The position numbers were made by a program, and so were the translations under genes. From Undibacterium pigrum (GTDB lineage: Bacteria > Pseudomonadota > Gammaproteobacteria > Burkholderiales > Burkholderiaceae_D), in the NCBI RefSeq assembly GCF_003201815.1, contig NZ_QJKB01000008.1:186001-250000 (forward strand): DNA of 64,000 bases, read 5' to 3'. Positions 1 to 64,000 of this stretch are shown one piece after another. Below the pieces are notes generated by a model. It was not told the origin of the DNA. It did not search any database and saw nothing but the letters and a program-made list of their open reading frames with translations. Every line of letters begins with the position of its first letter. Within the stretch, counting starts at the first letter, position 1.

Positions 1-1
1 C

Positions 2-1033
2 CATCTGCATCTGAATATAGATTTATGGGATTGCGCACAAGACTTGCGCAAGAATGAGATTGCCGCCGCCTATTGGTCTGATACACCCATGGCGCAACTG
101 ATCGCCGACTGGAGAAACGGTTCACCCTTCATGGGCATGGACAAGGTGGCCGCCGTAGTGGAACGTCACAAGTATCGTTCTACCCGCGAACTTGATATTA
201 CCGTAGAACGCTTTGGCGAAAACCCGCAATTCATATTTGAAAATCTCAAGCAATGCCTGGCGCTGGGTGGCGGCAGTAATCCACATGATGGTGTCCATGA
301 ACAGGCAGAAAAGCATGCAGAAAAAATGCGGCAATTCGCAGCCAGCCTGCCTTTCCATAAACGTGCTGGCATGTTGAAGAAGATAGAAGAATTACGCTTT
401 TACCTGTGGTGGCGTGAAGAATTGCGTGACCTGTCGACAGCTTATTACTATTGGGTCAGACAACTGACGCTACGCGTTGGTAAGCACTTGCAAGGCGCAG
501 GCATACTCGAACAGGTCGAAGATATTTTCCATCTCAGCAAAGATGAAGTTGTTGCCGTACTGGATGGCAGCCTGGATGCGACCAGTGCCAGCCAGCGCTG
601 GCGCAAGAATCGCGACTATTACCAGTCCTTCCGCCATTTCACACCACCAGACGAGATAGGTGCGGGTTTCTTGCAAACGGCAGAATTGTCCGATGCCAGC
701 GCAGCAGCTACCAGTTTCAAGGGCATACCTTGCAGCCAGGGCGTAGTCGAAGGCCGGGTCAAGGTGATCGCCAATATCCAGGATGCAGAAAGGCTGGAAA
801 AGGGCGATATTCTCATCACCCGATTTACCGATCCGGGCTGGACTGCAAAATTTCCCTTGCTGGCAGCAGTGGCGACTGAGACAGGCGGTTTGCTGTCGCA
901 CGCCGCGGTGATTTCACGCGAATATGGCATCCCCGCTGTGCTGGCCGTCAAAAACCTGACAGGCTTGCTGGTGGATGGGCAACTGGTGCGCATAGATGGC
1001 GGACGTGGTCTGGTCGAGGTCATCCATGAATGA
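2..1033 (+). CDS. PEP-synthase/rifampin-phosphotransferase-like dikinase, C-terminal part (5' truncated by window edge)
   Basis: The frame is open to the first base of the window, so only the C-terminal ~343 residues are present and the true start lies outside. The last ~110 residues form the PEP-utilising swivelling phosphohistidine domain: GIPCSQGVVEGRVKV, then a GGLLSHAAVISRE segment whose histidine (codon 899-901) is the expected phospho-carrier. The L-S-H context resembles rifampin phosphotransferase more than the T-C-H of true PEP synthase. The preceding helical region (EELR...VEDIFHLSKDEV) matches the same region of the full-length homologue at 3139-5859, so the two are paralogues. Expected chemistry is ATP-dependent transfer of phosphate to an alcohol or pyruvate through phosphohistidine; the substrate is unknown. 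It overlaps the next gene by 8 bp, so it belongs to the same operon. Confidence 0.85.
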   Translation, partial: HLHLNIDLWDCAQDLRKNEIAAAYWSDTPMAQLIADWRNGSPFMGMDKVAAVVERHKYRSTRELDITVERFGENPQFIFENLKQCLALGGGSNPHDGVHEQAEKHAEKMRQFAASLPFHKRAGMLKKIEELRFYLWWREELRDLSTAYYYWVRQLTLRVGKHLQGAGILEQVEDIFHLSKDEVVAVLDGSLDATSASQRWRKNRDYYQSFRHFTPPDEIGAGFLQTAELSDASAAATSFKGIPCSQGVVEGRVKVIANIQDAERLEKGDILITRFTDPGWTAKFPLLAAVATETGGLLSHAAVISREYGIPAVLAVKNLTGLLVDGQLVRIDGGRGLVEVIHE

Positions 1034-1589
1034 GGCAGCATTGTGGACGCAGGTGATTGCACCTGTGCTGCTGGGTGGTGTCAGCAATATGGTGTTTGTC
1101 AAATCAAAGTGGCTTGATAGCTGGAAACATCCCATGGATGCAGGTCGCCTTGCCAGCGATGGCCGCCGCCTGTTTGGTGCCAACAAAACCTGGAAGGGTT
1201 TTTGGGGCATGGTGATAGGCACTGCCTGCTGGTCCGCAATGATTTTCTTGCTCCTCAATCTGGCAGCGACTATCAGCCTTGACTGCCTGTTCAAGGCCGC
1301 ACTGACAGGTGCCCTGCTGGGCCTGGCCTATGTGCTGGCAGAACTGCCTAACAGTTATATCAAGCGTCGCCTCGACATCGCACCCGGTCAGAATAGCCAT
1401 GGCTGGAAGGGCAGGCTATTCATCGTCATTGACCAGATTGATTCTGTCCTTGGCTGTTTATTGCTGGCGATGTTGCTGATGCCCGTGCAATGGATAGATG
1501 CCGTCAAGATCGTCATTATCTGCGGTGGTTTGCATCTGATGGTGAACTGGTTGCTGTTCCAGTTGAAATTGAAAAATCAAAAATTCTGA
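1026..1589 (+). CDS. CarS/DUF46-type CDP-lipid synthase (CDP-archaeol or CDP-diglyceride synthase-like)
   Basis: 187-residue multi-spanning membrane protein. Two family motifs are visible: FGANKTWKGFWG at residues 50-61, and SYIKRRLDIAPG followed by IDQIDSVLG. This KRR...DQ.D pattern matches CarS (CDP-archaeol synthase, PF01864) better than bacterial CdsA. The expected reaction is CTP plus a phosphorylated lipid giving a CDP-lipid and pyrophosphate. The ATG at 1026 lies inside the end of the upstream dikinase gene (8-bp overlap), which favours it over the in-frame upstream start at 996. The pssA-like gene starts 7 bp downstream. Whether the lipid is diacylglycerol phosphate or an ether or prenyl lipid cannot be read from sequence; CarS-like proteins also occur in bacteria without archaeal lipids. 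Confidence 0.8.
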   Translation: MNEAALWTQVIAPVLLGGVSNMVFVKSKWLDSWKHPMDAGRLASDGRRLFGANKTWKGFWGMVIGTACWSAMIFLLLNLAATISLDCLFKAALTGALLGLAYVLAELPNSYIKRRLDIAPGQNSHGWKGRLFIVIDQIDSVLGCLLLAMLLMPVQWIDAVKIVIICGGLHLMVNWLLFQLKLKNQKF

Positions 1590-1596
1590 TTGCGCC

Positions 1597-2187
1597 ATGC
1601 TGATACTCGCTTATCTTAATCTTCCCAATCTCATTACGCTGACTGGCATGCTGTGTGGCTTGTCGAGCATGATACTGTCATTGCATGCTTATCCCGGGTT
1701 TGCGCTGCTGGCCCTGGTGTGTGCAGGCATTTGCGATTTGCTGGATGGCCATGTGGCGCGCAGCATGTCTGCTCATGGCAAGCGCAGCGATGCACAAAGT
1801 CAGTTTGGCCAGACGCTTGATAGCCTGGTCGACGTTATCAATTTTGGCATGGCACCCATGGTGTTCATCTATGCCTTGCAACCTTCACCATCTGTCAGTT
1901 TTTATTTGTGTGCCGGATTTTATGTAGCCTGCGCCGTATTGCGCCTGGCTTATTTTACTGTGCATGGCTTGCTGGAAGATAGCCGGGGCAAGTATTACAG
2001 CGGCTTGCCCGTGACATATGCTGCCTTGCTGCTGCCTGTGACCATGCTGCCGGGTTTGCTGTCATGGCCTTTGTCGTGGCTATTGTGGTTGTTGCATGTA
2101 TGGCCATTGCTGATTGGCAGCCTGTTTATTTCACGCCTGCGTTTTCGCAAACCGGGTAGTGCCAGAACTGTGAGTGCCGGTGCATGA
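1597..2187 (+). CDS. pssA: CDP-alcohol phosphatidyltransferase, phosphatidylserine synthase-like
   Basis: 196-residue membrane enzyme of the CDP-alcohol phosphatidyltransferase family. The catalytic signature is present: D47, D50-G51, A54-R55, G71, D75 and D79, with FGQTLDSLVDVINFG typical of serine-specific members (PssA or archaetidylserine synthase). The spacing between AR and G is 15 residues rather than the usual 8, a 7-residue insertion rich in polar residues (SAHGKRSDAQSQ). Predicted reaction: CDP-lipid plus L-serine gives a phosphatidylserine-like lipid and CMP. It lies between the CDP-lipid synthase and the decarboxylase gene (4-bp ATGA overlap), the expected pathway order. It is probably not the only PS synthase of the cell, because the neighbouring dikinases make this an unusual context. 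Confidence 0.85.
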   Translation: MLILAYLNLPNLITLTGMLCGLSSMILSLHAYPGFALLALVCAGICDLLDGHVARSMSAHGKRSDAQSQFGQTLDSLVDVINFGMAPMVFIYALQPSPSVSFYLCAGFYVACAVLRLAYFTVHGLLEDSRGKYYSGLPVTYAALLLPVTMLPGLLSWPLSWLLWLLHVWPLLIGSLFISRLRFRKPGSARTVSAGA

Positions 2188-3149
2188 GTGCTGTTTCTGA
2201 AATCACGCTATATGACAGGAAGCAGGCACGTCTGGTCAGCGAGCAAGTGTTTGAAAAAAGCTTCATGCAGTTTTTTTACGGCCACCCTCTTGGCCTGGCA
2301 CTGGCGGATATCTTCATCAAGAGAACCTGGTTTTCAAGACTGTATGGCTGGCTGAAGTCGCGCAAGTCTTCTGCCAGGCAAATCCAGGCATTTGTTGTGC
2401 TGCACGACATTGATATTGCCGAGGTTGAGCTGCCCTTGCATGCCTATCCCTGTTTCAGTGCTTTCTTCACGCGCAAACTGAAAGCTGGTTCGCGTCCTGT
2501 ACCTGCTGACCAGCGCATCCTGTTTTCTCCTGCTGATGCACGATTGTCAGTGTGGAAGATACAGGCTGACCAGGTCTTGCCAGTCAAGGGGCGGCATTTC
2601 AGCCTGGCGCAATTGCTGCGAGATGAAAAACTGGCAGATAAATATCGTGATGGTGATTGCCTGGTATTCAGGCTGGCACCGGCCGATTATCACCGCTACA
2701 TCCATATCGACCACGGCATGCAGGGGCCAGTCAGGCGTATCAATGGCTACCTGCATTCAGTCAGCCCCCTGGCCCTGCAAAACATGCTGGCAGTGTTCAC
2801 AGAAAACCAGCGTGAATATTGCAGCATACAAACCCGCAACTTTGGTGAGGTCATACAAATTGATGTGGGCGCCCTGGTGGTTGGCCGCATCACCCAGCAC
2901 AAGGTCGATGGTGGCCTGGTTGAACGCGGTGAAGAAAAAGGCTATTTCGATTTTGGTGGTTCTACCATCATTTTACTTTTCAAGGCTGGGGTCATCAGCA
3001 TTGATGCCGATATCCGGCAGCACAGCGCACTAGGCATAGAGACCTTGGTCAGGCAGGGGGAGGGTATTGCTTATTCATTGCTGAACCCATCATTACTGAC
3101 CCCATCATTGCTGACTCCATCCAGCATCCAGGAAACACATGCAAACTGA
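2184..3149 (+). CDS. psd: Phosphatidylserine decarboxylase (proenzyme)
   Basis: 321-residue pyruvoyl-dependent decarboxylase. LAPADYHRYIHIDHG carries the conserved catalytic histidines and FDFGGSTIILLF carries the self-cleavage site; the motif is GGST rather than the common LGST, with the serine expected to become the pyruvoyl group. Predicted reaction: phosphatidylserine-type lipid to ethanolamine-type lipid plus CO2. The start ATG overlaps the pssA-like stop (ATGA) and the 3' end overlaps the next dikinase by 11 bp, so translation is probably coupled. The C-terminus ends in an odd proline-rich tail (LLNPSLLTPSLLTPSS) encoded by three 15-bp repeats. Confidence 0.92.
   Translation: MSAVSEITLYDRKQARLVSEQVFEKSFMQFFYGHPLGLALADIFIKRTWFSRLYGWLKSRKSSARQIQAFVVLHDIDIAEVELPLHAYPCFSAFFTRKLKAGSRPVPADQRILFSPADARLSVWKIQADQVLPVKGRHFSLAQLLRDEKLADKYRDGDCLVFRLAPADYHRYIHIDHGMQGPVRRINGYLHSVSPLALQNMLAVFTENQREYCSIQTRNFGEVIQIDVGALVVGRITQHKVDGGLVERGEEKGYFDFGGSTIILLFKAGVISIDADIRQHSALGIETLVRQGEGIAYSLLNPSLLTPSLLTPSSIQETHAN
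3081..3125 (+). repeat. Three 15-bp tandem repeats in the psd 3' end
   Basis: Units begin at 3081, 3096 and 3111 (CTGAACCCATCATTA, CTGACCCCATCATTG, CTGACTCCATCCAGC). They are in frame and encode the repeated L-x-P-S-L tail of the decarboxylase. The third unit is degenerate. This is likely slippage-prone sequence added behind the folded enzyme. Confidence 0.75.
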
Positions 3150-5859
3150 AATTATTTCTTCGTCTTCAACACAGGCGAATCCCAGTGTTGCCCAACTGGG
3201 CGGCAAGGGCAAGAATTTGCTGACAATGAAACTCGCGGGTTTCCAGGTCCCTTACTTCATCGTCTTGCCGGTCGCCTTCTTTGAAGAATTGATGGGTGCA
3301 GACTTGCCCATACTCGACGGGCTTTGCCTAGCTGCAGCCAATAGCGCTGGGCCTGAGCGTGATGCTGCCATGGCCGCAGCGCGTCAACTAATACTGGAAA
3401 AGAAACTCGACGCCAACACTGAGCAAGAAATCTTGCGTCTGCTGGCGGGGCAGGGTGAGCATTTTGCTGTCCGTTCTTCCGCCGTAGATGAAGATGCCAG
3501 CACGCATTCTTTTGCTGGTCAACTGGACAGTTTCCTGTTCGTCCCTGCGGATGCATCCATCTTCGGCAAGATACTGGCATGTTATGCCTCAGCCTATAAC
3601 GACCGCAGTTTTGCCTACCGGTCTGAGCATGCATTGACGCGCGATTGCATACGGCCTGCCGTTGTCGTGCAGAGCATGGTGTTTGCCGATGTATCTGGCC
3701 TGGTGTTTACCGGCAATCCCATGAATTGCAATCCCGATGAAATGGTCATCAGTGCCAGCTATGGCGCAGGCGAGGGCGTGGTTTCCGGCGAGATGGATTG
3801 TGATACCTGGTATATAGATGAGTCAGGCGCTGTCGCCAGAAAAGTCATCGTCGAAAAAGCGGCAGGCCTGTTTTTCGATGAGGAGCAACGCCATGGCCTG
3901 AAGCGTAAAAATGTCGATGCAGCGATCGCGCACAAGGACTGCCTGACTGAGAAACAAGTGCGACAACTGGCTCAGGTAGCACATGATATAGAACTCGCTT
4001 ATGGTGGCATACCGCAAGACATAGAATGGGGATTTGTTAAAGACCAGTTGTACATACTGCAGGCCAGGCCAGTTTCCAATCTCTCGCATATCTGCAAGTT
4101 CTCGGCAAGGACCATACTGGACAATTCCAATATTGTAGAAAGTTTTTCCGGCGTGACTTCACCGCTGACTTTTTCTTTTGCCAGCAGGGTATATGAAAAA
4201 GTCTATGAACAATTTTATGGCTTGTTTGGTGTGCCTGCATCTGAGATACAGAGTTTGAAGCCAGTATTTCGCAATATGCTCGCTTACTATCAGGGCCATG
4301 TTTATTACAATTTGAATAGCTGGTATCGCAGCCTTTCATTGCTGCCATTTTTTGATACCAATAAAAAGAACTTCGACGCCTCCATCGGTGTGCAGGCAAG
4401 GTCGGGTACGGCCGGGCTTGCCCATACCATGCAGCGCGGGCGTCTGGCATCTGGCTGGCGTGCCCTGACTGCGGGTGTGCGCATGACTTATTTCTATCTG
4501 CGCCGCCACAGCATATGCCGCTGCTTTGCCAGTGATTTTGATGTATTCATGCAGCCATACATGCAACTGGATATGTCAGGTTTGAACAATGTCGAATTGC
4601 TGGCCACCTATGACAGGGTGGAACAGCGTCTCCTGAACGACTGGCGTGCGCCTATCATCAATGATTTTTTTGCCGAGACTTTCCATGGTTTGTTGCGTCT
4701 GTTCCTGAAGCGCTATATCTGCCAGGATGAACAGCAAGTTTCGCTATTGCATAATGACTTGCTGTGCGGGCAGGGTGGCATGGCCAGCGTGGCTCCTACC
4801 AATATGTTGATGGACATCGCTGCCTGGATCAGGCAGGTGCCTGATCTGACTTTTGCCATGCGCAACTATGGCGTGCGTGAATTGCAGCAAATGATAGAGG
4901 CAGCTCATGGGCCAGAATGGCAAGCCTTGAAGCAGCGCATGGATGCCTATCGACATGAATTTGGATTTCGCTGCATCAATGAGTTGAAGCTGGAAGAAAT
5001 CAGTATCAAGGATGACCCTGCCTTTATCATACAGGCGCTTAAAAACTACCTCATGCCCGATGATGCCATTAGCCAGGATGCTGATGGCGAACACACCCAG
5101 GTTGCAAAAACTGCCGAGCAAAGCGTATTGCAAGCCTGTGGCAACAATATCCTGTTGCGCCTGCTGGCTTGGTGGCTGATACGCAATGCCCGCGCTTGTG
5201 TGAAAGAAAGGGAAGAACTGCGCTTCTACCGGACCAAGGTGTTTGGTTTTGTGCGTTATCTGACCAGGGCGATGGGGGCCAACTTCGTCAAGAATGGGCA
5301 GTTGCAAAAAGTGGAAGATATCTATCTGCTGAGCATAGATGAAGTATTTGGCCTGATAGAACAACGCGCCGTCAGCCAGGATGTGGCAAACGGGATTATC
5401 CCCTTGCGCCAGCGTGAACAAGCCGCATTTCATACGCTTGATGAAGTACCGCCACGTTTGCATTTCTATGGTGAACTGCGACCAGAACGCATGGTCGTGG
5501 TCAGTGCCGATGACACAGCCGCGGCAGGCATGATTGATGATGTTGCGGGCCTCTACAAAGGCACGCCTTGCAGCTCTGGCCTGGTGCAGGGCAGGGTCAA
5601 GGTGGTACACGATACCCGTGATGTGCAGTTGAATGGCGAGATACTGGTGACGCGCCGCACTGATCCGGGCTGGGTGCCATTCTTCCCCTGCATATCGGGT
5701 TTGATCGTCGAGCGCGGCAGTGTGCTTTCACATTCTGCCGTGGTGGCGCGGGAGATGGGCATCCCCGCCGTAGTGGGTTTGCGTGGCATCAGTGCCTTGC
5801 TGAAAGATGGCGACGAAGTGCAACTGGATGGGGCTGCTGGCCTGGTGTGTCGCAGATGA
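3139..5859 (+). CDS. PEP-synthase/rifampin-phosphotransferase-like dikinase, full length
   Basis: 906 residues with the layout of the PEP-synthase superfamily: N-terminal ATP-binding domain (GGKGKNLLTMKLAG near residue 22, FAVRSSAVDEDASTHSFAGQ near 112, QDIEWGFV...LQARPVSN near 295-313), a long middle domain, and a C-terminal swivelling domain (GTPCSSGLVQGRVKVV) with the predicted phosphohistidine H865 in RGSVLSHSAVVARE. The L-S-H context and middle domain resemble rifampin phosphotransferase, which moves the beta phosphate of ATP to an alcohol, more than PEP synthase. It is a paralogue of the truncated gene at the left edge. Overlaps of 11 bp with psd and 4 bp with the UbiA-like gene place it in the lipid operon, which suggests a lipid alcohol or head-group substrate; this is inference. 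Confidence 0.85.
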   Translation: MQTEIISSSSTQANPSVAQLGGKGKNLLTMKLAGFQVPYFIVLPVAFFEELMGADLPILDGLCLAAANSAGPERDAAMAAARQLILEKKLDANTEQEILRLLAGQGEHFAVRSSAVDEDASTHSFAGQLDSFLFVPADASIFGKILACYASAYNDRSFAYRSEHALTRDCIRPAVVVQSMVFADVSGLVFTGNPMNCNPDEMVISASYGAGEGVVSGEMDCDTWYIDESGAVARKVIVEKAAGLFFDEEQRHGLKRKNVDAAIAHKDCLTEKQVRQLAQVAHDIELAYGGIPQDIEWGFVKDQLYILQARPVSNLSHICKFSARTILDNSNIVESFSGVTSPLTFSFASRVYEKVYEQFYGLFGVPASEIQSLKPVFRNMLAYYQGHVYYNLNSWYRSLSLLPFFDTNKKNFDASIGVQARSGTAGLAHTMQRGRLASGWRALTAGVRMTYFYLRRHSICRCFASDFDVFMQPYMQLDMSGLNNVELLATYDRVEQRLLNDWRAPIINDFFAETFHGLLRLFLKRYICQDEQQVSLLHNDLLCGQGGMASVAPTNMLMDIAAWIRQVPDLTFAMRNYGVRELQQMIEAAHGPEWQALKQRMDAYRHEFGFRCINELKLEEISIKDDPAFIIQALKNYLMPDDAISQDADGEHTQVAKTAEQSVLQACGNNILLRLLAWWLIRNARACVKEREELRFYRTKVFGFVRYLTRAMGANFVKNGQLQKVEDIYLLSIDEVFGLIEQRAVSQDVANGIIPLRQREQAAFHTLDEVPPRLHFYGELRPERMVVVSADDTAAAGMIDDVAGLYKGTPCSSGLVQGRVKVVHDTRDVQLNGEILVTRRTDPGWVPFFPCISGLIVERGSVLSHSAVVAREMGIPAVVGLRGISALLKDGDEVQLDGAAGLVCRR

Positions 5860-6695
5860 AAACCGCAATGCGCTGCCTGACCTGGGGGCGGCAGGCATTT
5901 TCATGGCAGGACTGGCTGTTGTTTTCCAGTGTGTTTCTGGCGACGTGTGTACTGTCTGTGCACTCACTTGCCACCTGGGCTGTGATCCTGGCCTGGATAG
6001 TGTCCCTGAGCTTTTTCCTGCTGCTGAAGCTGCTGGATGAACTGCTGGATTTTTCCACGGATCAGAGAGCGGGGCGAGATTCATTCTTGCTGCGCGGCGA
6101 AGTCAGCCAGCAGGAATTGTGGCTAGTGGTCTTATTGGTCTTGCTGGCGCAATTATGTTACTTGCTGTCCTTTCAACGCAGCCAGGCGCTGCTCACCTGG
6201 TTTGCTCTGATGCTAAGTGCCTTCCTGCTGGCCCATCCTGGTCTGGCAGGCCGGCCGATTCTGTATTCGCTGTTGCATTACCTTTTGCTGCCCGGTTTTG
6301 CTGCCTGGCAATTCTCTCTGAGCACAGACTGGGCTGACTTTGATGTACCGCATGCCTTGTTCATGCTGGTGTTATATGCCGGTGCCCTGCAATATGAACT
6401 GAGTCGCAAGCTTGACCTGCATAGCGGTTATGCGGGTGTCCTGACGCTGTTCCAGACTTGTTTCGGAATAGGATTGATGAATTTGCTGGCTTGTATGAGT
6501 TGTGCTATTTTGATCACAGTTTCCGGCCGCAAGTTATTTTCTCTGGAAATGATAGTGTGTGTCTTTTTTGCCACTATTTATGCACTGGTCTGCTTGCTCA
6601 TCAAGCCTGCGCCATCAACAAAAATTCTGCTGAGAAATATCAGCGGATTCTCCCTTCTGTGTCTCAATCTGGTGATTTTTACATCCCTGGCTTAG
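5856..6695 (+). CDS. UbiA-superfamily integral membrane prenyltransferase-like protein
   Basis: 279 residues, about eight hydrophobic segments. After the second segment comes LLDELLDFSTDQRAGRD...RGEVSQQEL, which fits the D-E-x2-D-x3-D plus R-G-x-V pattern of a UbiA subfamily; later YELSRKLDLHSGYAGVLT fits the E-x-x-RK...G segment replacing the second Asp-rich motif in those proteins. UbiA enzymes condense a polyprenyl diphosphate with an acceptor in the membrane; archaeal DGGGP synthase is a member. The second Asp motif is degenerate, so activity or acceptor is uncertain. The chosen ATG at 5856 overlaps the dikinase stop (ATGA), better than the upstream GTG at 5847. It is the last gene of the first operon. 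Confidence 0.6.
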   Translation: MKTAMRCLTWGRQAFSWQDWLLFSSVFLATCVLSVHSLATWAVILAWIVSLSFFLLLKLLDELLDFSTDQRAGRDSFLLRGEVSQQELWLVVLLVLLAQLCYLLSFQRSQALLTWFALMLSAFLLAHPGLAGRPILYSLLHYLLLPGFAAWQFSLSTDWADFDVPHALFMLVLYAGALQYELSRKLDLHSGYAGVLTLFQTCFGIGLMNLLACMSCAILITVSGRKLFSLEMIVCVFFATIYALVCLLIKPAPSTKILLRNISGFSLLCLNLVIFTSLA

Positions 6696-6864
6696 GTTTT
6701 TCCGGCCTATCGTGATCAAGTTCTGTGCCAGAAACTTAGATGAAAAATTCTATCGAATTTGATGGACGTCAATGTTGGACTTTTATTAATGTGGTTAAAG
6801 CGATATCACAAAATGGCAATATAAAAATTAACTGATTAATAAGTAATGTTGGAGACAGGAAACG

Positions 6865-7761
6865 ATGAGCATCACACAAACCATGTACACCGACAGGATA
6901 GCCAAGTTGGTCCAGCTATCCCGTGAGCGACATGTATTCAGTTTTACCCGCTTTGACTGGGTAGACGATATCAGCGAAGCCGACTGGTGGGTAAGCCCTG
7001 AATTATTGACGATCTATGGCACACCCTATTACGAGCAGGCAACAGAAGCCCAGCGCAAATTGCTCAGCAAATGGGAATGCATCAATCTCTTCAGCCTCAA
7101 TGTAACCGGTGAGCAGGAGTTGATCTCAGGCGTGGCAGAACTCTTGCATACGCCCATGCTGAAAGAAGCAAATGATTACCTGCATCATTTCATCGATGAA
7201 GAAAACCAGCATATGTGGTACTTCGCCAAGTTTTGCGAAAACTATGCAGGCAAGATTTACGGCAATAAAAAATTACAGATCACGACGCTGAAACTTGATC
7301 CGCGGCTTGCTGTGCTGGTACGTTTCGCCCAGATTTTCATTTTTGAAGAAGTCGGCCATTACTACAACCTGAAGATCGCGCTGGATGACAGGGTCCACCC
7401 TTTCATACGTGAAATCAATGAAGCGCATCGCAATGATGAATCGCGCCACATCACCTTTGGCCGCATCTTGCTGGCCAGGCTCGCTGAAGGTATTACCGAA
7501 GATTATCCGCCAGAAGTATTGCAGACAATTTCGAATCACTTGCGCAAGTATGTGCAGGTCACGATCGAATCCTTATACAACCCGACCATGTATCGCGATG
7601 CCGGTTTTGCCAGTGGCATTGCCGTGCGCAGCGCATTGCTGAGCCATCCAGTGCGGCAAGAATTTCATACCCGTGAATTGCTCAAGAAAGTCCTGGCTTT
7701 GCTGGGAGACACCAATTTAATCCAGAAGGAGACAAGTTTTGAACCAGATTATCAATCTTGA
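6865..7761 (+). CDS. AurF-type diiron N-oxygenase
   Basis: 298-residue helical, ferritin-like diiron oxygenase of the AurF/CmlI family (p-aminobenzoate N-oxygenase family). Ligand candidates are visible: E85 (or E83), E113-x2-H116 in FIDEENQHMW, E161/E162 in FIFEEVGHYY, and H188-x3-E192-x2-H195 in EAHRNDESRH. The H-x3-E-x2-H pattern with the extra histidine is the AurF hallmark. Relatives oxidise primary amines to hydroxylamine, nitroso or nitro groups, including in the pvf, mgo and ham diazeniumdiolate loci. The ATG follows a good Shine-Dalgarno (GGAGA, 6850-6854). The carrier-protein gene begins inside its 3' end (23-bp overlap), suggesting a carrier-bound amino acid substrate or a partnership with the NRPS parts. 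Substrate unknown. Confidence 0.82.
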   Translation: MSITQTMYTDRIAKLVQLSRERHVFSFTRFDWVDDISEADWWVSPELLTIYGTPYYEQATEAQRKLLSKWECINLFSLNVTGEQELISGVAELLHTPMLKEANDYLHHFIDEENQHMWYFAKFCENYAGKIYGNKKLQITTLKLDPRLAVLVRFAQIFIFEEVGHYYNLKIALDDRVHPFIREINEAHRNDESRHITFGRILLARLAEGITEDYPPEVLQTISNHLRKYVQVTIESLYNPTMYRDAGFASGIAVRSALLSHPVRQEFHTRELLKKVLALLGDTNLIQKETSFEPDYQS

Positions 7762-7984
7762 CAAGATCAATGAAGTCAGACAGTGGCTGTTGTCGAAGAA
7801 AAAATATCTATCCGATATCCCGCTCGACCTTGATTTAATAGAAAACGATGTAGTCGATTCCCTCAGCTTTGTGGAATATGTACTCGTCATAGAAGAAATC
7901 AGTGGCAAGGAAGTTGTTGTTGACGACACCGTACTCGACAAAGTCAGGACGCTGGACAGGGTGCAACTGCATTACATGCAGTAA
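7739..7984 (+). CDS. Free-standing acyl/peptidyl carrier protein
   Basis: 81 residues with the carrier-protein fold pattern. The attachment motif is D40-S41-L42 in DVVDSLSFVEYVLVIEE; S41 is the expected phosphopantetheine site. The start is TTG at 7739, supported by AAGGAG about 9 nt upstream; no ATG fits. The gene overlaps the oxygenase by 23 bp and is followed by the reductase 64 bp later. In this context it probably carries the aminoacyl group loaded by the stand-alone adenylation domain at 10236-11873 and released by the reductase. No phosphopantetheinyl transferase is in the window. Confidence 0.85.
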   Translation: MNQIINLDKINEVRQWLLSKKKYLSDIPLDLDLIENDVVDSLSFVEYVLVIEEISGKEVVVDDTVLDKVRTLDRVQLHYMQ

Positions 7985-8048
7985 ATCACATTCAATCCGC
8001 TCCCTTAACGACACGCTTATCTGCAGAATAATTACAAGGACAAACAAG

Positions 8049-10121
8049 ATGGAACACCAATTAACTGATTATCGCTACGGTGATTTGCTGGAATTGACTA
8101 ACCGCCACCGCAATACGACAAAAAATATTATCCTGACCGGCGCTACCGGTTTCCTCGGCAGTAATTTCCTGTTCTGGCGTTTGCGTCAGAGCGGCAAGAT
8201 TTATGTCCTGGTCAGGGGCGAGTCACAGGAGCATGCGAAACAGCGCGTCTATGATGCGCTGGCAGTATGTGCCTCGGCTTACAATCAGCCCATTCCCAAG
8301 GCTGACATAGACAGCAAGCTGGAATACATACTCGGCGACATGACAGAAACCATGTGCGCGATCAGCAAGGCTGATATGGAAAAGCTCGCGGCTGGCAATA
8401 TCTCAGAGTTCTGGCACTGTGCAGCCAGCCTGAAGTTTGAAGACCGCCACAAAGAAGAAATCTATCATCACAATATCAATGGCACGCAAAATGTGATGGA
8501 CCTGGCTCGTCGCGCCAATTGCCAACACTATCTGCATATCTCCACTGCCTACACTTCTGGCCGCGTGGCTGGAGATATACCTGAGACCCTGCATCCTGTC
8601 GATATTGCCTATAACAATTTCTACGAAAGCAGTAAAAATGAAGGCGAGCATGAAGTCGCCAGATACTGTGATGCCAATGGCCTGGATTACCGCATCCTGC
8701 GCCCGGCCATCATCATGGGACCACTGGCTTCGCGCCGCAGTGGTGGTACACGTTTTGGTATCTATGGCCTGACACAGGAAATGTATCGCCTGCGCGAAAC
8801 CCTGAGCAAGTTGCAGACGCCTTTGCGTCTCATCGGTGACCTGGCCGCAGCTGGCAATCTGGTGCCTGTGGATCAATGTGTGTTCGATATGATTTATCTC
8901 AGCAATATCGGTTTTGGCGATCAAAAGGTGTATCACCTGACCAACTCCAGCGACTTGAACGTCAAGACAATGCTGGAAAAAATCGATGTGGCACTGGGCA
9001 TGAAGAGCATCAACTTCGTCCCTGAGCGTGATACCCCGGCAACAGCGATAGAAGAATTATTCGACAAACGTACCGTGTTCTACGGTGGCTACTACCGCAC
9101 CATCAAGAATTTCGCCCGCAGCCTGCCCAAACATGCTGGTCTGAGCTGGGCCGACTATGGCACTTATCTGACTGCCTTCATCAAGGAGCTCGATGAACAG
9201 CAAAGCGGCACGACTTTCAACCGCACTCAGGTGACGGCAGAAGATGGCACGGAACTGTGCGTGCTGACACTGGGTGATAACAGCAAGCCACCACTGGTGC
9301 TGGCAAACGCCTATGGCATGCCGTCTGATTTCATGTTCCCGCTGGCCAAACGCCTGTCTGATCAGTTCCAGGTCATCACCTGGGAAAGCCGTTGGGTGCC
9401 TGCAATCACGCATGAATTTGATCTGGCGAAATGTCATTCCCTGACCCATGCCAGGGACCTGGTTTCCATCCTTGATCACTTTGGCATTGCCAAAGCTGCG
9501 GTGGCTGGCTGGAGTAGTGGTGCCCAGGTCTGCCTGCGTACCATGGCCCAGTTTCCTGATCGTATTTCATCTGCAGTCTTGCTCAATGGCGGTGTTTCAT
9601 TGCCGGCATCGAATGAGATCAAGATCACGGAATTTGAAAAAAATATCCGTACACTATTCCCGAAAATCGCTGCCAATTATCGCTTTGCGCAAAAATACTG
9701 CGACCTGATTTATGGTGCACATGCGACCTCGGATGATGGTGAAGACAGGAAAATGATCTCCACCATTTTGACCAGTACCGACCCTTTCCTCCTATATATG
9801 ACCAGCGTTCCTTTCCGCACGCCGGAATCCCTGTTCAGGTATGCCAACATGATGAATGGTTTGTTCAGTGAGCGTGCCGATGCATGGACTGCTGATGTAC
9901 CACATCCTGTACTAGTGCATGTAGGCGGCAATGATCTGGTGACCCATCCTGATGTGGGCCGCTTCCTGGTAGCCGGACTGGAAAACGGCGTGTTGTCCTT
10001 TGATGAAAACGGCGATCACTTCTCGCATTTCTATGACGAAGACCTGGCAAGCATGATCAAGCAATTTGTTGCTCAGCATCAGCACCAGGTTCAGGCACAG
10101 GATGCGTTGATCGCAAGTTGA
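8049..10121 (+). CDS. Thioester reductase domain fused to an alpha/beta hydrolase
   Basis: 690 residues in two parts. Residues ~1-390 are a thioester-reductase-type extended SDR: NAD(P)-binding GATGFLG (31-37), LHISTAYTSG, and YESSK as catalytic Y-x3-K. Such domains release carrier-bound thioesters as aldehydes or alcohols. Residues ~395-690 are an alpha/beta hydrolase with G-W-S-S-G and nucleophile S489, plus late GGNDLVTHPD (acid) and GDHFSHF (histidine). No carrier domain lies between them, so the partner is probably the separate ACP. The ATG at 8049 has AAGGA 8 nt upstream (8036-8040); the frame is open further 5' but that part overlaps the ACP gene. The reductase-hydrolase fusion is unusual; the hydrolase may proofread or trim a product. 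Confidence 0.82.
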   Translation: MEHQLTDYRYGDLLELTNRHRNTTKNIILTGATGFLGSNFLFWRLRQSGKIYVLVRGESQEHAKQRVYDALAVCASAYNQPIPKADIDSKLEYILGDMTETMCAISKADMEKLAAGNISEFWHCAASLKFEDRHKEEIYHHNINGTQNVMDLARRANCQHYLHISTAYTSGRVAGDIPETLHPVDIAYNNFYESSKNEGEHEVARYCDANGLDYRILRPAIIMGPLASRRSGGTRFGIYGLTQEMYRLRETLSKLQTPLRLIGDLAAAGNLVPVDQCVFDMIYLSNIGFGDQKVYHLTNSSDLNVKTMLEKIDVALGMKSINFVPERDTPATAIEELFDKRTVFYGGYYRTIKNFARSLPKHAGLSWADYGTYLTAFIKELDEQQSGTTFNRTQVTAEDGTELCVLTLGDNSKPPLVLANAYGMPSDFMFPLAKRLSDQFQVITWESRWVPAITHEFDLAKCHSLTHARDLVSILDHFGIAKAAVAGWSSGAQVCLRTMAQFPDRISSAVLLNGGVSLPASNEIKITEFEKNIRTLFPKIAANYRFAQKYCDLIYGAHATSDDGEDRKMISTILTSTDPFLLYMTSVPFRTPESLFRYANMMNGLFSERADAWTADVPHPVLVHVGGNDLVTHPDVGRFLVAGLENGVLSFDENGDHFSHFYDEDLASMIKQFVAQHQHQVQAQDALIAS

Positions 10122-10235
10122 TATAGCTACCTTGAACTAAAGCAATGCCCTGCGGATTGATTGCCGCAGGCATTGCGCAATTGATACAGCGTTTCGCACA
10201 CATGGCCGCTACGGTGGCCAGGGAGAGGTATTGCC

Positions 10236-11873
10236 ATGAAAAAAACAGCAAATTTATTGATTAGCGGTTTTCTCAATGCCGCCAGAAATCATCCCAATAG
10301 CAATGCATTGTGGGTGGATGAACAGGTTTATACCTATGCCGAGTTGCTGCTGCGGGTAGCAAGGATATCGCGCACTCTCGGCAGAGAAATTAAAAACGCA
10401 CATCAGCAACGTTGTGCCGTGCTGGTTGAACGCAGCATTACTGCCTATGCTTCGGTGCTGGGCAGTTTGCTGGCAGGGATGAGTTATGTACCTCTGAATG
10501 CCAAGTTCCCGGCGCAGCGTAATTTGCGCATGCTGGAACTGTCTTCATCGACATCCATCGTTGTCGATGAACGTTCCATGGATGCGGCTAAAGAAATCCT
10601 GCAAGCTTATCCCGACCCCTTGATGGTACTCATGCCTGAGACAGACAGCCTGCCCACCTGGGCCGCCAGTGCCAGCCAGCATACCTATATACTCAAGCGC
10701 CAGCTGGCAGAGGCTGATACGGCCAACCTGGCCTTGCCGCAAAAAGCCAATGCCGTCGCCTATGTACTCTTCACTTCAGGTAGCACGGGTTTGCCCAAGG
10801 GCGTGGCCGTCACCAATGACAATGCCAGCACCTATGTTGCCAACATCATCGAACGCTACCAGCCTGGGCCGGGTGACCGTTTTACCCAGTTCTTTGACTT
10901 CACTTTTGACTTGTCAGTGCATGATATCTTTGTCAGTCTGAGTTCCGGAGCCTGTCTGTACAGTGTGCCAGGGCGCGTGATGATGATGCCGTTGAAGTTT
11001 GTTCAGCAACATGAATTGACGCACTGGTTTTCCGTACCTTCACTGGCGGCTTGCCTGAAGCGCTATAACGCATTGCGCCCTGGTATTTTGCCCAGCCTCA
11101 AATACAGCCTGTTTTGTGGCGAAGCCCTGCCCACCAGCCTGGCGCAGGACTGGCAACCCGCTGCACCCAATTCCGTCATAGAGAATTTGTATGGCCCTAC
11201 TGAGGCGACGATTGCCTTTACCGTCTACCCTTACCAGGCAGACGATCAACGCATAGCTGCTTTGCCCGTAGTGCCGATAGGTACGCCTTTGCCGGGACAG
11301 GAAGTCGTGATACTGGATGAGCATTTTGCACCGGTAGCCGATGGCGAGACTGGCGAGCTCTACCTGGGTGGCTCGCAACTGGCCCAGGGGTATTGGGAAA
11401 ACACAGAACTGACAAGACAACGCTTTCTCAATATGCGCTTCGAGGGCAAACAGGCCAGCCGCTGGTATCGTACCGGTGATCTGGCCAGCCATGATGCACA
11501 GGCCGGTTTGCTGTATGGTGGCCGTATTGATAACCAGGTAAAAATACGCGGTTATCGGGTCGAGGTGCAAGAAGTGGAGGCGGTCATCCGCCGCCTGGGC
11601 GGGTCTGATCTGGTCGCCGTCGTACCCTGGCCCCTGGCTGCTGACGGCAGCGTGCAAGGCTTGCTTGCGTATGGCTGCGGCTTTACCGTATCATCAATGG
11701 AAATCCTCAAGGCGTGCACCTTGCAATTGCCTGCCTATATGGTGCCTCAGGATTTGATAGAACTGCGCAAGATGCCCTTCAATTCCAATGGCAAGATCGA
11801 TTATCCGGCGCTGCAAAAAATGGCGGGTGATGGTGATAAGCTGAAACGAGAAGCGGTGACGCAGGGACTATAA
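10236..11873 (+). CDS. Free-standing NRPS-type adenylation domain
   Basis: 545-residue AMP-forming enzyme of the amino-acid adenylation type (NRPS A domain or DltA-like). Core motifs in order: FTSGSTGLPKG (A3, near 179), FDFTFDLSVHDIF (A4), LYGPTEATI (A5), ELYLGGSQLAQGYW (A6), WYRTGDLA (A7), GGRIDNQVKIRGYRVE (A8) and FNSNGKIDY (A10, catalytic Lys). The Asp that binds the alpha-amino group (position 235 in GrsA numbering) appears to be kept. A by-memory alignment gives the specificity residues D-L-H-S-L-C-L-I-A; this needs checking and gives no confident substrate. It has no condensation or carrier domain, so it should load the ACP at 7739-7984. It lies 114 bp after the reductase and ends at a strong terminator. 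Confidence 0.85.
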   Translation: MKKTANLLISGFLNAARNHPNSNALWVDEQVYTYAELLLRVARISRTLGREIKNAHQQRCAVLVERSITAYASVLGSLLAGMSYVPLNAKFPAQRNLRMLELSSSTSIVVDERSMDAAKEILQAYPDPLMVLMPETDSLPTWAASASQHTYILKRQLAEADTANLALPQKANAVAYVLFTSGSTGLPKGVAVTNDNASTYVANIIERYQPGPGDRFTQFFDFTFDLSVHDIFVSLSSGACLYSVPGRVMMMPLKFVQQHELTHWFSVPSLAACLKRYNALRPGILPSLKYSLFCGEALPTSLAQDWQPAAPNSVIENLYGPTEATIAFTVYPYQADDQRIAALPVVPIGTPLPGQEVVILDEHFAPVADGETGELYLGGSQLAQGYWENTELTRQRFLNMRFEGKQASRWYRTGDLASHDAQAGLLYGGRIDNQVKIRGYRVEVQEVEAVIRRLGGSDLVAVVPWPLAADGSVQGLLAYGCGFTVSSMEILKACTLQLPAYMVPQDLIELRKMPFNSNGKIDYPALQKMAGDGDKLKREAVTQGL

Positions 11874-11898
11874 AGAAAATAAAGAATGACGAGGCCAG

Positions 11899-11923
11899 CC
11901 CGCCATACTCTGGCGGGTTTTTT
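11899..11923 (+). terminator. Intrinsic terminator of the N-oxygenase/NRPS operon
   Basis: Stem CCCGCCA (11899-11905) with TGGCGGG (11911-11917), loop TACTC, then six T residues. It starts 25 bp after the adenylation gene stop and separates the cluster from the HIT gene. Confidence 0.9.
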
Positions 11924-11971
11924 ATTGATTCAGCTTATTGATTCGGCTTATTGATTTAGCTTATTGACCTT
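11924..11971. repeat. 13-bp tandem repeat, three copies plus a partial
   Basis: Units ATTGATTCAGCTT (11924-11936), ATTGATTCGGCTT (11937-11949) and ATTGATTTAGCTT (11950-11962), then ATTGACCTT. It sits between the operon terminator and the HIT gene ribosome site. It may be slippage or may position the HIT promoter. Confidence 0.85.
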
Positions 11972-12004
11972 GATTAATTGATCCACTTGCACGAGGAAGA
12001 ATTG

Positions 12005-12472
12005 ATGGCAAGCACACACAGATGCATTTTTTGCGACATCCTGAATGGGCAGAGTGAAGCTGCGGTGGTTTACCGCGACCAGCATTGCATCGCCATACTT
12101 GATGCTTTTCCAATGACGCGCGGGCATTTGCTGGTGATACCGCATCAGCATCAGCAGCATATAGAAGAATTGCCGGAAGAAACAGTGGCCTACCTGTTTG
12201 CACTGGCGAGCCGTTTTTCATCAGCCTTGCGCCTGGGAGGCGAAAGTGAAGCGACTGCCGTGGTCCTGAATAATGGCAAGGCAGCCAACCAGCATGTGGC
12301 CCACGTACACCTGCACGTGATACCACGCAGGCCGGGTGATACGGCGCTGGTGGTATGGCGTTATGTGACGCGCTTCATCAACCCCTGGTCGTATATAGGC
12401 CGCAGCAAACGACTGGGTAAGCAGGCTACGCGCTGGCAGAGCCTCTTGCAAAAAGCCGGAACAGTTTCCTAA
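12005..12472 (+). CDS. HIT family nucleotide-binding hydrolase
   Basis: 155 residues. The histidine triad H100-V-H102-L-H104-V-I is complete, and the N-terminal CIFCDILNGQ is typical of Hint/HIT proteins, which hydrolyse phosphoramidates or aminoacyl-adenylates of AMP. The C-terminal ~40 residues (WRYVTRFINPW...) extend past the triad. The ATG at 12005 has a GAGGA Shine-Dalgarno about 6 nt upstream; the in-frame TTG at 11978 has none. It lies downstream of the adenylation gene but behind a terminator, so it may be a separate unit; clearing of stray aminoacyl-AMP is a conceivable but unproven link. Confidence 0.85.
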   Translation: MASTHRCIFCDILNGQSEAAVVYRDQHCIAILDAFPMTRGHLLVIPHQHQQHIEELPEETVAYLFALASRFSSALRLGGESEATAVVLNNGKAANQHVAHVHLHVIPRRPGDTALVVWRYVTRFINPWSYIGRSKRLGKQATRWQSLLQKAGTVS

Positions 12473-12478
12473 CATAAA

Positions 12479-12519
12479 AAAACGCCTGACAATGGGTTAA
12501 ACCCACAGTCAGGCGTTTT
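12479..12519. terminator. Bidirectional terminator between HIT gene and fadD
   Basis: Stem AAAACGCCTGAC (12479-12490) with GTCAGGCGTTTT (12508-12519); inside it a second small palindrome TGGGTT-AA-ACCCA. There is a T run on the plus side and an A run before it, so it serves both convergent genes. Confidence 0.9.
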
Positions 12520-12568
12520 TTGTTTTATCTCTTAAAGGGAAACGCGCAATGCTTTCCCTTCAAAATAC

Positions 12569-14251
12569 TTACGCGACTTTTTTCTCGTCACGCAATTCAC
12601 GTCGCAAAATCTTGCCCACATTTGATTTAGGCAATTCAGTGCGGAACTCTATGTATTTGGGTTTTTTGTAGGAAGTCAGTTGTTCCTTGCAATAAGTCAT
12701 CAACTGGTCATCGGTCAACTGCGCATCTTTTTTGACGACATACAGTTTCACGGCTTCACCGGAATTGGCATCTGGCACACCTATGCATGCGCATTCTAAC
12801 ACGCCAGGATGACCGGCAACCACACCTTCTATTTCATTCGGATACACATTGAAACCGGACACCAGTATCATGTCTTTCTTGCGGTCGACAACCCGGATAA
12901 AGCCATTGGCTTCCATGATGCCAACGTCACCTGATTTAAAGAAACCATCGGCTGTCATGACCTTCTCGGTTTCATCCGGACGGTTCCAGTAACCTACCAT
13001 GGTCTGCGGGCCACGGATGGCAATTTCACCTGGCTCACCCAGAGGCACTCGGTTGCCTGCATCATCGAGGATGGCAATTTCTGTCGAGGGCAGTGGCAAG
13101 CCTATGGTGCCGCTGAAGACGGTTGAATCAGTTGGGTTGCAAGTCGCAACGGGCGAAGTCTCAGACAAGCCGTAGCCTTCGATGATAGGGCAGCCAGTGA
13201 CGGCTTGCCAGCGTTCTGCCACTGATTTTTGCACGGCAGTACCACCACCATTGCAGGCTTTCAGCAAAGAGAAATCCAGCTTGGCAAAATCAGGATTATT
13301 CAACAAACCGTTGTACAGGGTATTGACGGCAGGCAGCATGCTGATCTGGTGGCCGGACAAGGTTTTTACCAAGCCAGGAATATCGCGGGGATTGGGGATC
13401 AGAATATTCAATCCACCCAGGCGTGTACCCATCAGGCAGCAGCTTGTCAGCGCGAAGATATGGTAAAGCGGCAGGGCACAGACGATGGTCATGGACTCTA
13501 CCTTGGGAGCCTTATTCAGCGCAGGCTGTGCCCAAGCTTCATTTTGCAGGACATTTGCTGTGACATTGCGGTGCGACAAAGTGGCACCCTTGGAGACGCC
13601 GGTAGTGCCGCCTGTGTATTGCAGGAAGGCGATATCATCATGCGTGATGGTCACAGGTTTGAGCTGCAGGGACGCACCATCTGCCAGCACTTTCTTGAAG
13701 CTGATGGCAGTTGGCAGAGAAAATTCTGGCACCATTTTCTTGATATGGCGTACTGCGAAATTAACGATGGTGCCCTTCAGGCCGCCCAGCAAGTCGCCCA
13801 TGCTGGTGACGACGACATGCTTGATTTTTGTTTTGCTCAAGACCTGTTGCAAGGTCGTGGCAAAGTTCTCCAGGATGATGATGGCTTCTGCACCTGAGTC
13901 ATTCAATTGATGCTCAAGTTCACGCGGTGTGTACAGGGGATTGACGTTGACTGCAGTATAGCCCGCACGCAGGACTGCGGCGATGACAACAGGATATTGC
14001 AAGACATTTGGCATCATGATGGCGACACGTGCGCCTTTTTCCAGCCCCTTGCTTTGCAGCCAGGCACCAAACTTTTTCGACAGGTCATCCACCTCGCCAT
14101 AGGTCAGATATTTGTCCATGCAAACATAGGCCTTGCGTGCTGCATATTTCTGGAAAGAATCCTCCAGCATATGCACCAGGGAAGTGTATTGTTGATAGTT
14201 GATTTCTGCGGGTACGCCCTTGGGGTAGGATTGCAGCCAAAATTTATCCAT
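12569..14251 (-). CDS. fadD: Long-chain fatty acid--CoA ligase
   Basis: 560 residues, the usual FadD length. AMP-binding core LQYTGGTTGVSKGATLSHRN, then YGLSETSPV, GEIAIRGPQTMVGYWN, DGFFKSGDVG and the FadD linker region VVDRKKDMILVSGFNVYPNEIE; catalytic lysine in the SNVGKILRREL end. It activates long-chain fatty acids with ATP and CoA for beta-oxidation or phospholipid synthesis at the inner membrane. It is monocistronic, convergent with the HIT gene, and shares the terminator at 12479-12519. The N-terminus (MDKFWLQSYPKGVPAEI) matches betaproteobacterial FadD. Confidence 0.93.
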   Translation of the reverse strand: MDKFWLQSYPKGVPAEINYQQYTSLVHMLEDSFQKYAARKAYVCMDKYLTYGEVDDLSKKFGAWLQSKGLEKGARVAIMMPNVLQYPVVIAAVLRAGYTAVNVNPLYTPRELEHQLNDSGAEAIIILENFATTLQQVLSKTKIKHVVVTSMGDLLGGLKGTIVNFAVRHIKKMVPEFSLPTAISFKKVLADGASLQLKPVTITHDDIAFLQYTGGTTGVSKGATLSHRNVTANVLQNEAWAQPALNKAPKVESMTIVCALPLYHIFALTSCCLMGTRLGGLNILIPNPRDIPGLVKTLSGHQISMLPAVNTLYNGLLNNPDFAKLDFSLLKACNGGGTAVQKSVAERWQAVTGCPIIEGYGLSETSPVATCNPTDSTVFSGTIGLPLPSTEIAILDDAGNRVPLGEPGEIAIRGPQTMVGYWNRPDETEKVMTADGFFKSGDVGIMEANGFIRVVDRKKDMILVSGFNVYPNEIEGVVAGHPGVLECACIGVPDANSGEAVKLYVVKKDAQLTDDQLMTYCKEQLTSYKKPKYIEFRTELPKSNVGKILRRELRDEKKVA

Positions 14252-14571
14252 GCTTTTACCTCTTGTCTCTGATTGTTATAGAAATCTGGCAATGCAGGGC
14301 GGGCTGTAGCAGCTGCCTGCATCTTGATATTGGCAAACTTATTATTATTCTAAAAGCATGCTAGCGGGAAGCGGGGATGGCGGGCAAGGATTATTCTTGG
14401 TATTTGAATAAAACTTCTAATTCGTGAGTGTGTGGTTTTTTTATGAGATGAGCTATTGATCGATAGCGGCAACGTGCAATACCAGTCATGGCCAGCAGGT
14501 GAAATCTGGCCATGTATCTGCTAAGGCGGGTGTCTTTTCCTGGTCTGTTGCTTTAGCTATTATTTCCGCTA
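14252..14571. other. Intergenic stretch between fadD and the DUF2145 gene
   Basis: 320 bp without a credible gene. It should carry the fadD promoter (reading left) and the 3' end of the DUF2145 transcript. The one clear structure is a perfect 9-bp inverted repeat, CATGGCCAG (14487-14495) and CTGGCCATG (14506-14514), with a 10-nt loop and no T run on either strand. It may be a factor-dependent 3' end or a protein site. Confidence 0.5.
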
Positions 14572-15387
14572 TTACTTCACTACGATTTTTTCGGTCTTGC
14601 TGTCGCGTGACATCATGAAGCGGGCTATGGACTCTACCGTGACCGTATCAATTTGCCCTGCCATGCGACGATCAAAGGGGTGATCATCAAATGCCACATT
14701 GGCGCGGAACATGCGCGCGCCCAGGCGAGTCAGCGAAGGGATTTGCAGGGTGTCCGGTTTATACGATGCTGACTTCAGCCAGGCTTGTGCCTGTGTGCGG
14801 TTTTCTATGCGCACGTCATTGGCTTGCGCTGCTGCGATGACTTCGAGCGCCCACTGGTTAGAGTTTTGGTAGGTGGTGGAATACGCATAGGACAGCATGT
14901 TATAGCGTGCGGCATGCAAGTTTTTGGCGCGGCCATCCGCCATGACTTGCTGCAGTTTTAGCTGCAATTCAGGGTTGGGGATGAGGATCATGGTTTCAAA
15001 GGCGAACATGTCGTCCATGAAGAAATTACCCAGTCCTTCCCTAAATAATTCTGAATTGGCCGTGCCACACTGGTTCAGCTCATGCATGACTGACCAGGTG
15101 TCATCGGGCAGGCGTTCTATCAGGCCCAGATGTGAATAGCGCAAATTGTATTTGGATAAATCCTGGCCTACGCGGGCAATGATGGCCACCCTGGCCTGGC
15201 TTTCATCCAGCTTGATTTGCGTCTTGTGCGCAAACTCCAATGCTTGCATGACTTTCTTGGGGTCATAAACATTTTCCTCACAGGAGCGTCCGGCAAATGC
15301 CGGGGCTGTACAAGCCAGTGTGAGGATAATCAAGGCACGCTGTAACAGCACCAGCGTGGTTGGGGACGTCAGTGAGTTTTTGCGCAT
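14572..15387 (-). CDS. DUF2145 family exported protein
   Basis: 271 residues with a signal peptide (hydrophobic stretch ending TAPAFA, cleavage before GRSCEEN). The conserved DUF2145 block RVGQDLSKYNLRYSHLGL is clear, followed by NQCGTANSELFREGLGNFF. The fold is unknown to me; the family is common in Burkholderiales and its cysteines and histidine suggest a periplasmic catalytic or binding role, not demonstrated. It is 9 bp downstream of the small exported protein at 15397-15828 on the same strand, so the two form an operon, and both mature proteins begin with A-G-R-x-C. Confidence 0.75.
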   Translation of the reverse strand: MRKNSLTSPTTLVLLQRALIILTLACTAPAFAGRSCEENVYDPKKVMQALEFAHKTQIKLDESQARVAIIARVGQDLSKYNLRYSHLGLIERLPDDTWSVMHELNQCGTANSELFREGLGNFFMDDMFAFETMILIPNPELQLKLQQVMADGRAKNLHAARYNMLSYAYSTTYQNSNQWALEVIAAAQANDVRIENRTQAQAWLKSASYKPDTLQIPSLTRLGARMFRANVAFDDHPFDRRMAGQIDTVTVESIARFMMSRDSKTEKIVVK

Positions 15388-15396
15388 ATGAAGTGA

Positions 15397-15828
15397 TCAG
15401 ACCTTGTTGTGATGCATCAGTGCAGTACCTATTTCGTTAGGGATAAACGCGATTACCTTGCCAGCACTTACCAGCAGATAACCGGTTGTCGTCGCGCTGA
15501 CTTCGACCACAGCACCGCTGACCAGGCCGACTTTTTCTATGCCCTTGCCAGATAACCTGACCGTGGTACTGACGGCCTGGGTAGAGCCTTTGAGTACGAC
15601 AGTCACGCCGTCAGCACCTGCCTTGACGGTATCAACGATCATCTCACCTGATCCGGCCACCATGGAAAAACCACCAAGCATGATAATGCCTACGCCCATG
15701 GACAGGGCTTCAGAGCCGCCCGAGGGGCCGCAAGAGATGCAACCACGGCCCGCATGTGCAGAAAGCGGTAACAGGCTGCTGGTACAAAGGGCAGCAATGA
15801 GGGCGATTTTACGGAAAGCGAATGACAT
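15397..15828 (-). CDS. Small exported protein of unknown function, partner of DUF2145
   Basis: 143 residues. Signal peptide through LPLSAHA, then GRGCISCGPSGG with two close cysteines, a glycine-rich hydrophobic segment (SMGVGIIMLGGFSMVAGSG), and a valine/threonine/glycine-rich remainder with alternating pattern suggesting beta-strands or a second membrane contact (TTGYLLVSAGKVIAFIPNEIG). Good Shine-Dalgarno AGGAGA before the ATG. It is first in the two-gene unit with the DUF2145 gene. I do not recognise a family. Confidence 0.6.
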   Translation of the reverse strand: MSFAFRKIALIAALCTSSLLPLSAHAGRGCISCGPSGGSEALSMGVGIIMLGGFSMVAGSGEMIVDTVKAGADGVTVVLKGSTQAVSTTVRLSGKGIEKVGLVSGAVVEVSATTTGYLLVSAGKVIAFIPNEIGTALMHHNKV

Positions 15829-15843
15829 TTGGTCTCCTGATTA

Positions 15844-15863
15844 GTAGATGAAAGTACATCTAC
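15844..15863 (-). promoter_or_regulatory. Small perfect inverted repeat just upstream of the exported-protein gene
   Basis: GTAGATG (15844-15850), 6-nt spacer, CATCTAC (15857-15863). It lies 16 bp upstream of the start codon, next to the ribosome site. It may be a 5' leader hairpin or operator. A second 7-bp inverted repeat, CTATTTG and CAAATAG, lies at 15891-15914. Confidence 0.4.
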
Positions 15864-16012
15864 AATAATATAAGACCACAAAATCACAAGCTATTTGTCG
15901 TCAGTAGCAAATAGTTACAGAAGAAGTCGTGGAATGTGATACCAGAATAGTCTGGGTTCCTACTGGCAAATGAGTTCCTGAAACCGTACTTGATGGGAAA
16001 ATTGATACTGTA

Positions 16013-16053
16013 CATGCTACCTGCCATACGTATTGAGTAGAGCAGGTAGCATG
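16013..16053 (-). terminator. Hairpin downstream of the M13 peptidase gene
   Basis: Perfect 12-bp inverted repeat CATGCTACCTGC (16013-16024) and GCAGGTAGCATG (16042-16053), 17-nt loop, 27 bp past the stop codon. There is no strong T run on the minus strand (only a short TTTT), so it may be a weak terminator or an mRNA-end stabiliser. Confidence 0.5.
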
Positions 16054-16079
16054 ATGATGCCGATGCTACTGGATATCGA

Positions 16080-18140
16080 TTACCAGATGCTGACACGCTT
16101 GTCCGGCGTCAGATACATCTTGTCGCCAGGTTTGACGTCAAAGGAAGAGTAAAAATCAGGATGGTTGACCAGGCTGCCATTGACTCGGAATTCGCCAGGG
16201 GAGTGTGGGTCTGTCTTGATAAGGGTAATTGCACGTTGCTCGCGCGATTTGCCACGGCGTGCTTGTGCCAGGCCCATGAACAGACGTTGCTCTGCAGTCC
16301 AGCCATCAATCACCGGTGCAGGTTTGCCTTGCAGCGACAGCTTGTAGGCACGCAATGCCATGACTATGCCAGCATTGTCGGCAATGTTTTCGCCCAGGGT
16401 CAGCTCGCCATTGAGGAAGTGGCCAGGCAGGGGGCTGTAGGTATTGTATTGCTCTACCAGCACCCTGGTTTTTTTCTTGAATTTTTCCTGGTCTTCTGCG
16501 GTCCACCAGTTACGCAAGTTACCGTCGCCATCATACTGCGCGCCCTGGTCATCGAAAGCGTGGCTGATTTCATGGCCGATGGAAATGCCCAGCGCGCCGT
16601 AGTTGAATGCATCTTCTGCATTCACATCAAACAGGGGTGATTGCAAACGTGCAGCAGGGAAAACGATTTCATTCATCTCAGGGCTGTAATAGGCATTCAC
16701 CGTTTGCGGTGTCATATGCCATTCTTCACGGTCTATAGGTTTGCCGAGCTTGGCAACTTCCCTGTCATAACGTGCCTTGCGTGCGCGCATGAGGTTGCCT
16801 ACCAGATCATCGCTCTTTATCGTCAGACTGGAATAATCACGCCACTGTCTTGGGTAGCCTATCTTGACGCTGATTTTGGACAACTTGATCTGTGCCTGTT
16901 TCTTGGTTTCAGGACTCATCCAGTCCAGTGTCTCTATGCTTTGTTTGAAAGCTTCGAGGAAGTAGCCCACCATTTTTTCCGTGCGCTGTTTGACTTCAGG
17001 TGAAAAGTATTTTTCTACATAAATCTTGCCTACGGTTTCGCCCAGCACCTGATCTGTCAGTGCGACACCGCGTTTATCACGGCTGCGGTTTTCCTTGATG
17101 CCGGCGATGGTGGCACCCTTGAAGCCAAAGTCTTCATTGACAAAATCTGACGACAGGAAAGGGCTGTAGGCACTGATCAGATGCCAGCTGAAATAAGACT
17201 TCCAGGCATCCAGTGAGAAATTGTTCAGGCTCTCGTCAAAGCCCTTGATGAAACTTGGCTGCTGTATGATGAGCTCATTGACCTTGCCATGTATGTGGGC
17301 GGCTTGCACGAAGCTGGTCCAGTTGAAGGCCGGTGTCATCTTGTTCAACTCGCTGACTGCCAATTTATTGTAAGTCTTGACCGGGTCGCGGTTTTCCACG
17401 GCTGTCCATTGTGCCTTGGCCAGTGCGGTTTCCAGTGCGATGATATTGTCCGCTTGTGCCGTGGCATTTTTTTCGCCAGCCAGGGTCAGCATTTTTTCTA
17501 TGTGTGCTTTGTACTTGGCGCGGATGTCAGCCATCCTGGCATCATCCTGCTTCAGGTAATAATCACGATTTGGCAAGCCCAGCCCGCCCTGGGATATATC
17601 GACTGCGTACTGACTGGAATTCTTGCTGTCCTGGCCTACGCCTGCACGGATAGGCGTGTTGACACCAATTTCATGGAAATGAGCGATGAGTCTGGCGATG
17701 GCAGCTTTATCTTTCAGGGATGCAATTTGTGCCAGTTCGCTTTTCAATGCGGCAACGCCAAGGGCATTGAGTTTTTTCTCATCCATGAAGCTATTGTAAA
17801 GATCACCGATTTTCTGCAAATCTGAACCTGCGCGCTTGTTGCCATCTTTGGCTGCGCTTTCAACGATGGTGCGCAATTGCTGCTGCACATCTTCACGCGC
17901 CTTCATGAACGTGCCCCAGTCAGATTTGTCTGCCGGAATTTCATTGGCGCTTAACCATGCACCTTGCGCATAGCGATAAAAATCATCCTGGGCGCGTACG
18001 GCCTTATCCATGTTCTCGGGATAAATGCCAGAACCAAGGGCAGTCGCTTTGGCAACTACCGTGGTCGGGCTGGGGTCTGCTGCCTGGGCAACATTGGCCA
18101 GCAGGCTGAGGGCGAGAGTGCTGAGTAGTAAGCGTTTCAT
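16080..18140 (-). CDS. M13 family zinc metallopeptidase (neprilysin/PepO-like), exported
   Basis: 686 residues with signal peptide ending ANVAQA. Peptidase_M13_N region, then the catalytic block: NAYYSPEMNEIVFPA, GHEISHAFDDQGAQYDG with H523-E524-x2-H527, and ENIADNAGI with the third zinc ligand glutamate. It cleaves short peptides in the periplasm or outside the cell. The C-terminus ends DKRVSIW, where most family members end in C-x-x-W; the terminal cysteine is absent. It is transcribed alone, with a hairpin after the stop and no clear Shine-Dalgarno before the ATG. Confidence 0.92.
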   Translation of the reverse strand: MKRLLLSTLALSLLANVAQAADPSPTTVVAKATALGSGIYPENMDKAVRAQDDFYRYAQGAWLSANEIPADKSDWGTFMKAREDVQQQLRTIVESAAKDGNKRAGSDLQKIGDLYNSFMDEKKLNALGVAALKSELAQIASLKDKAAIARLIAHFHEIGVNTPIRAGVGQDSKNSSQYAVDISQGGLGLPNRDYYLKQDDARMADIRAKYKAHIEKMLTLAGEKNATAQADNIIALETALAKAQWTAVENRDPVKTYNKLAVSELNKMTPAFNWTSFVQAAHIHGKVNELIIQQPSFIKGFDESLNNFSLDAWKSYFSWHLISAYSPFLSSDFVNEDFGFKGATIAGIKENRSRDKRGVALTDQVLGETVGKIYVEKYFSPEVKQRTEKMVGYFLEAFKQSIETLDWMSPETKKQAQIKLSKISVKIGYPRQWRDYSSLTIKSDDLVGNLMRARKARYDREVAKLGKPIDREEWHMTPQTVNAYYSPEMNEIVFPAARLQSPLFDVNAEDAFNYGALGISIGHEISHAFDDQGAQYDGDGNLRNWWTAEDQEKFKKKTRVLVEQYNTYSPLPGHFLNGELTLGENIADNAGIVMALRAYKLSLQGKPAPVIDGWTAEQRLFMGLAQARRGKSREQRAITLIKTDPHSPGEFRVNGSLVNHPDFYSSFDVKPGDKMYLTPDKRVSIW

Positions 18141-18242
18141 AGGAGGTCTCTGGATAGGATGTTTTTTTGTCTGAGCAGGCGCTCTTGTTTATAGAACTAG
18201 TGGAAGAATAGACTGATTGAACCTGGTGAAGTTCATTGCGGA

Positions 18243-18281
18243 AAATAAAAAAAGCATTACTGCTTTAAACAGTAATGCTTT
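18243..18281 (-). terminator. Intrinsic terminator of trhO
   Basis: Read on the minus strand: stem AAAGCATTACTG with CAGTAATGCTTT (12 bp, 18251-18262 and 18270-18281), 7-nt loop, then TTTTATTTT. It lies 31 bp past the trhO stop. Confidence 0.92.
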
Positions 18282-18311
18282 GATCTGAAAGAGTTATCTC
18301 AGCAGCTTTGA

Positions 18312-19208
18312 CTATTGAGCAATAGTGGCTTCCGCTTCAGTTGCGCCTGTGGATTCTTTCTTGCAATGCGGGCAAGATTTGCCGGAAATATACCAGGGTG
18401 ACAATTGCTCACGTGGTGTGACAACGGCACGGCAGGCAAAGCATTGCTTGGTGTCGGTTGCTTCAAGCTGCGGGTTCAGTGCGGTGCGGTAGTCAAATAC
18501 AAAGCAGTCGCCATGGTAATGATCGCCACCCACTTCTTCAAAGTATTTGAGAATGCCGCCTTCAAGCTGGTAGACGCTGTCGAAGCCAACATTTTGCATA
18601 TGGATGGCGGCTTTCTCGCAGCGTATGCCACCAGTGCAGAAAGTCACGACGGTCTTGTCATTTAATGCATCGCGATTGGCTTCGATAACAGCCGGGAATT
18701 CTGTGAACTTGGCAATGCGATAATCGATGGTGTTGTCAAAGCTGCCAACGTCAACTTCAAAATCATTGCGGGTATCGACCATGACCACGGCTTTACCATT
18801 GTCATCATGGCCCTGATCCAGCCAGCGTTTCAGTGTGTGGGCATCCACTGCAGGTGCACGGCCTTCTTCAGGCTTGATCAGCGGCATGCGCATGGTGATG
18901 ATTTCTGCTTTCAGCTTGACCAATATCTTGGTGAAGGGCTGGTGATCAGAAAAACTCTCCTTGGCGACAACGTCTGCAAAACGCGGGTCCTGATGCAGCC
19001 AGTCCATATAGGCATCAATCTCATGGCGCAAACCGGCCAGGAACATATTGATACCTTCAGGCGTCAGCAATACCGTGCCTTTCAGATTCAGTTCCTTGCA
19101 TTTATCCAGAAATACCTGGCGTTTTTCAGCAGTGTCATCAAAGGTGATGAACTTGTAGGCAGAAATATTGACGTAGGGTTTATCGGGTGTTTGTATTACA
19201 GCGGGCAT
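18312..19208 (-). CDS. trhO: tRNA uridine(34) hydroxylase (rhodanese-type)
   Basis: 298 residues, formerly YceA. N-terminal acylphosphatase-like half ([15 protein letters not shown]), then a rhodanese domain ([17 protein letters not shown]) with the active-site loop C191-TGGIRCEKA, and a C-terminal cysteine-rich segment (CFACR...CPHC) probably binding metal. The enzyme makes 5-hydroxyuridine at position 34 of tRNA. It is followed by its own terminator and preceded 33 bp upstream by elaA on the same strand. Confidence 0.95.
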
Positions 19209-19241
19209 GATGAAATTCAGTAAGTCATTGATTTGGCAGCA

Positions 19242-19736
19242 TTATAAGCGATTTAATCTGGCTTTTGCGACCAACAGCATCTCGATATGGGGAATATCAT
19301 CTTCCAGATAGATGTCAGAAACCGTCTCAAAACCAAAGCTGCCATAGAATTTTTCAAGGTAAGCCTGGGCACCGATACGGACAGGGGCGCCAGGGTAGAG
19401 CGCATGCAAAGCCTTGATGCCATTTGCAATTAGCTGCTTGCCAACACCCGTGCCACGCCATTCCTGGGTACTGATGACACGGCCAAGAGACGCCTCATCA
19501 AAGCTGATGCCTGCGGGGACTATGCGCAGGTAAGCCGCCACTTCGCCTTCCGGCGTCCAGGCAGTCAGGTGATGCGACAAAGGGTCTTTGCCATCCACGT
19601 CCTGATACACGCAGTTTTGTTCAATGACAAATACAGCAGAACGCGCCTGGTATATTGCATGCAATTGCAAATTGCTTAATTCGGCAAAGCTGGTGCATTG
19701 CCATTGCAAATCGTTTAAGTTTTTTGGGTTCGTCAT
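19242..19736 (-). CDS. elaA: GNAT acetyltransferase, ElaA family
   Basis: 164 residues. The ElaA signature is clear: LQLHAIYQARSAVFVIEQNCVYQDVDGKDPLSHHL, then the acetyl-CoA loop RGTGVGKQLIANGI and GAQAYLEKFYGSFGF. The physiological substrate is not known. It lies between the LytTR regulator (31 bp) and trhO on the same strand, so co-transcription is possible. Confidence 0.9.
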   Translation of the reverse strand: MTNPKNLNDLQWQCTSFAELSNLQLHAIYQARSAVFVIEQNCVYQDVDGKDPLSHHLTAWTPEGEVAAYLRIVPAGISFDEASLGRVISTQEWRGTGVGKQLIANGIKALHALYPGAPVRIGAQAYLEKFYGSFGFETVSDIYLEDDIPHIEMLLVAKARLNRL

Positions 19737-19767
19737 TGGTGCGCAATTTTAATTTTGAGGATATAGC

Positions 19768-20586
19768 TTACATCTGTCTGAACAAATGCGCATAGACCCG
19801 GCTGACTTGCAGCTTGTCTTCACTGCCTTTGAGTTTCAGCGTGATCTTGCCAGTGTCATCCTTGTTGGCGACTTGTATATGCAGGGTGTTGACGACGGTG
19901 CTGCGGTGGATTTGCCAGAAGATGCTGTTGTCCAGCTGCGGCAAGAGTTCACGCAGGCTGCTGCGTATCAGGGATGAATGTTCTCTGGTGACGACATTGA
20001 TGTATTTGTCAGTCGCTTCAAAATACAGTACATCATCGACATTGATCATGCGTATCTGGTTGCCGACGGCGGCGCGGATAATGCGCAGACGTTCTGGTGT
20101 CGCCTGGTTGCTGCTATTGCCCCCGGGCAGAGCCTGGCCGGGCACCAGATGGCGCAATTGTTCCAGCACGCGATCCAGCTCATTTGGCCTTTGCACACCA
20201 TCTGCCAGCCTGGCTTGCAGTCTTTGTACGGTCTTGGCCAGGCGCTCTTCAGTGACGGGTTTCAAGACATAGTCAGAGGCTGAATGTTCAAAGGCTTCTA
20301 TCGCATATTCATCGTAAGCAGTCACATACACGATCAGTGGAAAGGCTTTGTCGTCCGGCCATTCGTCTGCCAGCTCCTGCGCTACTTCCAGCCCTGTCTT
20401 GCCTGGCATTTTAATATCGAGAAAGAGTATATCTGGCTGCTTGTCGAGGGCTTCCTGCACTGCATGTACGCCGTTTTCAACCACTGCACAGAGTTGCAGA
20501 TCAGGCCAGAGTTTTTCCAGCATTTTTTGCAGGGTTAGCGAGAGTATGGGTTCGTCTTCAGCAATCAGGGCGCGTTTGGCTGTCAT
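19768..20586 (-). CDS. LytTR-type response regulator
   Basis: 272 residues: receiver domain 1-~125 (acidic pair E10-D11, phospho-acceptor D57 in DILFLDIKMPG, T/K switch in VYVTAYDEYAIEAF...VLKP), then a ~25-residue linker and a C-terminal LytTR DNA-binding domain (IRMINVDDVLYFEATDKYINVVT...FWQIHRSTVVNT). It is a transcription regulator of the LytR/AlgR class. Its gene lies 5 bp after the histidine-kinase gene, the usual pair order. Targets are unknown. Confidence 0.93.
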   Translation of the reverse strand: MTAKRALIAEDEPILSLTLQKMLEKLWPDLQLCAVVENGVHAVQEALDKQPDILFLDIKMPGKTGLEVAQELADEWPDDKAFPLIVYVTAYDEYAIEAFEHSASDYVLKPVTEERLAKTVQRLQARLADGVQRPNELDRVLEQLRHLVPGQALPGGNSSNQATPERLRIIRAAVGNQIRMINVDDVLYFEATDKYINVVTREHSSLIRSSLRELLPQLDNSIFWQIHRSTVVNTLHIQVANKDDTGKITLKLKGSEDKLQVSRVYAHLFRQM

Positions 20587-20591
20587 GGCGA

Positions 20592-21722
20592 TTATTCTTT
20601 GATAGGGATATTGAGATGGGCAATTGCCCCCTCAGGTTGATTGGCTTGCAGGCTCAGGCTGGCTTGTGGTCCATACAGAGCCAGCAGGCGCTCACGGATA
20701 TTGGCATTGCCTATGTTATTTGCTGCGTTGCTGACATTTTTGCTGTCATCATAATTGAAGGGCAGGCCCAGGCCAGTGTCTATGACTTTCAGGTGTAATT
20801 GTGAACCTTGTTTTTCTGCGACGACATGGATGCTGCCACCTTCCATCTTGGGTTCCAGGCCATGCTTGATGGCGTTCTCCACCAGTGGTTGCAGCAGCAT
20901 CGGCGCTATCGGGGTTTGCTGTAATTCGTCTGGCAAATCCAGGGTGTATTGCAGGCGTTTTCCCATGCGTATTGCCAGCAATTCCAGGTAGGCTTGCATG
21001 AGTGTGAATTCCTGTTTGAGCGTGGTTTGCTCAGCGCGGGAAGAGCTTAAAGTATTGCGCAGATAGACAATCAGTTGCGCCAGCATGTGCTGGGCGCGTG
21101 GCGGGTCTATCGCGATCAGACCCTGCAGGTTAGCCAGGGTATTGAACAGCATATGTGGTTCTATCTGTGCCTGCAGCATTTGCAACTGCGCTTGCATAGC
21201 TTGTTTTTCTATCGCAGCATTTTTGGCTTTTTCTGCTTCGGCAGCGGCCTGTAACTCTGAAATTCTGGCACGGCTCCAGAATGACCAGGCAGCGATAAAG
21301 CTGACGATACAAGTCATGGCTATAGAGCTGAGCAGGTATGGTGACTTAATCGCAGTCACATCAGGAACAGGATAGTTGAATGCCAGCGCTGCAATAGACA
21401 TGCCTACCATTAAAGCCAGTGGTGCCACCACGATACACATGATGTAAAAGCCTATGGTGTTTGGTGTCCCGGCGCCCCAGAACAAACGCTTGAATATCTT
21501 GATCAGTAAATAAGCTGAAAAGCCTATGAACATGGAAAACACGATATGCTCAAACAGCTTACCTCGGGCGTGCAGGATATAGTGAACACCAAAGCCACAG
21601 GCCAGATTGATGGCAAGCAGGCGTGGCATGTCACCGATAACACCTACCAGGCTCTGATAATGTTCAGACTTTAATTTAGACTGTAAATAAGTCTGTATTT
21701 GATGCAAAAATTTGTTGTTCAT
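20592..21722 (-). CDS. LytS-type sensor histidine kinase
   Basis: 376 residues from the ATG at 21722. About four hydrophobic segments (residues 33-145), a short coiled coil (EAEKAKNAAIEKQAMQAQLQMLQAQ), then the His_kinase domain with phospho-acceptor H190 in QIEPHMLFNTLANL and a HATPase domain (LLQPLVENAIKHGLEP, DTGLGLP). The frame is open to 21842, but the added ~40 residues (TKNTAFVLFIYCRKSRQ...) look non-native, so the internal ATG is preferred despite a weak Shine-Dalgarno. It pairs with the LytTR regulator. No sensory domain beyond the membrane part is seen. Confidence 0.85.
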   Translation of the reverse strand: MNNKFLHQIQTYLQSKLKSEHYQSLVGVIGDMPRLLAINLACGFGVHYILHARGKLFEHIVFSMFIGFSAYLLIKIFKRLFWGAGTPNTIGFYIMCIVVAPLALMVGMSIAALAFNYPVPDVTAIKSPYLLSSIAMTCIVSFIAAWSFWSRARISELQAAAEAEKAKNAAIEKQAMQAQLQMLQAQIEPHMLFNTLANLQGLIAIDPPRAQHMLAQLIVYLRNTLSSSRAEQTTLKQEFTLMQAYLELLAIRMGKRLQYTLDLPDELQQTPIAPMLLQPLVENAIKHGLEPKMEGGSIHVVAEKQGSQLHLKVIDTGLGLPFNYDDSKNVSNAANNIGNANIRERLLALYGPQASLSLQANQPEGAIAHLNIPIKE

Positions 21723-21870
21723 TTCATCAGTAGTCGGGTATCTTCGTGCTTGCAGCTTAACCTGCCTGCTCTTCCTGCAATAGATAAACAGGACAAAGGC
21801 AGTGTTTTTTGTCGTAAAGACCGACAAATCTGGCGTGAGCAAGCCACGCCATAGGATATGAACCAGCTTC

Positions 21871-23112
21871 TTATATGATGTTTTTGGCCTTCAAGGCTTG
21901 CAGTTGTTGCTCGTCGTAACCCAGCACGGCAGCCAGAACGCTCCCGGTATGTTGCCCCAGTAAAGGCGGTGCAGAAGGATAGGTAACGGGCGTGGCCGAC
22001 AACTTCATCGGGCTGGCCACCAGCTTCACTTGCCCTGCAGTAGGGTGGGGCAGATTGATCTGCATCTGGCGCGCCAGCACTTGCGGGTCTTCAAATACTT
22101 CATTGAGGGTATTGATGGGGCCGCAAGGCACACCAGCCTCTTCCAGCAGCCTGATCCATTCCTGCTTGGACTTGCGCCTGACCATGTCTGCCAGTATCGG
22201 CACCAGCACATCCCTGTGCTCAACCCGTTTTGGGTTGGTGCTGAAACGCGGGTCATCTGCCAGCTCAGGCAAGCCACCTATCTGCACGAATTTTTTATAC
22301 TGGCCATCATTACCTGCGGCCACAATGATATGACCATCTGCCGTCGCAAAGGTTTGGTAAGGCACGATATTTGGATGGGCATTGCCCCAGCGCTTGGGCG
22401 CATTGCCACTGGCCAGGTAATTCATATTCATATTGGCCAGCATGGATACTTGTACATCCAGCAGCGCCATGTCGATGTACTGGCCTTCGCCTGTCCTGTC
22501 CCTGTGCGTCAGCGCAGCCATGACGGCGATGGTGGAATACATGCCTGTCATCAGGTCAGCAATTGCCACACCGGCTTTTTGCGGGCCGCCACCAGGCAAG
22601 TCATCACGTTCACCCGTCAGCGACATGAAGCCGCCCATGCCTTGCACAATAAAATCATAACCAGCACGGTGGGCATAAGGGCCATCCTGGCCAAAGCCGG
22701 TGATCGAGCAATACACCAGATCAGGCTTGACGAGTTTCAGGGATTCATAATCCAGACCATATTTTTTTAACTGACCAACCTTGTAGTTTTCCAGCACCAC
22801 ATCAGATTTTGCTGCCAACTCACGGATGATTTGCTGGCCTTCAGGCGTGGCGATATCTACCGTGATGGCTTGCTTGCCACGGTTAGCCGCCAGGTAATAA
22901 GCTGCCTCCGTCGTGTTGTTGCCTTCTGCATCGCGCAAATAAGGTGGGCCCCAGCTGCGGGTATCGTCGCCGCTGCCTGGCCGCTCAACCTTGATGACTT
23001 CTGCTCCCAGGTCGGCCAGGTTTTGTGCGCACCAGGGGCCTGCCAGTACCCGCGTCAAGTCCAGCACACGGATATGGCCAAGAGCAGTTTTTTGTAGCGA
23101 CGATGTCGGCAT
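21871..23112 (-). CDS. CaiB/BaiF (family III) CoA-transferase
   Basis: 413 residues. N-terminal block GHIRVLDLTRVLAGPWCAQNLADLGAEVIKVERP and YLAANRGKQAITVD are family hallmarks; the catalytic aspartate is expected in GVAIADLMTGMYST. It moves CoA between carboxylic acids such as formate/oxalate, carnitine or dicarboxylates; the specific substrate cannot be told. It is divergent from ugpQ with only 50 bp between starts, so the two promoters must overlap. Confidence 0.9.
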   Translation of the reverse strand: MPTSSLQKTALGHIRVLDLTRVLAGPWCAQNLADLGAEVIKVERPGSGDDTRSWGPPYLRDAEGNNTTEAAYYLAANRGKQAITVDIATPEGQQIIRELAAKSDVVLENYKVGQLKKYGLDYESLKLVKPDLVYCSITGFGQDGPYAHRAGYDFIVQGMGGFMSLTGERDDLPGGGPQKAGVAIADLMTGMYSTIAVMAALTHRDRTGEGQYIDMALLDVQVSMLANMNMNYLASGNAPKRWGNAHPNIVPYQTFATADGHIIVAAGNDGQYKKFVQIGGLPELADDPRFSTNPKRVEHRDVLVPILADMVRRKSKQEWIRLLEEAGVPCGPINTLNEVFEDPQVLARQMQINLPHPTAGQVKLVASPMKLSATPVTYPSAPPLLGQHTGSVLAAVLGYDEQQLQALKAKNII

Positions 23113-23162
23113 CTTCGATTATCCTATTAATATTATATTTATCTACTTGTACGGAGCGCATC

Positions 23163-23909
23163 ATGTGGCCCTATCCTAAAGTCATCGCCCACCGTGGTGG
23201 TGGAACTCTTGCGCCAGAAAATACCCTGGCAGCGATGCGCTGTGGATGGGAGCACGGCTTTGCCGCCGTGGAATTTGATGTCATGTTATCAAAGGATGGC
23301 GTCCCTGTGCTCATGCATGACCCTGAATTTGGCAGAACCGTGCCTGGCAGTGGTAGCGTGGCTGACACTTTGGCGACAGATTTGCAGGCGATGGATGCAG
23401 GAAAGTGGTTCGCAGATAGCTTCAAGGGAGAGCCAGTCCCCCTGTATGCGGAAGTTGTGCGTTTTTGCCGCCAGCATGGCATCTGGATGAATGTGGAAAT
23501 CAAACCGTCCCCAGGTACCGAAGAAGAAACCGGGCGGGTAGTGGCAGAACAGACGCAAACCCTGTTTGCCGATGTTGCTGTAGTCGATGCCTTGCATCTG
23601 CCGCTGTTTTCTTCGTTTTCATTTGCCGCTTTGATGGCAGCCAAACATGCTGCGCCCACCATACCACGCGGTTTTTTGGTGGATAAAGTCACACCCGACT
23701 GGAAAGCGCGCCTGCAGGAGTTGGCAGCCAAAGCCTTGCATACCAATCATAAATATCTGACACCTGAGCAGGTGAGGGAAGTCAAGGATGCTGGTTATGG
23801 TGTGTTTTGCTACACAGTCAATACGCCTGAGAGAGCAGCAGAAATCCTGCATTGGGGAGTCGATGCATTTTGCACTGACAGGATAGACCTGATACCGGCA
23901 GATTTTTAA
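23163..23909 (+). CDS. ugpQ: Glycerophosphodiester phosphodiesterase (cytoplasmic)
   Basis: 248 residues. GDPD core: HRGGGTLAPENTLAAMRCGWEHGFAAVEFDVMLSKDGVPVLMHDPEFGRT supplies both catalytic histidines and the metal-binding acidic residues; WMNVEIKP follows. No signal peptide, so the cytoplasmic UgpQ type. It hydrolyses glycerophosphodiesters to glycerol-3-phosphate and alcohol. The ATG at 23163 with CGGAG upstream is chosen; the open frame further 5' overlaps the CoA-transferase gene on the other strand. Confidence 0.93.
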   Translation: MWPYPKVIAHRGGGTLAPENTLAAMRCGWEHGFAAVEFDVMLSKDGVPVLMHDPEFGRTVPGSGSVADTLATDLQAMDAGKWFADSFKGEPVPLYAEVVRFCRQHGIWMNVEIKPSPGTEEETGRVVAEQTQTLFADVAVVDALHLPLFSSFSFAALMAAKHAAPTIPRGFLVDKVTPDWKARLQELAAKALHTNHKYLTPEQVREVKDAGYGVFCYTVNTPERAAEILHWGVDAFCTDRIDLIPADF

Positions 23910-24060
23910 AAATTCCTTCAGGAAAATATGGTTACGAGTGCTTACACCGATTACATTTTCCTTGTCATCAAAAGAAATTCCGACTTCGTTAATGGCGCAT
24001 GGGCAGTTTGCTCATCCTGACAAGCCGATGTACACCGATTCTTCTTTTAAAGGAAAAACC

Positions 24061-24381
24061 ATGAAATCCATCAAATTTGCTGCTGCCCTCGTCGCTACCC
24101 TGATCGCTGGTTCGGTTTTTGCACAGACCAATACTCCGAATATCGACAAGCGCCAGGAAGTGCAGCAAAAGCGCATTGCCAAAGGTATGGAGAGCGGTGC
24201 ATTGACCGCAAAAGAATCTGCCAATCTGGAAAAGCGCGAAGCCAAAATAGAAGCCGACAAGCAAGTCGCCAAAGCCGACGGCGTTGTCACCAAGGCAGAG
24301 CGCGCCAAGCTTGAGCATGAAGAAAACCGTGCCAGCAAGAAAATCCGTAATAAAAAACACAATGCCAATGTTGCTGGTTAA
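24061..24381 (+). CDS. Small exported charged protein of unknown function
   Basis: 106 residues. Signal peptide MKSIKFAAALVATLIAGSVFA, then a 85-residue highly charged helical protein. Two acidic/basic repeats are recognisable: IAKGMESGALTAKESANLEK and VAKADGVVTKAERAKLEHEE, each with a G-x-L/V-T-x-x-E core, and the tail NRASKKIRNKKHN, a pattern I recall from many proteobacterial periplasmic proteins. The D-G-V-V-T-x-x-E element could be a degenerate EF-hand. The ATG at 24061 is preferred over upstream in-frame starts because it yields the signal peptide and follows AAAGGA. It has its own terminator. Confidence 0.75.
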   Translation: MKSIKFAAALVATLIAGSVFAQTNTPNIDKRQEVQQKRIAKGMESGALTAKESANLEKREAKIEADKQVAKADGVVTKAERAKLEHEENRASKKIRNKKHNANVAG

Positions 24382-24403
24382 GCTGGAACATATCTAAAGC
24401 AAG

Positions 24404-24433
24404 CCGCCAGTTACCGCTGGCGGTTTTCTTTTT
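24404..24433 (+). terminator. Intrinsic terminator of the small exported protein gene
   Basis: CCGCCAG (24404-24410), loop TTACCG, CTGGCGG (24417-24423), then TTTTCTTTTT. Confidence 0.9.
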
Positions 24434-24542
24434 GTAAAAAGATAATCACAATTTTTGCGTATCACTACCCTTATCGCTGCTGGTGATGACGATAAAACAA
24501 CGATAAATTGAAGGAAATATAAACAGTTTTCTTCCTGTTTTT

Positions 24543-24566
24543 CTCTGTGTCTCTGTGCCTCTGTGT
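24543..24566. repeat. 8-bp tandem repeat CTCTGTGY, three copies
   Basis: CTCTGTGT, CTCTGTGC and CTCTGTGT in direct succession, followed by TGAG. The reverse strand would read as NTEAQRHRE, a string I recall as a recurrent intergenic repeat in unrelated bacterial genomes. It lies in the 331-bp gap (24382-24712) between the small exported protein gene and alaS; the rest of that gap shows the terminator above and the alaS promoter below. Confidence 0.7.
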
Positions 24567-24654
24567 TGAGAGGTCTTCTGTTTTTAACAAGGTTTTTCAA
24601 CAAACTTGCTTGTCTGTCACCAGGCACCATAGATAATGTGCTGAATTTATACCG

Positions 24655-24660
24655 TATAAT
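24655..24660 (+). promoter_or_regulatory. Candidate -10 box of alaS
   Basis: A perfect TATAAT 53 bp before the alaS start. The -35 region at the expected spacing is poor, so this is tentative. Confidence 0.35.
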
Positions 24661-24712
24661 CGGCAGTTACCACCATTAATTACACCCATTTTTCAGCTTA
24701 GAACCATCATTT

Positions 24713-27325
24713 ATGAACTCGTCAGAAATCCGCGATAAATTCCTTAGCTTTTTCGAATCCAAGGGCCATACCCGTGTGCGCTCTTCCAGCCTGATACCCG
24801 GCAATGATCCTACCCTGCTGTTCACCAACTCCGGTATGGTGCAGTTCAAGGACGTGTTCCTCGGCCAGGACAAACGTGCCTACACCCGTGCCACGACAGC
24901 GCAACGCAGCGTACGTGCCGGCGGTAAACATAATGATCTGGAAAATGTGGGTTACACCGCGCGTCACCACACTTTCTTTGAAATGCTGGGCAATTTCTCT
25001 TTCGGCGATTACTTCAAGAAAGATGCGATTCACTACGCCTGGGAATTGCTGACCACAGTCTACGGCTTGCCAAAAGACAAGCTGACCGTCACCGTCTATC
25101 AGGAAGATGACGAAGCTTACGATATCTGGAAAAACGAAATCGGCGTGCCGGTAGAGCGCATAATCCGCATCGGCGACAACAAGGGCGCGCGTTACGCATC
25201 CGACAATTTCTGGCAAATGGCTGACACTGGCCCTTGCGGCCCTTGTACCGAGATTTTCTATGACCACGGTCCGGAAATCTGGGGCGGCCCTCCAGGTTCG
25301 CCAGATGAAGACGGCGACCGTTTCATCGAAATCTGGAACCTGGTGTTCATGCAGTTCAATAAAGATGAAGCAGGTGTCCTGAACCCTCTGCCTAAACCAT
25401 GCGTGGATACCGGCATGGGCCTGGAGCGTCTGTCTGCGGTCTTGCAGCATGTGCATTCCAACTATGAAATCGATACTTTCCAAAACCTGATCAAGGCAGC
25501 TGCGCGTGAAACCGGCTGTACGGATCTGGAAAACAATTCACTGCGCGTGATTGCCGATCATATCCGCTGTGCAGGCTTCCTGATTGTTGACGGCATCATC
25601 CCTGGTAATGAAGGCCGTGGCTATGTGCTGCGTCGCATTACCCGTCGTGCCTTGCGTCATGGTCACAAGCTGGGACAAAGCCAGCCTTTCTTCTACAAGC
25701 TGGTGCCTGATCTGGTTAAGGAAATGGGAGTTGCCTATCCTGAGCTGGCCGAAGCGGCTGAGCGTGTTGCTCAAGTATTGAAGCAGGAAGAAGAGCGCTT
25801 CGGTGAAACGCTGGAACACGGCATGAAGATTTTGGAAGCCGCGCTTGCCAAAGACAGCAAAAATCTGGATGGCAGAACAGCTTTCACTTTGTATGATACC
25901 TATGGCTTCCCGCTGGACCTGACAGCAGATATTTGCCGTGAGCGCGAGGTTGTCCTGGATGAAGCTGGTTTTAACGTAGCGATGGAAGAGCAGCGCACGA
26001 ATTCACGCGAAGGCGGCAAATTCAAGATGGCTGCTGCAATGGAATACAGCGGCGACAAAACCAAATTCGTTGGCTACGATCAATTGCAACACGAAGCCAA
26101 GGTTGTTGCATTGTATGTCGATGGCAGCGCCGTCAATGAAATCAAGGCTGGCCAGCAAGCTGTAGTCGTGCTCGACACTACACCTTTCTATGCTGAATCA
26201 GGCGGTCAGGCTGGCGATTCCGGTGTACTGGTGACAGCGGATGGTACGGTGTTTGAAGTGAGTGACACGCTGAAAGTACAAGCCGATGTATTCGGTCATC
26301 ACGGCGTACTGAAATCCGGCAGCCTGAGCCTGGCACAAAGCCTCAAAGCGGAAGTGAATGCAGAAATCCGTGCACAAACCATGCGCAATCACTCCGCCAC
26401 GCATCTGATGCACAAGGCCTTGCGTGAAGTATTGGGCAGCCATGTCGCACAAAAAGGTTCTCTGGTTGATGTGGAAAAAACCCGCTTCGACTTTAGCCAC
26501 AATGGCCCTATGACTGCCGATGAAATTCGTCAGGTAGAAACCATCGTCAACCGTGAAATTCTGGCTAACGCCGCAACCCAGGCGCAAGTCATGGGCTATG
26601 ACGACGCGGTCAAGCATGGTGCGATGGCACTGTTCGGCGAGAAATATGGCGATGAAGTGCGCGTGCTCGACATCGGTACTTCGCGCGAGCTGTGCGGTGG
26701 TACTCACGTATCCCGTACTGGTGATATCGGCCTGTTCAAGATCGTGGCTGAAGGCGGTGTGGCTGCCGGTATCCGTCGTGTAGAAGCCGTGACTGGTGAA
26801 GTTGCACTGGCACTGGTACAAAACCTGAATAGCCGTATCAATGAAGCTGCCGCTGCCCTGAAAACCCAGCCAGAAGAATTGACGCTGCGTATCGGCCAGG
26901 TGCAGGATCATGTCAAGGCTTTGGAAAAAGAACTGGCAACACTGAAATCAAAAATGGCTTCCAGCCAGGGCGATGATCTGGTGAACCAGGCTGTGGATGT
27001 CAAAGGCATCAAGGTACTGGCAGCAACGCTGGACGGCGCTGATGTGACAGCCCTGCGCGAAACCATGGACAAGCTCAAGGACAAGCTGAAAACAGCCGCC
27101 ATCGTGCTGGCCGCGGTCAATGATGGCAAGGTCAGCCTGATTGCTGGTGTGACGGCAGACAGCACCTCCAAAGTCAAGGCGGGTGATCTGGTCAATTTCG
27201 TGGCGCAGCAAGTTGGCGGCAAAGGTGGTGGCCGTCCTGACATGGCGCAAGCGGGTGGTACTGATGCCAGTGGCCTGGCAAAAGCCTTGGAGGGTGTGAC
27301 TGAATGGGTAACTTCACGTCTATGA
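24713..27325 (+). CDS. alaS: Alanine--tRNA ligase
   Basis: 870 residues, full length. N-terminal class II catalytic domain ([52 protein letters not shown]), tRNA-recognition region, editing domain with zinc-binding H-x3-H (NHSATHLMH) and C-x3-H (LCGGTH), and the C-terminal glycine-rich C-Ala/DHHA1 domain ([16 protein letters not shown]). It charges tRNA-Ala and edits Ser/Gly mischarging. The stop overlaps the next gene start (ATGA), forming an operon with the acetyltransferase and Nudix genes. Confidence 0.98.
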
Positions 27326-27840
27326 TACACATACGTCGCGCTGAAATTTCAGATGCGGCACAACTGCAACGGGTGTTCGCTAGTGGCGGCACCTATGCAG
27401 GTACTTTGCAATTGCCTCATCCAACAACAGAGATATGGCAAGAGCGGCTGGAAAAGACTGACCCCAATGATACCCGCCTGGTTGCCATCTATGATGGTGT
27501 GGTGGTGGGTATGGCCAGCCTGCATATGGAAAAAAAGCAAAGACGTAGCCACGTTGCCTCGCTAGGCATGGGCGTGGCCGACTCTTTTTCCGGACGCGGC
27601 ATAGGCACTGCGCTGTTGACCGAGTTACTGAATCTATCAGATAACTGGCTCAATCTTCTGCGCATAGAATTGACAGTGTTTTGCGATAACACTGCCGCCA
27701 TCCATCTGTATAAAAAATTTGGCTTTGAAAAAGAAGGCACCATGCGTGCCTATGCTTTTCGCAATGGTCAGTATGTCGACAGTTATGCCATGGCGCGCCT
27801 GCACCCCAGGCAGGCCATGATACCGCTGAGGGAATTCTGA
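27322..27840 (+). CDS. aaaT: GNAT L-amino acid N-acetyltransferase, AaaT/YhhY-like
   Basis: 172 residues. It matches E. coli YhhY (AaaT) closely along its length as I recall it: [39 protein letters not shown] (acetyl-CoA loop), [26 protein letters not shown] and [16 protein letters not shown]. coli AaaT acetylates free Phe and Met among others. The ATG at 27322 overlaps the alaS stop as ATGA and is preferred over the ATG at 27304. The link with alaS is probably only co-expression. Confidence 0.88.
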
Positions 27841-27847
27841 GGTCAGT

Positions 27848-28366
27848 ATGGAATTAAAGTTTTGCCCGGTATGTGCAACATCTCTGATAGAACGTCCCGA
27901 TGAACAGGAAGCCGGCAAGCTCAGGCTGGCCTGCCCTGAAGGCCACTGGACCCATTGGGACAATCCCCTTCCTGTGCTGGCTGCCCTGGTCGAATTTGAA
28001 GACAAAATACTGCTGGCCCGCAATGCAGCATGGCCAGAAAATACCTTTGCCCTCATCACCGGCTTCATGGAGCGCGGCGAAACCCCCGAGCAGGGCGTGG
28101 CGCGTGAACTCAAGGAAGAAACCAATCTCGATGCGGATGAAGTGACACTGATAGGTGTCTATGAATTCATTCGTAAGAATGAGCTCATCATTGCCTATCA
28201 CGTCAAGGCATCGGGCACAGTCAGCCTCTCGCCAGAATTGCTGGAATACCGCCTCATAGAACCTGAAAAACTCCGGCCCTGGAATGCCGGTACCGGTCAC
28301 GCCATGGCAGACTGGATGCGCAAGCGTGGCCTGGAGCCGGTTTATAGGGAATGGGAAAGCAAGTAA
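27848..28366 (+). CDS. Nudix hydrolase with N-terminal zinc ribbon
   Basis: 172 residues. N-terminal CPVC and a later CPEGHWTHWDNP look like a zinc ribbon as in NudC. The Nudix box is intact: GFMERGETPEQGVARELKEETNL (G-x5-E-x7-REL-x-EE), with a C-terminal WNAGTGHAMADWM extension. Expected to hydrolyse a nucleoside diphosphate linked to another group; NADH-type substrate possible but the NudC SQPWPFPxS motif is absent. It starts 7 bp after aaaT with GAGG overlapping the aaaT stop. Confidence 0.88.
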   Translation: MELKFCPVCATSLIERPDEQEAGKLRLACPEGHWTHWDNPLPVLAALVEFEDKILLARNAAWPENTFALITGFMERGETPEQGVARELKEETNLDADEVTLIGVYEFIRKNELIIAYHVKASGTVSLSPELLEYRLIEPEKLRPWNAGTGHAMADWMRKRGLEPVYREWESK

Positions 28367-28699
28367 GCATTTTTTTGCAATGCAAACAAGGCTTGCAGTT
28401 TAGGAAAAGAATGAGTGCCTGATTCATGCTGCAATGCAATTAAAAGGCAGTTTTACAATTGTTTTGATGAAATATCTGGATTTAGTAAGTCAACAGTAAG
28501 TTTAGTGACTAAGATGAGAGCAGTGGCTATAAAAGAATAATTCCTGGATTTGCACTATTTCAGTGCAGAAACTTTCTAAAATAATTGCTCTTTTGTTGTT
28601 AGTCTGCTGCGACGCACCATACGAATGAAAATTCCGGTAGAATTGGTGCATTAATTGTAGAGCGTATGTGCTTACTCAATTTGTATTACTGGGAAAATC
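28367..28699. other. Intergenic stretch between the Nudix gene and the TusA-like gene
   Basis: 333 bp, AT-rich, no credible gene. It contains a direct repeat of GCAATGCAA (28377-28385 and 28431-28439) and a short inverted repeat TGCAC/GTGCA (28551-28555, 28563-28567). No convincing terminator or sigma-70 promoter was found, although one of each is expected here. Confidence 0.5.
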
Positions 28700-28927
28700 A
28701 TGCAATTCAATAAAGAACTGGATGCACGCGGACTGAACTGTCCTCTTCCAATTTTAAAGACCAAGAAGGCGCTGGCCGAAATGCTCACTGGTGAAGTGTT
28801 GCATGTGCTGGCGACTGACCCTGGTTCGGTAAGGGACTTCAAGGCCTTTTCCAAGCAAACCGGCAATGAGCTGTTGTCGCATCAGGAAAACAGCAAAGAG
28901 TTTGAGTACTTCATCAAACGCAAATAA
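28700..28927 (+). CDS. tusA: TusA-family sulfurtransferase
   Basis: 75 residues, typical TusA size. The motif LDARGLNCPLPILKTKKAL contains the C14-P-x-P signature in which the cysteine carries persulfide sulfur. TusA proteins relay sulfur to tRNA thiolation, molybdenum cofactor or oxidation pathways; this member could be any of the paralogues. It is followed by a strong terminator, so monocistronic. Confidence 0.88.
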   Translation: MQFNKELDARGLNCPLPILKTKKALAEMLTGEVLHVLATDPGSVRDFKAFSKQTGNELLSHQENSKEFEYFIKRK

Positions 28928-28975
28928 GCCAGATAGTTTGTTCAGCCTGCTTACCCGCCGGCAAAGCAGCGCAAG

Positions 28976-29003
28976 AAAACCCGCACTCTGTTGCGGGTTT
29001 TTT
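28976..29003 (+). terminator. Intrinsic terminator of the TusA-like gene
   Basis: Stem AAAACCCGCA (28976-28985) with TGCGGGTTTT (28992-29001), loop CTCTGT, six T residues. Confidence 0.92.
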
Positions 29004-29187
29004 CGTTTCTGTATTTTAGTTTCTCTTTAATTTTCCCAAAAATTGCGATTTATCTTCGATTTAATATGGTTTGAATTGGCTTCGTATGCATGCTGTGCCA
29101 TATTGGATTAGGCATTCTGCTCTAGTGGCAAAGTGGATTAAAAAGAACGCTCGTGCTAAATTGTGCAAAATCTTGATGTTTTCGTTT

Positions 29188-29193
29188 TATAAT
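29188..29193 (+). promoter_or_regulatory. Candidate -10 box of the etfBA operon
   Basis: A perfect TATAAT. The -35 hexamer at standard spacing is weak. It lies 9 bp before the palindrome at 29202-29217 and would give a leader of about 250 nt before etfB. Confidence 0.4.
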
Positions 29194-29201
29194 CAATAGA
29201 A

Positions 29202-29217
29202 TTTACGTATACGTCAA
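29202..29217. promoter_or_regulatory. 16-bp palindromic operator candidate (LiuR/FadP-like) upstream of etfB
   Basis: TTTACGTATACGTCAA is symmetric at 7 of 8 positions per half. The ACGT-x-x-ACGT core resembles what I recall of LiuR-type MerR-family sites that control branched-chain amino acid and acyl-CoA catabolism, including etf genes, in Beta- and Gammaproteobacteria. It would overlap the transcription start of the candidate promoter at 29188-29193, fitting repression. Confidence 0.55.
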
Positions 29218-29265
29218 TTTGCAGGTGCGAAAGCGCAGTAATATTAGAGTCTTCGTGCGGGTCTT

Positions 29266-29298
29266 ATTGAGTACCAGACCTGTGAGGTCCTGCTCAAT
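29266..29298 (+). other. Hairpin in the etfB leader
   Basis: ATTGAG (29266-29271) pairs with CTCAAT (29293-29298), and CAGACC pairs with GGTC and TG inside it (one bulge), loop TGTGA. It is part of the 521-bp gap 28928-29448, which otherwise holds the TusA terminator, the candidate promoter and the palindrome. No known riboswitch class was recognised. Confidence 0.4.
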
Positions 29299-29448
29299 GC
29301 AGAAGTCCGGCAGGCTTTCTTACTCGCAAGCAAAGTGATGGAACGTCAGGCAGCAAATTTTCAGTATCAAGCTTTAAAATTCGTAGCAAGTTTCGTATAA
29401 ATCGGTATTAAATTCGGTATTCCCCAATTAGCTCATAAAGGCAGAACT

Positions 29449-30201
29449 ATGAAAGTCCTGGTACCAGTCAAACGCGTCGTCGATTACAACGTCAAAGTAC
29501 GTGTTAAATCTGATGGCTCTGGCGTTGATATCGCCAACGTCAAAATGTCCATGAACCCATTTGATGAAATCGCTGTTGAAGAAGCGACCCGCCTGAAAGA
29601 AGCTGGCGTCGTGACTGAAGTCATCGCTGTCTCTTGTGGCGTAGTGCAATGCCAGGAAACCCTGCGTACTGCCATGGCGATTGGTGCTGACCGCGGCATC
29701 CTGGTCGAAAGCGATGCAGAACTGCAACCGCTGGCAGTAGCCAAATTGCTCAAGGCACTGGCTGACAAAGAGCAACCACAACTGATCATCCTCGGCAAAC
29801 AGGCGATTGATGATGACAGCAACCAGACTGGCCAGATGCTGGCAGCCCTGCTGGGCTGGCCACAAGCGACTTTCGCTTCCAAAGTTACCGTTGCTGACGG
29901 TAAAGCTACGGTAACTCGTGAAGTAGACGGCGGCTTGGAAACACTGTCCCTGACACTGCCAGCCATCATCACGACAGACTTGCGTTTGAATGAGCCACGT
30001 TATGTGACTTTGCCTAACATCATGAAGGCCAAGAAAAAACAACTGGACAATGTCAAGCCAGCAGACCTGGGTGTGGACGTTGCTTCCCGCGTCAAGACTC
30101 TGAAAGTCACTGAGCCACCAAAACGCAGCGCCGGTATCAAAGTACCTGACGTAGCAACCCTGGTTGCCAAGCTGCGCAATGAAGCCAAGGTTATTGGCTG
30201 A
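29449..30201 (+). CDS. etfB: Electron transfer flavoprotein subunit beta
   Basis: 250 residues, usual length. [47 protein letters not shown] and [21 protein letters not shown] are ETF-beta signatures (AMP-binding subunit). With EtfA it takes electrons from acyl-CoA dehydrogenases and passes them to ETF:ubiquinone oxidoreductase. It is the first gene of the etfB-etfA-acyl-CoA dehydrogenase cluster. Confidence 0.97.
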
Positions 30202-30289
30202 TAGTTTTCAGCTTTCATAAAGACAGAATTTAAGAATAATTTTTGTTGCCGGGATATTGATCCTGACAACACATCAAGTGGAAAACATC

Positions 30290-31219
30290 ATGACTACACT
30301 CGTCATCGCTGAACACGACAACGCTGGCCTCAAGGGCAGCACATTGAACACTGTTACTGCTGCTGCACAATGCGGCGCAGATGTACACGTACTTGTTGCT
30401 GGCCACAATGCTGGCGCAGCAGCACAGGCTGCCGCTCAAATCGCTGGCGTCAGTAAAGTATTGCATGCAGATGCAGCGCATTTTGCTGATGGCCTGGCAG
30501 AAAACATTGCTGAGCAAGTACTGGCAATTGCATCTGGCTACAGCCATATCCTGGCACCGGCAACTGCTTACGGCAAAAACATTTTGCCACGCGTTGCTGC
30601 CAAGCTCGACGTATCGCAAATCTCTGAAATCACCAAGGTAGACAGTCCTGACACTTTCGAGCGTCCTATCTACGCCGGTAACGCCATCGCTACCGTACAA
30701 TCGACAGACGCCATCAAGGTCATCACTGTGCGTACAACAGGTTTTGATGCTGCTGCTACTGGTGGTTCTGCTGCTTTGGAAACTGTTACTGCAGTTGCTG
30801 ACTCTGGCAAATCTGCATTTGTTTCCCGCGAAGTAGCCAAGTCTGACCGTCCTGAACTGACAGCTGCGAAAGTCATTGTTTCTGGTGGCCGTGGCATGGG
30901 TTCTGGCGACAACTTCAAAATTCTGGAGCCACTGGCTGACAAGCTGGGTGCTGCCATGGGTGCTTCCCGTGCTGCGGTGGATGCAGGCTTTGTACCGAAT
31001 GACTGGCAAGTTGGCCAGACCGGCAAGATCGTTGCTCCGCAACTGTATATCGCCGTCGGTATCTCTGGCGCGATCCAGCATCTGGCCGGTATGAAAGATT
31101 CCAAAGTCATCGTGGCGATTAACAAAGATCCAGAAGCACCGATTTTCTCGGTCGCTGACTATGGCATCGTTGGCGATCTGTTTGATATCGTTCCACAACT
31201 GGTAGCTGAATTAGGTTAA
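30290..31219 (+). CDS. etfA: Electron transfer flavoprotein subunit alpha
   Basis: 309 residues. The C-terminal FAD-binding block is intact: [67 protein letters not shown] and [22 protein letters not shown]. The ATG at 30290 gives the canonical start [11 protein letters not shown]; the longer frame from 30257 is unlikely. It is 88 bp after etfB. Confidence 0.97.
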
Positions 31220-31246
31220 TTTTTTTGGCCGCTGCGGCGGCCTGAC

Positions 31247-31311
31247 GGGGCAGGTAAGCGGTTTATCGCATTATTCAGGCGATCTTCCTGACCTGCCCCT
31301 TTTTCTTTTTT
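31247..31311 (+). terminator. Terminator or attenuator between etfA and the acyl-CoA dehydrogenase gene
   Basis: GGGGCAGGT (31247-31255) pairs with ACCTGCCCC (31291-31299), then TTTTTCTTTTTT. The 35-nt loop holds a small GCG...CGC pair. Read-through would allow lower expression of the dehydrogenase from the etf promoter. Confidence 0.7.
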
Positions 31312-31322
31312 GGGATACAAAA

Positions 31323-33113
31323 ATGAGCTATGTTGCCCCTGTCAAGGACATGCTGTTCCTCATCAACGAACTGGCTGGTCTGGCGGAAGTCAATGCCTTG
31401 CCTGGCTGTGAAGATGCAACGGCAGAAACGGTAGAAGCTGTGCTGGAAGAAAACGCCAAGTTTGCTGGCGAAGTGGTTGCCCCTTTGAACTTCCCGGGTG
31501 ACCTGGCACCAAGCTATTGGAAAGACGGCGAAGTCTTCACCAGCAAGGGTTTTAAAGAAGCCTTCAAGATGTTTGGTGAGGCAGGCTGGCAGGGTGTGCA
31601 GCATCCGCAAGAATTTGGCGGCCAGGGCTTGCCCAAGCTGGTGGCAACGCCATGCATAGAAATGCTCAATGCAGCCAGCATCTCGTTTGCCCTGTGCCCG
31701 TTGCTGACTGATGGCGCGATTGAAGCCCTGCTGACTGCTGGCAGCGACGAACAAAAAGCCATCTATCTGGAAAACCTGATTTCTGGTAAATGGACAGGCA
31801 CCATGAACCTGACCGAACCACAAGCTGGTTCTGACCTGGCGATGGTGCGCAGCCGTGCCGTGCCTCAAGGCGATGGTACTTTTAAAGTCTACGGTACCAA
31901 GATTTTCATCACCTATGGTGAGCACGATATGGCAGAAAATATCGTCCACCTGGTGCTGGCACGTACACCTGATGCACCAGAAGGCGTCAAAGGTATTTCC
32001 CTGTTCATCGTTCCCAAGTTTTTGGTGAATGCCGATGGCAGCCTGGGTGCACGCAATGACGCACACTGCGTATCGATAGAACACAAGCTGGGGATCAAGG
32101 CCAGCCCGACCGCTGTACTGCAATTTGGTGACAACGGTGGCGCGATAGGCACACTGGTTGGCGAAGAAAACCGCGGCCTCGAATACATGTTCATCATGAT
32201 GAATGCGGCCCGCTTTGGCGTTGGCATGCAAGGCATAGGCGTGGCAGAACGCGCTTACCAAAAGGCAGTGCAATACGCCAAAGACCGCGTGCAGTCGCGT
32301 GACCTGGCTGGCTCTGCTGGCCCGGTTGCCATCATCAATCATCCTGACGTACGCCGCATGCTGATGTCCATGCGTGCCCAGACTGAGGGCGCGCGTGCGC
32401 TGGCCTACGTTGCTGCCGGTATCAGTGACTTTGCCCATCATCATGCCGATGCAGCGGTGCGCAAGGCCAACCAGGCCAAGTATGAATATCTGGTGCCTAT
32501 CGTCAAAGGCTGGTCGACAGAAATGTCGCTGGATGTCACATCGACTGGTGTGCAGGTCCACGGCGGCATGGGCTTCATCGAAGAAACTGGCGCGGCACAA
32601 CACTACCGCGATGCCAAGATTCTGACCATCTATGAAGGTACTACAGCCATCCAGGCGAATGACCTGGTAGGCCGTAAAACTTCACGCGATGGCGGCGCTA
32701 CTGCAAAAGCATTCATCGCTGACATGCGCGCAACAGAAGCACAATTGACGGCAATTGGTTCTGTCGACATGCTGGCGATACAGCGCCAACTGGCAGCAGG
32801 TACTGCAGCGCTGGAAGACGTGGTTGATTATGTCGTCACTAACTTCAAGCAAGACATCAAGGGCGTGTTTGCCGGCAGTGTCCTGTACCTGAAACTGGCG
32901 GGCATCGTTTTCGGTGGCTGGCAAATGGCACGTGCTGCCATCATCGCCCAGCAAAAACTGGATGCAGGCGAGGGTGATGCAGCCTTCCTGAAAGCCAAGA
33001 TCGCGACTGCACGTTACTTTGCTGACCACATCCTGTCGGCAGCTCAAGGCCTGCGTTCTGCTATCGTTGAAGGTAGTGCCGGCGTCATGGCTCTGGCGGA
33101 AGATCAGTTCTGA
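31323..33113 (+). CDS. Acyl-CoA dehydrogenase, long DmdC-type with C-terminal extension
   Basis: 596 residues, about 200 longer than classical acyl-CoA dehydrogenases. The flavin/substrate core is seen: TMNLTEPQAGSDLAMVRSRA, FITYGEHDMAENIVHLVLA, HKLGIKASPT, AARFGVGMQGIGVAERAY, QVHGGMGFIEETGAAQHYRDAKILTIYEGTTAIQANDL with the expected catalytic Glu in YEGTT. The C-terminal ~130 residues match the extension found in 3-methylmercaptopropionyl-CoA dehydrogenase-like proteins. Electrons would go to EtfBA, encoded just upstream. The actual acyl substrate is unknown; DMSP catabolism should not be assumed from the family name. Confidence 0.93.
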   Translation: MSYVAPVKDMLFLINELAGLAEVNALPGCEDATAETVEAVLEENAKFAGEVVAPLNFPGDLAPSYWKDGEVFTSKGFKEAFKMFGEAGWQGVQHPQEFGGQGLPKLVATPCIEMLNAASISFALCPLLTDGAIEALLTAGSDEQKAIYLENLISGKWTGTMNLTEPQAGSDLAMVRSRAVPQGDGTFKVYGTKIFITYGEHDMAENIVHLVLARTPDAPEGVKGISLFIVPKFLVNADGSLGARNDAHCVSIEHKLGIKASPTAVLQFGDNGGAIGTLVGEENRGLEYMFIMMNAARFGVGMQGIGVAERAYQKAVQYAKDRVQSRDLAGSAGPVAIINHPDVRRMLMSMRAQTEGARALAYVAAGISDFAHHHADAAVRKANQAKYEYLVPIVKGWSTEMSLDVTSTGVQVHGGMGFIEETGAAQHYRDAKILTIYEGTTAIQANDLVGRKTSRDGGATAKAFIADMRATEAQLTAIGSVDMLAIQRQLAAGTAALEDVVDYVVTNFKQDIKGVFAGSVLYLKLAGIVFGGWQMARAAIIAQQKLDAGEGDAAFLKAKIATARYFADHILSAAQGLRSAIVEGSAGVMALAEDQF

Positions 33114-33140
33114 TTATTTTGTTTGAACTGAGTTCATCTG

Positions 33141-33180
33141 AAAACCTCCCACAGCTCTGGTAGCATGCGGGAGGTTTTTT
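33141..33180 (+). terminator. Intrinsic terminator after the acyl-CoA dehydrogenase gene
   Basis: AAAACCTCCC (33141-33150) with GGGAGGTTTT (33169-33178), 18-nt loop, six T residues. Confidence 0.9.
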
Positions 33181-33225
33181 ATTATCAGCGCTGCTTCAAG
33201 CATTCATGCTTATGCGCATTGCGCT

Positions 33226-35208
33226 TCAGATATTGATATCAATATCTGGATTACTGGCAGTCGCTGCATTTCTTCTGTCTCGCGCCAGATCTGCTGCGCG
33301 CTGATATTCCAGCTCAGCCTGAGCTTCACGGTGCTGACCATCTGAGTTTTCATGTAAATCCAGCTCTACTGGCTCTACTGCTGACACGGCTTCTGGTGCT
33401 GTGACGGCATCGGCCTGTGCTTGTCGTGGTTTTTCTGCTGGCGTTTGCGGCAGGCCATCACGCACGCGATAGGCTGCTACGGCAGCAGAAATCAGGGGAT
33501 TGACATTTGCCTGTGCGCTTGTCGCAGGGGCTCGGGCGTTGTTGTTGACGATGACTTCGTTTTCCAGGACAAGGGGTTTGGGTTGCGTCGCCGGGTTATT
33601 TGTCGTTGTTCTTTGAGTCGCTTCCGGTGAACCTGTAGTCGCAAGAGGGTTGTTGATAAGAATGCCGTTGGTGTTGCTGGCAATTGCAGAAGACACGGGC
33701 TGATTTTGTGTATTCGCTGCTTCTGCGGGCTTATTGTTGTTATTGAGTGTGGCCTGGGCTTTGGTCGATGTTGCTTCTGACGCCGTGCTGCGATTGGTGT
33801 TGGTGGTACTGCTCTGATTTAATGTAGCTGCTGTACTCAGTTGCGCATTCAACTGCGCATTCAACTGAGTGGCTGCATTGCTAGTCTGCGTTTGTGCAGC
33901 AGCATCCGGCTCGGTTGCCGTCAAAGAATTGCCCGCTAAAGCATTGGCATTCACAGGCGGATTAGTCTGGTTTTGCGTGAATACATTTTCCTGCACGCTG
34001 CTTGCGATGTCCGGTTCACCGGCATTGGCTGTCTGGGTATTGAGCAGGGATGCTGGCGTGCTTATATTGTTGAGCAGATTATCCGCCAGTGTTGTATCAA
34101 CATTGAGAGGGTTTGCGCTTGCAGATGCACTGACCTGAGTGTTTGTCGCTGGAACCGCATTTACATCGGCACCAGCAGGCTCCTCATTTGCTGTAGCGTT
34201 ATTGGTAGCTCCAGCCTGGATATTAGCGGTCGTTGCAGTTTGACTTTCAGCAGTTGCATTATCTGCCTGAACAGTATTGGAGGTGCTGATGATCGCCGAT
34301 TGCAAAGCTTCATTTGTCAACACTTGCTGGAGCTGGACATCAGCATCTGCAGGCACTTGTTCATCTACATCTACTGGCAGTGCAAAATTGTTGTTGGCAT
34401 TTGGCGCGTTGGCAGAATTTGTCGCACTTGCTGTCGCTGCAGTGTTCGCAGCAGCCGTGATATCCGGGTTGATCGTAGCGGCGGCGATAGCATCTGTTGC
34501 CTGACCCGCGCTTAAGCTGGCTGCGATATTGCCTGAGGCCAGATCTTGATTTTGTGCAAGAACATCGTTTTCCGCATTGCCCAAAGCCTGCAATGCCTGT
34601 GTCAGCAAAGTCAGGGTCTCACCAGGATTTTGCGCCAGCGCACTTTGAAAGTCGATGACGTCCAGCGTCAGTGAACTGTCACTTCCTGGTGCGGGAGGGC
34701 TCTGTAAGCTAATTCCGATTTTTGATAATTGCTCGAACAAACCAGCTTCTGCCGCATCTGGCCTGGCGGCATTGAGCGCCTGCAACAAACTGTCATTGCT
34801 GGTTGGGATGAGGGGATTCTCAGTAAGATTAGAATTGCTTGCCTGGAGGCGATTAAAAGTATCAACAAACAGCCCGGCAATGGTGGTGATTTGCTCAATG
34901 TTCGCGCTGGTCTGTTTGGTATCTGCCTGGGCTGAGGCGTTTGTAGTATTAGTTTGGGGAACGTTCGTCGTTGCCTGGGTAGCTTGCCTGCTTTGCAGCC
35001 GTGCTGTGCTGTCGAGCAATTGGCCCAGGGTAGAGACATCGACCAGCACACTGGTGCCACGAATCGCTTCCAGTTCGCTTTGTTGATTGCTGGTGACAGG
35101 CAAGACTGCATCATTGCTGACAATATCAATTGCCAGCGTGTTTTGCACTGATGGTGTTGCAGTTGCTGTAAACGGTGCTGCAACTGCGCTGATGGGAGCG
35201 ATAATCAT
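33226..35208 (-). CDS. Large low-complexity Ala/Asn/Thr/Gln-rich protein of unknown function
   Basis: 660 residues. The first ~230 residues have ordinary helical character (SELEAIRGTSVLVDVSTLGQLLDSTARL, SLLQALNAARPDAAEAGLFEQLSKIGISLQ, ETLTLLTQALQALGNAEND); residues ~230-580 are dominated by A, N, T, S and Q with runs such as PNANNNFA and a QLNAQLNAQL repeat; the last ~90 turn charged (ELDLHENSDGQHREAQAELEYQRAADLARDRR). No signal peptide, membrane segment or catalytic motif. This layout resembles the disordered part of flagellar hook-length (FliK-like) or secreted needle-ruler proteins, but the FliK C-terminal domain is not seen and no flagellar genes are near. It is alone between two terminators. 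Confidence 0.7.
   Translation of the reverse strand: MIIAPISAVAAPFTATATPSVQNTLAIDIVSNDAVLPVTSNQQSELEAIRGTSVLVDVSTLGQLLDSTARLQSRQATQATTNVPQTNTTNASAQADTKQTSANIEQITTIAGLFVDTFNRLQASNSNLTENPLIPTSNDSLLQALNAARPDAAEAGLFEQLSKIGISLQSPPAPGSDSSLTLDVIDFQSALAQNPGETLTLLTQALQALGNAENDVLAQNQDLASGNIAASLSAGQATDAIAAATINPDITAAANTAATASATNSANAPNANNNFALPVDVDEQVPADADVQLQQVLTNEALQSAIISTSNTVQADNATAESQTATTANIQAGATNNATANEEPAGADVNAVPATNTQVSASASANPLNVDTTLADNLLNNISTPASLLNTQTANAGEPDIASSVQENVFTQNQTNPPVNANALAGNSLTATEPDAAAQTQTSNAATQLNAQLNAQLSTAATLNQSSTTNTNRSTASEATSTKAQATLNNNNKPAEAANTQNQPVSSAIASNTNGILINNPLATTGSPEATQRTTTNNPATQPKPLVLENEVIVNNNARAPATSAQANVNPLISAAVAAYRVRDGLPQTPAEKPRQAQADAVTAPEAVSAVEPVELDLHENSDGQHREAQAELEYQRAADLARDRRNAATASNPDIDINI
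33842..33865. repeat. 12-bp tandem duplication inside the low-complexity gene
   Basis: TGCGCATTCAAC occurs twice in tandem (33842-33853, 33854-33865) and encodes the Q-L-N-A repeat on the minus strand. In frame, so copy-number change would not break the protein. Confidence 0.8.
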
Positions 35209-35314
35209 AATGGACCTGCTTTCGATAAGCCAGACTGTCTTGCCAGTATGTGCTGGTATTTATGTGCACTCTGTGCGCTGGCTCACGGATAGCTTCATCA
35301 GTCTCTATGATAAA

Positions 35315-35347
35315 AAAATCCTCATAGCGCTTGGCTATGAGGATTTT
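35315..35347 (-). terminator. Intrinsic terminator of the Tricorn protease gene
   Basis: Minus-strand reading: 14-bp perfect stem AAAATCCTCATAGC / GCTATGAGGATTTT, 5-nt loop, followed by seven T residues. It lies 18 bp past the stop. Confidence 0.93.
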
Positions 35348-35365
35348 AAGTAAGCTAAGAACAAA

Positions 35366-38300
35366 TTATTTTAATGGTGGAATGACTTGCGGCACCATGG
35401 GTTTGACAGGTTGCTCCTTGAGTTTTTTTTCCAGCAATTGTATGGCTGCTTCCAGTTGCTGGTCTTTGCCATTGAAGGTGGCGTGCGGCAGATTGTCGAC
35501 TTCAACATCCGGTGAGACGCCCACACCTTCCACCAGCCAGCGGCCATCCATGCCGAATTGTGCATTTTCCGCTGCCCTGATCATGCCATTGTCAGACAGG
35601 GAGTTATTGTCAGACAGCCAGACACCTGCACCTGCCGTACGCTTGCCAACCAGTGGCCCCAGCTTCAAAGCCTTGACGCCGGCAGCAAAAGTTTCGCCGT
35701 CGGAATAAGTCAGTTCATCCACCAGCACCACCAGATGGCCGCGGAAGGTTTGCTGCATATTGGTGTACGGTGCAGAAGTCGGTGTCGCCCAGAAAGCCCA
35801 GGCCTTGCGCAAGAGTTTTTCTATGATCCAGCTATCGATATTGCCACCACGGTTGCGGCGCACGTCGATGATCAGGCCATCGCGTTCTATATTGCTATAA
35901 AACTCGCGTGCAAAGCTATTGATATCCTGCGCACCCATGGCGCGCAAATGCAGGTAACCGATGCGGCCTTGTGAGACCTTGTTGACCTGTTCACTACGGC
36001 TTTGCTCCCAGTCGCCATAACGCAGGTTGGCATGTTTTACCATATTGACTGGCGTCACGATCACCGCACGGCTGGCCTGCTCGCCGCGTTTGACATGCAT
36101 CAACACCTGTTTGTCAGCCTGGTTGGTCAGCAGGTCAGAAATATCACGTGCTTCCAGCACTGGCTGGCCATTGATGGCGGTGATGACATCACCTTCACGG
36201 ATATCCAGGTCTGGTTGCGACAGCGGTGCGCGTTCTGATGGCAATTCTGCTTCGGTACGATAGATGTGGTCGATGCGATAGCCCACTGCCGTGCGGCTCA
36301 ATACCGCGCCCAGGGAAGTCGCCTGGCCTTCAGGCGCTGCGCGGCGGATATCGCCAGGGCGGGATTGTGAATGCAGGGTGCTGACTTCACTGGCCATCAG
36401 GCCCAGCACGTCATTCAATTCTGTCCTGTCGGTAATGCGGTCGACCAGAGGTGCATATTTGCTGCGTACCTTGTTCCAGTCTACGCCACGCATTTTGTCG
36501 TCGAACAAATAATCCCTGTGCATGCGCCAGGCGTCGGCATACATTTGTTGCCATTCCTGTTTGGGGCTGAGGAAGAAACTCCAGTCACTGACATTGACTC
36601 TGGCTTTGCTGAGGTCGCCCGGTTGTTTTGCACCAGCTTCAACAATGTAGAAATCGCCAGCGCCCGTCATGCTATGGGTCTGGTAAAACACGTGTTTCAT
36701 GTCGGCAGACAAGTCGAACTGGCGCACATTGCTGGCAAAGGTTTCTGGCTGTGGCGAACTCTTGCTGATGGCCAGTGTCTTCAGGATGGTTTTACCATCC
36801 GTGCCATCCTGTTCAGTGAAGTAGATGCGCTTGTCATCCATCGCCAGGCTGCGGTAGTTGCCATAGGCCAGTGGCACCTGGTACAGCCTTTCTGCCAGAC
36901 CAGCGTACTGTATGGCGGGCTTGGATGTTTTTTTGCTTTCGTCTGGCTTGTCTGTTGCTTTGTCGGTGGTTTTTTCTGCTGCTTTATCCGTCGACTTATC
37001 AGTTACTTTATCGGCTGGCTTTTCTGTTGCCTTGTCATTCGCTGGCGACTTGCTCAACTCGTCGTCAGCCTTGAAGGGGAAGCGGTTGCCACTCTGCAGT
37101 GCCAGTGCATACAGGCCTGTGCGTTTTTCGAAATGTGGGCCCATGTTGCGGTCGCCCCAGGGGGTACGATTACTAACCTGGAAATTGCGTTCAGAGAAGA
37201 AATACAGCCAGCGTCCGTCAGAGGAAAATACCGGCGCATGCGAGTTGTATTTGTCGCTGGTGACAAAATGCAGTTGCTTGCTGTCCAGTGAGTACAAACC
37301 TATCTGCGGTCTTTGCAGTTTATTGTTGGCCCTGATGATGGCGATGGTTTTGCTGTCCGGTGACCAGACAACTTCTTCCTGTCTCTCGGCACCCAGCTTG
37401 CCTGCATCGTCTATCAACTGATTGGCTTTGGTCGCCAGGTCCAGCAGCCACAGCCTGCCACGTTTGTCGGTATGTGCCAGCCATTTGCCATCAGGGGAGG
37501 GGATGATGCGGTAGCGGTGTACGTCACCATTGCTGCTCAATACCTCGGGTTTGCCTAGGCCATCGGCTGGGAATTTCCAGATTTCGTTTTCACCTGTGGT
37601 GTCGACTATCGCGTAGACGGATTTGCCATCGTGAGAAAACACGGCTTCACGTGCGCGTGCGTTTTCAGGCACTGGCAAATCTATACGTCTTTGCGGGCCT
37701 GTGCCTGCAATCGTCAGGCGGCCGCGGGCGGTGAACAACAGGCGCTCTTCCTTGCCTGCGATTTCTACATTGCTCAGATAATCCAGCGGCGTTCTGATAA
37801 GGCGTTTGCGCTGCTGGTCAAAATCAGAAACCAGATCAATATTCAAGGTTTGGTCTTTGGCGCTGCTGATATCGAGTACATGCAAATCTGCCCCCAGCTG
37901 GTAGGCGATCTTGCCGTCACCCAGGCTGGGGTTACGCACTTCCCAATCCTTGTGCTGGGTCAGGACACGGGCATCGGTGCCGTCAGGATTGGCGCTCCAG
38001 ATATTGTAGGCACCATTGCGGTCACTGATGAAATACAGCTTGCCTTTCCAAAGCATGGGACGGCGGTTATTGCTTTTGTCATCGGCAAATAATTGCTGGG
38101 CTTCGGTTTTACCCTGCACATCGTAACGCCAGAGCTGGGCGATGGCACCACCTCTATATTGCTTGGCATTGTCATTGGTCATGTGCAAGCCAAAGCGGGT
38201 GAAGTACAGGTATTTGCCGCTATCATCCAGCACGGCTTCATTCGCATCCGCGACCGGGAAGACCTTGCGTATCAGGGTTTGCGGATTGATGGCCGCGACG

Positions 38301-38701
38301 ATGCGGTGCGAGGCCGGGCCTGTGCTATTGAGCGTGCTGATCAGCACTTCGCCACTGGCGGTCCAGCCCAGTACGCCTACCTGGTCGTTTTCAAAACTGA
38401 TGCGCTTCGGCACGCCACCTGCCATGGGCATGACATAGGCTTCCGCCGCACCTTCGTAGGCAGCGGAAAATGCCAGCCATTTACCGTCTGGCGAGATGGC
38501 TGGCAATACTTCGGATGCCGGGTGGCTGGTCAGTCTTTGTGCCTGGCCGCCATTGCTGCCTACTTTCCATAAATCACCCTCTGCAGTAAACACCACTGCA
38601 TCGCCGCGTATGCTGGGAAAACGATAATAAGCAGGTGCGGCCAATGCCGAGGTCATCAGGCTGGTCAGGCTGAGTGCGAGGGTGAGTTTGGAAAGTCTCA
38701 T
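35366..38701 (-). CDS. Tricorn-type S41 family protease, exported
   Basis: 1111 residues. Signal peptide through MTSALA; beta-propeller repeats of the PD40/TolB type (RFPSIRGDAVVFTAEGDLWKV, ISPDGKWLAFSA, SPDSKTIAIIRANN, SSDGRWLYFFSERN); a Lys/Asp/Thr-rich spacer around residues 550-590; a Tricorn C1 core; a PDZ domain (REGDVITAINGQPV); and the S41 catalytic region with nucleophile S1000 in ELTYSDGETFAAGVKAL. Tricorn proteases degrade oligopeptides; this bacterial exported form probably works in the periplasm. It is single-gene, with its own terminator. The charged spacer (repeats of T-D-K, A-T-E-K) is an insertion between propeller parts. Confidence 0.93.
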   Translation of the reverse strand: MRLSKLTLALSLTSLMTSALAAPAYYRFPSIRGDAVVFTAEGDLWKVGSNGGQAQRLTSHPASEVLPAISPDGKWLAFSAAYEGAAEAYVMPMAGGVPKRISFENDQVGVLGWTASGEVLISTLNSTGPASHRIVAAINPQTLIRKVFPVADANEAVLDDSGKYLYFTRFGLHMTNDNAKQYRGGAIAQLWRYDVQGKTEAQQLFADDKSNNRRPMLWKGKLYFISDRNGAYNIWSANPDGTDARVLTQHKDWEVRNPSLGDGKIAYQLGADLHVLDISSAKDQTLNIDLVSDFDQQRKRLIRTPLDYLSNVEIAGKEERLLFTARGRLTIAGTGPQRRIDLPVPENARAREAVFSHDGKSVYAIVDTTGENEIWKFPADGLGKPEVLSSNGDVHRYRIIPSPDGKWLAHTDKRGRLWLLDLATKANQLIDDAGKLGAERQEEVVWSPDSKTIAIIRANNKLQRPQIGLYSLDSKQLHFVTSDKYNSHAPVFSSDGRWLYFFSERNFQVSNRTPWGDRNMGPHFEKRTGLYALALQSGNRFPFKADDELSKSPANDKATEKPADKVTDKSTDKAAEKTTDKATDKPDESKKTSKPAIQYAGLAERLYQVPLAYGNYRSLAMDDKRIYFTEQDGTDGKTILKTLAISKSSPQPETFASNVRQFDLSADMKHVFYQTHSMTGAGDFYIVEAGAKQPGDLSKARVNVSDWSFFLSPKQEWQQMYADAWRMHRDYLFDDKMRGVDWNKVRSKYAPLVDRITDRTELNDVLGLMASEVSTLHSQSRPGDIRRAAPEGQATSLGAVLSRTAVGYRIDHIYRTEAELPSERAPLSQPDLDIREGDVITAINGQPVLEARDISDLLTNQADKQVLMHVKRGEQASRAVIVTPVNMVKHANLRYGDWEQSRSEQVNKVSQGRIGYLHLRAMGAQDINSFAREFYSNIERDGLIIDVRRNRGGNIDSWIIEKLLRKAWAFWATPTSAPYTNMQQTFRGHLVVLVDELTYSDGETFAAGVKALKLGPLVGKRTAGAGVWLSDNNSLSDNGMIRAAENAQFGMDGRWLVEGVGVSPDVEVDNLPHATFNGKDQQLEAAIQLLEKKLKEQPVKPMVPQVIPPLK

Positions 38702-39068
38702 TTGTGGTCTCGAATTAGGAGGTGGATGTTGTTATGGTGAAGCTGCTTAAAAAGGAAACGAATAAAGGAACCGAATTTTGTATTGCCATACTGCTCATTG
38801 CTTATTTTTCACTACGCATACATTCATATCAAACTGGTATTGCCTGAAAACAAAGCTTTATACAGGTAATTGCAACAAACTGTAAGCAGCTTTTCAAGCT
38901 TACGGGGGAAATACGCTTACATGAGGTTTTAAGCTTACATTTGGCGCTTACACCTGCCTTGAAATGTTAAAAAATATGTCGTACTCTGGGTGCTGGATTT
39001 CCGCATGGAAACTACGCGTGGAAATTACGCATGGACTTAATAAATTACGGGCAGACCAAAGGTGCATC
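38702..39068. other. Divergent intergenic region between Tricorn protease and GH44 genes
   Basis: 367 bp carrying both promoters. Apart from the GCTTAC motif array listed separately, I see AT-rich sequence with no further gene. An in-frame extension of the GH44 frame reaches 38964 but lacks a ribosome site and would bury the signal peptide. Confidence 0.5.
38881..38952 (+). promoter_or_regulatory. Array of GCTTAC motifs upstream of the GH44 gene
   Basis: One inverted copy TGTAAGC at 38881-38887, then direct copies of GCTTAC at 38898, 38915, 38933 and 38946; three of the four direct copies are followed by A. Spacings of 17, 18 and 13 bp. TGTAAGC and GCTTACA are the two halves of the LacI-family-like palindrome TGTAAGCGCTTACA. 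They sit 117-188 bp before the start codon, as a set of regulator sites would. Confidence 0.5.
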
Positions 39069-40850
39069 ATGAGACAAGTCAGCTTGTGCAAAGTTCTTTT
39101 AATTTTAGGTATTTCTGCGGAAATTTCGACATCCTCAGCGCAGAGTGTCACGTTTTCTATCGATACCCAGGCCGAACGCAAAACCATCAGCCCGCTGATC
39201 TATGGCTATAACGCCTATGCCGATGGCACCAATCGTGCTGGTTGGGAAAACCAGGGCGGGCAAGCCAGCCTGCAAAGCCTGAACATGCGCTCACGCCGCC
39301 TGGGCGGCAATAATATGACCAGCTATAACTGGGAAAACGGTGTCAGCAATTCTGGCAATGACTGGTGCCATTCTTCCAATGCTGGTGTCAGTGCCACAGC
39401 CGGAGCGGGTAATCCCAATTCCAACAATGGTCTTGCCTATTACGCGCCAGGTGCGGCCTTGCAAAGTTTCCAGGACCAGTCACTGGTACTGGGCACTTAT
39501 TCCCTGTTGCAATTGCCTGCTGCTGGCAAGTTACCCAAAGACATCGTCAACCTGAACCCGCCATCAACTTGCATGGGTTACCAGTTATGGCAAAGCACCG
39601 CCGGGCCTTCCAATGTTGATACTTCGCGCTGGGTGAATATCGTCAATGACAAACCGGCATCTGCTGGTGGCCTGAGCCTGACCCCCGGTTTGAACGATGG
39701 TGTCGTGTATATTGATGAAGAGATCAATTTCCTGTTGCAGAAATATGGCGCCGCCTCTTCTGCGCAAGGTATTAAAGGCTATGAACTCGATAACGAGCCT
39801 GACCTCTGGCATCACTGGACAACGAACAGCGGCGAGAGTGGTACGCATGCCAATCTTTATCCTGTAGTGACGACCGTAACTGACGTCATACAAAAAAACA
39901 TAGGTCTGGCAAAGACCATCAAGCGCATGGATGCCAGTGCAGAGACCTTTGGCCCGGCAGTAAGTGGTTATCTGGGCTTGTTCAGTTTGTGGGCCGTGTG
40001 GGATGGTTCAGCCTCGCATCAACCTGCTGACTGGGGACAATACAATGTCGAGCCTTATTACAGCAATAACACTGGCGACCGTTATCGCTACAATGGCATG
40101 AGCCTGGCCAATGCCTATCTGGCAAAAATGAATCAGGCATCGCAAACTGCGGGCCGCCGTTTGCTGGATGTGTTTTCTTTTCACTATTATCCACAAGCTT
40201 CTTACAATGCGACAGACCGCGTGCAGGCAGCGCGCAGCCTGTGGGATGCCACTTATGTAGAGCCAAGCTGGATCACCCAGAATGGCAATGGTTTCACCGA
40301 TGGCCGGGCCTTGCAAATGCTGCCCAAGTTACAGAGATCCATTAGTGATTTTTATCCAGGCACCAAGCTGGCCGTGACGGAATATGATTTTGGTGGCAAG
40401 AGCGATATCACCGGCGCCATTGCCCAGGCCGATGCTTTGGGTGCTTTTGGCAAGCAGGGTGTGTATCTGGCGACTTATTTCGGTGACGCCGAACAGTTCA
40501 TTGCATCCGGTTTTAAAATCTATAGAAACTATGATGGCAATAAGTCTGTCTTTCCTGCTACCTCAGTCAAGGCAGTCGCCAGCAATAATGCGAATGCGGC
40601 GGTATATGCTGCAGTCGATGTCAATGACCCGAACGTCATTCATGTGATTGCCATTAACCGCCAGGCCAGCAATGTAACGAGCAGCTTCCAGCTCAGCCAT
40701 CCTGTGAATCTGAAGTATGCCCAGGTCTGGGGTGTCAGTGGCAGCAATGCCGCGATTACGGTCAGGACAGGTTTGAATAATATTACGCAAAATAAATTCA
40801 ATTACACTTTGCCTGCGCGCTCTGTCCTGCACTTTGTCCTGAAACCTTGA
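39069..40850 (+). CDS. Secreted glycoside hydrolase family 44 protein (endoglucanase/xyloglucanase-like)
   Basis: 593 residues from ATG 39069; signal peptide ending STSSAQS. GH44 hallmarks: SPLIYGYNAY, RLGGNNMTSYNWENGVSNSGNDWCHSSN, GYELDNEPDLWHHW with predicted acid/base E243, FSFHYYPQ, and LAVTEYDFGGKSDITGA with predicted nucleophile E438; a C-terminal beta-domain ends at 593. Family members cleave beta-1,4-glucans, often xyloglucan. No carbohydrate-binding module is seen. It is monocistronic and convergent with the oxidoreductase gene. The motif array upstream suggests sugar-responsive control. Confidence 0.88.
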   Translation: MRQVSLCKVLLILGISAEISTSSAQSVTFSIDTQAERKTISPLIYGYNAYADGTNRAGWENQGGQASLQSLNMRSRRLGGNNMTSYNWENGVSNSGNDWCHSSNAGVSATAGAGNPNSNNGLAYYAPGAALQSFQDQSLVLGTYSLLQLPAAGKLPKDIVNLNPPSTCMGYQLWQSTAGPSNVDTSRWVNIVNDKPASAGGLSLTPGLNDGVVYIDEEINFLLQKYGAASSAQGIKGYELDNEPDLWHHWTTNSGESGTHANLYPVVTTVTDVIQKNIGLAKTIKRMDASAETFGPAVSGYLGLFSLWAVWDGSASHQPADWGQYNVEPYYSNNTGDRYRYNGMSLANAYLAKMNQASQTAGRRLLDVFSFHYYPQASYNATDRVQAARSLWDATYVEPSWITQNGNGFTDGRALQMLPKLQRSISDFYPGTKLAVTEYDFGGKSDITGAIAQADALGAFGKQGVYLATYFGDAEQFIASGFKIYRNYDGNKSVFPATSVKAVASNNANAAVYAAVDVNDPNVIHVIAINRQASNVTSSFQLSHPVNLKYAQVWGVSGSNAAITVRTGLNNITQNKFNYTLPARSVLHFVLKP

Positions 40851-40861
40851 AATCTTGAAAG

Positions 40862-40897
40862 ATGAAGTAGCCACCTGCAAACTGGTGGCTACTTCAT
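40862..40897. terminator. Hairpin between GH44 and the CurA-type oxidoreductase gene
   Basis: Perfect 14-bp stem ATGAAGTAGCCACC (40862-40875) and GGTGGCTACTTCAT (40884-40897), 8-nt loop, between two convergent stops. No long T run on either side, so its strength as a terminator is uncertain. Confidence 0.65.
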
Positions 40898-40904
40898 ACA
40901 ATGC

Positions 40905-41918
40905 TTAAGCCTTGGTGACTTTCAAGATCAGCTTGCCATTGTTTTCACCTGTGAACAGTTTCTGGAAAGTGTCAGGGAAATTTTCCAGGCCATCGACGAT
41001 ATCTTCGCGGCTTTTCAATTTGCCGGACATGATCCAGCCACCCATGACCATCGCTGCTTCCATCGCACGTGGATAAAAGTCAGATACCATGACGCCCCTC
41101 AGCGTTGCGCGCTTGACCATCAGGTTCAAATAATTGGATGGGCCTTTGATCGCCGTCGTATTGTTGTACTGGGATATCGCACCGCAGATCACGACACGGG
41201 CACCAAAAGCCAGGTTGGCCAGGGCAGCATCGAGAATTTCACCACCGACATTATCGAAAAACACATCAATGCCATCAGGGCAATGCTGCTTCAAAGCGGC
41301 AGCGACATCTTCACTCTTGTAGTCGATGGCAGCATCAAAACCCAGTTCTTCTGTCAGGTAGCGGACTTTGTCTGCGCCACCTGCAATACCCACGACACGC
41401 GCTCCCTTGATCTTGGCAATCTGGCCGACGATAGTGCCCACCGCACCGGCGGCACCGGATATGACTACCGTATCGCCTTCCTTGGGCTGGCCTACTTCCA
41501 GCAAGCCGAAGTAGGCTGTCATGCCTGGCATGCCCAGGGTGCTCAGATACAGCGGCAGTGGTGCCAGCTTGGGATCTACCTTGCTGATGGCCTTGCCGTC
41601 AGAGTAGGCGTATTCCTGTACACCCAGCATGCCGCTGACATGGTCGCCGACTGCAAATTTAGGATTATTTGATTCAACTACCTCACCAACAGCCAGGGCG
41701 CGCATGACTTCGCCTAACGCCACTGGTGGCATGTAAGAATTCTTGTTGTCACTCATCCAGCCACGCATGGCAGGATCAAGCGAGATGTACAGGTTTTTAA
41801 TCAGAACCTCGCCATCTTGCAATTCACGCAATTGCTCAGTAACGTGGTGGAAATCGCTGGCTTTGACGCTGCCTTGTGGACGGGCTGCGAGTTTGAATTG
41901 ATAGTTGATGGCGTTCAT
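40905..41918 (-). CDS. NADP-dependent zinc-free oxidoreductase, CurA/PTGR-like MDR family
   Basis: 337 residues of the leukotriene B4 12-hydroxydehydrogenase/CurA branch: NLYISLDPAMRGWMSD near the N-terminus, GMPGMTAYFGLLEVGQPKEGDTVVISGAAGAVGTIVGQIAKIKGARVVGIAGG (nucleotide-binding), DVFFDNVGGEILDAAL and GAISQYN. It lacks zinc ligands. It reduces activated C=C bonds of enones. It is divergent from the LysR regulator 150 bp away, which probably controls it. Confidence 0.92.
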   Translation of the reverse strand: MNAINYQFKLAARPQGSVKASDFHHVTEQLRELQDGEVLIKNLYISLDPAMRGWMSDNKNSYMPPVALGEVMRALAVGEVVESNNPKFAVGDHVSGMLGVQEYAYSDGKAISKVDPKLAPLPLYLSTLGMPGMTAYFGLLEVGQPKEGDTVVISGAAGAVGTIVGQIAKIKGARVVGIAGGADKVRYLTEELGFDAAIDYKSEDVAAALKQHCPDGIDVFFDNVGGEILDAALANLAFGARVVICGAISQYNNTTAIKGPSNYLNLMVKRATLRGVMVSDFYPRAMEAAMVMGGWIMSGKLKSREDIVDGLENFPDTFQKLFTGENNGKLILKVTKA

Positions 41919-41994
41919 ATTGTGTCCTTATCAGAGTTTTACGGCTGTTGTTTAAGGCAGCGATGCGCTGACCATGGAGAGCAGTATAGGCAGG

Positions 41995-42040
41995 ATATTG
42001 TTGCTTGATAAGACAGGTATATTGCATAATATTGTTGCTT
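41995..42040. promoter_or_regulatory. Direct repeats in the oxidoreductase/LysR intergenic region
   Basis: ATATTGTTGCTT occurs at 41995-42006 and again at 42029-42040 (34 bp apart, about three helical turns), with a looser copy TGTTGTTTAAG near 41946. The region is the only one between the divergent starts, so these are candidate sites for the LysR-type regulator. Confidence 0.45.
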
Positions 42041-42068
42041 AAAACGGGACAATGAAAGAGGGCATTCC

Positions 42069-42962
42069 ATGCTGAATCCACAACACTTGGCGGTATTTGC
42101 CACGATTATCCGTGCTGGCAGCATCAGCAAGGCAGCCATACAGCTCGGGTGTGGCAAGTCTTTGCTGTCGCGGCAACTGGCCAAGCTGGAAGAAGACCTG
42201 GGCGCACGCCTGATACAACGCTCGACCCGCAAGCTGACCCTGACTGAAATCGGTGAGCAAGTCTTGCATGAGGCACAGCGCATCGATGTTGCGCTGGCAA
42301 ACATAGAGCAGATGGCTGGCCAGCATCAGCAAGAAGTCAAAGGGCGTTTGCGCGTCACTTGCCCCATGCCAGCCGTCGCCAGACTGGTGCCAGTCATGAC
42401 GGAGTTTTGCCAGCGTTACCCACAAATCGACTTTGCCCTGCAAGTGGAAGACCGCCTGGTGGATTTAATCGCCGGGCAAATTGATGTTGCCATCCGGGTT
42501 GCTCATCTGGATGACTCCAACCTCATTGCCCGCAAACTGGTGGATAGCCAGCGCATACTCTGTGCTTCGCCAGCTTATCTGGCAAAGGCAGGCAAGCCTG
42601 TAGTGGCTGAAGACCTGGCGCAACATGCCTGTTTGCTCTACATCAATGCAGGCCGCGCGAACGATGAATGGACTTTGCTACAGGATGGCGAACCAAAAAA
42701 GATCAGGGTGACCAGCCATTTTCAATCAAATAATGGCATTGCCCTGGTGACTGCTGCCTGCTCGGGGGCGGGTATCCTGCTGATCGACAAACTCATCGTC
42801 AGCAAGCATTTGAAGAGTGGAGAGTTGGTGGCCGTGCTGGACAATTATCAATTGCCCAGTGGCTCACCAGTGTATGCAGTTTATCCAGCGCGCGACTGGC
42901 TGGCTTTGAAAACGGCCACTTTCGTGGCCTTCCTGCAGGAGAGATTATTTACCGGCGTCTGA
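42069..42962 (+). CDS. LysR family transcriptional regulator
   Basis: 297 residues. N-terminal winged helix-turn-helix ([56 protein letters not shown]) and a LysR substrate domain ([17 protein letters not shown].., [20 protein letters not shown]). Closest style is the CrgA/AaeR subgroup. It is divergent from the CurA-type oxidoreductase, the probable target. Its 3' end overlaps argD on the opposite strand by 18 bp. Confidence 0.92.
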
Positions 42963-44150
42963 TTTTTTTACTTCAGCAATCACCACACGCAACATGCTGA
43001 TCAACTCGTCAATTTCTTCCTTCGTCACATTCAGGGCTGGCATGAAGCGCAGCAGGTCAGGGCGGGGGGAATTGATCAGTAAACCTACTGGCTCCATATC
43101 ACGGGCAGCTTCCACCAGCTTGCCGCCGATATTGTCGCCCAGCTTCAGCGCGCGCAGCAAACCAAAACCACGCTCGCCTTGCATGCCAAACTCTTCAGAC
43201 AGCTTTTCCAGTTGCTGGCTCAGGTATTCGCCTTTTTCCTTGACCGAAGTCAGGAAGCCAGGTTTGTTCAATTCATTGAATACCGCTTTGCCGACTGCTG
43301 CCATCAAAGGTGCGCCGTTATAAGTACCGCCCTGGTCGCCGGGCACGAAGCAGGCTACTTCTTCACGGCACAGCAAGGCACCCAGTGGTACGCCGCCACC
43401 TATGCCTTTGGCCAGGGTCATGATGTCTGGTTCTATGTTGGATAATTGATAGCCAAACAATTCACCGGTGCGGCCCATGCCAGTCTGCACTTCATCAACG
43501 ATGAGCAACAGGCCGTGCTTCTTCGTCAATTCACGCAGGGCTTGCATGAATTCAGGGCTGGCTGGAATGACACCGCCTTCGCCTTGTACTGGTTCCAGCA
43601 TGACACCGACGGTTTTGTCGGTGATCAGTTTTTCTACTGAAGCGATATCGTTCAGATCCGCTTTAGGGAAGCCGCTGACTTGCGGGGCAAAGATCGTGTC
43701 CCAGCCTGGTTTGCCGGAGGCTGACATCATCGCCAGGGTGCGGCCATGAAAACCATGGTCGAAGGTAATGATTTCAAATGCGCCATTCTTGTTCAATTGC
43801 CCCCATTTGCGCGCCAGTTTGACCGCGCCTTCATTGGCTTCTGCGCCGCTATTGGTGAAAAACACGCGGTCAAAGCAAGAGTTCTTGGTCAGCAGATCAG
43901 CAAACTCCACCATCGGGGCATTGTAGAAAGCCGGGGAGGGGTTCAGCAATTTTTTTGATTGCGTTACCAGGGCATCGTGAATCACGTCAGGGCAATGGCC
44001 GAGGCAGTTGACGGCCCAGCCTTGCAGATAATCCAGATATCGCTTGCCCTTGTGATCAGTCAAGTACATGCCCTTGCCTTCAACGAACACCAGTTCGGGG
44101 CGTGGGGTGATGTACATCAGGGAATTTACGTTGTACTGACTGAATTCCAT
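42945..44150 (-). CDS. argD: Acetylornithine/succinyldiaminopimelate-type aminotransferase
   Basis: 401 residues, class III PLP aminotransferase. [50 protein letters not shown] and [15 protein letters not shown] (PLP lysine) are clear. It most likely makes N-acetylornithine in arginine synthesis; related enzymes use other omega-amino acids. It is monocistronic; the region upstream of its promoter is occupied by the MITE-like element at 44209-44398. Confidence 0.9.
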
Positions 44151-44208
44151 TTCAAGACTCCTAAGGTCGTTACAGTGGGTGGGGTAGACAAAAACTCAAA
44201 AATAAATA

Positions 44209-44398
44209 GGGCTTACGCAAAATTGTCCCAGCAAGGCTATCGCTTTAGGAAACCGCCCTTACAGGGGCGGTTCGTTACGTCGGCAGACAATACATTGTCT
44301 GAAACCCCGACTACACCGGCAGCGACGACGACAGTACTTTAGTACGCGGCTCCTAGGAGAGGAGCTGCAACGCAGCTGGGGCAGTTTTACGTAAGTCC
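44209..44398. mobile_element. MITE-like 190-bp palindromic element with imperfect terminal inverted repeats and flanking TA
   Basis: Left end GGGCTTACGCAAAA... and right end (reverse complement) GGACTTACGTAAAA... match at 20 of 24 positions (44209-44232 against 44375-44398). A TA dinucleotide flanks both sides (44207-44208, 44399-44400), the target duplication of IS630/Tc1-mariner-type transposons. The interior is full of hairpins: AACCGCCC/GGGCGGTT (44251-44272), CAGACAAT/ATTGTCTG (44284-44301), GTACT/AGTAC (44334-44345), AGCTGC/GCAGCT (44363-44377). No open frame of note. It lies just upstream of argD. Confidence 0.7.
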
Positions 44399-44402
44399 TA
44401 AT

Positions 44403-44432
44403 AAAAAAAGCCACAGGGCGGAACCTGTGGCT
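44403..44432 (-). terminator. Intrinsic terminator, minus strand
   Basis: On the minus strand AGCCACAGG / CCTGTGGCT (44409-44417, 44424-44432), 6-nt loop, then TTTTTTTATT. It would stop transcription from the flavoprotein reductase gene 190 bp upstream, before the MITE and argD promoter. The stretch 44433-44622 between them holds no gene, only an inverted repeat (44565-44613). Confidence 0.8.
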
Positions 44433-44564
44433 GGATATTCGTGGTGCAGCTTTTTACGCGCACGCTCACTCCTACATCGGCCCAGGCTCGCTCAGCGAGT
44501 TGCGACGTCGTGCAATATTTGGTGAGGACATGTCAGTAAAAATTTTCATAAAACGGATAATAGG

Positions 44565-44613
44565 ACTTTTTGCGCACTGCGTCAAAATAATTTCTGGCAC
44601 AGACGCAAAAAGT
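44565..44613 (-). repeat. 10-bp inverted repeat downstream of the flavoprotein reductase gene
   Basis: ACTTTTTGCG (44565-44574) and CGCAAAAAGT (44604-44613), with TGCGTC/GACGCA-like pairing further inside. It lies 10 bp past the stop codon and may act as an mRNA 3' structure. Confidence 0.5.
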
Positions 44614-44622
44614 TTGCTGATA

Positions 44623-45648
44623 TCAATTCGCCAGATCAGCCTCAGAAGTAAACGAATCTGCATAGAACTCGTCGGCAGGCAACTGGCACTGGGCCGTAAA
44701 GTCGCGTTTGGCCGAGTCAATGACGACAGGTGCGCCGCAGGCGTAGACTTGATGTCCTGATAAGTCTGCATGATCTGCTATTACTGCCTGATGCACAAAA
44801 CCGTTACGGCCCGTCCATGCATCTTCAGGCAAGGCGTCAGAAACCACGGGGATGTAGCTAAAGCCGGGTATCTGCTTTTCCCATTCATTGCACAGGCTAT
44901 GCATATACAGGTCAGCAGGGCGGCGGCCACCCCAGTACAGGCTGATGGCGCGTTTGGATTCTATGTGAATCAGATGCTCTACCAGTGCCTTGACAGGGGC
45001 AAAGCCAGTGCCGGATGCCAGCAGGATAATTGGCTTTTCACTATCTTCACGCAAGAAGAACGTGCCTTGCGGGCCTTCAAAGCGCAGGATGTCGCGCTCT
45101 TTGAGGGTAGTAAATACCTGGTCGGTGAACAGGCCACCTGGCATATGGCGTACATGCAGGGTGATGTGCTCATCCAGATGCGGCGCATTTGCCATGCTGT
45201 AGCTGCGGCGCTTGCCATCCCTGAGCAGAAATTCTATATATTGGCCAGCGCGGTATTGCAGGCGCTCATTGGCAGGCAATTGCAGGGCGATGAGCATGAC
45301 ATCGTGTGACAGTTTCTCCAGTTTGGCAATACGGCTAGGCATTTTCTTGACGGGATAATCACTGTCGGCGACGATTTCACGCGCTTCTATGGTGAGGTCA
45401 GATTGCGGCCTGGCACAGCAAAACAGGGACATGCCCAGTGCTTCTTCTGCCTCTGGCAGGGCGCGTTGCTGGTGCGGGCCGTGTTGCACAGTCCCGCTGG
45501 CTACCTTGCCCTTGCAGGAGCCGCAAGCACCATTTTTACAGCCATATGGCAAGATGACGCCTGCGCGCAGAGCGGCTGACAAGACGGTTTCATCTGCGTC
45601 GCAACTAAATTGACGGCCACTAGGGGTGACAGTTACTTGAAAAGTCAT
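44623..45648 (-). CDS. Ferredoxin-FAD-NAD reductase, CDP-6-deoxy-delta-3,4-glucoseen reductase-like
   Basis: 341 residues. N-terminal plant-type 2Fe-2S domain (LPYGCKNGACGSCKGKV...LFCCARP), then an FAD domain (RAGQYIEFLL, RRSYSMANAP) and NAD domain (ILLASGTGFAPVKALVEHL, YWGGRRPADLY, VYACGAPVVIDSAKRDF). This architecture is shared by CDP-6-deoxyglucoseen reductases and oxygenase reductases. No CDP-sugar genes are nearby, so the name is only a family label; electron donation to an unknown partner is more likely. The ATG at 45648 leaves only 12 bp to the divergent SDR gene start. Confidence 0.85.
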   Translation of the reverse strand: MTFQVTVTPSGRQFSCDADETVLSAALRAGVILPYGCKNGACGSCKGKVASGTVQHGPHQQRALPEAEEALGMSLFCCARPQSDLTIEAREIVADSDYPVKKMPSRIAKLEKLSHDVMLIALQLPANERLQYRAGQYIEFLLRDGKRRSYSMANAPHLDEHITLHVRHMPGGLFTDQVFTTLKERDILRFEGPQGTFFLREDSEKPIILLASGTGFAPVKALVEHLIHIESKRAISLYWGGRRPADLYMHSLCNEWEKQIPGFSYIPVVSDALPEDAWTGRNGFVHQAVIADHADLSGHQVYACGAPVVIDSAKRDFTAQCQLPADEFYADSFTSEADLAN

Positions 45649-45660
45649 ACAATCCTGAAC

Positions 45661-46557
45661 ATGAAAAAACAGTTTAAACAAATTGGCAAGCCACGCTTGC
45701 TTATCATAGGTTGCGGCGATGTAGGCATGCGCCTGTTACCTTTGTTGCGCCAGCATTTCCGCATCTTTGCCCTGACCAGCCAGACTTCCCGCTGTGCAGA
45801 GTTGCGCGCCGCTGGTGCCACGCCCCTGCTGGGGAACCTGGACCAGCCTGATACCCTGGCCCGCCTCAAAGGTCTGGCAGACCGCGTTGTTCATCTGGCA
45901 CCACCACCCTCAGAAGGCAAGGCTGACAGACGCACACAAAATTTGACCGCCATTTTACCTGACAAGAGCCGCCTTGTTTATGTCAGTACGACAGGCGTGT
46001 ATGGTGACTGTGCCGGCGCATCGTTTGACGAGACCAGAACTGTACGCCCACAAAATGCCCGTGCCCAGCGCCGCGTGGCTGCAGAAAACTGCCTGCGTGC
46101 CTGGGCCAGACGTAGTCAGTCCTGCCTGTCCATCCTGCGCGTGCCGGGCATTTATGCTGCTGATCGCCTGCCGCTGGAGCGTCTGCACAAGCGCACGCCA
46201 GCCCTGATAGCGGCTGATGATGTGTACACCAACCATATTCATGCCGATGATCTGGCGCAATTGATCAAGCTGGCACTGTTCCGGGCAGCACCCAACCGGG
46301 TTTATCATGCAGTGGATGATAGCGATATGCAAATGGCTGCCTATTTTGATCTGGTGGCTGACGCCTTTGCCTTGCCTCGCCCGCCACGTTTGCCAAGAGC
46401 GGAGCTGGCGCAGCAGGTCAGCCCGGTGCTGCTATCGTTCATGTCGGAATCGCGACGCATGCAAAACCAGCGCATCAAGCTGGAGCTGGGGATGCGCCTG
46501 CGTTATGCCTCGGTCAGGGATGGCGTCATGGCCGCAGCGATGGGCAGGGTGATGTAG
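45661..46557 (+). CDS. NAD(P)-dependent SDR family protein (YeeZ-like epimerase fold)
   Basis: 298 residues. N-terminal Rossmann motif RLLIIGCGDVGMRLLPLL, then VHLAPPPSEGKADRRTQNL, LVYVSTTGVYGDC and LSILRVPGIYAADRLPLERL; overall pattern of the YeeZ-like atypical SDR family. The catalytic Y-x3-K seems replaced (VYGDCAG...AQRRVAAEN), so it may not be a classical dehydrogenase. The ATG at 45661 lacks a Shine-Dalgarno; a TTG at 45637 with AGGGG upstream is an alternative start that would overlap the divergent gene. Its 3' end overlaps the sensor kinase gene by 55 bp on the other strand. Confidence 0.82.
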   Translation: MKKQFKQIGKPRLLIIGCGDVGMRLLPLLRQHFRIFALTSQTSRCAELRAAGATPLLGNLDQPDTLARLKGLADRVVHLAPPPSEGKADRRTQNLTAILPDKSRLVYVSTTGVYGDCAGASFDETRTVRPQNARAQRRVAAENCLRAWARRSQSCLSILRVPGIYAADRLPLERLHKRTPALIAADDVYTNHIHADDLAQLIKLALFRAAPNRVYHAVDDSDMQMAAYFDLVADAFALPRPPRLPRAELAQQVSPVLLSFMSESRRMQNQRIKLELGMRLRYASVRDGVMAAAMGRVM

Positions 46558-49217
46558 AAGCAGGACCCCAGGTTTTCGGTACTGATAAAGCCGATTTGCC
46601 CGCCCATTTTTTCTACCATGGTCTTGCTCAGGCTGAGGCCCAGGCCAGTGCCTGCATATTTACGGGCTGCCTTGGCATCTTCCTGGGTAAATTTCTGGAA
46701 GATGCTGGTCTTGAATTCTTCTGAAATGCCAATGCCATAGTCTTGTACTTCAACCCTGACCTGGTCGTCAATGACGCTGGCGCGCACATCCACCTGGCCA
46801 TGCGGGCGCGAAAACTTGATGGCATTTGACAGAAGGTTGGACAAGACTTGTACAAATCGCTGGGCATCGACCCTGACCAGAATAGTTGCGTCAACAGGTG
46901 TGTCATAACAAAGCTCTATGGCAAAGCTTTGTGCATAGCCCAGATTTGACTGCAAGGTACTGTCTATCAGCTCATGCAGTGGCAGGGTGTCGAAATGAAA
47001 TTGCATGCTGCCGTACTCGAGCTTTTCAAAATCCAGCAAATCATTGATCAGTGTCGTCAGGCGTCTGGCATTGTCATTCGCCATCACCAGCATGGAATGG
47101 GCCTTGTCCGGGATGTCGCCAGCCACACCGCCGACCAGCAAGCCCAGCACACCGCGTATCGACGTCAAGGGTGTACGCAACTCATGAGAAACGGCAGAGA
47201 CAAATTCAGTCTTGAGTTTTTCTACCCGTTTCTTCTCCGACATATCATGCAGGATAATGACATACAAGACTTGCAGCCCCAGGCGCACGCGGGTAATGGC
47301 CAGCTCCACCGGCACTTCGTGTTCATCTTTTTGTTTTGCCAGCAATTCTTTGCGTTCGCTCTTGCCTGCGACTTCATACTGGGTTTCTCTATGGCTGCTG
47401 CGCAAATGGCGTGACAGGAACTGGCGGGATGCCGGGTCAGTAAACAGACTCAGCATATCCTTGCCGCGCAGGCTGCCGTGTTCATACTTGAGCAATACTT
47501 CAGCCGAGCGATTGGCTGATTCGATGACCCCATTTTCATCCGTGGTGAGTATGCCTTCTGCCGCATTGTCGAGTACGGTGCGCAAACGCTCCTCACTATC
47601 GTGTAATTGGGTAGTGCGTTGTGCTACCAGGTTTTCTATGCCAAAGGTATGGGCCGTGGCTACCAGCAAATAAGCCCCCAGCAGGCCAGTAAATAACAGG
47701 CCACCTATCATGGTGATCCAGGTGATCCAGGCAATATGGGTACGCCAGTATTCTGAAGAAGGCTGGGCTTGCAGGGCATATTGGCGACCACCGAAATTGA
47801 TGGTGGTCTGAAACAGATAAGCCTGGTCAAGACCGGTGATTTCATCAATAAAGACCCCTTTTTTACCTGGATAGGAGAGGTCGTAAAACTTGATGCGCAC
47901 GCTGCGCATGTCTTCATTGGAAAGAATTTCCCTGGCCAGATCAGCCATCCTGACCATGCTGGCGGCGACACCGGAAAAGGCGGCCTTTCTTTGCTCCATG
48001 GTTTCTTGCGGTTTGCCATTTTCATAAACCGGGGCAAACAGCAGTACATGTAACTGGTCGCGGCCATCAGTATCTTTGGAAATCAGCGGGTCGGTTACGG
48101 TAAGATTGCCACTGTCACGCGCATCTTCTATGGCGATACGGCGCGCTGTAGTTGATCCCATGTCATAGCCAAACATTTGATGATTATCAAAAAATGGTTC
48201 TATGTAGCGTATGGGAAAATAATCATCCCTGACACGCGCTTCGGTAAGATTGTGCAGTTCATTGATTTCCAGTATCTGGAAATTGGCAAAACCTTCTCGC
48301 AGAACTGACACTTCAAAGTTTTCGCGTTGCTGATGCTCTACCTTGGGAACCCAGGAAAGAAAGGAAATGGCTTTCTGATGCTGCAGGGTATGGACGACAA
48401 AGGTGGCAAAATCACTACGACTGACTTGCAATGAACTGGCATACAGGCGCTCTATATTGAGCATGATGTCAGCGTGACTATCGAGTTTGTTTTGCAGGTT
48501 CTGACCAACTCGCTCGGCTTTCAGTCGAAATTCCAGTTGCTGTTTTTGTTCTTCACGGTAACGGGTAAAGGTGAATGCCGTGACCACCAGCATCAGGCAT
48601 ATCAGCAATGGCACCATGACACTCCAGCGCCTGGCATGCCAGATTTCACGCGGCTTGCCATAAATCACCATGACGATAGGGGCAATAGTTAGGACGCCAA
48701 AGGTGTCACCTATCCACCAGCCTATCCAGTTATTGAAAAAATCCAGCCAGGGGATGATACCCAGTGCGGCCAGACCCGTCACGCTGATACTGGCATTGAT
48801 GAGGCAGGCAACCACGCCGCCATAGATAAAGAACTGGAAAATGGCCTTGTCCGAGTCCAGTGCCAGGTTATCCTGCAATTTCTTCAAGATCAGTTGGGCG
48901 CCGACGAAAGCCTGTAGTGCAGCACCAGCAGCAACTATGGTCGAGGCAATCAGGGCGTTGGCGCTAAGGCCACCAAACATGCTCAGGTTGATGAGGATAT
49001 TAGCGGCAAAGGCACCGGCCACGACGCCTGGCAAAAGGCGGTAGCCACCTGTTAGTACCATGCCGAGGGCGATCCCGGCGGGCGGGTAGATCGCGATGGA
49101 GTATCCTGGCGGGATGGCCAGCAACAGGGAAAGCCGTCCTAGTGCTGCATACACTATGGCAAGCAGCAGTATCTGCCCTATGATTTTCTGCGTATCACTT
49201 GCCTGGGTTGGACGCAT
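46503..49217 (-). CDS. Membrane sensor histidine kinase with MASE1, CHASE and PAS domains
   Basis: 904 residues: MASE1 membrane sensor (residues ~10-215, IYPPAGIALGMVLTGGYRLLPGVVAGAFAANIL), periplasmic CHASE domain (~225-420, SFLSWVPKVEHQQRENFE, RDDYFPIRYIEPF, PVYENGKP), another membrane segment near 515, PAS (~540-655, RTVLDNAAEGILTTDENGVIESANRSAE), HisKA with H678 in VSAVSHELRTPLTSIRG, and HATPase (NLLSNAIKFSRPHG, DYGIGIS, GTGLGLSLSK). No receiver domain and no regulator gene nearby. It is last in an operon with gspE-like and spermidine-synthase-like genes (23- and 39-bp gaps). Confidence 0.93.
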   Translation of the reverse strand: MRPTQASDTQKIIGQILLLAIVYAALGRLSLLLAIPPGYSIAIYPPAGIALGMVLTGGYRLLPGVVAGAFAANILINLSMFGGLSANALIASTIVAAGAALQAFVGAQLILKKLQDNLALDSDKAIFQFFIYGGVVACLINASISVTGLAALGIIPWLDFFNNWIGWWIGDTFGVLTIAPIVMVIYGKPREIWHARRWSVMVPLLICLMLVVTAFTFTRYREEQKQQLEFRLKAERVGQNLQNKLDSHADIMLNIERLYASSLQVSRSDFATFVVHTLQHQKAISFLSWVPKVEHQQRENFEVSVLREGFANFQILEINELHNLTEARVRDDYFPIRYIEPFFDNHQMFGYDMGSTTARRIAIEDARDSGNLTVTDPLISKDTDGRDQLHVLLFAPVYENGKPQETMEQRKAAFSGVAASMVRMADLAREILSNEDMRSVRIKFYDLSYPGKKGVFIDEITGLDQAYLFQTTINFGGRQYALQAQPSSEYWRTHIAWITWITMIGGLLFTGLLGAYLLVATAHTFGIENLVAQRTTQLHDSEERLRTVLDNAAEGILTTDENGVIESANRSAEVLLKYEHGSLRGKDMLSLFTDPASRQFLSRHLRSSHRETQYEVAGKSERKELLAKQKDEHEVPVELAITRVRLGLQVLYVIILHDMSEKKRVEKLKTEFVSAVSHELRTPLTSIRGVLGLLVGGVAGDIPDKAHSMLVMANDNARRLTTLINDLLDFEKLEYGSMQFHFDTLPLHELIDSTLQSNLGYAQSFAIELCYDTPVDATILVRVDAQRFVQVLSNLLSNAIKFSRPHGQVDVRASVIDDQVRVEVQDYGIGISEEFKTSIFQKFTQEDAKAARKYAGTGLGLSLSKTMVEKMGGQIGFISTENLGSCFYITLPIAAAMTPSLTEA

Positions 49218-49240
49218 CCCTGTCTATCCTGAAGACTGTG

Positions 49241-51022
49241 CTAGATCAGTGAGGAAGTCACTTTCAAAACCTCATCTGCCGTGGTAACACCTTCGATGAT
49301 CTTATAAGCGCCAGCAATGCGCAAGGGTTTCATGTCATCCTTGATGCTTTGATGCCTCAGGGCGTGGATATCGGCATTTTCTGTAATCAGTTTGCTGAAA
49401 GGCAGGGTCACGGTCAGCAGCTCATATAAACCGGTACGTCCCATAAAGCCAGTCTGGCGGCACTCAGGGCAGCCCACGGGTTTATAGATGGTTTCGGGTT
49501 TGCTGATACCCCAGCCTTCAGTCAGGGTATCCCACACCGCATCCACCATTTCACCTTCGGGTGATTTGCAATGTACGCACAGCGTTCTGACCAGGCGCTG
49601 CGCCAGGATGCCGATGATGGTTGCTTCCAATAAATAATAGGGCACGCCCAGTTCCAGCAAACGCATGATGGCGGACGGCGCATCATTGGTATGCAGGGTA
49701 GACAAGACCAAATGGCCCGTCAGTGCGGCCTGTATGGCCATTTCGGCAGTTGGCAAATCACGTATCTCACCCACCATGATGATGTCAGGATCCTGACGCA
49801 TGAGTGCGCGTATGCCATCGGCAAAACTCAGGTCGATGGAAGACTGCACCTGCATCTGGTTGAACGAGCCTTCCACCATCTCGATAGGATCTTCGACGGT
49901 ACAGACATTCACATCCGGAGTGGCGAGAGCCTTTAGTGTGGTGTACAGGGTGGTTGTTTTACCGGAACCGGTAGGACCTGTCACCAGGATGATGCCATGC
50001 GGTTTGCTGGTCAGATGATCCCAGCGCTTGGCATCATTCAGAGGGAAACCCAGTTCCGGCAGAGTCTTGACCACGACTTCAGGATCAAAAATACGCATGA
50101 CCATCTTTTCGCCGAAGACCGTCGGCAGGGTGGACAGACGCAATTCCACTTCCTGGCCTTCACTGGTGCGTGTCTTGATACGGCCATCCTGAGGGCGGCG
50201 TTTTTCAATAACGTCCATACGGCCCAGTAATTTGATACGGGCCGTCATGGCAATCATGATGGTAGCTGGCACCTGATACACCTGGTGCAAGACACCGTCA
50301 ATACGGAAACGGATGACAGAAATATCGCGCTTGGGCTCCAGATGGATATCCGAGGCGCGCTGGTCAAAGGCAAATTGCCACAGCCAGTCAACGATATTGA
50401 CGATGTGCTGGTCATTCGCGTCAACCTGCTTGTTGGTCTTGCCAATTTCTATCAGTTGCTCAAAGTTCTGGCGCAAATTGGCGTCGTTTTTATTCGACTT
50501 GCGAGCATCCTTGATGGATTTTGCCAGCGAGAAGAACTGAACGATGTACTGAGAAATTTCCAGCGGGTTTGCCAGTACCAGGCGGATTTCCTTGCGACTG
50601 AACTTCAGTATCTCTTCTTGCCATTCAGTATTGTAGGGCTCTGTCGTGGCAACCACGACGGTGGTGGCCGTAGACTCTACCGGCAAGATATTGAAGCGTG
50701 TCGCATAGGACGAAGACATGACATCCGAGACGCTGGTGAAATCGATTTTCAAGGGGTCAATGCGGTAGAACGGCATATTGACCTTGCCCGCTGCCCATTC
50801 TGTCAGCCAGTCCAGCGTCAGCAAAATATGGGGGGAAATGGCGGAATGCAGTTTGGCTTGTGCAACCGCTGTCAGGGGATGCATGGTGGCCGGGCCATTC
50901 TTGAGCAAGCCCTGAGTCGCATGAAACTGGGTCTTGGCATCTTCCTTGAGGATAATGCCGTCTGCCATCAGCCAGGTAAAAATTTGTTGGAGGTTCAGAC
51001 TGCGGTGTGTGGGTTTATTCAT
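49241..51022 (-). CDS. GspE/PulE family secretion ATPase
   Basis: 593 residues. Walker A GPTGSGKTTTLYTTLKAL, Asp box VEDPIEMVEGSFNQMQV, Walker B RQDPDIIMVGEIRDLPTAEMAI, His box TGHLVLSTLHTNDA, and the zinc tetracysteine LCVHCK...CPECRQTGFMGRTG of type II secretion and type IV pilus ATPases. The N-terminal MshEN-like region is divergent. No pseudopilin, GspF or secretin gene is in the window, so it acts with components encoded elsewhere or has a separate role. Gene order: spermidine-synthase-like, this gene, sensor kinase. Confidence 0.93.
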   Translation of the reverse strand: MNKPTHRSLNLQQIFTWLMADGIILKEDAKTQFHATQGLLKNGPATMHPLTAVAQAKLHSAISPHILLTLDWLTEWAAGKVNMPFYRIDPLKIDFTSVSDVMSSSYATRFNILPVESTATTVVVATTEPYNTEWQEEILKFSRKEIRLVLANPLEISQYIVQFFSLAKSIKDARKSNKNDANLRQNFEQLIEIGKTNKQVDANDQHIVNIVDWLWQFAFDQRASDIHLEPKRDISVIRFRIDGVLHQVYQVPATIMIAMTARIKLLGRMDVIEKRRPQDGRIKTRTSEGQEVELRLSTLPTVFGEKMVMRIFDPEVVVKTLPELGFPLNDAKRWDHLTSKPHGIILVTGPTGSGKTTTLYTTLKALATPDVNVCTVEDPIEMVEGSFNQMQVQSSIDLSFADGIRALMRQDPDIIMVGEIRDLPTAEMAIQAALTGHLVLSTLHTNDAPSAIMRLLELGVPYYLLEATIIGILAQRLVRTLCVHCKSPEGEMVDAVWDTLTEGWGISKPETIYKPVGCPECRQTGFMGRTGLYELLTVTLPFSKLITENADIHALRHQSIKDDMKPLRIAGAYKIIEGVTTADEVLKVTSSLI

Positions 51023-51061
51023 GCTGTATGCCGTTTTAAATTATTGATTTCGGATCACTGG

Positions 51062-51874
51062 CTACTTTGAGCCGGCTTTTAGTCCATTTACCCAGGATTT
51101 GGCGGGCAGCTTGGTATTTGTCTTGATCTGGTCCGCTTTTTCATACAGGGCTGGAAAATCCAGTTCAGGTTTTTGTTTGAAGGCCAGGGCAACGACATTG
51201 CCGTCATGGACCTCCGGCAGGCATAACACGGTATCAAAGGCAAAGCGCATGGCTTTCAGGTTGCGTGCATAGCTGGGATGGTCACCAAACAGATTCACGG
51301 TCATAATGCCGTCATCCTTGAGGCAGTCTGCACAGGCTTGATAAAACTCGGCACTGTCGAGCACCGGGCCCTTGGCGGTCGCATCATACAAGTCCACCTG
51401 CATGGCATCAATATGGCCGTGATTGCTGGTATCGAGGACAAAGTCCATGGCATCCATTTCCAGCACGTGCAGGCGCTCGTCATTGGCGGGCAGTTTGAAC
51501 ATGCTTTCGCAAATGGCGATGACCGAGGGATTGAGTTCTACCGCGGTCACTTGTGCTTGGTCAAACTGGCGGTAACTGAACTTGCTTAATGCACCTGTGC
51601 CCAGGCCCAGTTGCACGATGTGCTGGGGTGCGTCGATGAACAGCATCCATGCCATCATTTGCTGAGCGTATTCAAGCTCTATGGCATCAGGTTTGCGCAG
51701 GCGCATCGCACCCTGTACCCATTCAGTACCGAAATGCAGAAAGCGCACGCCATCCATTTCGGACAGGGTTACAGGAGCAAATTTTGGTTTGCGGTTAGGC
51801 TTCTTGAGTGCCGCAGCTTTGGGACCAGAACGGTAGTTCGCCTCGGCTTCTATAGATTTACGTTTAATTAGCAT
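51062..51874 (-). CDS. Spermidine synthase-like methyltransferase-fold protein
   Basis: 270 residues. Spermine/spermidine synthase fold: HIVQLGLGTGALSKFSYRQF (SAM-binding glycine motif), VTAVELNPSVIAICESMF, and VDLYDATAKGPVLDSAEFYQACADCL, the equivalent of the catalytic Asp region. The N-terminal beta domain is short. True SpeE enzymes move aminopropyl groups to putrescine; many short homologues like this in Burkholderiales are uncharacterised. It is first in the operon with the GspE-like ATPase and the sensor kinase. Confidence 0.8.
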   Translation of the reverse strand: MLIKRKSIEAEANYRSGPKAAALKKPNRKPKFAPVTLSEMDGVRFLHFGTEWVQGAMRLRKPDAIELEYAQQMMAWMLFIDAPQHIVQLGLGTGALSKFSYRQFDQAQVTAVELNPSVIAICESMFKLPANDERLHVLEMDAMDFVLDTSNHGHIDAMQVDLYDATAKGPVLDSAEFYQACADCLKDDGIMTVNLFGDHPSYARNLKAMRFAFDTVLCLPEVHDGNVVALAFKQKPELDFPALYEKADQIKTNTKLPAKSWVNGLKAGSK

Positions 51875-52096
51875 ATGCTTATTTTAACCTTCATGGCGTA
51901 CATGGAAAGCAAATTTACATCTTTCGTACAAGTTGTAATAAATTTTGACTGAAAACCTTGCAAAAAAGTGAAGTCAGGTCAGCCGGGCTGCTGCCATTGC
52001 GCCACTCAGTCGCAGCGGCCCTTCCAAATCAGGATGGTGGGTGGCGAATAAGAGTAGAATTCCGCGCTGCTGACATTTCACCTACTCATATTCACA

Positions 52097-53023
52097 ATGA
52101 AATTTAAAAAAAACGCCATTTTGCTGGCTTTGTTCCTGACTTTATTTGGCTTTACTGCCTATTTCTTGTTTGGCCGTACGCCGGTCGATCATGCTAAACC
52201 GGAAGTATTCAATGCCGACACTGCCATGCTTGCCATCTTTGGGACATATAACGACAAACAGCAGGGCGTACTGCTGCCGGAGAAAAACACCGCACAATGG
52301 AATATGAAAGAAGCCGACACCCTGGCGACAGCCTTGCTGGTCGCTACTTATACCGAAGCGGGCAAGAAGAAAGCCGTGCTGGCCATACAGCGCCAGCAAA
52401 TTCTCGATGGGGTGGTAGAGCAGAGCCATGCCACTGGTGCCATGATTTCAGTCTATATCTTTGCCTACAATGGCAAGCAATGGGTATTTGAAAAAGGCAA
52501 AAAGGAAGTCGTTGAATCCGGCGCCCATGGTGAGGCACCGGGCGGCAGCCTGATACGGCTGGGGCAAGACAAATATGGCCTGCTGTTTGCAGGCGGTGAC
52601 GTCCACCAGGGCTTTACCAATGACTATGCTTTCATTATCTCTTTAAGTGAACCCAAGCCAGTCAAGTTACTGGACCTGAGCATGGGGGAGAGCAATAGTG
52701 GCACTTGTACCGATGTTGTGGAAGAGCAGGAGGGCATGATGCAGGCATGCTGGGAAAGTGTCAGCAAGCTCAGTTTTTTGCAGAACGGCACAGATGAATA
52801 CTATGCCCTCAAATTAAGTACGACCAGCAATAAGCCTGCAGACGGCAGCAAGCAGGTCCTTGAAAAAAAATGGGATGAGTATTTTGTGCGTACTGCAACT
52901 GGCTATAAAGCCAGCAAGGCCCAAAGCCTGAAGGCTGCCAAACCGGTGGCAGACGATGTCGTCAACAATGCAGGGGAGACGCAAAAACAGACCAAGTCTG
53001 TTCCTAATATGCAGAGGCAATAA
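52097..53023 (+). CDS. Membrane-anchored or exported protein of unknown function
   Basis: 308 residues. One N-terminal hydrophobic segment (AILLALFLTLFGFTAYFLFG), no lipobox, so anchored or slowly cleaved. The remainder is a soluble domain with alternating beta pattern (GAMISVYIFAYNGKQWVFEKG, GLLFAGGDVHQGFTNDYAFIISL) and two cysteines (SGTCTDVVEE...MQACWES) likely forming a disulfide. The C-terminal 30 residues are low complexity. I do not recognise a family. It is monocistronic, with no clear Shine-Dalgarno, and convergent with the glycosylase gene. Confidence 0.7.
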   Translation: MKFKKNAILLALFLTLFGFTAYFLFGRTPVDHAKPEVFNADTAMLAIFGTYNDKQQGVLLPEKNTAQWNMKEADTLATALLVATYTEAGKKKAVLAIQRQQILDGVVEQSHATGAMISVYIFAYNGKQWVFEKGKKEVVESGAHGEAPGGSLIRLGQDKYGLLFAGGDVHQGFTNDYAFIISLSEPKPVKLLDLSMGESNSGTCTDVVEEQEGMMQACWESVSKLSFLQNGTDEYYALKLSTTSNKPADGSKQVLEKKWDEYFVRTATGYKASKAQSLKAAKPVADDVVNNAGETQKQTKSVPNMQRQ

Positions 53024-53078
53024 ACCCTGGAAATATGGCGGGCTTGTCGCAATGGTATGTCGACATCAGCCTTTTCTG

Positions 53079-53597
53079 CTACTGAGGCTGCAATTCGCTT
53101 TGCCAGACTTGCAGCTTCTCTTCAAAACTGCGCATCGCGTAAGCGGGTGAAGACGAGGGCAGTATGGCAGTAAGATAGCCTTGCTCCTGGAAGTAAGCCG
53201 CCATCTTGCCCGCAGTCTGGCCATTGAAGCATAGCTTGCGTAATTTGGGATGGCAGGCTTGCAGCATGCTGAAGTCATTCAGCTTGCCTTCCCTGATTGC
53301 AGAATCAAGGCTGCCTGTGCGTACGCAGGAATGAAACACATCCCATAAGCCTATACCATGCGCCAGCAAACCACGCAGGCGCTGTTCATAATCCAGCACG
53401 ACCAGGTCAGTACCCAGTGAGGCAGATACCAGTCGCCAGAACTGGTTTTGCTTGTAGGCATAATATTGGGCCGCATCGAGTGAGGCGACTCCAGGGAAAC
53501 TGCCCAGTATCAAGGTATGTGTTTCGGCATTTACTACCGGCGGAAAACCTTGTAGCAAGGCAGGGCTGGATATCATGGTCGATGGCGGCGCTTTCAT
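53079..53597 (-). CDS. DNA-deoxyinosine glycosylase-like protein (UDG family 6)
   Basis: 172 residues from the ATG at 53597. GFPPVVNAETHTLILGSFPGVASLDAAQYYAYKQNQFWRLV, LWDVFHSCVRTGSLDSAI and LPSSSPAYA fit the hypoxanthine-DNA glycosylase branch of the uracil-DNA glycosylase superfamily, which removes deaminated adenine from DNA. The catalytic residue of this branch is expected in the QNQF/GSFPG region. Start is uncertain: ATGs at 53648, 53597 and 53576 are in frame and none has a good Shine-Dalgarno; conserved sequence begins only near GFPPV. Confidence 0.8.
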   Translation of the reverse strand: MKAPPSTMISSPALLQGFPPVVNAETHTLILGSFPGVASLDAAQYYAYKQNQFWRLVSASLGTDLVVLDYEQRLRGLLAHGIGLWDVFHSCVRTGSLDSAIREGKLNDFSMLQACHPKLRKLCFNGQTAGKMAAYFQEQGYLTAILPSSSPAYAMRSFEEKLQVWQSELQPQ

Positions 53598-53785
53598 AGG
53601 ATGGATATTTGGCCAGGTTTCAGGATTGCAAGTGGAGTCAGGGCCCATGGCATCAGCCGGGACTGAAAAAATGTGGCAAAATAATTATTTCAGCAATGAA
53701 GGCCTCTGGTTGTTTTGTCTTTCATGGACTATTCTGAAAGTGGGCTTGATTTGTCTATAGTGGAATGAAAACTGAAGGTGGAAAA

Positions 53786-54292
53786 ATGAAATTGATTTTT
53801 AGCACCATGCTTTTGGCTGTAGTAATGTCCGGACAGGCGCAGGCTGGGGAAGTCAAAGTTGCCTGGCAAGAGCCAGAAAAATTTACTGATATTCGGCCAG
53901 GCAGTGAACACAGGTCTGACTTTCAGGGGCGCATGATCAAGGAATTTGATTATATCTTTGCAGACCTTGCAAAGAAACTGCCTGATGGCTATCAATGGGA
54001 TGTGACAGTCACAGATGTTGATCTGGCCGGTGATGTCAGGCCATTTTTCCCTACCCCCATGAATGAGATTCGTGTCATCAAGGACTTGTACTGGCCGCGT
54101 ATGAGTTTCAGCTTTGATTTGAAAGACGGGCAAGGGAAGAGTGTGGTGTCCGGCAATGAAAATCTCAGGGACATGAATTTTCTCATGCACTCCAATCTTG
54201 CTGGCAGGAACAATAGTTTCCGCTATGAAGAGCAGATGTTGCGTGACTGGTTCAAGAAGCAGCAGCGGGATAAGGTTTTTCCTGAGCGCTAA
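53786..54292 (+). CDS. DUF3016 family exported protein
   Basis: 168 residues. Signal peptide KLIFSTMLLAVVMSGQAQA, then VKVAWQEPEKFTDIRPGSEHRSDFQGRMIKEFDYIFADLAKKLPDGYQWDVTVTDVDLAGDV, the DUF3016 signature; a second half with RVIKDLYWPRMSFSF. Function unknown; probably periplasmic. The ATG at 53786 has AAGGTG 6 nt upstream and gives a clean signal peptide; the ATG at 53765 is less likely. It shares a perfect bidirectional terminator with htpG. Confidence 0.82.
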   Translation: MKLIFSTMLLAVVMSGQAQAGEVKVAWQEPEKFTDIRPGSEHRSDFQGRMIKEFDYIFADLAKKLPDGYQWDVTVTDVDLAGDVRPFFPTPMNEIRVIKDLYWPRMSFSFDLKDGQGKSVVSGNENLRDMNFLMHSNLAGRNNSFRYEEQMLRDWFKKQQRDKVFPER

Positions 54293-54317
54293 TCACTTTG
54301 CTTAATGGTTTCAAGAA

Positions 54318-54347
54318 AAAAACGGACTCAGTACTGAGTCCGTTTTT
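54318..54347. terminator. Bidirectional terminator between DUF3016 gene and htpG
   Basis: A perfect 30-bp palindrome centred between 54332 and 54333, arms AAAAACGGACTCAGT and its complement, with A/T runs at both ends. It serves both convergent genes. Confidence 0.95.
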
Positions 54348-54375
54348 CGTTTGGCAAATTTTACTTGCAGTAAAA

Positions 54376-56283
54376 TTATTTGCTGAGCAACATCTCATTC
54401 AGACGTTTCACAAAGGCGCTAGGGTCACTCAGATTACCACCCTCGGCCAGCAAGGCCTGGTCAAACAGGATGTGTGACCAGTCATCGAACTTGTTGACTT
54501 CATACTTGAGCTTCTGTACCAAAGGATGGTCAGGATTGACTTCCAGAATAGGCTTGGATTCAGGCGCACTTTGGCCAGCAGCCTTCAGCATGCGCGCCAG
54601 GTTGCCAGACAAATCATGCTCATCTGCGACCAGACAGGCTGGTGAATCAGTCAGACGGAAAGTCACTCGTACATCCTTGGCTTTATCAGTCAGGGCTGCT
54701 TTCATTTTCTCGACCAGGTCCTTGAACTCAGTCTGGGTTTCTTCGTGTTGTTTCTTTTCTGCTTCATCTTCCAGCTCACCCAGGTCCAGGCCACCTTTGG
54801 CGACGGAGGCCAGTTCCTTGCCTTCGAAGTCATTCAGGAAGGACAGCATCCATTCATCAACGCGGTCAGTCAGTAACAAGACTTCCACGCCTTTCTTGCG
54901 GAAGATTTCCAGATGCGGGCTGTTCTTGGCCGTTGCATAGCTTTCTGCCGTGACATAGTAAATCTTGTCCTGGCCTTCTTTGGCGCGGCTCAGGTAATCT
55001 GCCAGTGAGACATTTTGTGCATCGCTGTCATTATGGGTAGAGGCAAAGCGCAAGAGCTTGGCAATGCGTTCCTTGTTGGCATTGTCTTCGCCCACGCCTT
55101 CTTTCAAGACCTGACCAAATTCTTTCCAGAAAGTCGCATATTTGTCTTGCTTCTCTTTTGCATCATCACCATCGGCATTTGCCAGGTCTTCCAGCATGCC
55201 CAATACACGTTTGGTCGAGCCTTCGCGTATCGCCTTGATGTCGCGGCTTTCCTGCAAAATTTCGCGTGAGACATTCAACGGCAGGTCGTTGGAGTCTATG
55301 ACGCCTTTGACAAAGCGCAGGTAGACTGGCATCAGTTGTTCTGCATCATCCATTATGAAGACGCGTTTGACGTAGAGCTTGATGCCACCACGTTTGTTGC
55401 GGTCCCACATGTCAAACGGTGCGCGTGCCGGGATGTACAGCAATTGTGTATATTCACTGCGGCCTTCAACACGGTTATGCGTGTGGGTCAGTGGTGCGCT
55501 GTAGTCATGGGATACATGCTTGTAGAACTCATCATATTGCTCAGGCGTGATTTCAGACTTGCTGCGCGCCCACAAGGCGCTGGCCTGGTTGATGGTTTCC
55601 AGCTCATCTTTCAATACCTGTTCTTTTTTCTCTTCATCCCATTCTTCTTTCTGCATCTTGATAGGCAGGGAGATATGGTCGGAATAAGTACGGATGACGG
55701 ATTTGAGCTTCCATGCCGACAGGAACTCATCTTCACCTTCACGCAGGTGCAGGGTGATGCTCGTGCCGCGGCCTTCCTTGACGATGTCTTCTACACTGAA
55801 GTCGCCAGCACCTTCGGATTCCCAGCGTACAGCCTGGTCTGCAGGCAGACCGGCGCGACGAGTTTCTACGGTGATGCGGTCAGCAACGATAAAGCCGGAA
55901 TAAAAACCAACACCAAACTGGCCTATCATGGCCGCATCTTTTTGCTGGTCGCCAGACAATTTGCCAAAGAACTCCTTGGTGCCGGATTTGGCGATCGTGC
56001 CCAGGTGTTCAATCGCATCAGCCTTGCTCATGCCTATGCCATTGTCGGCGATAGTAATGGTGCGGGCTTCCTTGTCAAAGCTGACCTGGATTTGCAACTC
56101 AGGATCGTTTTCAAACAGGCTGGCATTGTTGATGGCTTCAAAGCGCAGTTTGTCTGATGCATCAGAAGCATTCGAGATCAGTTCACGCAAAAAGATTTCC
56201 TTGTTTGAATACAGGGAGTGGATCATCAATTGCAGGAGTTGTTTGACTTCGGCCTGAAAGCCCAGGGTTTGCTTTTCTGACAT
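54376..56283 (-). CDS. htpG: Molecular chaperone HtpG (Hsp90)
   Basis: 635 residues. N-terminal GHKL ATPase ([79 protein letters not shown]), middle domain ([41 protein letters not shown]) and C-terminal dimerisation domain. The ATG at 56283 is chosen because GAGGAAAA precedes it at good distance; the TTG at 56295 would sit on that ribosome site. Likely heat-shock controlled, but no clear sigma-32 promoter was found in 56284-56400. Confidence 0.97.
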
Positions 56284-56543
56284 GGTTTTCCTCAAAGATT
56301 TTTAGTGATAATGGTAATTACTTACCTGCTGCTGTTTTTACAACATGGACCGCAGCATTGCTAGAGCAGGGAAGGTGAGGCCGCTTCGCTGGATTTCAAG
56401 ATGATTGTTTAAAAGGCATGAAAATATTATTCCTGTATCGTTCATGCTGACCGGGGAATTTGTGTTTTTTGCAAAATATCACTAGACTTAAGCAGATGAC
56501 AGTGCGTTTGGACATGATGGCGTGGGACTTACGGAGTGACTTT

Positions 56544-57305
56544 ATGTTGCTTAAAGTAGTAAATTTACTCATTTCCTGTTCCCTGATAGTGCTCGCGCCA
56601 CAGCTTAGCGCGGCCAATCTTTATCTGACCGAAGTTGCCCCTTTTGCCTTTGTGAAAGAAGGCAAAGGGTCTTATGACGGTATCAATGTACGTATAGCGA
56701 ATGAATTGCGCAGACGCTCAGGCGTGCCCCTGGAACTGGTGATTGTTCCCAGTTCTCGCCACTTATTGATGTTTCCGGCTGATAAGGAAGCCTATAGCAT
56801 TTCCCAGTCCGAGAATTTTACTGATCACGACGGCGTTATCCTCTCTGAGGTAACACAATTCCCCATCATGGTGGTGGCACAGCGCGGCGCTGTATTGAAG
56901 AATTATGATGACTTGATTGCCCTCGCCGCAGACCGTGGTATAGGAATGATGCGCAGGCTGAGTTACGGCACTTTTGCTCAGGACGAGCGCGTCCGGAAAG
57001 TGGAAATCAATACCCTGGAAAACGGTTTGCGTATGCTGGAGGCGGGACGCATTTCCGGTATCGTCGGTAGCCAGCCCGCTATCCTGGCAGCCGCAGAGAG
57101 GAACTCATCCACGCATTTATTGGGACCTGGTCTGGTGATTGCCTACGGCGCTCACGTCATGCGCGTCAGGCCAGAATTTGCTGCCAGCACCCAGTCCAAA
57201 GCTTTAAGCGCGACATTACTGGCGATGAAAAATGACGGCAGCATCGCGCGCATACTCGATGATTTTTTGAAAGACCCGAAGACAGGATTGCAACCAGCAA
57301 AATAA
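56544..57305 (+). CDS. Periplasmic solute-binding protein, family 3-like (amino acid ABC type)
   Basis: 253 residues. Signal peptide LLKVVNLLISCSLIVLAPQLSAA; SBP_bac_3-like body (LYLTEVAPFAFVKEGKGSYDGINVRIANELRRRSGVPLELVIVPSSRHLLMF, QFPIMVVAQRGAVLKNYDDLIAL, EINTLENGLRMLEAGRISGIVGSQPAIL). No permease or ATPase gene is adjacent, so it may be a stand-alone sensor-type binding protein. ATG 56544 follows GGAGTG; the frame is open to 56460 but that adds residues ahead of the signal peptide. It is 185 bp upstream of the TonB-dependent receptor on the same strand. Confidence 0.82.
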   Translation: MLLKVVNLLISCSLIVLAPQLSAANLYLTEVAPFAFVKEGKGSYDGINVRIANELRRRSGVPLELVIVPSSRHLLMFPADKEAYSISQSENFTDHDGVILSEVTQFPIMVVAQRGAVLKNYDDLIALAADRGIGMMRRLSYGTFAQDERVRKVEINTLENGLRMLEAGRISGIVGSQPAILAAAERNSSTHLLGPGLVIAYGAHVMRVRPEFAASTQSKALSATLLAMKNDGSIARILDDFLKDPKTGLQPAK

Positions 57306-57490
57306 GCTGACAGTTTAGGGCCAATCTTAGTGCCAATGTCAGGCCTGTCACCTCATTTCGGGCTTTTGTCACATGACTATTCTGCTATAGTTGTGCGCCC
57401 TTCATAATGCACCCCGTTGTCTGCATCTGTTCGCCAAATCATCTCTGCATCTGGCGCTCAGTCATTTCCCGTTCTCGCTCATTTACTTTC

Positions 57491-59701
57491 ATGTCCACAC
57501 TGGTTTCAAGTAAAAAATCTCGTCTCTCGCATTTGTCATGCCACGCATTTCTGAAACTGGGAATGCGTGGTTTAGGTAGTTCAGCTTTATTCTGGACTAC
57601 TCACCTGTATGCTGCAGATCTGCCTGCGAAAGAAAATACGACGGTGCAAACAGTGGAAATTTCCGGCCCTGGCGCAATAGCACAGAGAAAGAATGACACA
57701 GCCGCAAAAATCATTGTCAATGCGGCCGAGCTTATGCAGTATGGGGATACGCAACTATCTGCGGTATTAAAGCGTCAGCCTGGCGTGTCTGTCGTAGGCA
57801 ATGAATTGCGCATGCGTGGCCTGGGATCTGGTTATACCCAGATATTATTGAATGGCGATGCGGTAGCGCCGGGATTTTCCATAGACAGTATTGATCCTGC
57901 ATTGATAGAGCGCGTGGAAATCCTGAGGACGACGACGGCAGAATTCAGTGCGCAGGCGGTGGCCGGTACGATCAATATCATTCTCAAAAAAGGCGTGAGC
58001 AGTGCCAGGAAAGAGTTCAAGATTGGTATAGCGCATGGTGAAAATAACTGGAATCCTTCGCTCGCCTTGGAAGTCGCTGACAAGAATGCAGGTTTTTCCT
58101 ATTCGGTTACCACCACTCTGTCGAAAACTGGTTATGAAAATACGCCTCTGGTAACCGAGGGTATTTATGATGCAATGGGTGAGTTCAATATCCTGCGCTT
58201 GAGAGAGCAAAAGAATATCGCGGACGTCTGGCGTTTTGGTCTCAGTCCCAGACTGAACTGGAATCTTGAAAGTGGTGACACGCTGAGTTGGCAGAGTTTC
58301 TTTGACTACTATGCCAATTTAAACTGGGGTCGTGATCATGAACTAAACATGACGCCAGTTACTACACAATATCCGGATAATAATTATAGTGCTTCCATGC
58401 ACACGGCAATCCTGCGTACAGACCTGAACTGGGCGCACAGAATAGATGCTGATAGCAAGCTCAATGCAAAGCTGGGCCTGAATTACAATCATCGCGAAGT
58501 AGACTACAATTTCTTTGGTTATCCTTCGCCGCGGGACCAGGCTTTCAATCGCCATGTCGTTTCAAACGCAGCGGAAAGCAGCGTCAGCAGCAGTGGCAAA
58601 TACCTGAGCCGTTTTCGTGACGATCATAGTCTTGCGCTGGGATGGGATGCTGCCCTGACGCGGCGCACGGAAGCTCGCCTGCAATTTGACCGGCCGGCGA
58701 ATTCCAATACGGTGGGCGAGCCACTGGTGGAAGATTACAAAGCCAATGTGCGGCGCATTGCCATGTTTGCCCAGGATGAATGGGATGTGACGAACCGCCT
58801 GCAAGCCTATCTCGGCATGCGCTGGGAAGGGCTGAATACCGAAACCACAGGCCGCTTGATGGCGCCCGTACAAACCAGGTCCAGCGTCTGGAGCCCGGTC
58901 ATGCAATTATTGTGGAAACTGCCTGAGCAAGAAAAAGACCAGCTGCGTTTCGCCTTGTCCCGCACCTATAAAGCACCCACGCCGCGCAGCCTGGTGCCAC
59001 GGCGCTATACGGTGAACAATGGCAATGGCCCGACAAATCCTGATTTCCAGGGTAATCCTGATCTTTTGCCTGAACTTGCATGGGGCGCTGATCTGACGTA
59101 TGAATCTTATTTCGCCAAGAACAGCATGTTCAGCCTGTCAGCCTACGCCAAAAGAGTGCAGGACGTGACTGTGCAAAATCTGTATGAGCAAAACAAGGTC
59201 TGGATTACCTCACCGTATAACCACGGTACAGCCAGAGTAATGGGAATAGAGTTCGATGCAAAATTCGCTTTGCAGCATTTGCTGGCTGGAGCACCGCCGC
59301 TGGAAGTGCGGCTGAATGCAGCACGCAATTGGTCAAGACTGGACGCCATACCCGGGCCAGATAATCGTCTTACCGATCAGGTGCCGTTGACGGCTAATTT
59401 TGGCGTGGATTACAAGCGCAGTGAACAGCAATCTTTTGGCTTTAATTTTAATCTGCAGACAGGCGGCAATGTACAGGCTACGCCAGTCTTGCGTACTTAC
59501 ACTGGTGTCAGTCGCAATCTTGACTTGTATGGCTTGTGGAAGCTGGAAAATAAAATGCAGTTGCGTCTGTCGATCAGCAATCTTTTACATCAGGATGTAC
59601 TACAAGGTTCTCAATATAGCGAGGTCAATGGCCGCGATGTGCGTAATACGGTAACGCCGGGTAGCATGACGATACGCCTGCAGTTTGAAAAGAGTTTATA
59701 A
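57491..59701 (+). CDS. TonB-dependent outer membrane receptor
   Basis: 736 residues. Long signal peptide ending near THLYAADLP, TonB box region VQTVEISGPG, plug domain (LSAVLKRQPGVSVVGNELRMRGLGSGYTQILLNGDAVAPGFSIDSIDPALIERVEILRTTTAEFSAQAVAGTINIILKK), and a 22-strand barrel ending in the typical C-terminal aromatic-like strand TPGSMTIRLQFEKSL. The ligand is unknown; plug style matches siderophore or catecholate receptors loosely. The start is uncertain: ATG 57491 lacks a Shine-Dalgarno and the frame is open to 57407. A bidirectional terminator follows. Confidence 0.9.
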   Translation: MSTLVSSKKSRLSHLSCHAFLKLGMRGLGSSALFWTTHLYAADLPAKENTTVQTVEISGPGAIAQRKNDTAAKIIVNAAELMQYGDTQLSAVLKRQPGVSVVGNELRMRGLGSGYTQILLNGDAVAPGFSIDSIDPALIERVEILRTTTAEFSAQAVAGTINIILKKGVSSARKEFKIGIAHGENNWNPSLALEVADKNAGFSYSVTTTLSKTGYENTPLVTEGIYDAMGEFNILRLREQKNIADVWRFGLSPRLNWNLESGDTLSWQSFFDYYANLNWGRDHELNMTPVTTQYPDNNYSASMHTAILRTDLNWAHRIDADSKLNAKLGLNYNHREVDYNFFGYPSPRDQAFNRHVVSNAAESSVSSSGKYLSRFRDDHSLALGWDAALTRRTEARLQFDRPANSNTVGEPLVEDYKANVRRIAMFAQDEWDVTNRLQAYLGMRWEGLNTETTGRLMAPVQTRSSVWSPVMQLLWKLPEQEKDQLRFALSRTYKAPTPRSLVPRRYTVNNGNGPTNPDFQGNPDLLPELAWGADLTYESYFAKNSMFSLSAYAKRVQDVTVQNLYEQNKVWITSPYNHGTARVMGIEFDAKFALQHLLAGAPPLEVRLNAARNWSRLDAIPGPDNRLTDQVPLTANFGVDYKRSEQQSFGFNFNLQTGGNVQATPVLRTYTGVSRNLDLYGLWKLENKMQLRLSISNLLHQDVLQGSQYSEVNGRDVRNTVTPGSMTIRLQFEKSL

Positions 59702-59703
59702 AA

Positions 59704-59727
59704 AAATGGGAGAAACATCTCCCATTT
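59704..59727. terminator. Bidirectional terminator after the TonB-dependent receptor gene
   Basis: AAATGGGAGA (59704-59713), loop AACA, TCTCCCATTT (59718-59727), between two convergent genes. A and T runs flank it. Confidence 0.85.
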
Positions 59728-59746
59728 ATAACTCTCTATTTGCTTA

Positions 59747-60373
59747 TTATTTGGCACCCACACCCTTGAATTTTTCCGGATCAAAATCAGCTATGTCGAT
59801 TTTGCCAAAATGTTTGGGTGGGGTGAAAATCTTTTCTTTGACCTTGTCTGGCACAAATGCCATAAAGGATGATTCAGACACTTTGACTAATTGCCAGGTA
59901 TCGTCTTTCTTCGAGTAATTGAATTGATAGGTGTTGGCCCAGCGCCAGTTGCTGCCACCGTAGTGCGAGACTGAAAAGGTCTTTTTTCCTGCTGTTAAAT
60001 CAGAAAACGGATCGCCAAATACACCGCCACAGCCCGAGCAAAAAACGACTTTGTCATTGGCCTTGACGAGTTTCAGTTTGCCATCTGCCTGGCGTATGGC
60101 GATATGCAAAGGCCGTTGTCCATGATCTATGGGATCATCATCAGGATGTTTCTTTTGTTTTTCCAGAATGAAAACATAATCAGGTTTGTCATCGCCATTC
60201 AAGTCTGCTATTTCATAGGCCAGCAACTTGGTGTTGGGCAAAATGAAGGGACGTAATTCTGCTGGTATGTCTTTGCTTTCCACATAATCAGTCGCCATGC
60301 TGATTGCCGGGATCAGAGCAAGACTAAAAATAGTGGCAAATTTGCCGTGCATTAAATTAAATTTTTTAAACAT
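59747..60373 (-). CDS. Exported protein with VCBS/FG-GAP-like calcium-binding motif, unknown function
   Basis: 208 residues from ATG 60373 (AAAGGAAAG upstream). Signal peptide KFATIFSLALIPAISMA, then a domain with EIADLNGDDKPDYVFILEKQ, the D-x-N-G-D-x-x-P-D pattern of calcium-binding repeat proteins, a cysteine pair VVFCSGCGGVFGD, and SVSHYGGSNWRW. Similar proteins are scattered in Proteobacteria without assigned function. It is downstream of cysS but separated by a terminator hairpin. Confidence 0.72.
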   Translation of the reverse strand: MFKKFNLMHGKFATIFSLALIPAISMATDYVESKDIPAELRPFILPNTKLLAYEIADLNGDDKPDYVFILEKQKKHPDDDPIDHGQRPLHIAIRQADGKLKLVKANDKVVFCSGCGGVFGDPFSDLTAGKKTFSVSHYGGSNWRWANTYQFNYSKKDDTWQLVKVSESSFMAFVPDKVKEKIFTPPKHFGKIDIADFDPEKFKGVGAK

Positions 60374-60399
60374 ATTTCTTTCCTTTGCCTTCACCAAAT

Positions 60400-60433
60400 A
60401 AAACAGGGGGAAACGCTAGTCTCCCCCTGTTTT
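60400..60433 (-). terminator. Terminator of cysS
   Basis: On the minus strand AAAACAGGGGG pairs with CCCCCTGTTTT (60423-60433 with 60400-60410), followed by TTTTATTT-type sequence. It lies between the cysS stop and the ribosome site of the next gene; the plus side also has a T run. Confidence 0.85.
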
Positions 60434-60447
60434 TTTATACCTGATGA

Positions 60448-61821
60448 TTATAGTGCTTTGATCTGCATGCCATCGGCTTTATCCTCGACTTCATAACCTA
60501 GCGCGTGTAACTCTCCACGCAAGCGGTCTGCCTCGGCCCAGTTCCTGGCTTTGCGTGCAGCCTGACGCTGTTCGGCCAGACTTTGCACTTCTGCCGGAAT
60601 AGCCAGTACAGCAGGCTGCCATTGCGCCAGACCCAGGCCAAATACCTTGTCGAATTCTGTCAGCGTGGCTTTTTTGTCGGCATCAGACAAATCGGCTTTC
60701 AGCATTTCCCAGACCAGTGCCAGGGCACGCGGTACGTTCAGGTCTTCATTGATGAAGCAAGTGAATTTCTCGCGGTATTCGACACTGACACTGCCACCTG
60801 TTGGCCAGGCATGATAAGTCTCGCGCAGGCGTTGCAATGCAGTCTGCGCCGACAACAGGGCTTCAAAGCTGAACTGCATCTGGCTGCGGTAATGCGCAGT
60901 CAGGCACAGGTAACGATATGCCAGCGGATCAATATTCTGATCGAGCAAAGTTTGCAGGCGCAGGAATTCACCCGTCGATTTGGACATCTTGCCAGAATCG
61001 ATTTGCAGGAAATAACCATGCATCCAGAAGTTGGCCAGACGGGTACCATGGCAAGCCTGGTTTTGCGCAATCTCATTGCTATGGTGGATGGCGATATGGT
61101 CTTCACCGCCGCAATGGATATCAAACCAGGGAGTCAGGTATTTGGCCGACATGGCAGAGCATTCTATATGCCAGCCAGGGAAGCCACGGCCCCATGGGCT
61201 GTCCCATTCCATTTGACGGTGTTCATCTGGCGGGCTGAACTTCCACAGCGCGAAGTCAGTCGCATGCAGCTTTTCGCCGAGTTCAACGCGGCTGCCGGCC
61301 TTGATGGCATCACGCTTGATACGCGCCAGGAAACCGTAGTCGTCCTGTTTGCTGGTATCAAAATAAATGCCGTCACTGGTGCGGTAGGTATAACCATTTT
61401 TTTCTATGGCAGCGATGAAATCGATTTGCTCAACGATATGGTCAGTGGCCTTGCACCAGATGGCTGGTTCCAGGATGTGCAGCTTTTGCAAATCATCCTT
61501 GAAGGCTGTCGTGAAACGGTCAGCAATCTGCCAGGCAGATTCACCGGCTTTGCGGCTGCCTTTTTCCATCTTGTCTTCACCATCATCACCATCGGACACC
61601 AGATGACCAACGTCAGTGATATTGATGACATGGCGCACGGTATAGCCATTCCATTCCAGGGCGCGGCGCAGCAAGTCTTCAAACAGATAAGTGCGCAGGT
61701 TGCCGATATGGGCATAGTCATATACGGTAGGTCCGCAGCAGTACAGGCCAACCCAGTCTTTGTTCAGTGGGCTGAAAGGGCGCAGGCGGCGTTCCCAGTT
61801 ATCGTAGAGAAGTATGTCCAT
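60448..61821 (-). CDS. cysS: Cysteine--tRNA ligase
   Basis: 457 residues. Zinc ligand and HIGH region GLYCCGPTVYDYAHIGNLRTYLFEDLL, second zinc cluster region SAMSAKYLTPWFDIHCGGEDHIAIHHSNEIAQ, and GKMSKSTGEFLRL as the KMSKS loop; DALR-type C-terminal helices end in LHALGYEVEDKADGMQIKAL. It charges tRNA-Cys. It is monocistronic with its own terminator. Confidence 0.97.
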   Translation of the reverse strand: MDILLYDNWERRLRPFSPLNKDWVGLYCCGPTVYDYAHIGNLRTYLFEDLLRRALEWNGYTVRHVINITDVGHLVSDGDDGEDKMEKGSRKAGESAWQIADRFTTAFKDDLQKLHILEPAIWCKATDHIVEQIDFIAAIEKNGYTYRTSDGIYFDTSKQDDYGFLARIKRDAIKAGSRVELGEKLHATDFALWKFSPPDEHRQMEWDSPWGRGFPGWHIECSAMSAKYLTPWFDIHCGGEDHIAIHHSNEIAQNQACHGTRLANFWMHGYFLQIDSGKMSKSTGEFLRLQTLLDQNIDPLAYRYLCLTAHYRSQMQFSFEALLSAQTALQRLRETYHAWPTGGSVSVEYREKFTCFINEDLNVPRALALVWEMLKADLSDADKKATLTEFDKVFGLGLAQWQPAVLAIPAEVQSLAEQRQAARKARNWAEADRLRGELHALGYEVEDKADGMQIKAL

Positions 61822-62194
61822 TTGTTGTGAAAATAGCGAAGTATAAATTGGGTCTATGGGGATGCTGGGGTGTTACTTGAGACTGGCAGGCAGGGATCAT
61901 CCCGCTGCATATGGTTCTATCAACTCAACAACAACAGGCTGAGTTAATAACTTGTATTTGCGCAGACGCAGACATGCCAGACCCAGGCGTGTCGCCTATG
62001 CAATCTTTAACATGTTGCTTGTCGAAGTGGGGCATATAATCAAGTCTGAGCAGTTCTGTTTGTCTTTGATGGCTGAAACAAAGAAGCCTAGAGTGAGAAT
62101 GTAGCATAGATATGCACTCTTGACCAAAATTGTACAGGCTGACGAGAGCTGGCTGGAGACGCCAGAGGCTGAAGAAAAATAAAACGGTGCAAAA
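61822..62194. other. Divergent intergenic region between cysS and the GGDEF gene
   Basis: 373 bp with no credible gene. It should hold the promoters of cysS (leftward) and of the diguanylate cyclase (rightward). The only recognisable element is TATAAT at 62035-62040 on the plus strand, with a poor -35; this would give a leader of about 150 nt. Confidence 0.45.
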
Positions 62195-63286
62195 ATGCAA
62201 ACGAATTATAAAGATGTCAGCGAAGAGAATTATCGTTCTCACTATACCAAACAAGACCGGGCGCAAGTTCGCCGGGTAGTGCGCATCATGTTGTGGGCCT
62301 TCTTGCCGCTGTCGCTGGTAGATGTGCTATTTCATGACATGGCTATTCCCCTGGCAGTCTTGCTGCTGATACGCCTGTCTGTCTTTGCCTATTCCCTGTG
62401 GCTGGTAAAGCGCTATGAGATTGAAGAAAATGTTCCCAAACTGGACCGTTACGCCATGCACTGGCTGGTCATGGTATTGCTGACACAGTTCATCAGCAAT
62501 GCCTGTTTGCCGCGTGATTATCTGGGGCATTATATGGTCGATGCCTGGTTGGTCTTGATGGCCTTCATCTCCTTGCCGCTGGCTTTACATATCTTGCGTG
62601 CACCCTTGTTCATGTTTACGGCAGCATCCTGTTTACTGCTTTTGTATAAGCAATCAGGCACCTTTTCCCAGGCGGCCAGCGTCTTGCTGATTTTGCCAGC
62701 GGTTGCGATCACCGGTCATGCCATTGCGGCCTATGTACACAGATACAGGCGCAAGCTCCTGAGCGCAGAACAAGAGCTGGAGAGGCAGGCAAACATGGAC
62801 CCGGTCACCGGTGTCGCCAACTGGAAAGAATTCATGCGTATTTCTGATGGCGAGCTGCAACGCCATCTGCGCCTGGGCAAACAATTGTCCATGCTGGTGC
62901 TGGACTTGGATGATTTCAAGCATATCAATGACACGCATGGCCCGCAGGTGGGCGATGTGATCCTGGTTGAAGTCAGCCGCCGTGTGAAACGCGCCATGCG
63001 TTCTTATGATTGCATCGCCCGTTATAGTGGTGAGGAATTTTGTGTGCTCTTGCCTGAAGCCTCGGCAGAAGATGCCAGCAAGATTGCCGACCGTACCCGC
63101 GCGACTGTTGTTGCCATGCCTATCTCTGTCTCTGGTGCCGAGATGAGAGTGAGTGCCACCGTACGTACTGCAACGCTGCGCGAAGGCGATACCGCACTGA
63201 GCCTGTTGCGCAGGGCAGGCGAGGGTTCAGGCAGGCATCAGCAAGAAATGCAGCAAGATGTTAATCTCATGCCCATGCCAGTTTGA
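62195..63286 (+). CDS. Membrane-bound GGDEF diguanylate cyclase-like protein
   Basis: 363 residues. About six membrane segments in residues 30-182, then a GGDEF domain: LVLDLDDFKHINDTHG (236-249) with the metal/substrate residues, catalytic loop S-G-E-E-F at 278-282, and an I-site R269-S-Y-D272 five residues before it, so product inhibition by c-di-GMP is possible. The C-terminal part is altered: instead of the usual AD-x-ALY-x-AK-x-x-GRN the sequence reads LLRRAGEGSGRHQQEMQ. The first G of GGDEF is Ser, which some active enzymes tolerate. Activity is therefore likely but not certain. leuE follows 80 bp later. Confidence 0.88.
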   Translation: MQTNYKDVSEENYRSHYTKQDRAQVRRVVRIMLWAFLPLSLVDVLFHDMAIPLAVLLLIRLSVFAYSLWLVKRYEIEENVPKLDRYAMHWLVMVLLTQFISNACLPRDYLGHYMVDAWLVLMAFISLPLALHILRAPLFMFTAASCLLLLYKQSGTFSQAASVLLILPAVAITGHAIAAYVHRYRRKLLSAEQELERQANMDPVTGVANWKEFMRISDGELQRHLRLGKQLSMLVLDLDDFKHINDTHGPQVGDVILVEVSRRVKRAMRSYDCIARYSGEEFCVLLPEASAEDASKIADRTRATVVAMPISVSGAEMRVSATVRTATLREGDTALSLLRRAGEGSGRHQQEMQQDVNLMPMPV

Positions 63287-63310
63287 TTGAGCAAACTGGC
63301 GGCATATATT

Positions 63311-63350
63311 AATCAGCAATAGTCAGCAACAATTAGCAATAATCAGCAAA
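63311..63350. repeat. 10-bp tandem repeat, four copies, before leuE
   Basis: AATCAGCAAT, AGTCAGCAAC, AATTAGCAAT and AATCAGCAAA in direct succession. The 10-bp period is close to one helical turn. It ends 16 bp before the leuE start and so overlaps its leader or promoter. Confidence 0.8.
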
Positions 63351-63366
63351 ATGCGAGGGTAGTGAG

Positions 63367-64000
63367 ATGAGTTTTTATGGCGTAACCGATTTGTGGACTT
63401 ATGTACTGGGTGCCCTGGGCATTATCTTGTTGCCAGGACCTAATTCCCTGTATGTACTGTCGGTTGCCACTGCACGTGGTGTGCGTGAGGGTTATAAAGG
63501 TGCGGCAGGGATATTTGTCGGTGATAGTATTTTGCTCATGCTGACTGCCCTGGGTGCTGCCGGTATCTTGCGTACTTATCCGGCTTTGTTCATGGTGGTC
63601 AAATATGCGGGCGCGGCTTATCTGGCCTGGGTAGGTGTCAATCTGATCTGGGCTGCCATACAAAAATGGCGTAACAAGACCGCGACTGTGGCAGAAACGC
63701 AGGCGACCGCGATTAATATGCAAAACCCTTTCAAGCGCGCCCTGGTCATCAGCTTGCTGAACCCGAAAGCGATCCTTTTCCTGTTGTCTTTCTTTGTGCA
63801 ATTCATCGACCCTGCCTACCCAACACCTGCAGTACCTTTCCTGATACTGAGTGCTGTGGTGATGGTGTTCAGTACGACTTATCTGTCTGTCCTGATTTTC
63901 CTGGGCTCTCGTCTGGCGCGCAGCTTTAGTCAGCGTCGTCGCCTGTCAGCCAGTTTGTCCAGTGGTGTGGGCAGTATGTTTGTCTGGTTTGGAGTCAAGC
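63367..64000 (+). CDS. leuE: LysE family amino acid exporter, LeuE-like (3' truncated by window edge)
   Basis: 211 codons are present and open to the right edge. The sequence matches LeuE as I recall it: YGVTDLWTYVLGALGIILLPGPNSLYVLSVA at the N-terminus, GYKGAAGIFVGDSILLMLTALGAAGILRT, KYAGAAYLAWVGVNLIWAAIQ and FKRALVISLLNPKAILFLLSFFVQFIDPAYP. LysE/RhtB exporters are six-helix inner membrane proteins that pump out amino acids; LeuE handles leucine and related residues. The ATG at 63367 has GAGGG upstream. Confidence 0.88.
   Translation, partial: MSFYGVTDLWTYVLGALGIILLPGPNSLYVLSVATARGVREGYKGAAGIFVGDSILLMLTALGAAGILRTYPALFMVVKYAGAAYLAWVGVNLIWAAIQKWRNKTATVAETQATAINMQNPFKRALVISLLNPKAILFLLSFFVQFIDPAYPTPAVPFLILSAVVMVFSTTYLSVLIFLGSRLARSFSQRRRLSASLSSGVGSMFVWFGVK

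Follow-up and report, generated by a model that had tools for sequence, protein, structure and literature searches.

The operon at the start of a 64,000-nucleotide stretch of the Undibacterium pigrum genome (the window) probably encodes an accessory, and probably horizontally moved, pathway that equips a lipid alcohol other than diacylglycerol with a phosphoethanolamine head group; we give this sequence-based reading a probability of roughly 0.6. The first-pass annotation had proposed that an ethanolamine lipid is made by a dedicated second route, and this appears to be the best reading because copies of pssA and psd lie elsewhere in the genome, the dikinases are of the rifampin-phosphotransferase (RPH) type, and the core of the cluster is conserved.

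Organization of the gene run

The six genes recognized previously were borne out: all frames are open, and the families are supported by Pfam and NCBIfam, by a profile of related operons, and by a predicted structure. All lie on the forward strand. Dikinase 1 (DK1; 1..1033) has only its last 343 codons inside the window, whose edge cuts the gene; its frame starts 1612 bases upstream of the window (L003:18388) and overlaps the stop of the gene directly upstream, which encodes a fusion of a class III aminotransferase and an acyl-ACP-reductase-like part (L003:15470-18388). It is followed by genes for a CarS-like CDP-lipid synthase (CarS, 187 aa; 1026..1589), a CDP-lipid:serine transferase (PSS, 196 aa; 1597..2187), a phosphatidyl/archaetidylserine decarboxylase (PSD, 321 aa; 2184..3149), dikinase 2 (DK2, 906 aa; 3139..5859), and a UbiA-superfamily membrane protein (282 aa; 5847..6695). 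CarS most likely starts at 1026 rather than 996, because a homologue with 94% identity starts there, and DK1 and CarS then overlap by 8 bp. The remaining junctions are, in order, +7, -4, -11, and -13 bp (the last becomes -4 with an in-frame ATG at 5856), in agreement with the overlaps of 4-11 bp at four of the five junctions described earlier.

The extent first given to the operon held for these six genes but missed the aminotransferase/reductase gene upstream and the AurF module downstream. Beyond 6695, the run continues on the same strand with genes for an AurF-family di-iron oxygenase (298 aa; 6865..7761; PF11583, 122.8 bits), a small carrier-like protein (81 aa; 7739..7984) recognized by eye from a DSL motif and without a Pfam match, a fusion of a thioester reductase domain and an alpha/beta hydrolase (691 aa as searched; 8046..10121), and a stand-alone adenylation enzyme (10236..11873; TIGR01733, 350.7 bits against a cut-off of 317.4). 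All four are kept in loci L009 and L010, and the order of eleven genes is kept in Undibacterium umbellatum and Massilia atriviolacea. A gene for a HIT-family protein (11978..12472, forward strand) is possibly the last of the run; the L009 and L010 stretches stop short of it.

The two dikinases and the kinase beside CarS

Dikinases with a swivelling histidine are familiar from antibiotic resistance and phenol catabolism. Both dikinases of the operon are assigned to the RPH type on the basis of their architecture and catalytic residues. The end of DK1 carries the PEP-utilizers mobile domain and DK2 carries PPDK_N and PEP-utilizers (Pfam/NCBIfam), and the two form separate clades in a tree with the PEP synthase of the same genome as the outgroup. 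For the ATP-grasp and acceptor parts, we aligned the residues named for RPH (PMC4844700). On the ATP side, R, E, Q, and R are kept in 45/45 DK1 and 65/65 DK2 rows, including the two proteins of the window, and the lysine in 44/45 and 65/65; the swivel histidine is kept in 44 of the 45 DK1 rows (the other has a gap) and in all 65 DK2 rows. The acceptor-side Arg-Glu pair is invariant in DK2 (65/65 for both), and in DK1 the arginine is found in 45/45 rows and the glutamate in 43/45, the other two having aspartate; the PEP synthase of the genome has a gap at these positions. When this pair is replaced by alanine in RPH, rifampin inactivation is lost and the ATP half-reaction continues (PMC4844700).

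Only 43 (DK1) and 41 (DK2) residues follow the swivel histidine, compared with 373 in the PEP synthase of the genome, and both proteins lack the pyruvate-binding barrel found there in PEP synthases. With RPH chains, the L009 copy of DK1 reaches 319 bits, compared with 185-216 bits for full-length chains named PEP synthase; the corresponding scores of DK2 are 230 and 145-172 bits. Against the PEP synthase model TIGR01418 (cut-off 739.75), DK2 reaches 248 bits and the window part of DK1 89 bits, while the true PEP synthase of the genome reaches 1166 bits. These scores, the absent C-terminal barrel, and the tree rule out true PEP synthases and uphold the earlier description of RPH-like dikinases. 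The best NCBIfam models of DK2 (NF004881, 745.8 bits, below its cut-off of 883) and of the window part of DK1 (NF004877, 187.7 bits, below 866) are both named PEP synthase; misannotation of RPH homologues under this name is described as frequent in the same source (PMC4844700). The curated model for rifampin phosphotransferase, NF041857, has a cut-off of 999 bits, below which lies DK2 (313.6 bits); the score of DK1, 172.8 bits, refers to its window part alone. DK1 and DK2 resemble RPH and small-molecule dikinases such as HpeHI in the ATP-grasp, the acceptor part, the C-terminal swivel histidine, and the Arg-Glu pair. They differ in standing side by side, as two kinds, in a lipid-synthesis context, and approximately 220 residues of the L009 copy of DK1 (321-540, between the ATP-grasp and the aligned C-terminal part) have no alignment with RPH.

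Conservation of the cluster was confirmed by a neighbourhood search with CarS, and the counts below refer to the best 80 of 365 loci, which were selected by CarS. The core of CarS, dikinase, PSS, PSD, and UbiA is found again in streptococci, clostridia, Paenibacillus, deltaproteobacteria, and others: DK2 is present in 74 loci, UbiA in 69, PSS in 63, and PSD in 56, and 48 of the 80 combine CarS, DK2, UbiA, PSS, and PSD with exactly one kinase type. PSS is absent nearby in 17/80 and PSD in 24/80, some of these at contig ends. At the sparse extreme, L061 has CarS alone, L042, L066, and L085 have just CarS and DK1, and L035 has CarS, DK1, and the aminotransferase. A GNAT-like protein profile matches 49/80 loci, and the model of the L019 protein (pLDDT 76.3) is a tandem GNAT fold with 2wpw as its best match (TM 0.55 and 0.60); a ceramide-synthase-like role was considered as a candidate for it. 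The protein was not found in the U. pigrum genome in a search run without a positive control, and it was set aside as a partner in the operon of the window. In L019, a methyltransferase of the PEMT type also lies between UbiA and DK2, and the locus has an exporter of the MMPL type.

The kinase types divide the loci into 45 with DK1, 13 with a DgkA-type kinase, 16 matching the profile of an HMG-CoA-reductase/APH-kinase fusion (HMGR/APH), and 6 with none; no locus has two of the three. The DgkA-type identity was tested with PF01219 in one representative (L048), and the kinase of L012 is unaccounted for because its frame is of HMGR length only (413 aa); L022 and L024 carry contig-end fragments. 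In 13/13 cases, the DgkA frame ends less than 100 bases from the CarS frame start or overlaps it. The Fisher value for the exclusion (3e-16) is overstated because the exclusion partly tracks operon phylogeny. In a quick CarS tree, seven rows of which have long branches, the kinase type changes at least five times; starred branches alone force two changes for DK1, two for APH, and one for DgkA. The DgkA loci form one starred set (98) nested in a starred set of 46 rows, namely 32 DK1, 13 DgkA, and 1 without a kinase. Only DK1, among the two dikinases, is replaced by other kinase families, and DK2 accompanies UbiA, being present in 69/69 UbiA loci. The proposal that the dikinases phosphorylate a lipid alcohol thus survives as a putative role for DK1, based on this swap, and not as one role shared by both.

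A less likely explanation is a natural-product cluster, in which the fused aminotransferase/reductase would give a fatty amine, AurF would oxidize it, the dikinase-like proteins would be ligases of the PigC/RedH kind joining the amine to another part, and the lipid genes would do no more than supply a secreted compound with a polar group. The nearest relatives of the aminotransferase are CrmG and PigE, and PigE (4ppm), which matches both parts of the upstream fusion, likewise has a class III aminotransferase and thioester-reductase parts. TamH is a reductase/aminotransferase of the same type; the upstream fusion differs from this type in having the aminotransferase first and the reductase second, and it adjoins lipid genes. 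DK2 scores 310 bits with RedH and 298 bits with PigC, both prodigiosin ligases, compared with 314 bits for RPH, and these near-equal values mean that DK2 may have a ligase role. The AurF, carrier, thioester-reductase, and adenylation genes follow within one run and are conserved in Massilia. CarS is rare in the set of relatives covered: it matches in 9/147 genomes (E up to 0.001), and identity exceeds 90% only in the U. pigrum genome and a second genome of the same genus. The thioester-reductase/hydrolase protein was found at 1e-60 only in the U. pigrum genome among 300 drawn from the order, whereas the aminotransferase/reductase fusion is common (at least 1901 proteins at E 0.001, with 7994 candidates scored). 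However, most related loci have DK1 and DK2 without the aminotransferase, whose profile matches 5/80; BLAST matches (E 1e-5) to AurF, the carrier, and the thioester reductase are confined to L009 and L010 within the best 80 of 365; and the families exclusive with DK1, DgkA and HMGR/APH, are kinase and not ligase families. A lipid-directed kinase is the role that we prefer for DK1.

CDP-lipid, head-group, and UbiA-superfamily enzymes

CarS, PSS, and PSD exceed the Pfam cut-off of 22 bits for PF01864 (68.4), CDP-OH_P_transf PF01066 (66), and PS_Dcarbxylase PF02666 (172.9), respectively. Their scores with more specific models are lower: CarS reaches 81.4 bits with the archaeal CDP-archaeol synthase equivalog NF003114 (cut-off 148), PSS, which is nearest archaetidylserine-synthase models, reaches 93.5 bits with NF038087 (cut-off 240), and PSD passes only TIGR00163 among the specific NCBIfam models (114.4 bits against 111.75). 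The catalytic motifs reported for the serine-transfer and decarboxylation enzymes can be seen by eye; we take these to be DxxDGxxAR...GxxxDxxxD with a long spacer in PSS and GGST in PSD.

The UbiA-superfamily protein has no Pfam or NCBIfam match at E 0.001, but it matches the profile of UbiA-like proteins from related operons (i-E 5e-12; hmmsearch, 3-row set), and the best matches of its predicted structure (pLDDT 77.7) are UbiA-superfamily structures. The superfamily assignment thus holds. The fold and the first aspartate-rich motif are present, and the second acidic motif is degenerate, reading YELSRKLDLHSG instead of the ExxRKxRAPxDETEY of most relatives and lacking their acidic second half.

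These enzyme types sustain the archaeal style of the lipid route that had been proposed, but not the whole archaeal pathway, which the absence of a geranylgeranylglyceryl phosphate (GGGP) synthase from the genome makes less probable. An archaeal-type ether-lipid pathway in a bacterium, with UbiA as digeranylgeranylglyceryl-phosphate synthase (DGGGPS) and CarS, PSS, and PSD leading to archaetidylethanolamine, seems improbable to us. GGGP synthase (PF01884) was not matched in the genome, which is 100% complete, while 7/14 control genomes, four of them archaea, were matched; in the structure comparison, UBIAD1 and ApUbiA are level with DGGGPS within 1 Z unit. The archaeal ether-lipid route also needs no kinase, since its backbone is phosphorylated already. 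The operon shares with the archaeal polar-lipid pathway a UbiA-superfamily enzyme, a CarS of PF01864, and head-group enzymes close to the archaeal models, and differs from it in its kinases, its bacterial hosts, and a genome without a detected GGGP synthase. FCB bacteria, which have been proposed as makers of archaeal lipids, are a different case: GGGP and DGGGP synthases are discussed for them, and CarS is described as not detected in Ca. Cloacimonetes MAGs (PMC7852524).

The operon does not hold the sole pssA and psd of the genome. Elsewhere, psd, pssA, pgsA, and PEP synthase genes are each above their NCBIfam cut-offs, and a separate CdsA-like gene (PF01148, 193 bits; NF008635, 129 bits, below the cut-off of 385) is adjoined by uppS and dxr, as named by eye. 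The same order of steps, namely kinase, CDP activation, serine transfer, and decarboxylation, can be written for the bacterial DgkA/CdsA/PssA/Psd route, but the operon has CarS for CdsA, a dikinase for the kinase, and additional UbiA and DK2. A spare ordinary phospholipid set for a special condition, in which CarS, PSS, and PSD would act on diacylglycerol phosphate to give plain phosphatidylethanolamine and DK1 would recycle diacylglycerol, draws on the membership of the DgkA-type kinases replacing DK1 in "Prokaryotic diacylglycerol kinase" PF01219 (one tested) and on the general families retained by PSS and PSD, yet has little chance given these housekeeping genes and the UbiA, DK2, and reductases that it leaves unexplained; that every locus has CarS and not CdsA is no evidence against it, since CarS was the basis for selecting the loci.

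Proposed pathway and its meaning

From the gene content, catalytic residues, conservation, separate housekeeping genes, and kinase-type exclusion observed in the studied loci, we infer each of the following reactions, their order, and the lipid alcohol X itself. DK1, by the swivelling-histidine mechanism of RPH, would convert X-OH and ATP into X-phosphate, AMP, and phosphate. CarS would then form CDP-X from X-phosphate and CTP, PSS would replace CMP with serine, and PSD would remove the carboxyl group to give X-phosphoethanolamine. UbiA and DK2 would build or modify X, and the simplest way would be to place a prenyl chain on an oxygen. In the Undibacterium/Massilia version, the aminotransferase/acyl-reductase may convert an acyl thioester into a long-chain amine, and the AurF, carrier, adenylation, and thioester-reductase genes may serve to modify or add a further piece.

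More tentatively, the swivel-histidine dikinases could be true lipid kinases that, with UbiA and CarS, make an undescribed, widespread, and modular class of ethanolamine phospholipids. The anchor would combine prenyl and fatty portions, the latter arising through exchangeable thioester-using enzymes (GNAT, HMG-CoA-reductase-like, or aminotransferase/acyl reductase), and oral streptococci and gut clostridia would also be makers; this we hold to be possible, with the odds somewhat against it. A full-text literature search, with most subscription journals outside its scope, gave no description of such an operon among the matches listed. In passages of a lipidomics report with S. sanguinis and S. 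gordonii among its strains, phosphatidylethanolamines were very low over the set and no such lipid is named (PMC11052126).

Because three unrelated kinases appear to replace one another at a single step, the prediction can be tested directly. If it is true, the RPH-type dikinases, a large unexplored family, would gain lipids as a class of substrates, and many bacteria, including common human commensals, would hold an ethanolamine lipid missed by standard lipid searches. The operon also mixes archaeal-lipid-like UbiA and CarS with bacterial kinases, which bears on the exchange of parts between the two lipid worlds.

Extent of the operon and the housekeeping lipid genes

The window (G000:C8:186001-250000, in a 6.4-Mb genome) contains all six genes named in the first-pass annotation: a dikinase (DK1), a CarS-like CDP-lipid synthase (94% identical to a protein of Undibacterium umbellatum), a serine transferase (PSS), a decarboxylase (PSD), a second dikinase (DK2) and a UbiA protein. 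The run extends beyond these six genes, both upstream and downstream. DK1 is truncated at the window edge and reaches approximately 880 residues once the upstream 20 kb is added. Immediately upstream of it lies a 972-residue frame. Its class III aminotransferase part (226.9 bits in Pfam) is closest in the PDB to CrmG and then to PigE; its C-terminal part matches both the reductase region of PigE (6e-17) and acyl-ACP reductase (6jzq, 2e-9). Five more genes begin 169 bases behind the UbiA gene. They encode an AurF-family oxygenase, a carrier-like protein, a fused thioester reductase and hydrolase, an adenylation enzyme and, last, a HIT protein. Eleven of these genes, the aminotransferase gene first and the adenylation gene last, keep their order and strand at 78-98% identity in U. 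umbellatum (L009) and at 45-84% in Massilia atriviolacea (L010); the adenylation gene is cut by the stretch end in both. Among the 80 best CarS loci, the AurF, carrier and thioester-reductase genes were matched only in Undibacterium and Massilia, and they may act towards a different or additional product. The oxygenase-to-adenylation genes adjoin the lipid genes at 6865-11873 of the window, an arrangement kept in Massilia. An AMP-binding ligase is encoded just behind the cluster on the opposite strand (12569-14251, minus), and the protein encoded at 38964-40850 carries a glycoside hydrolase family 44 domain.

Separate housekeeping genes are present outside the operon: a second psd (255.5 bits; NCBIfam cut-off 111.75), pssA (115.4 bits; cut-off 107) and two CdsA-like genes (PF01148 at 193 and 175 bits, both below the NF008635 cut-off), one of which sits, by eye, between genes resembling uppS and dxr. 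The genome also has pgsA (184.9 bits; cut-off 109.1) and a true PEP synthase (1166 bits; cut-off 739.75). Because separate psd and pssA genes exist, the objection that the operon holds the sole copies fails. The second CdsA-like gene and a CDP-alcohol transferase lie about 2 kb apart on another contig of this genome (G000:C10; L008:1420-2040 and L090:1486-2367); the transferase is nearest to archaetidylinositol phosphate synthase (82 bits; cut-off 180).

Distribution, proposed fixed core and possible kinase exchange

A CarS alignment scanned against one genome per species (84,980 species) gave 365 loci, of which the best 80 were studied with gene-family profiles built from these loci. CarS was present in all 80 by selection, DK2 in 74, UbiA in 69, PSS in 63, PSD in 56, a GNAT-like protein in 49 and an aminotransferase fusion in five. 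Among the hosts of the best 80 loci are Streptococcus sanguinis, S. gordonii, S. cristatus, Abiotrophia, Enterococcus, Roseburia, Butyrivibrio, Oribacterium, Paenibacillus and Pseudoalteromonas denitrificans, as well as MAGs assigned to deltaproteobacteria, gammaproteobacteria and spirochaetes. The core is rare among near relatives of the window genome and has different neighbours in S. cristatus and S. sanguinis, which suggests horizontal movement.

DK1 was present in 45 of the 80 loci, a fusion of an HMG-CoA-reductase-like domain with an APH kinase (HMGR/APH) in 16, a DgkA-type kinase in 13 and none of these in six (L014 and L017, on short contigs, and L033, L036, L050 and L061); no locus had two of them, so that the three types exclude each other, with relatedness corrected only via the CarS tree. 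The DgkA assignment comes from PF01219 in L048 (85 bits) and that of HMGR/APH from HMG-CoA_red and APH/EcKL in L013 (L013:2126-4900, the tested member; 15 other loci match the profile). The L013 HMGR part scores 285 bits against a curated cut-off of 441.8, and its substrate may therefore differ from HMG-CoA. An HMGR-length frame alone in L012 and fragments in L022 and L024 speak against a strict reading of this exclusion. A quick CarS tree has at least five changes of kinase type, with the DgkA loci forming one starred set amid DK1 loci; starred branches alone force only two changes for DK1 and two for APH. In the simplest reading, DK1, DgkA and HMGR/APH would all make the phosphate monoester consumed by CarS. 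GNAT and HMGR/APH never occurred together in the 80 loci. We infer a fixed core of CarS, PSS, PSD, UbiA and DK2, with a kinase and an acyl-thioester-using part (GNAT, HMGR-like or aminotransferase/reductase) as exchangeable parts. L019 has a PEMT/ICMT-type methyltransferase gene between UbiA and DK2 (L019:15708-16241) and an MMPL-type exporter; in this one locus, the two suit a lipid with an ethanolamine group, of which a methylated variant is possible.

Dikinase types and the UbiA protein

A FastTree phylogeny of 110 dikinases, in which the genome's own PEP synthase served as outgroup, separates DK1 (45 rows, support 1.0) from DK2 (65 rows, 0.996), and each locus has at most one of each; 14 short frames outside the tree were typed by BLAST. 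The ATP-side residues checked and the acceptor-side Arg-Glu pair are invariant or nearly so in both types. In rifampin phosphotransferase (RPH), loss of this pair is reported to stop the second phosphate transfer (PMC4844700). The best NCBIfam models of DK1 and DK2 are named PEP synthase, which counts against the RPH type, but both scores are below cut-off and the PEP synthase barrel is absent from both dikinases. The same study describes the naming of RPH homologues as PEP synthase as a frequent error, and distant RPH clades as retaining the catalytic pair while diverging in substrate (PMC4844700). DK2 of five clostridial loci (L026:8422-9978, L030:8221-9840, L038:3101-4675, L041:8413-9978 and L044:7291-8931) starts near residue 280 of streptococcal DK2 and lacks the ATP-grasp part; each of these loci also has a DK1 of at least 720 residues. 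By analogy with HpeHI, a dikinase reported to be split from its ATP-grasp subunit (PMC12167813), we speculate that DK1 might charge both dikinases there, one ATP-binding part serving two.

All 69 UbiA loci have DK2, and five loci have DK2 without UbiA. The predicted model of the window UbiA best fits DGGGP synthase in Foldseek (TM 0.70). Since VIA-align ties DGGGP synthase with UBIAD1 and ApUbiA, we assign the protein to the UbiA superfamily and no further. Across the loci, the second motif of UbiA has two forms that track kinase type in 43 aligned rows (the window protein plus those of 42 UbiA loci out of 69). The ExxRK form occurs in the window and in 18 DK1, 11 DgkA and two kinase-less rows; H[DE][FY]xH occurs in nine HMGR/APH rows and two kinase-less rows.

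Judged from sequence, the operon appears to be a variant of CDP-activated phospholipid synthesis using RPH-type dikinases; no description of such a route was found among the papers listed by full-text literature searches. The earlier inference of a dedicated second route to an ethanolamine lipid is strengthened by the separate housekeeping genes and the recurring core. The finding is broader than first reported: the operon is longer, and its core is widespread in bacteria.
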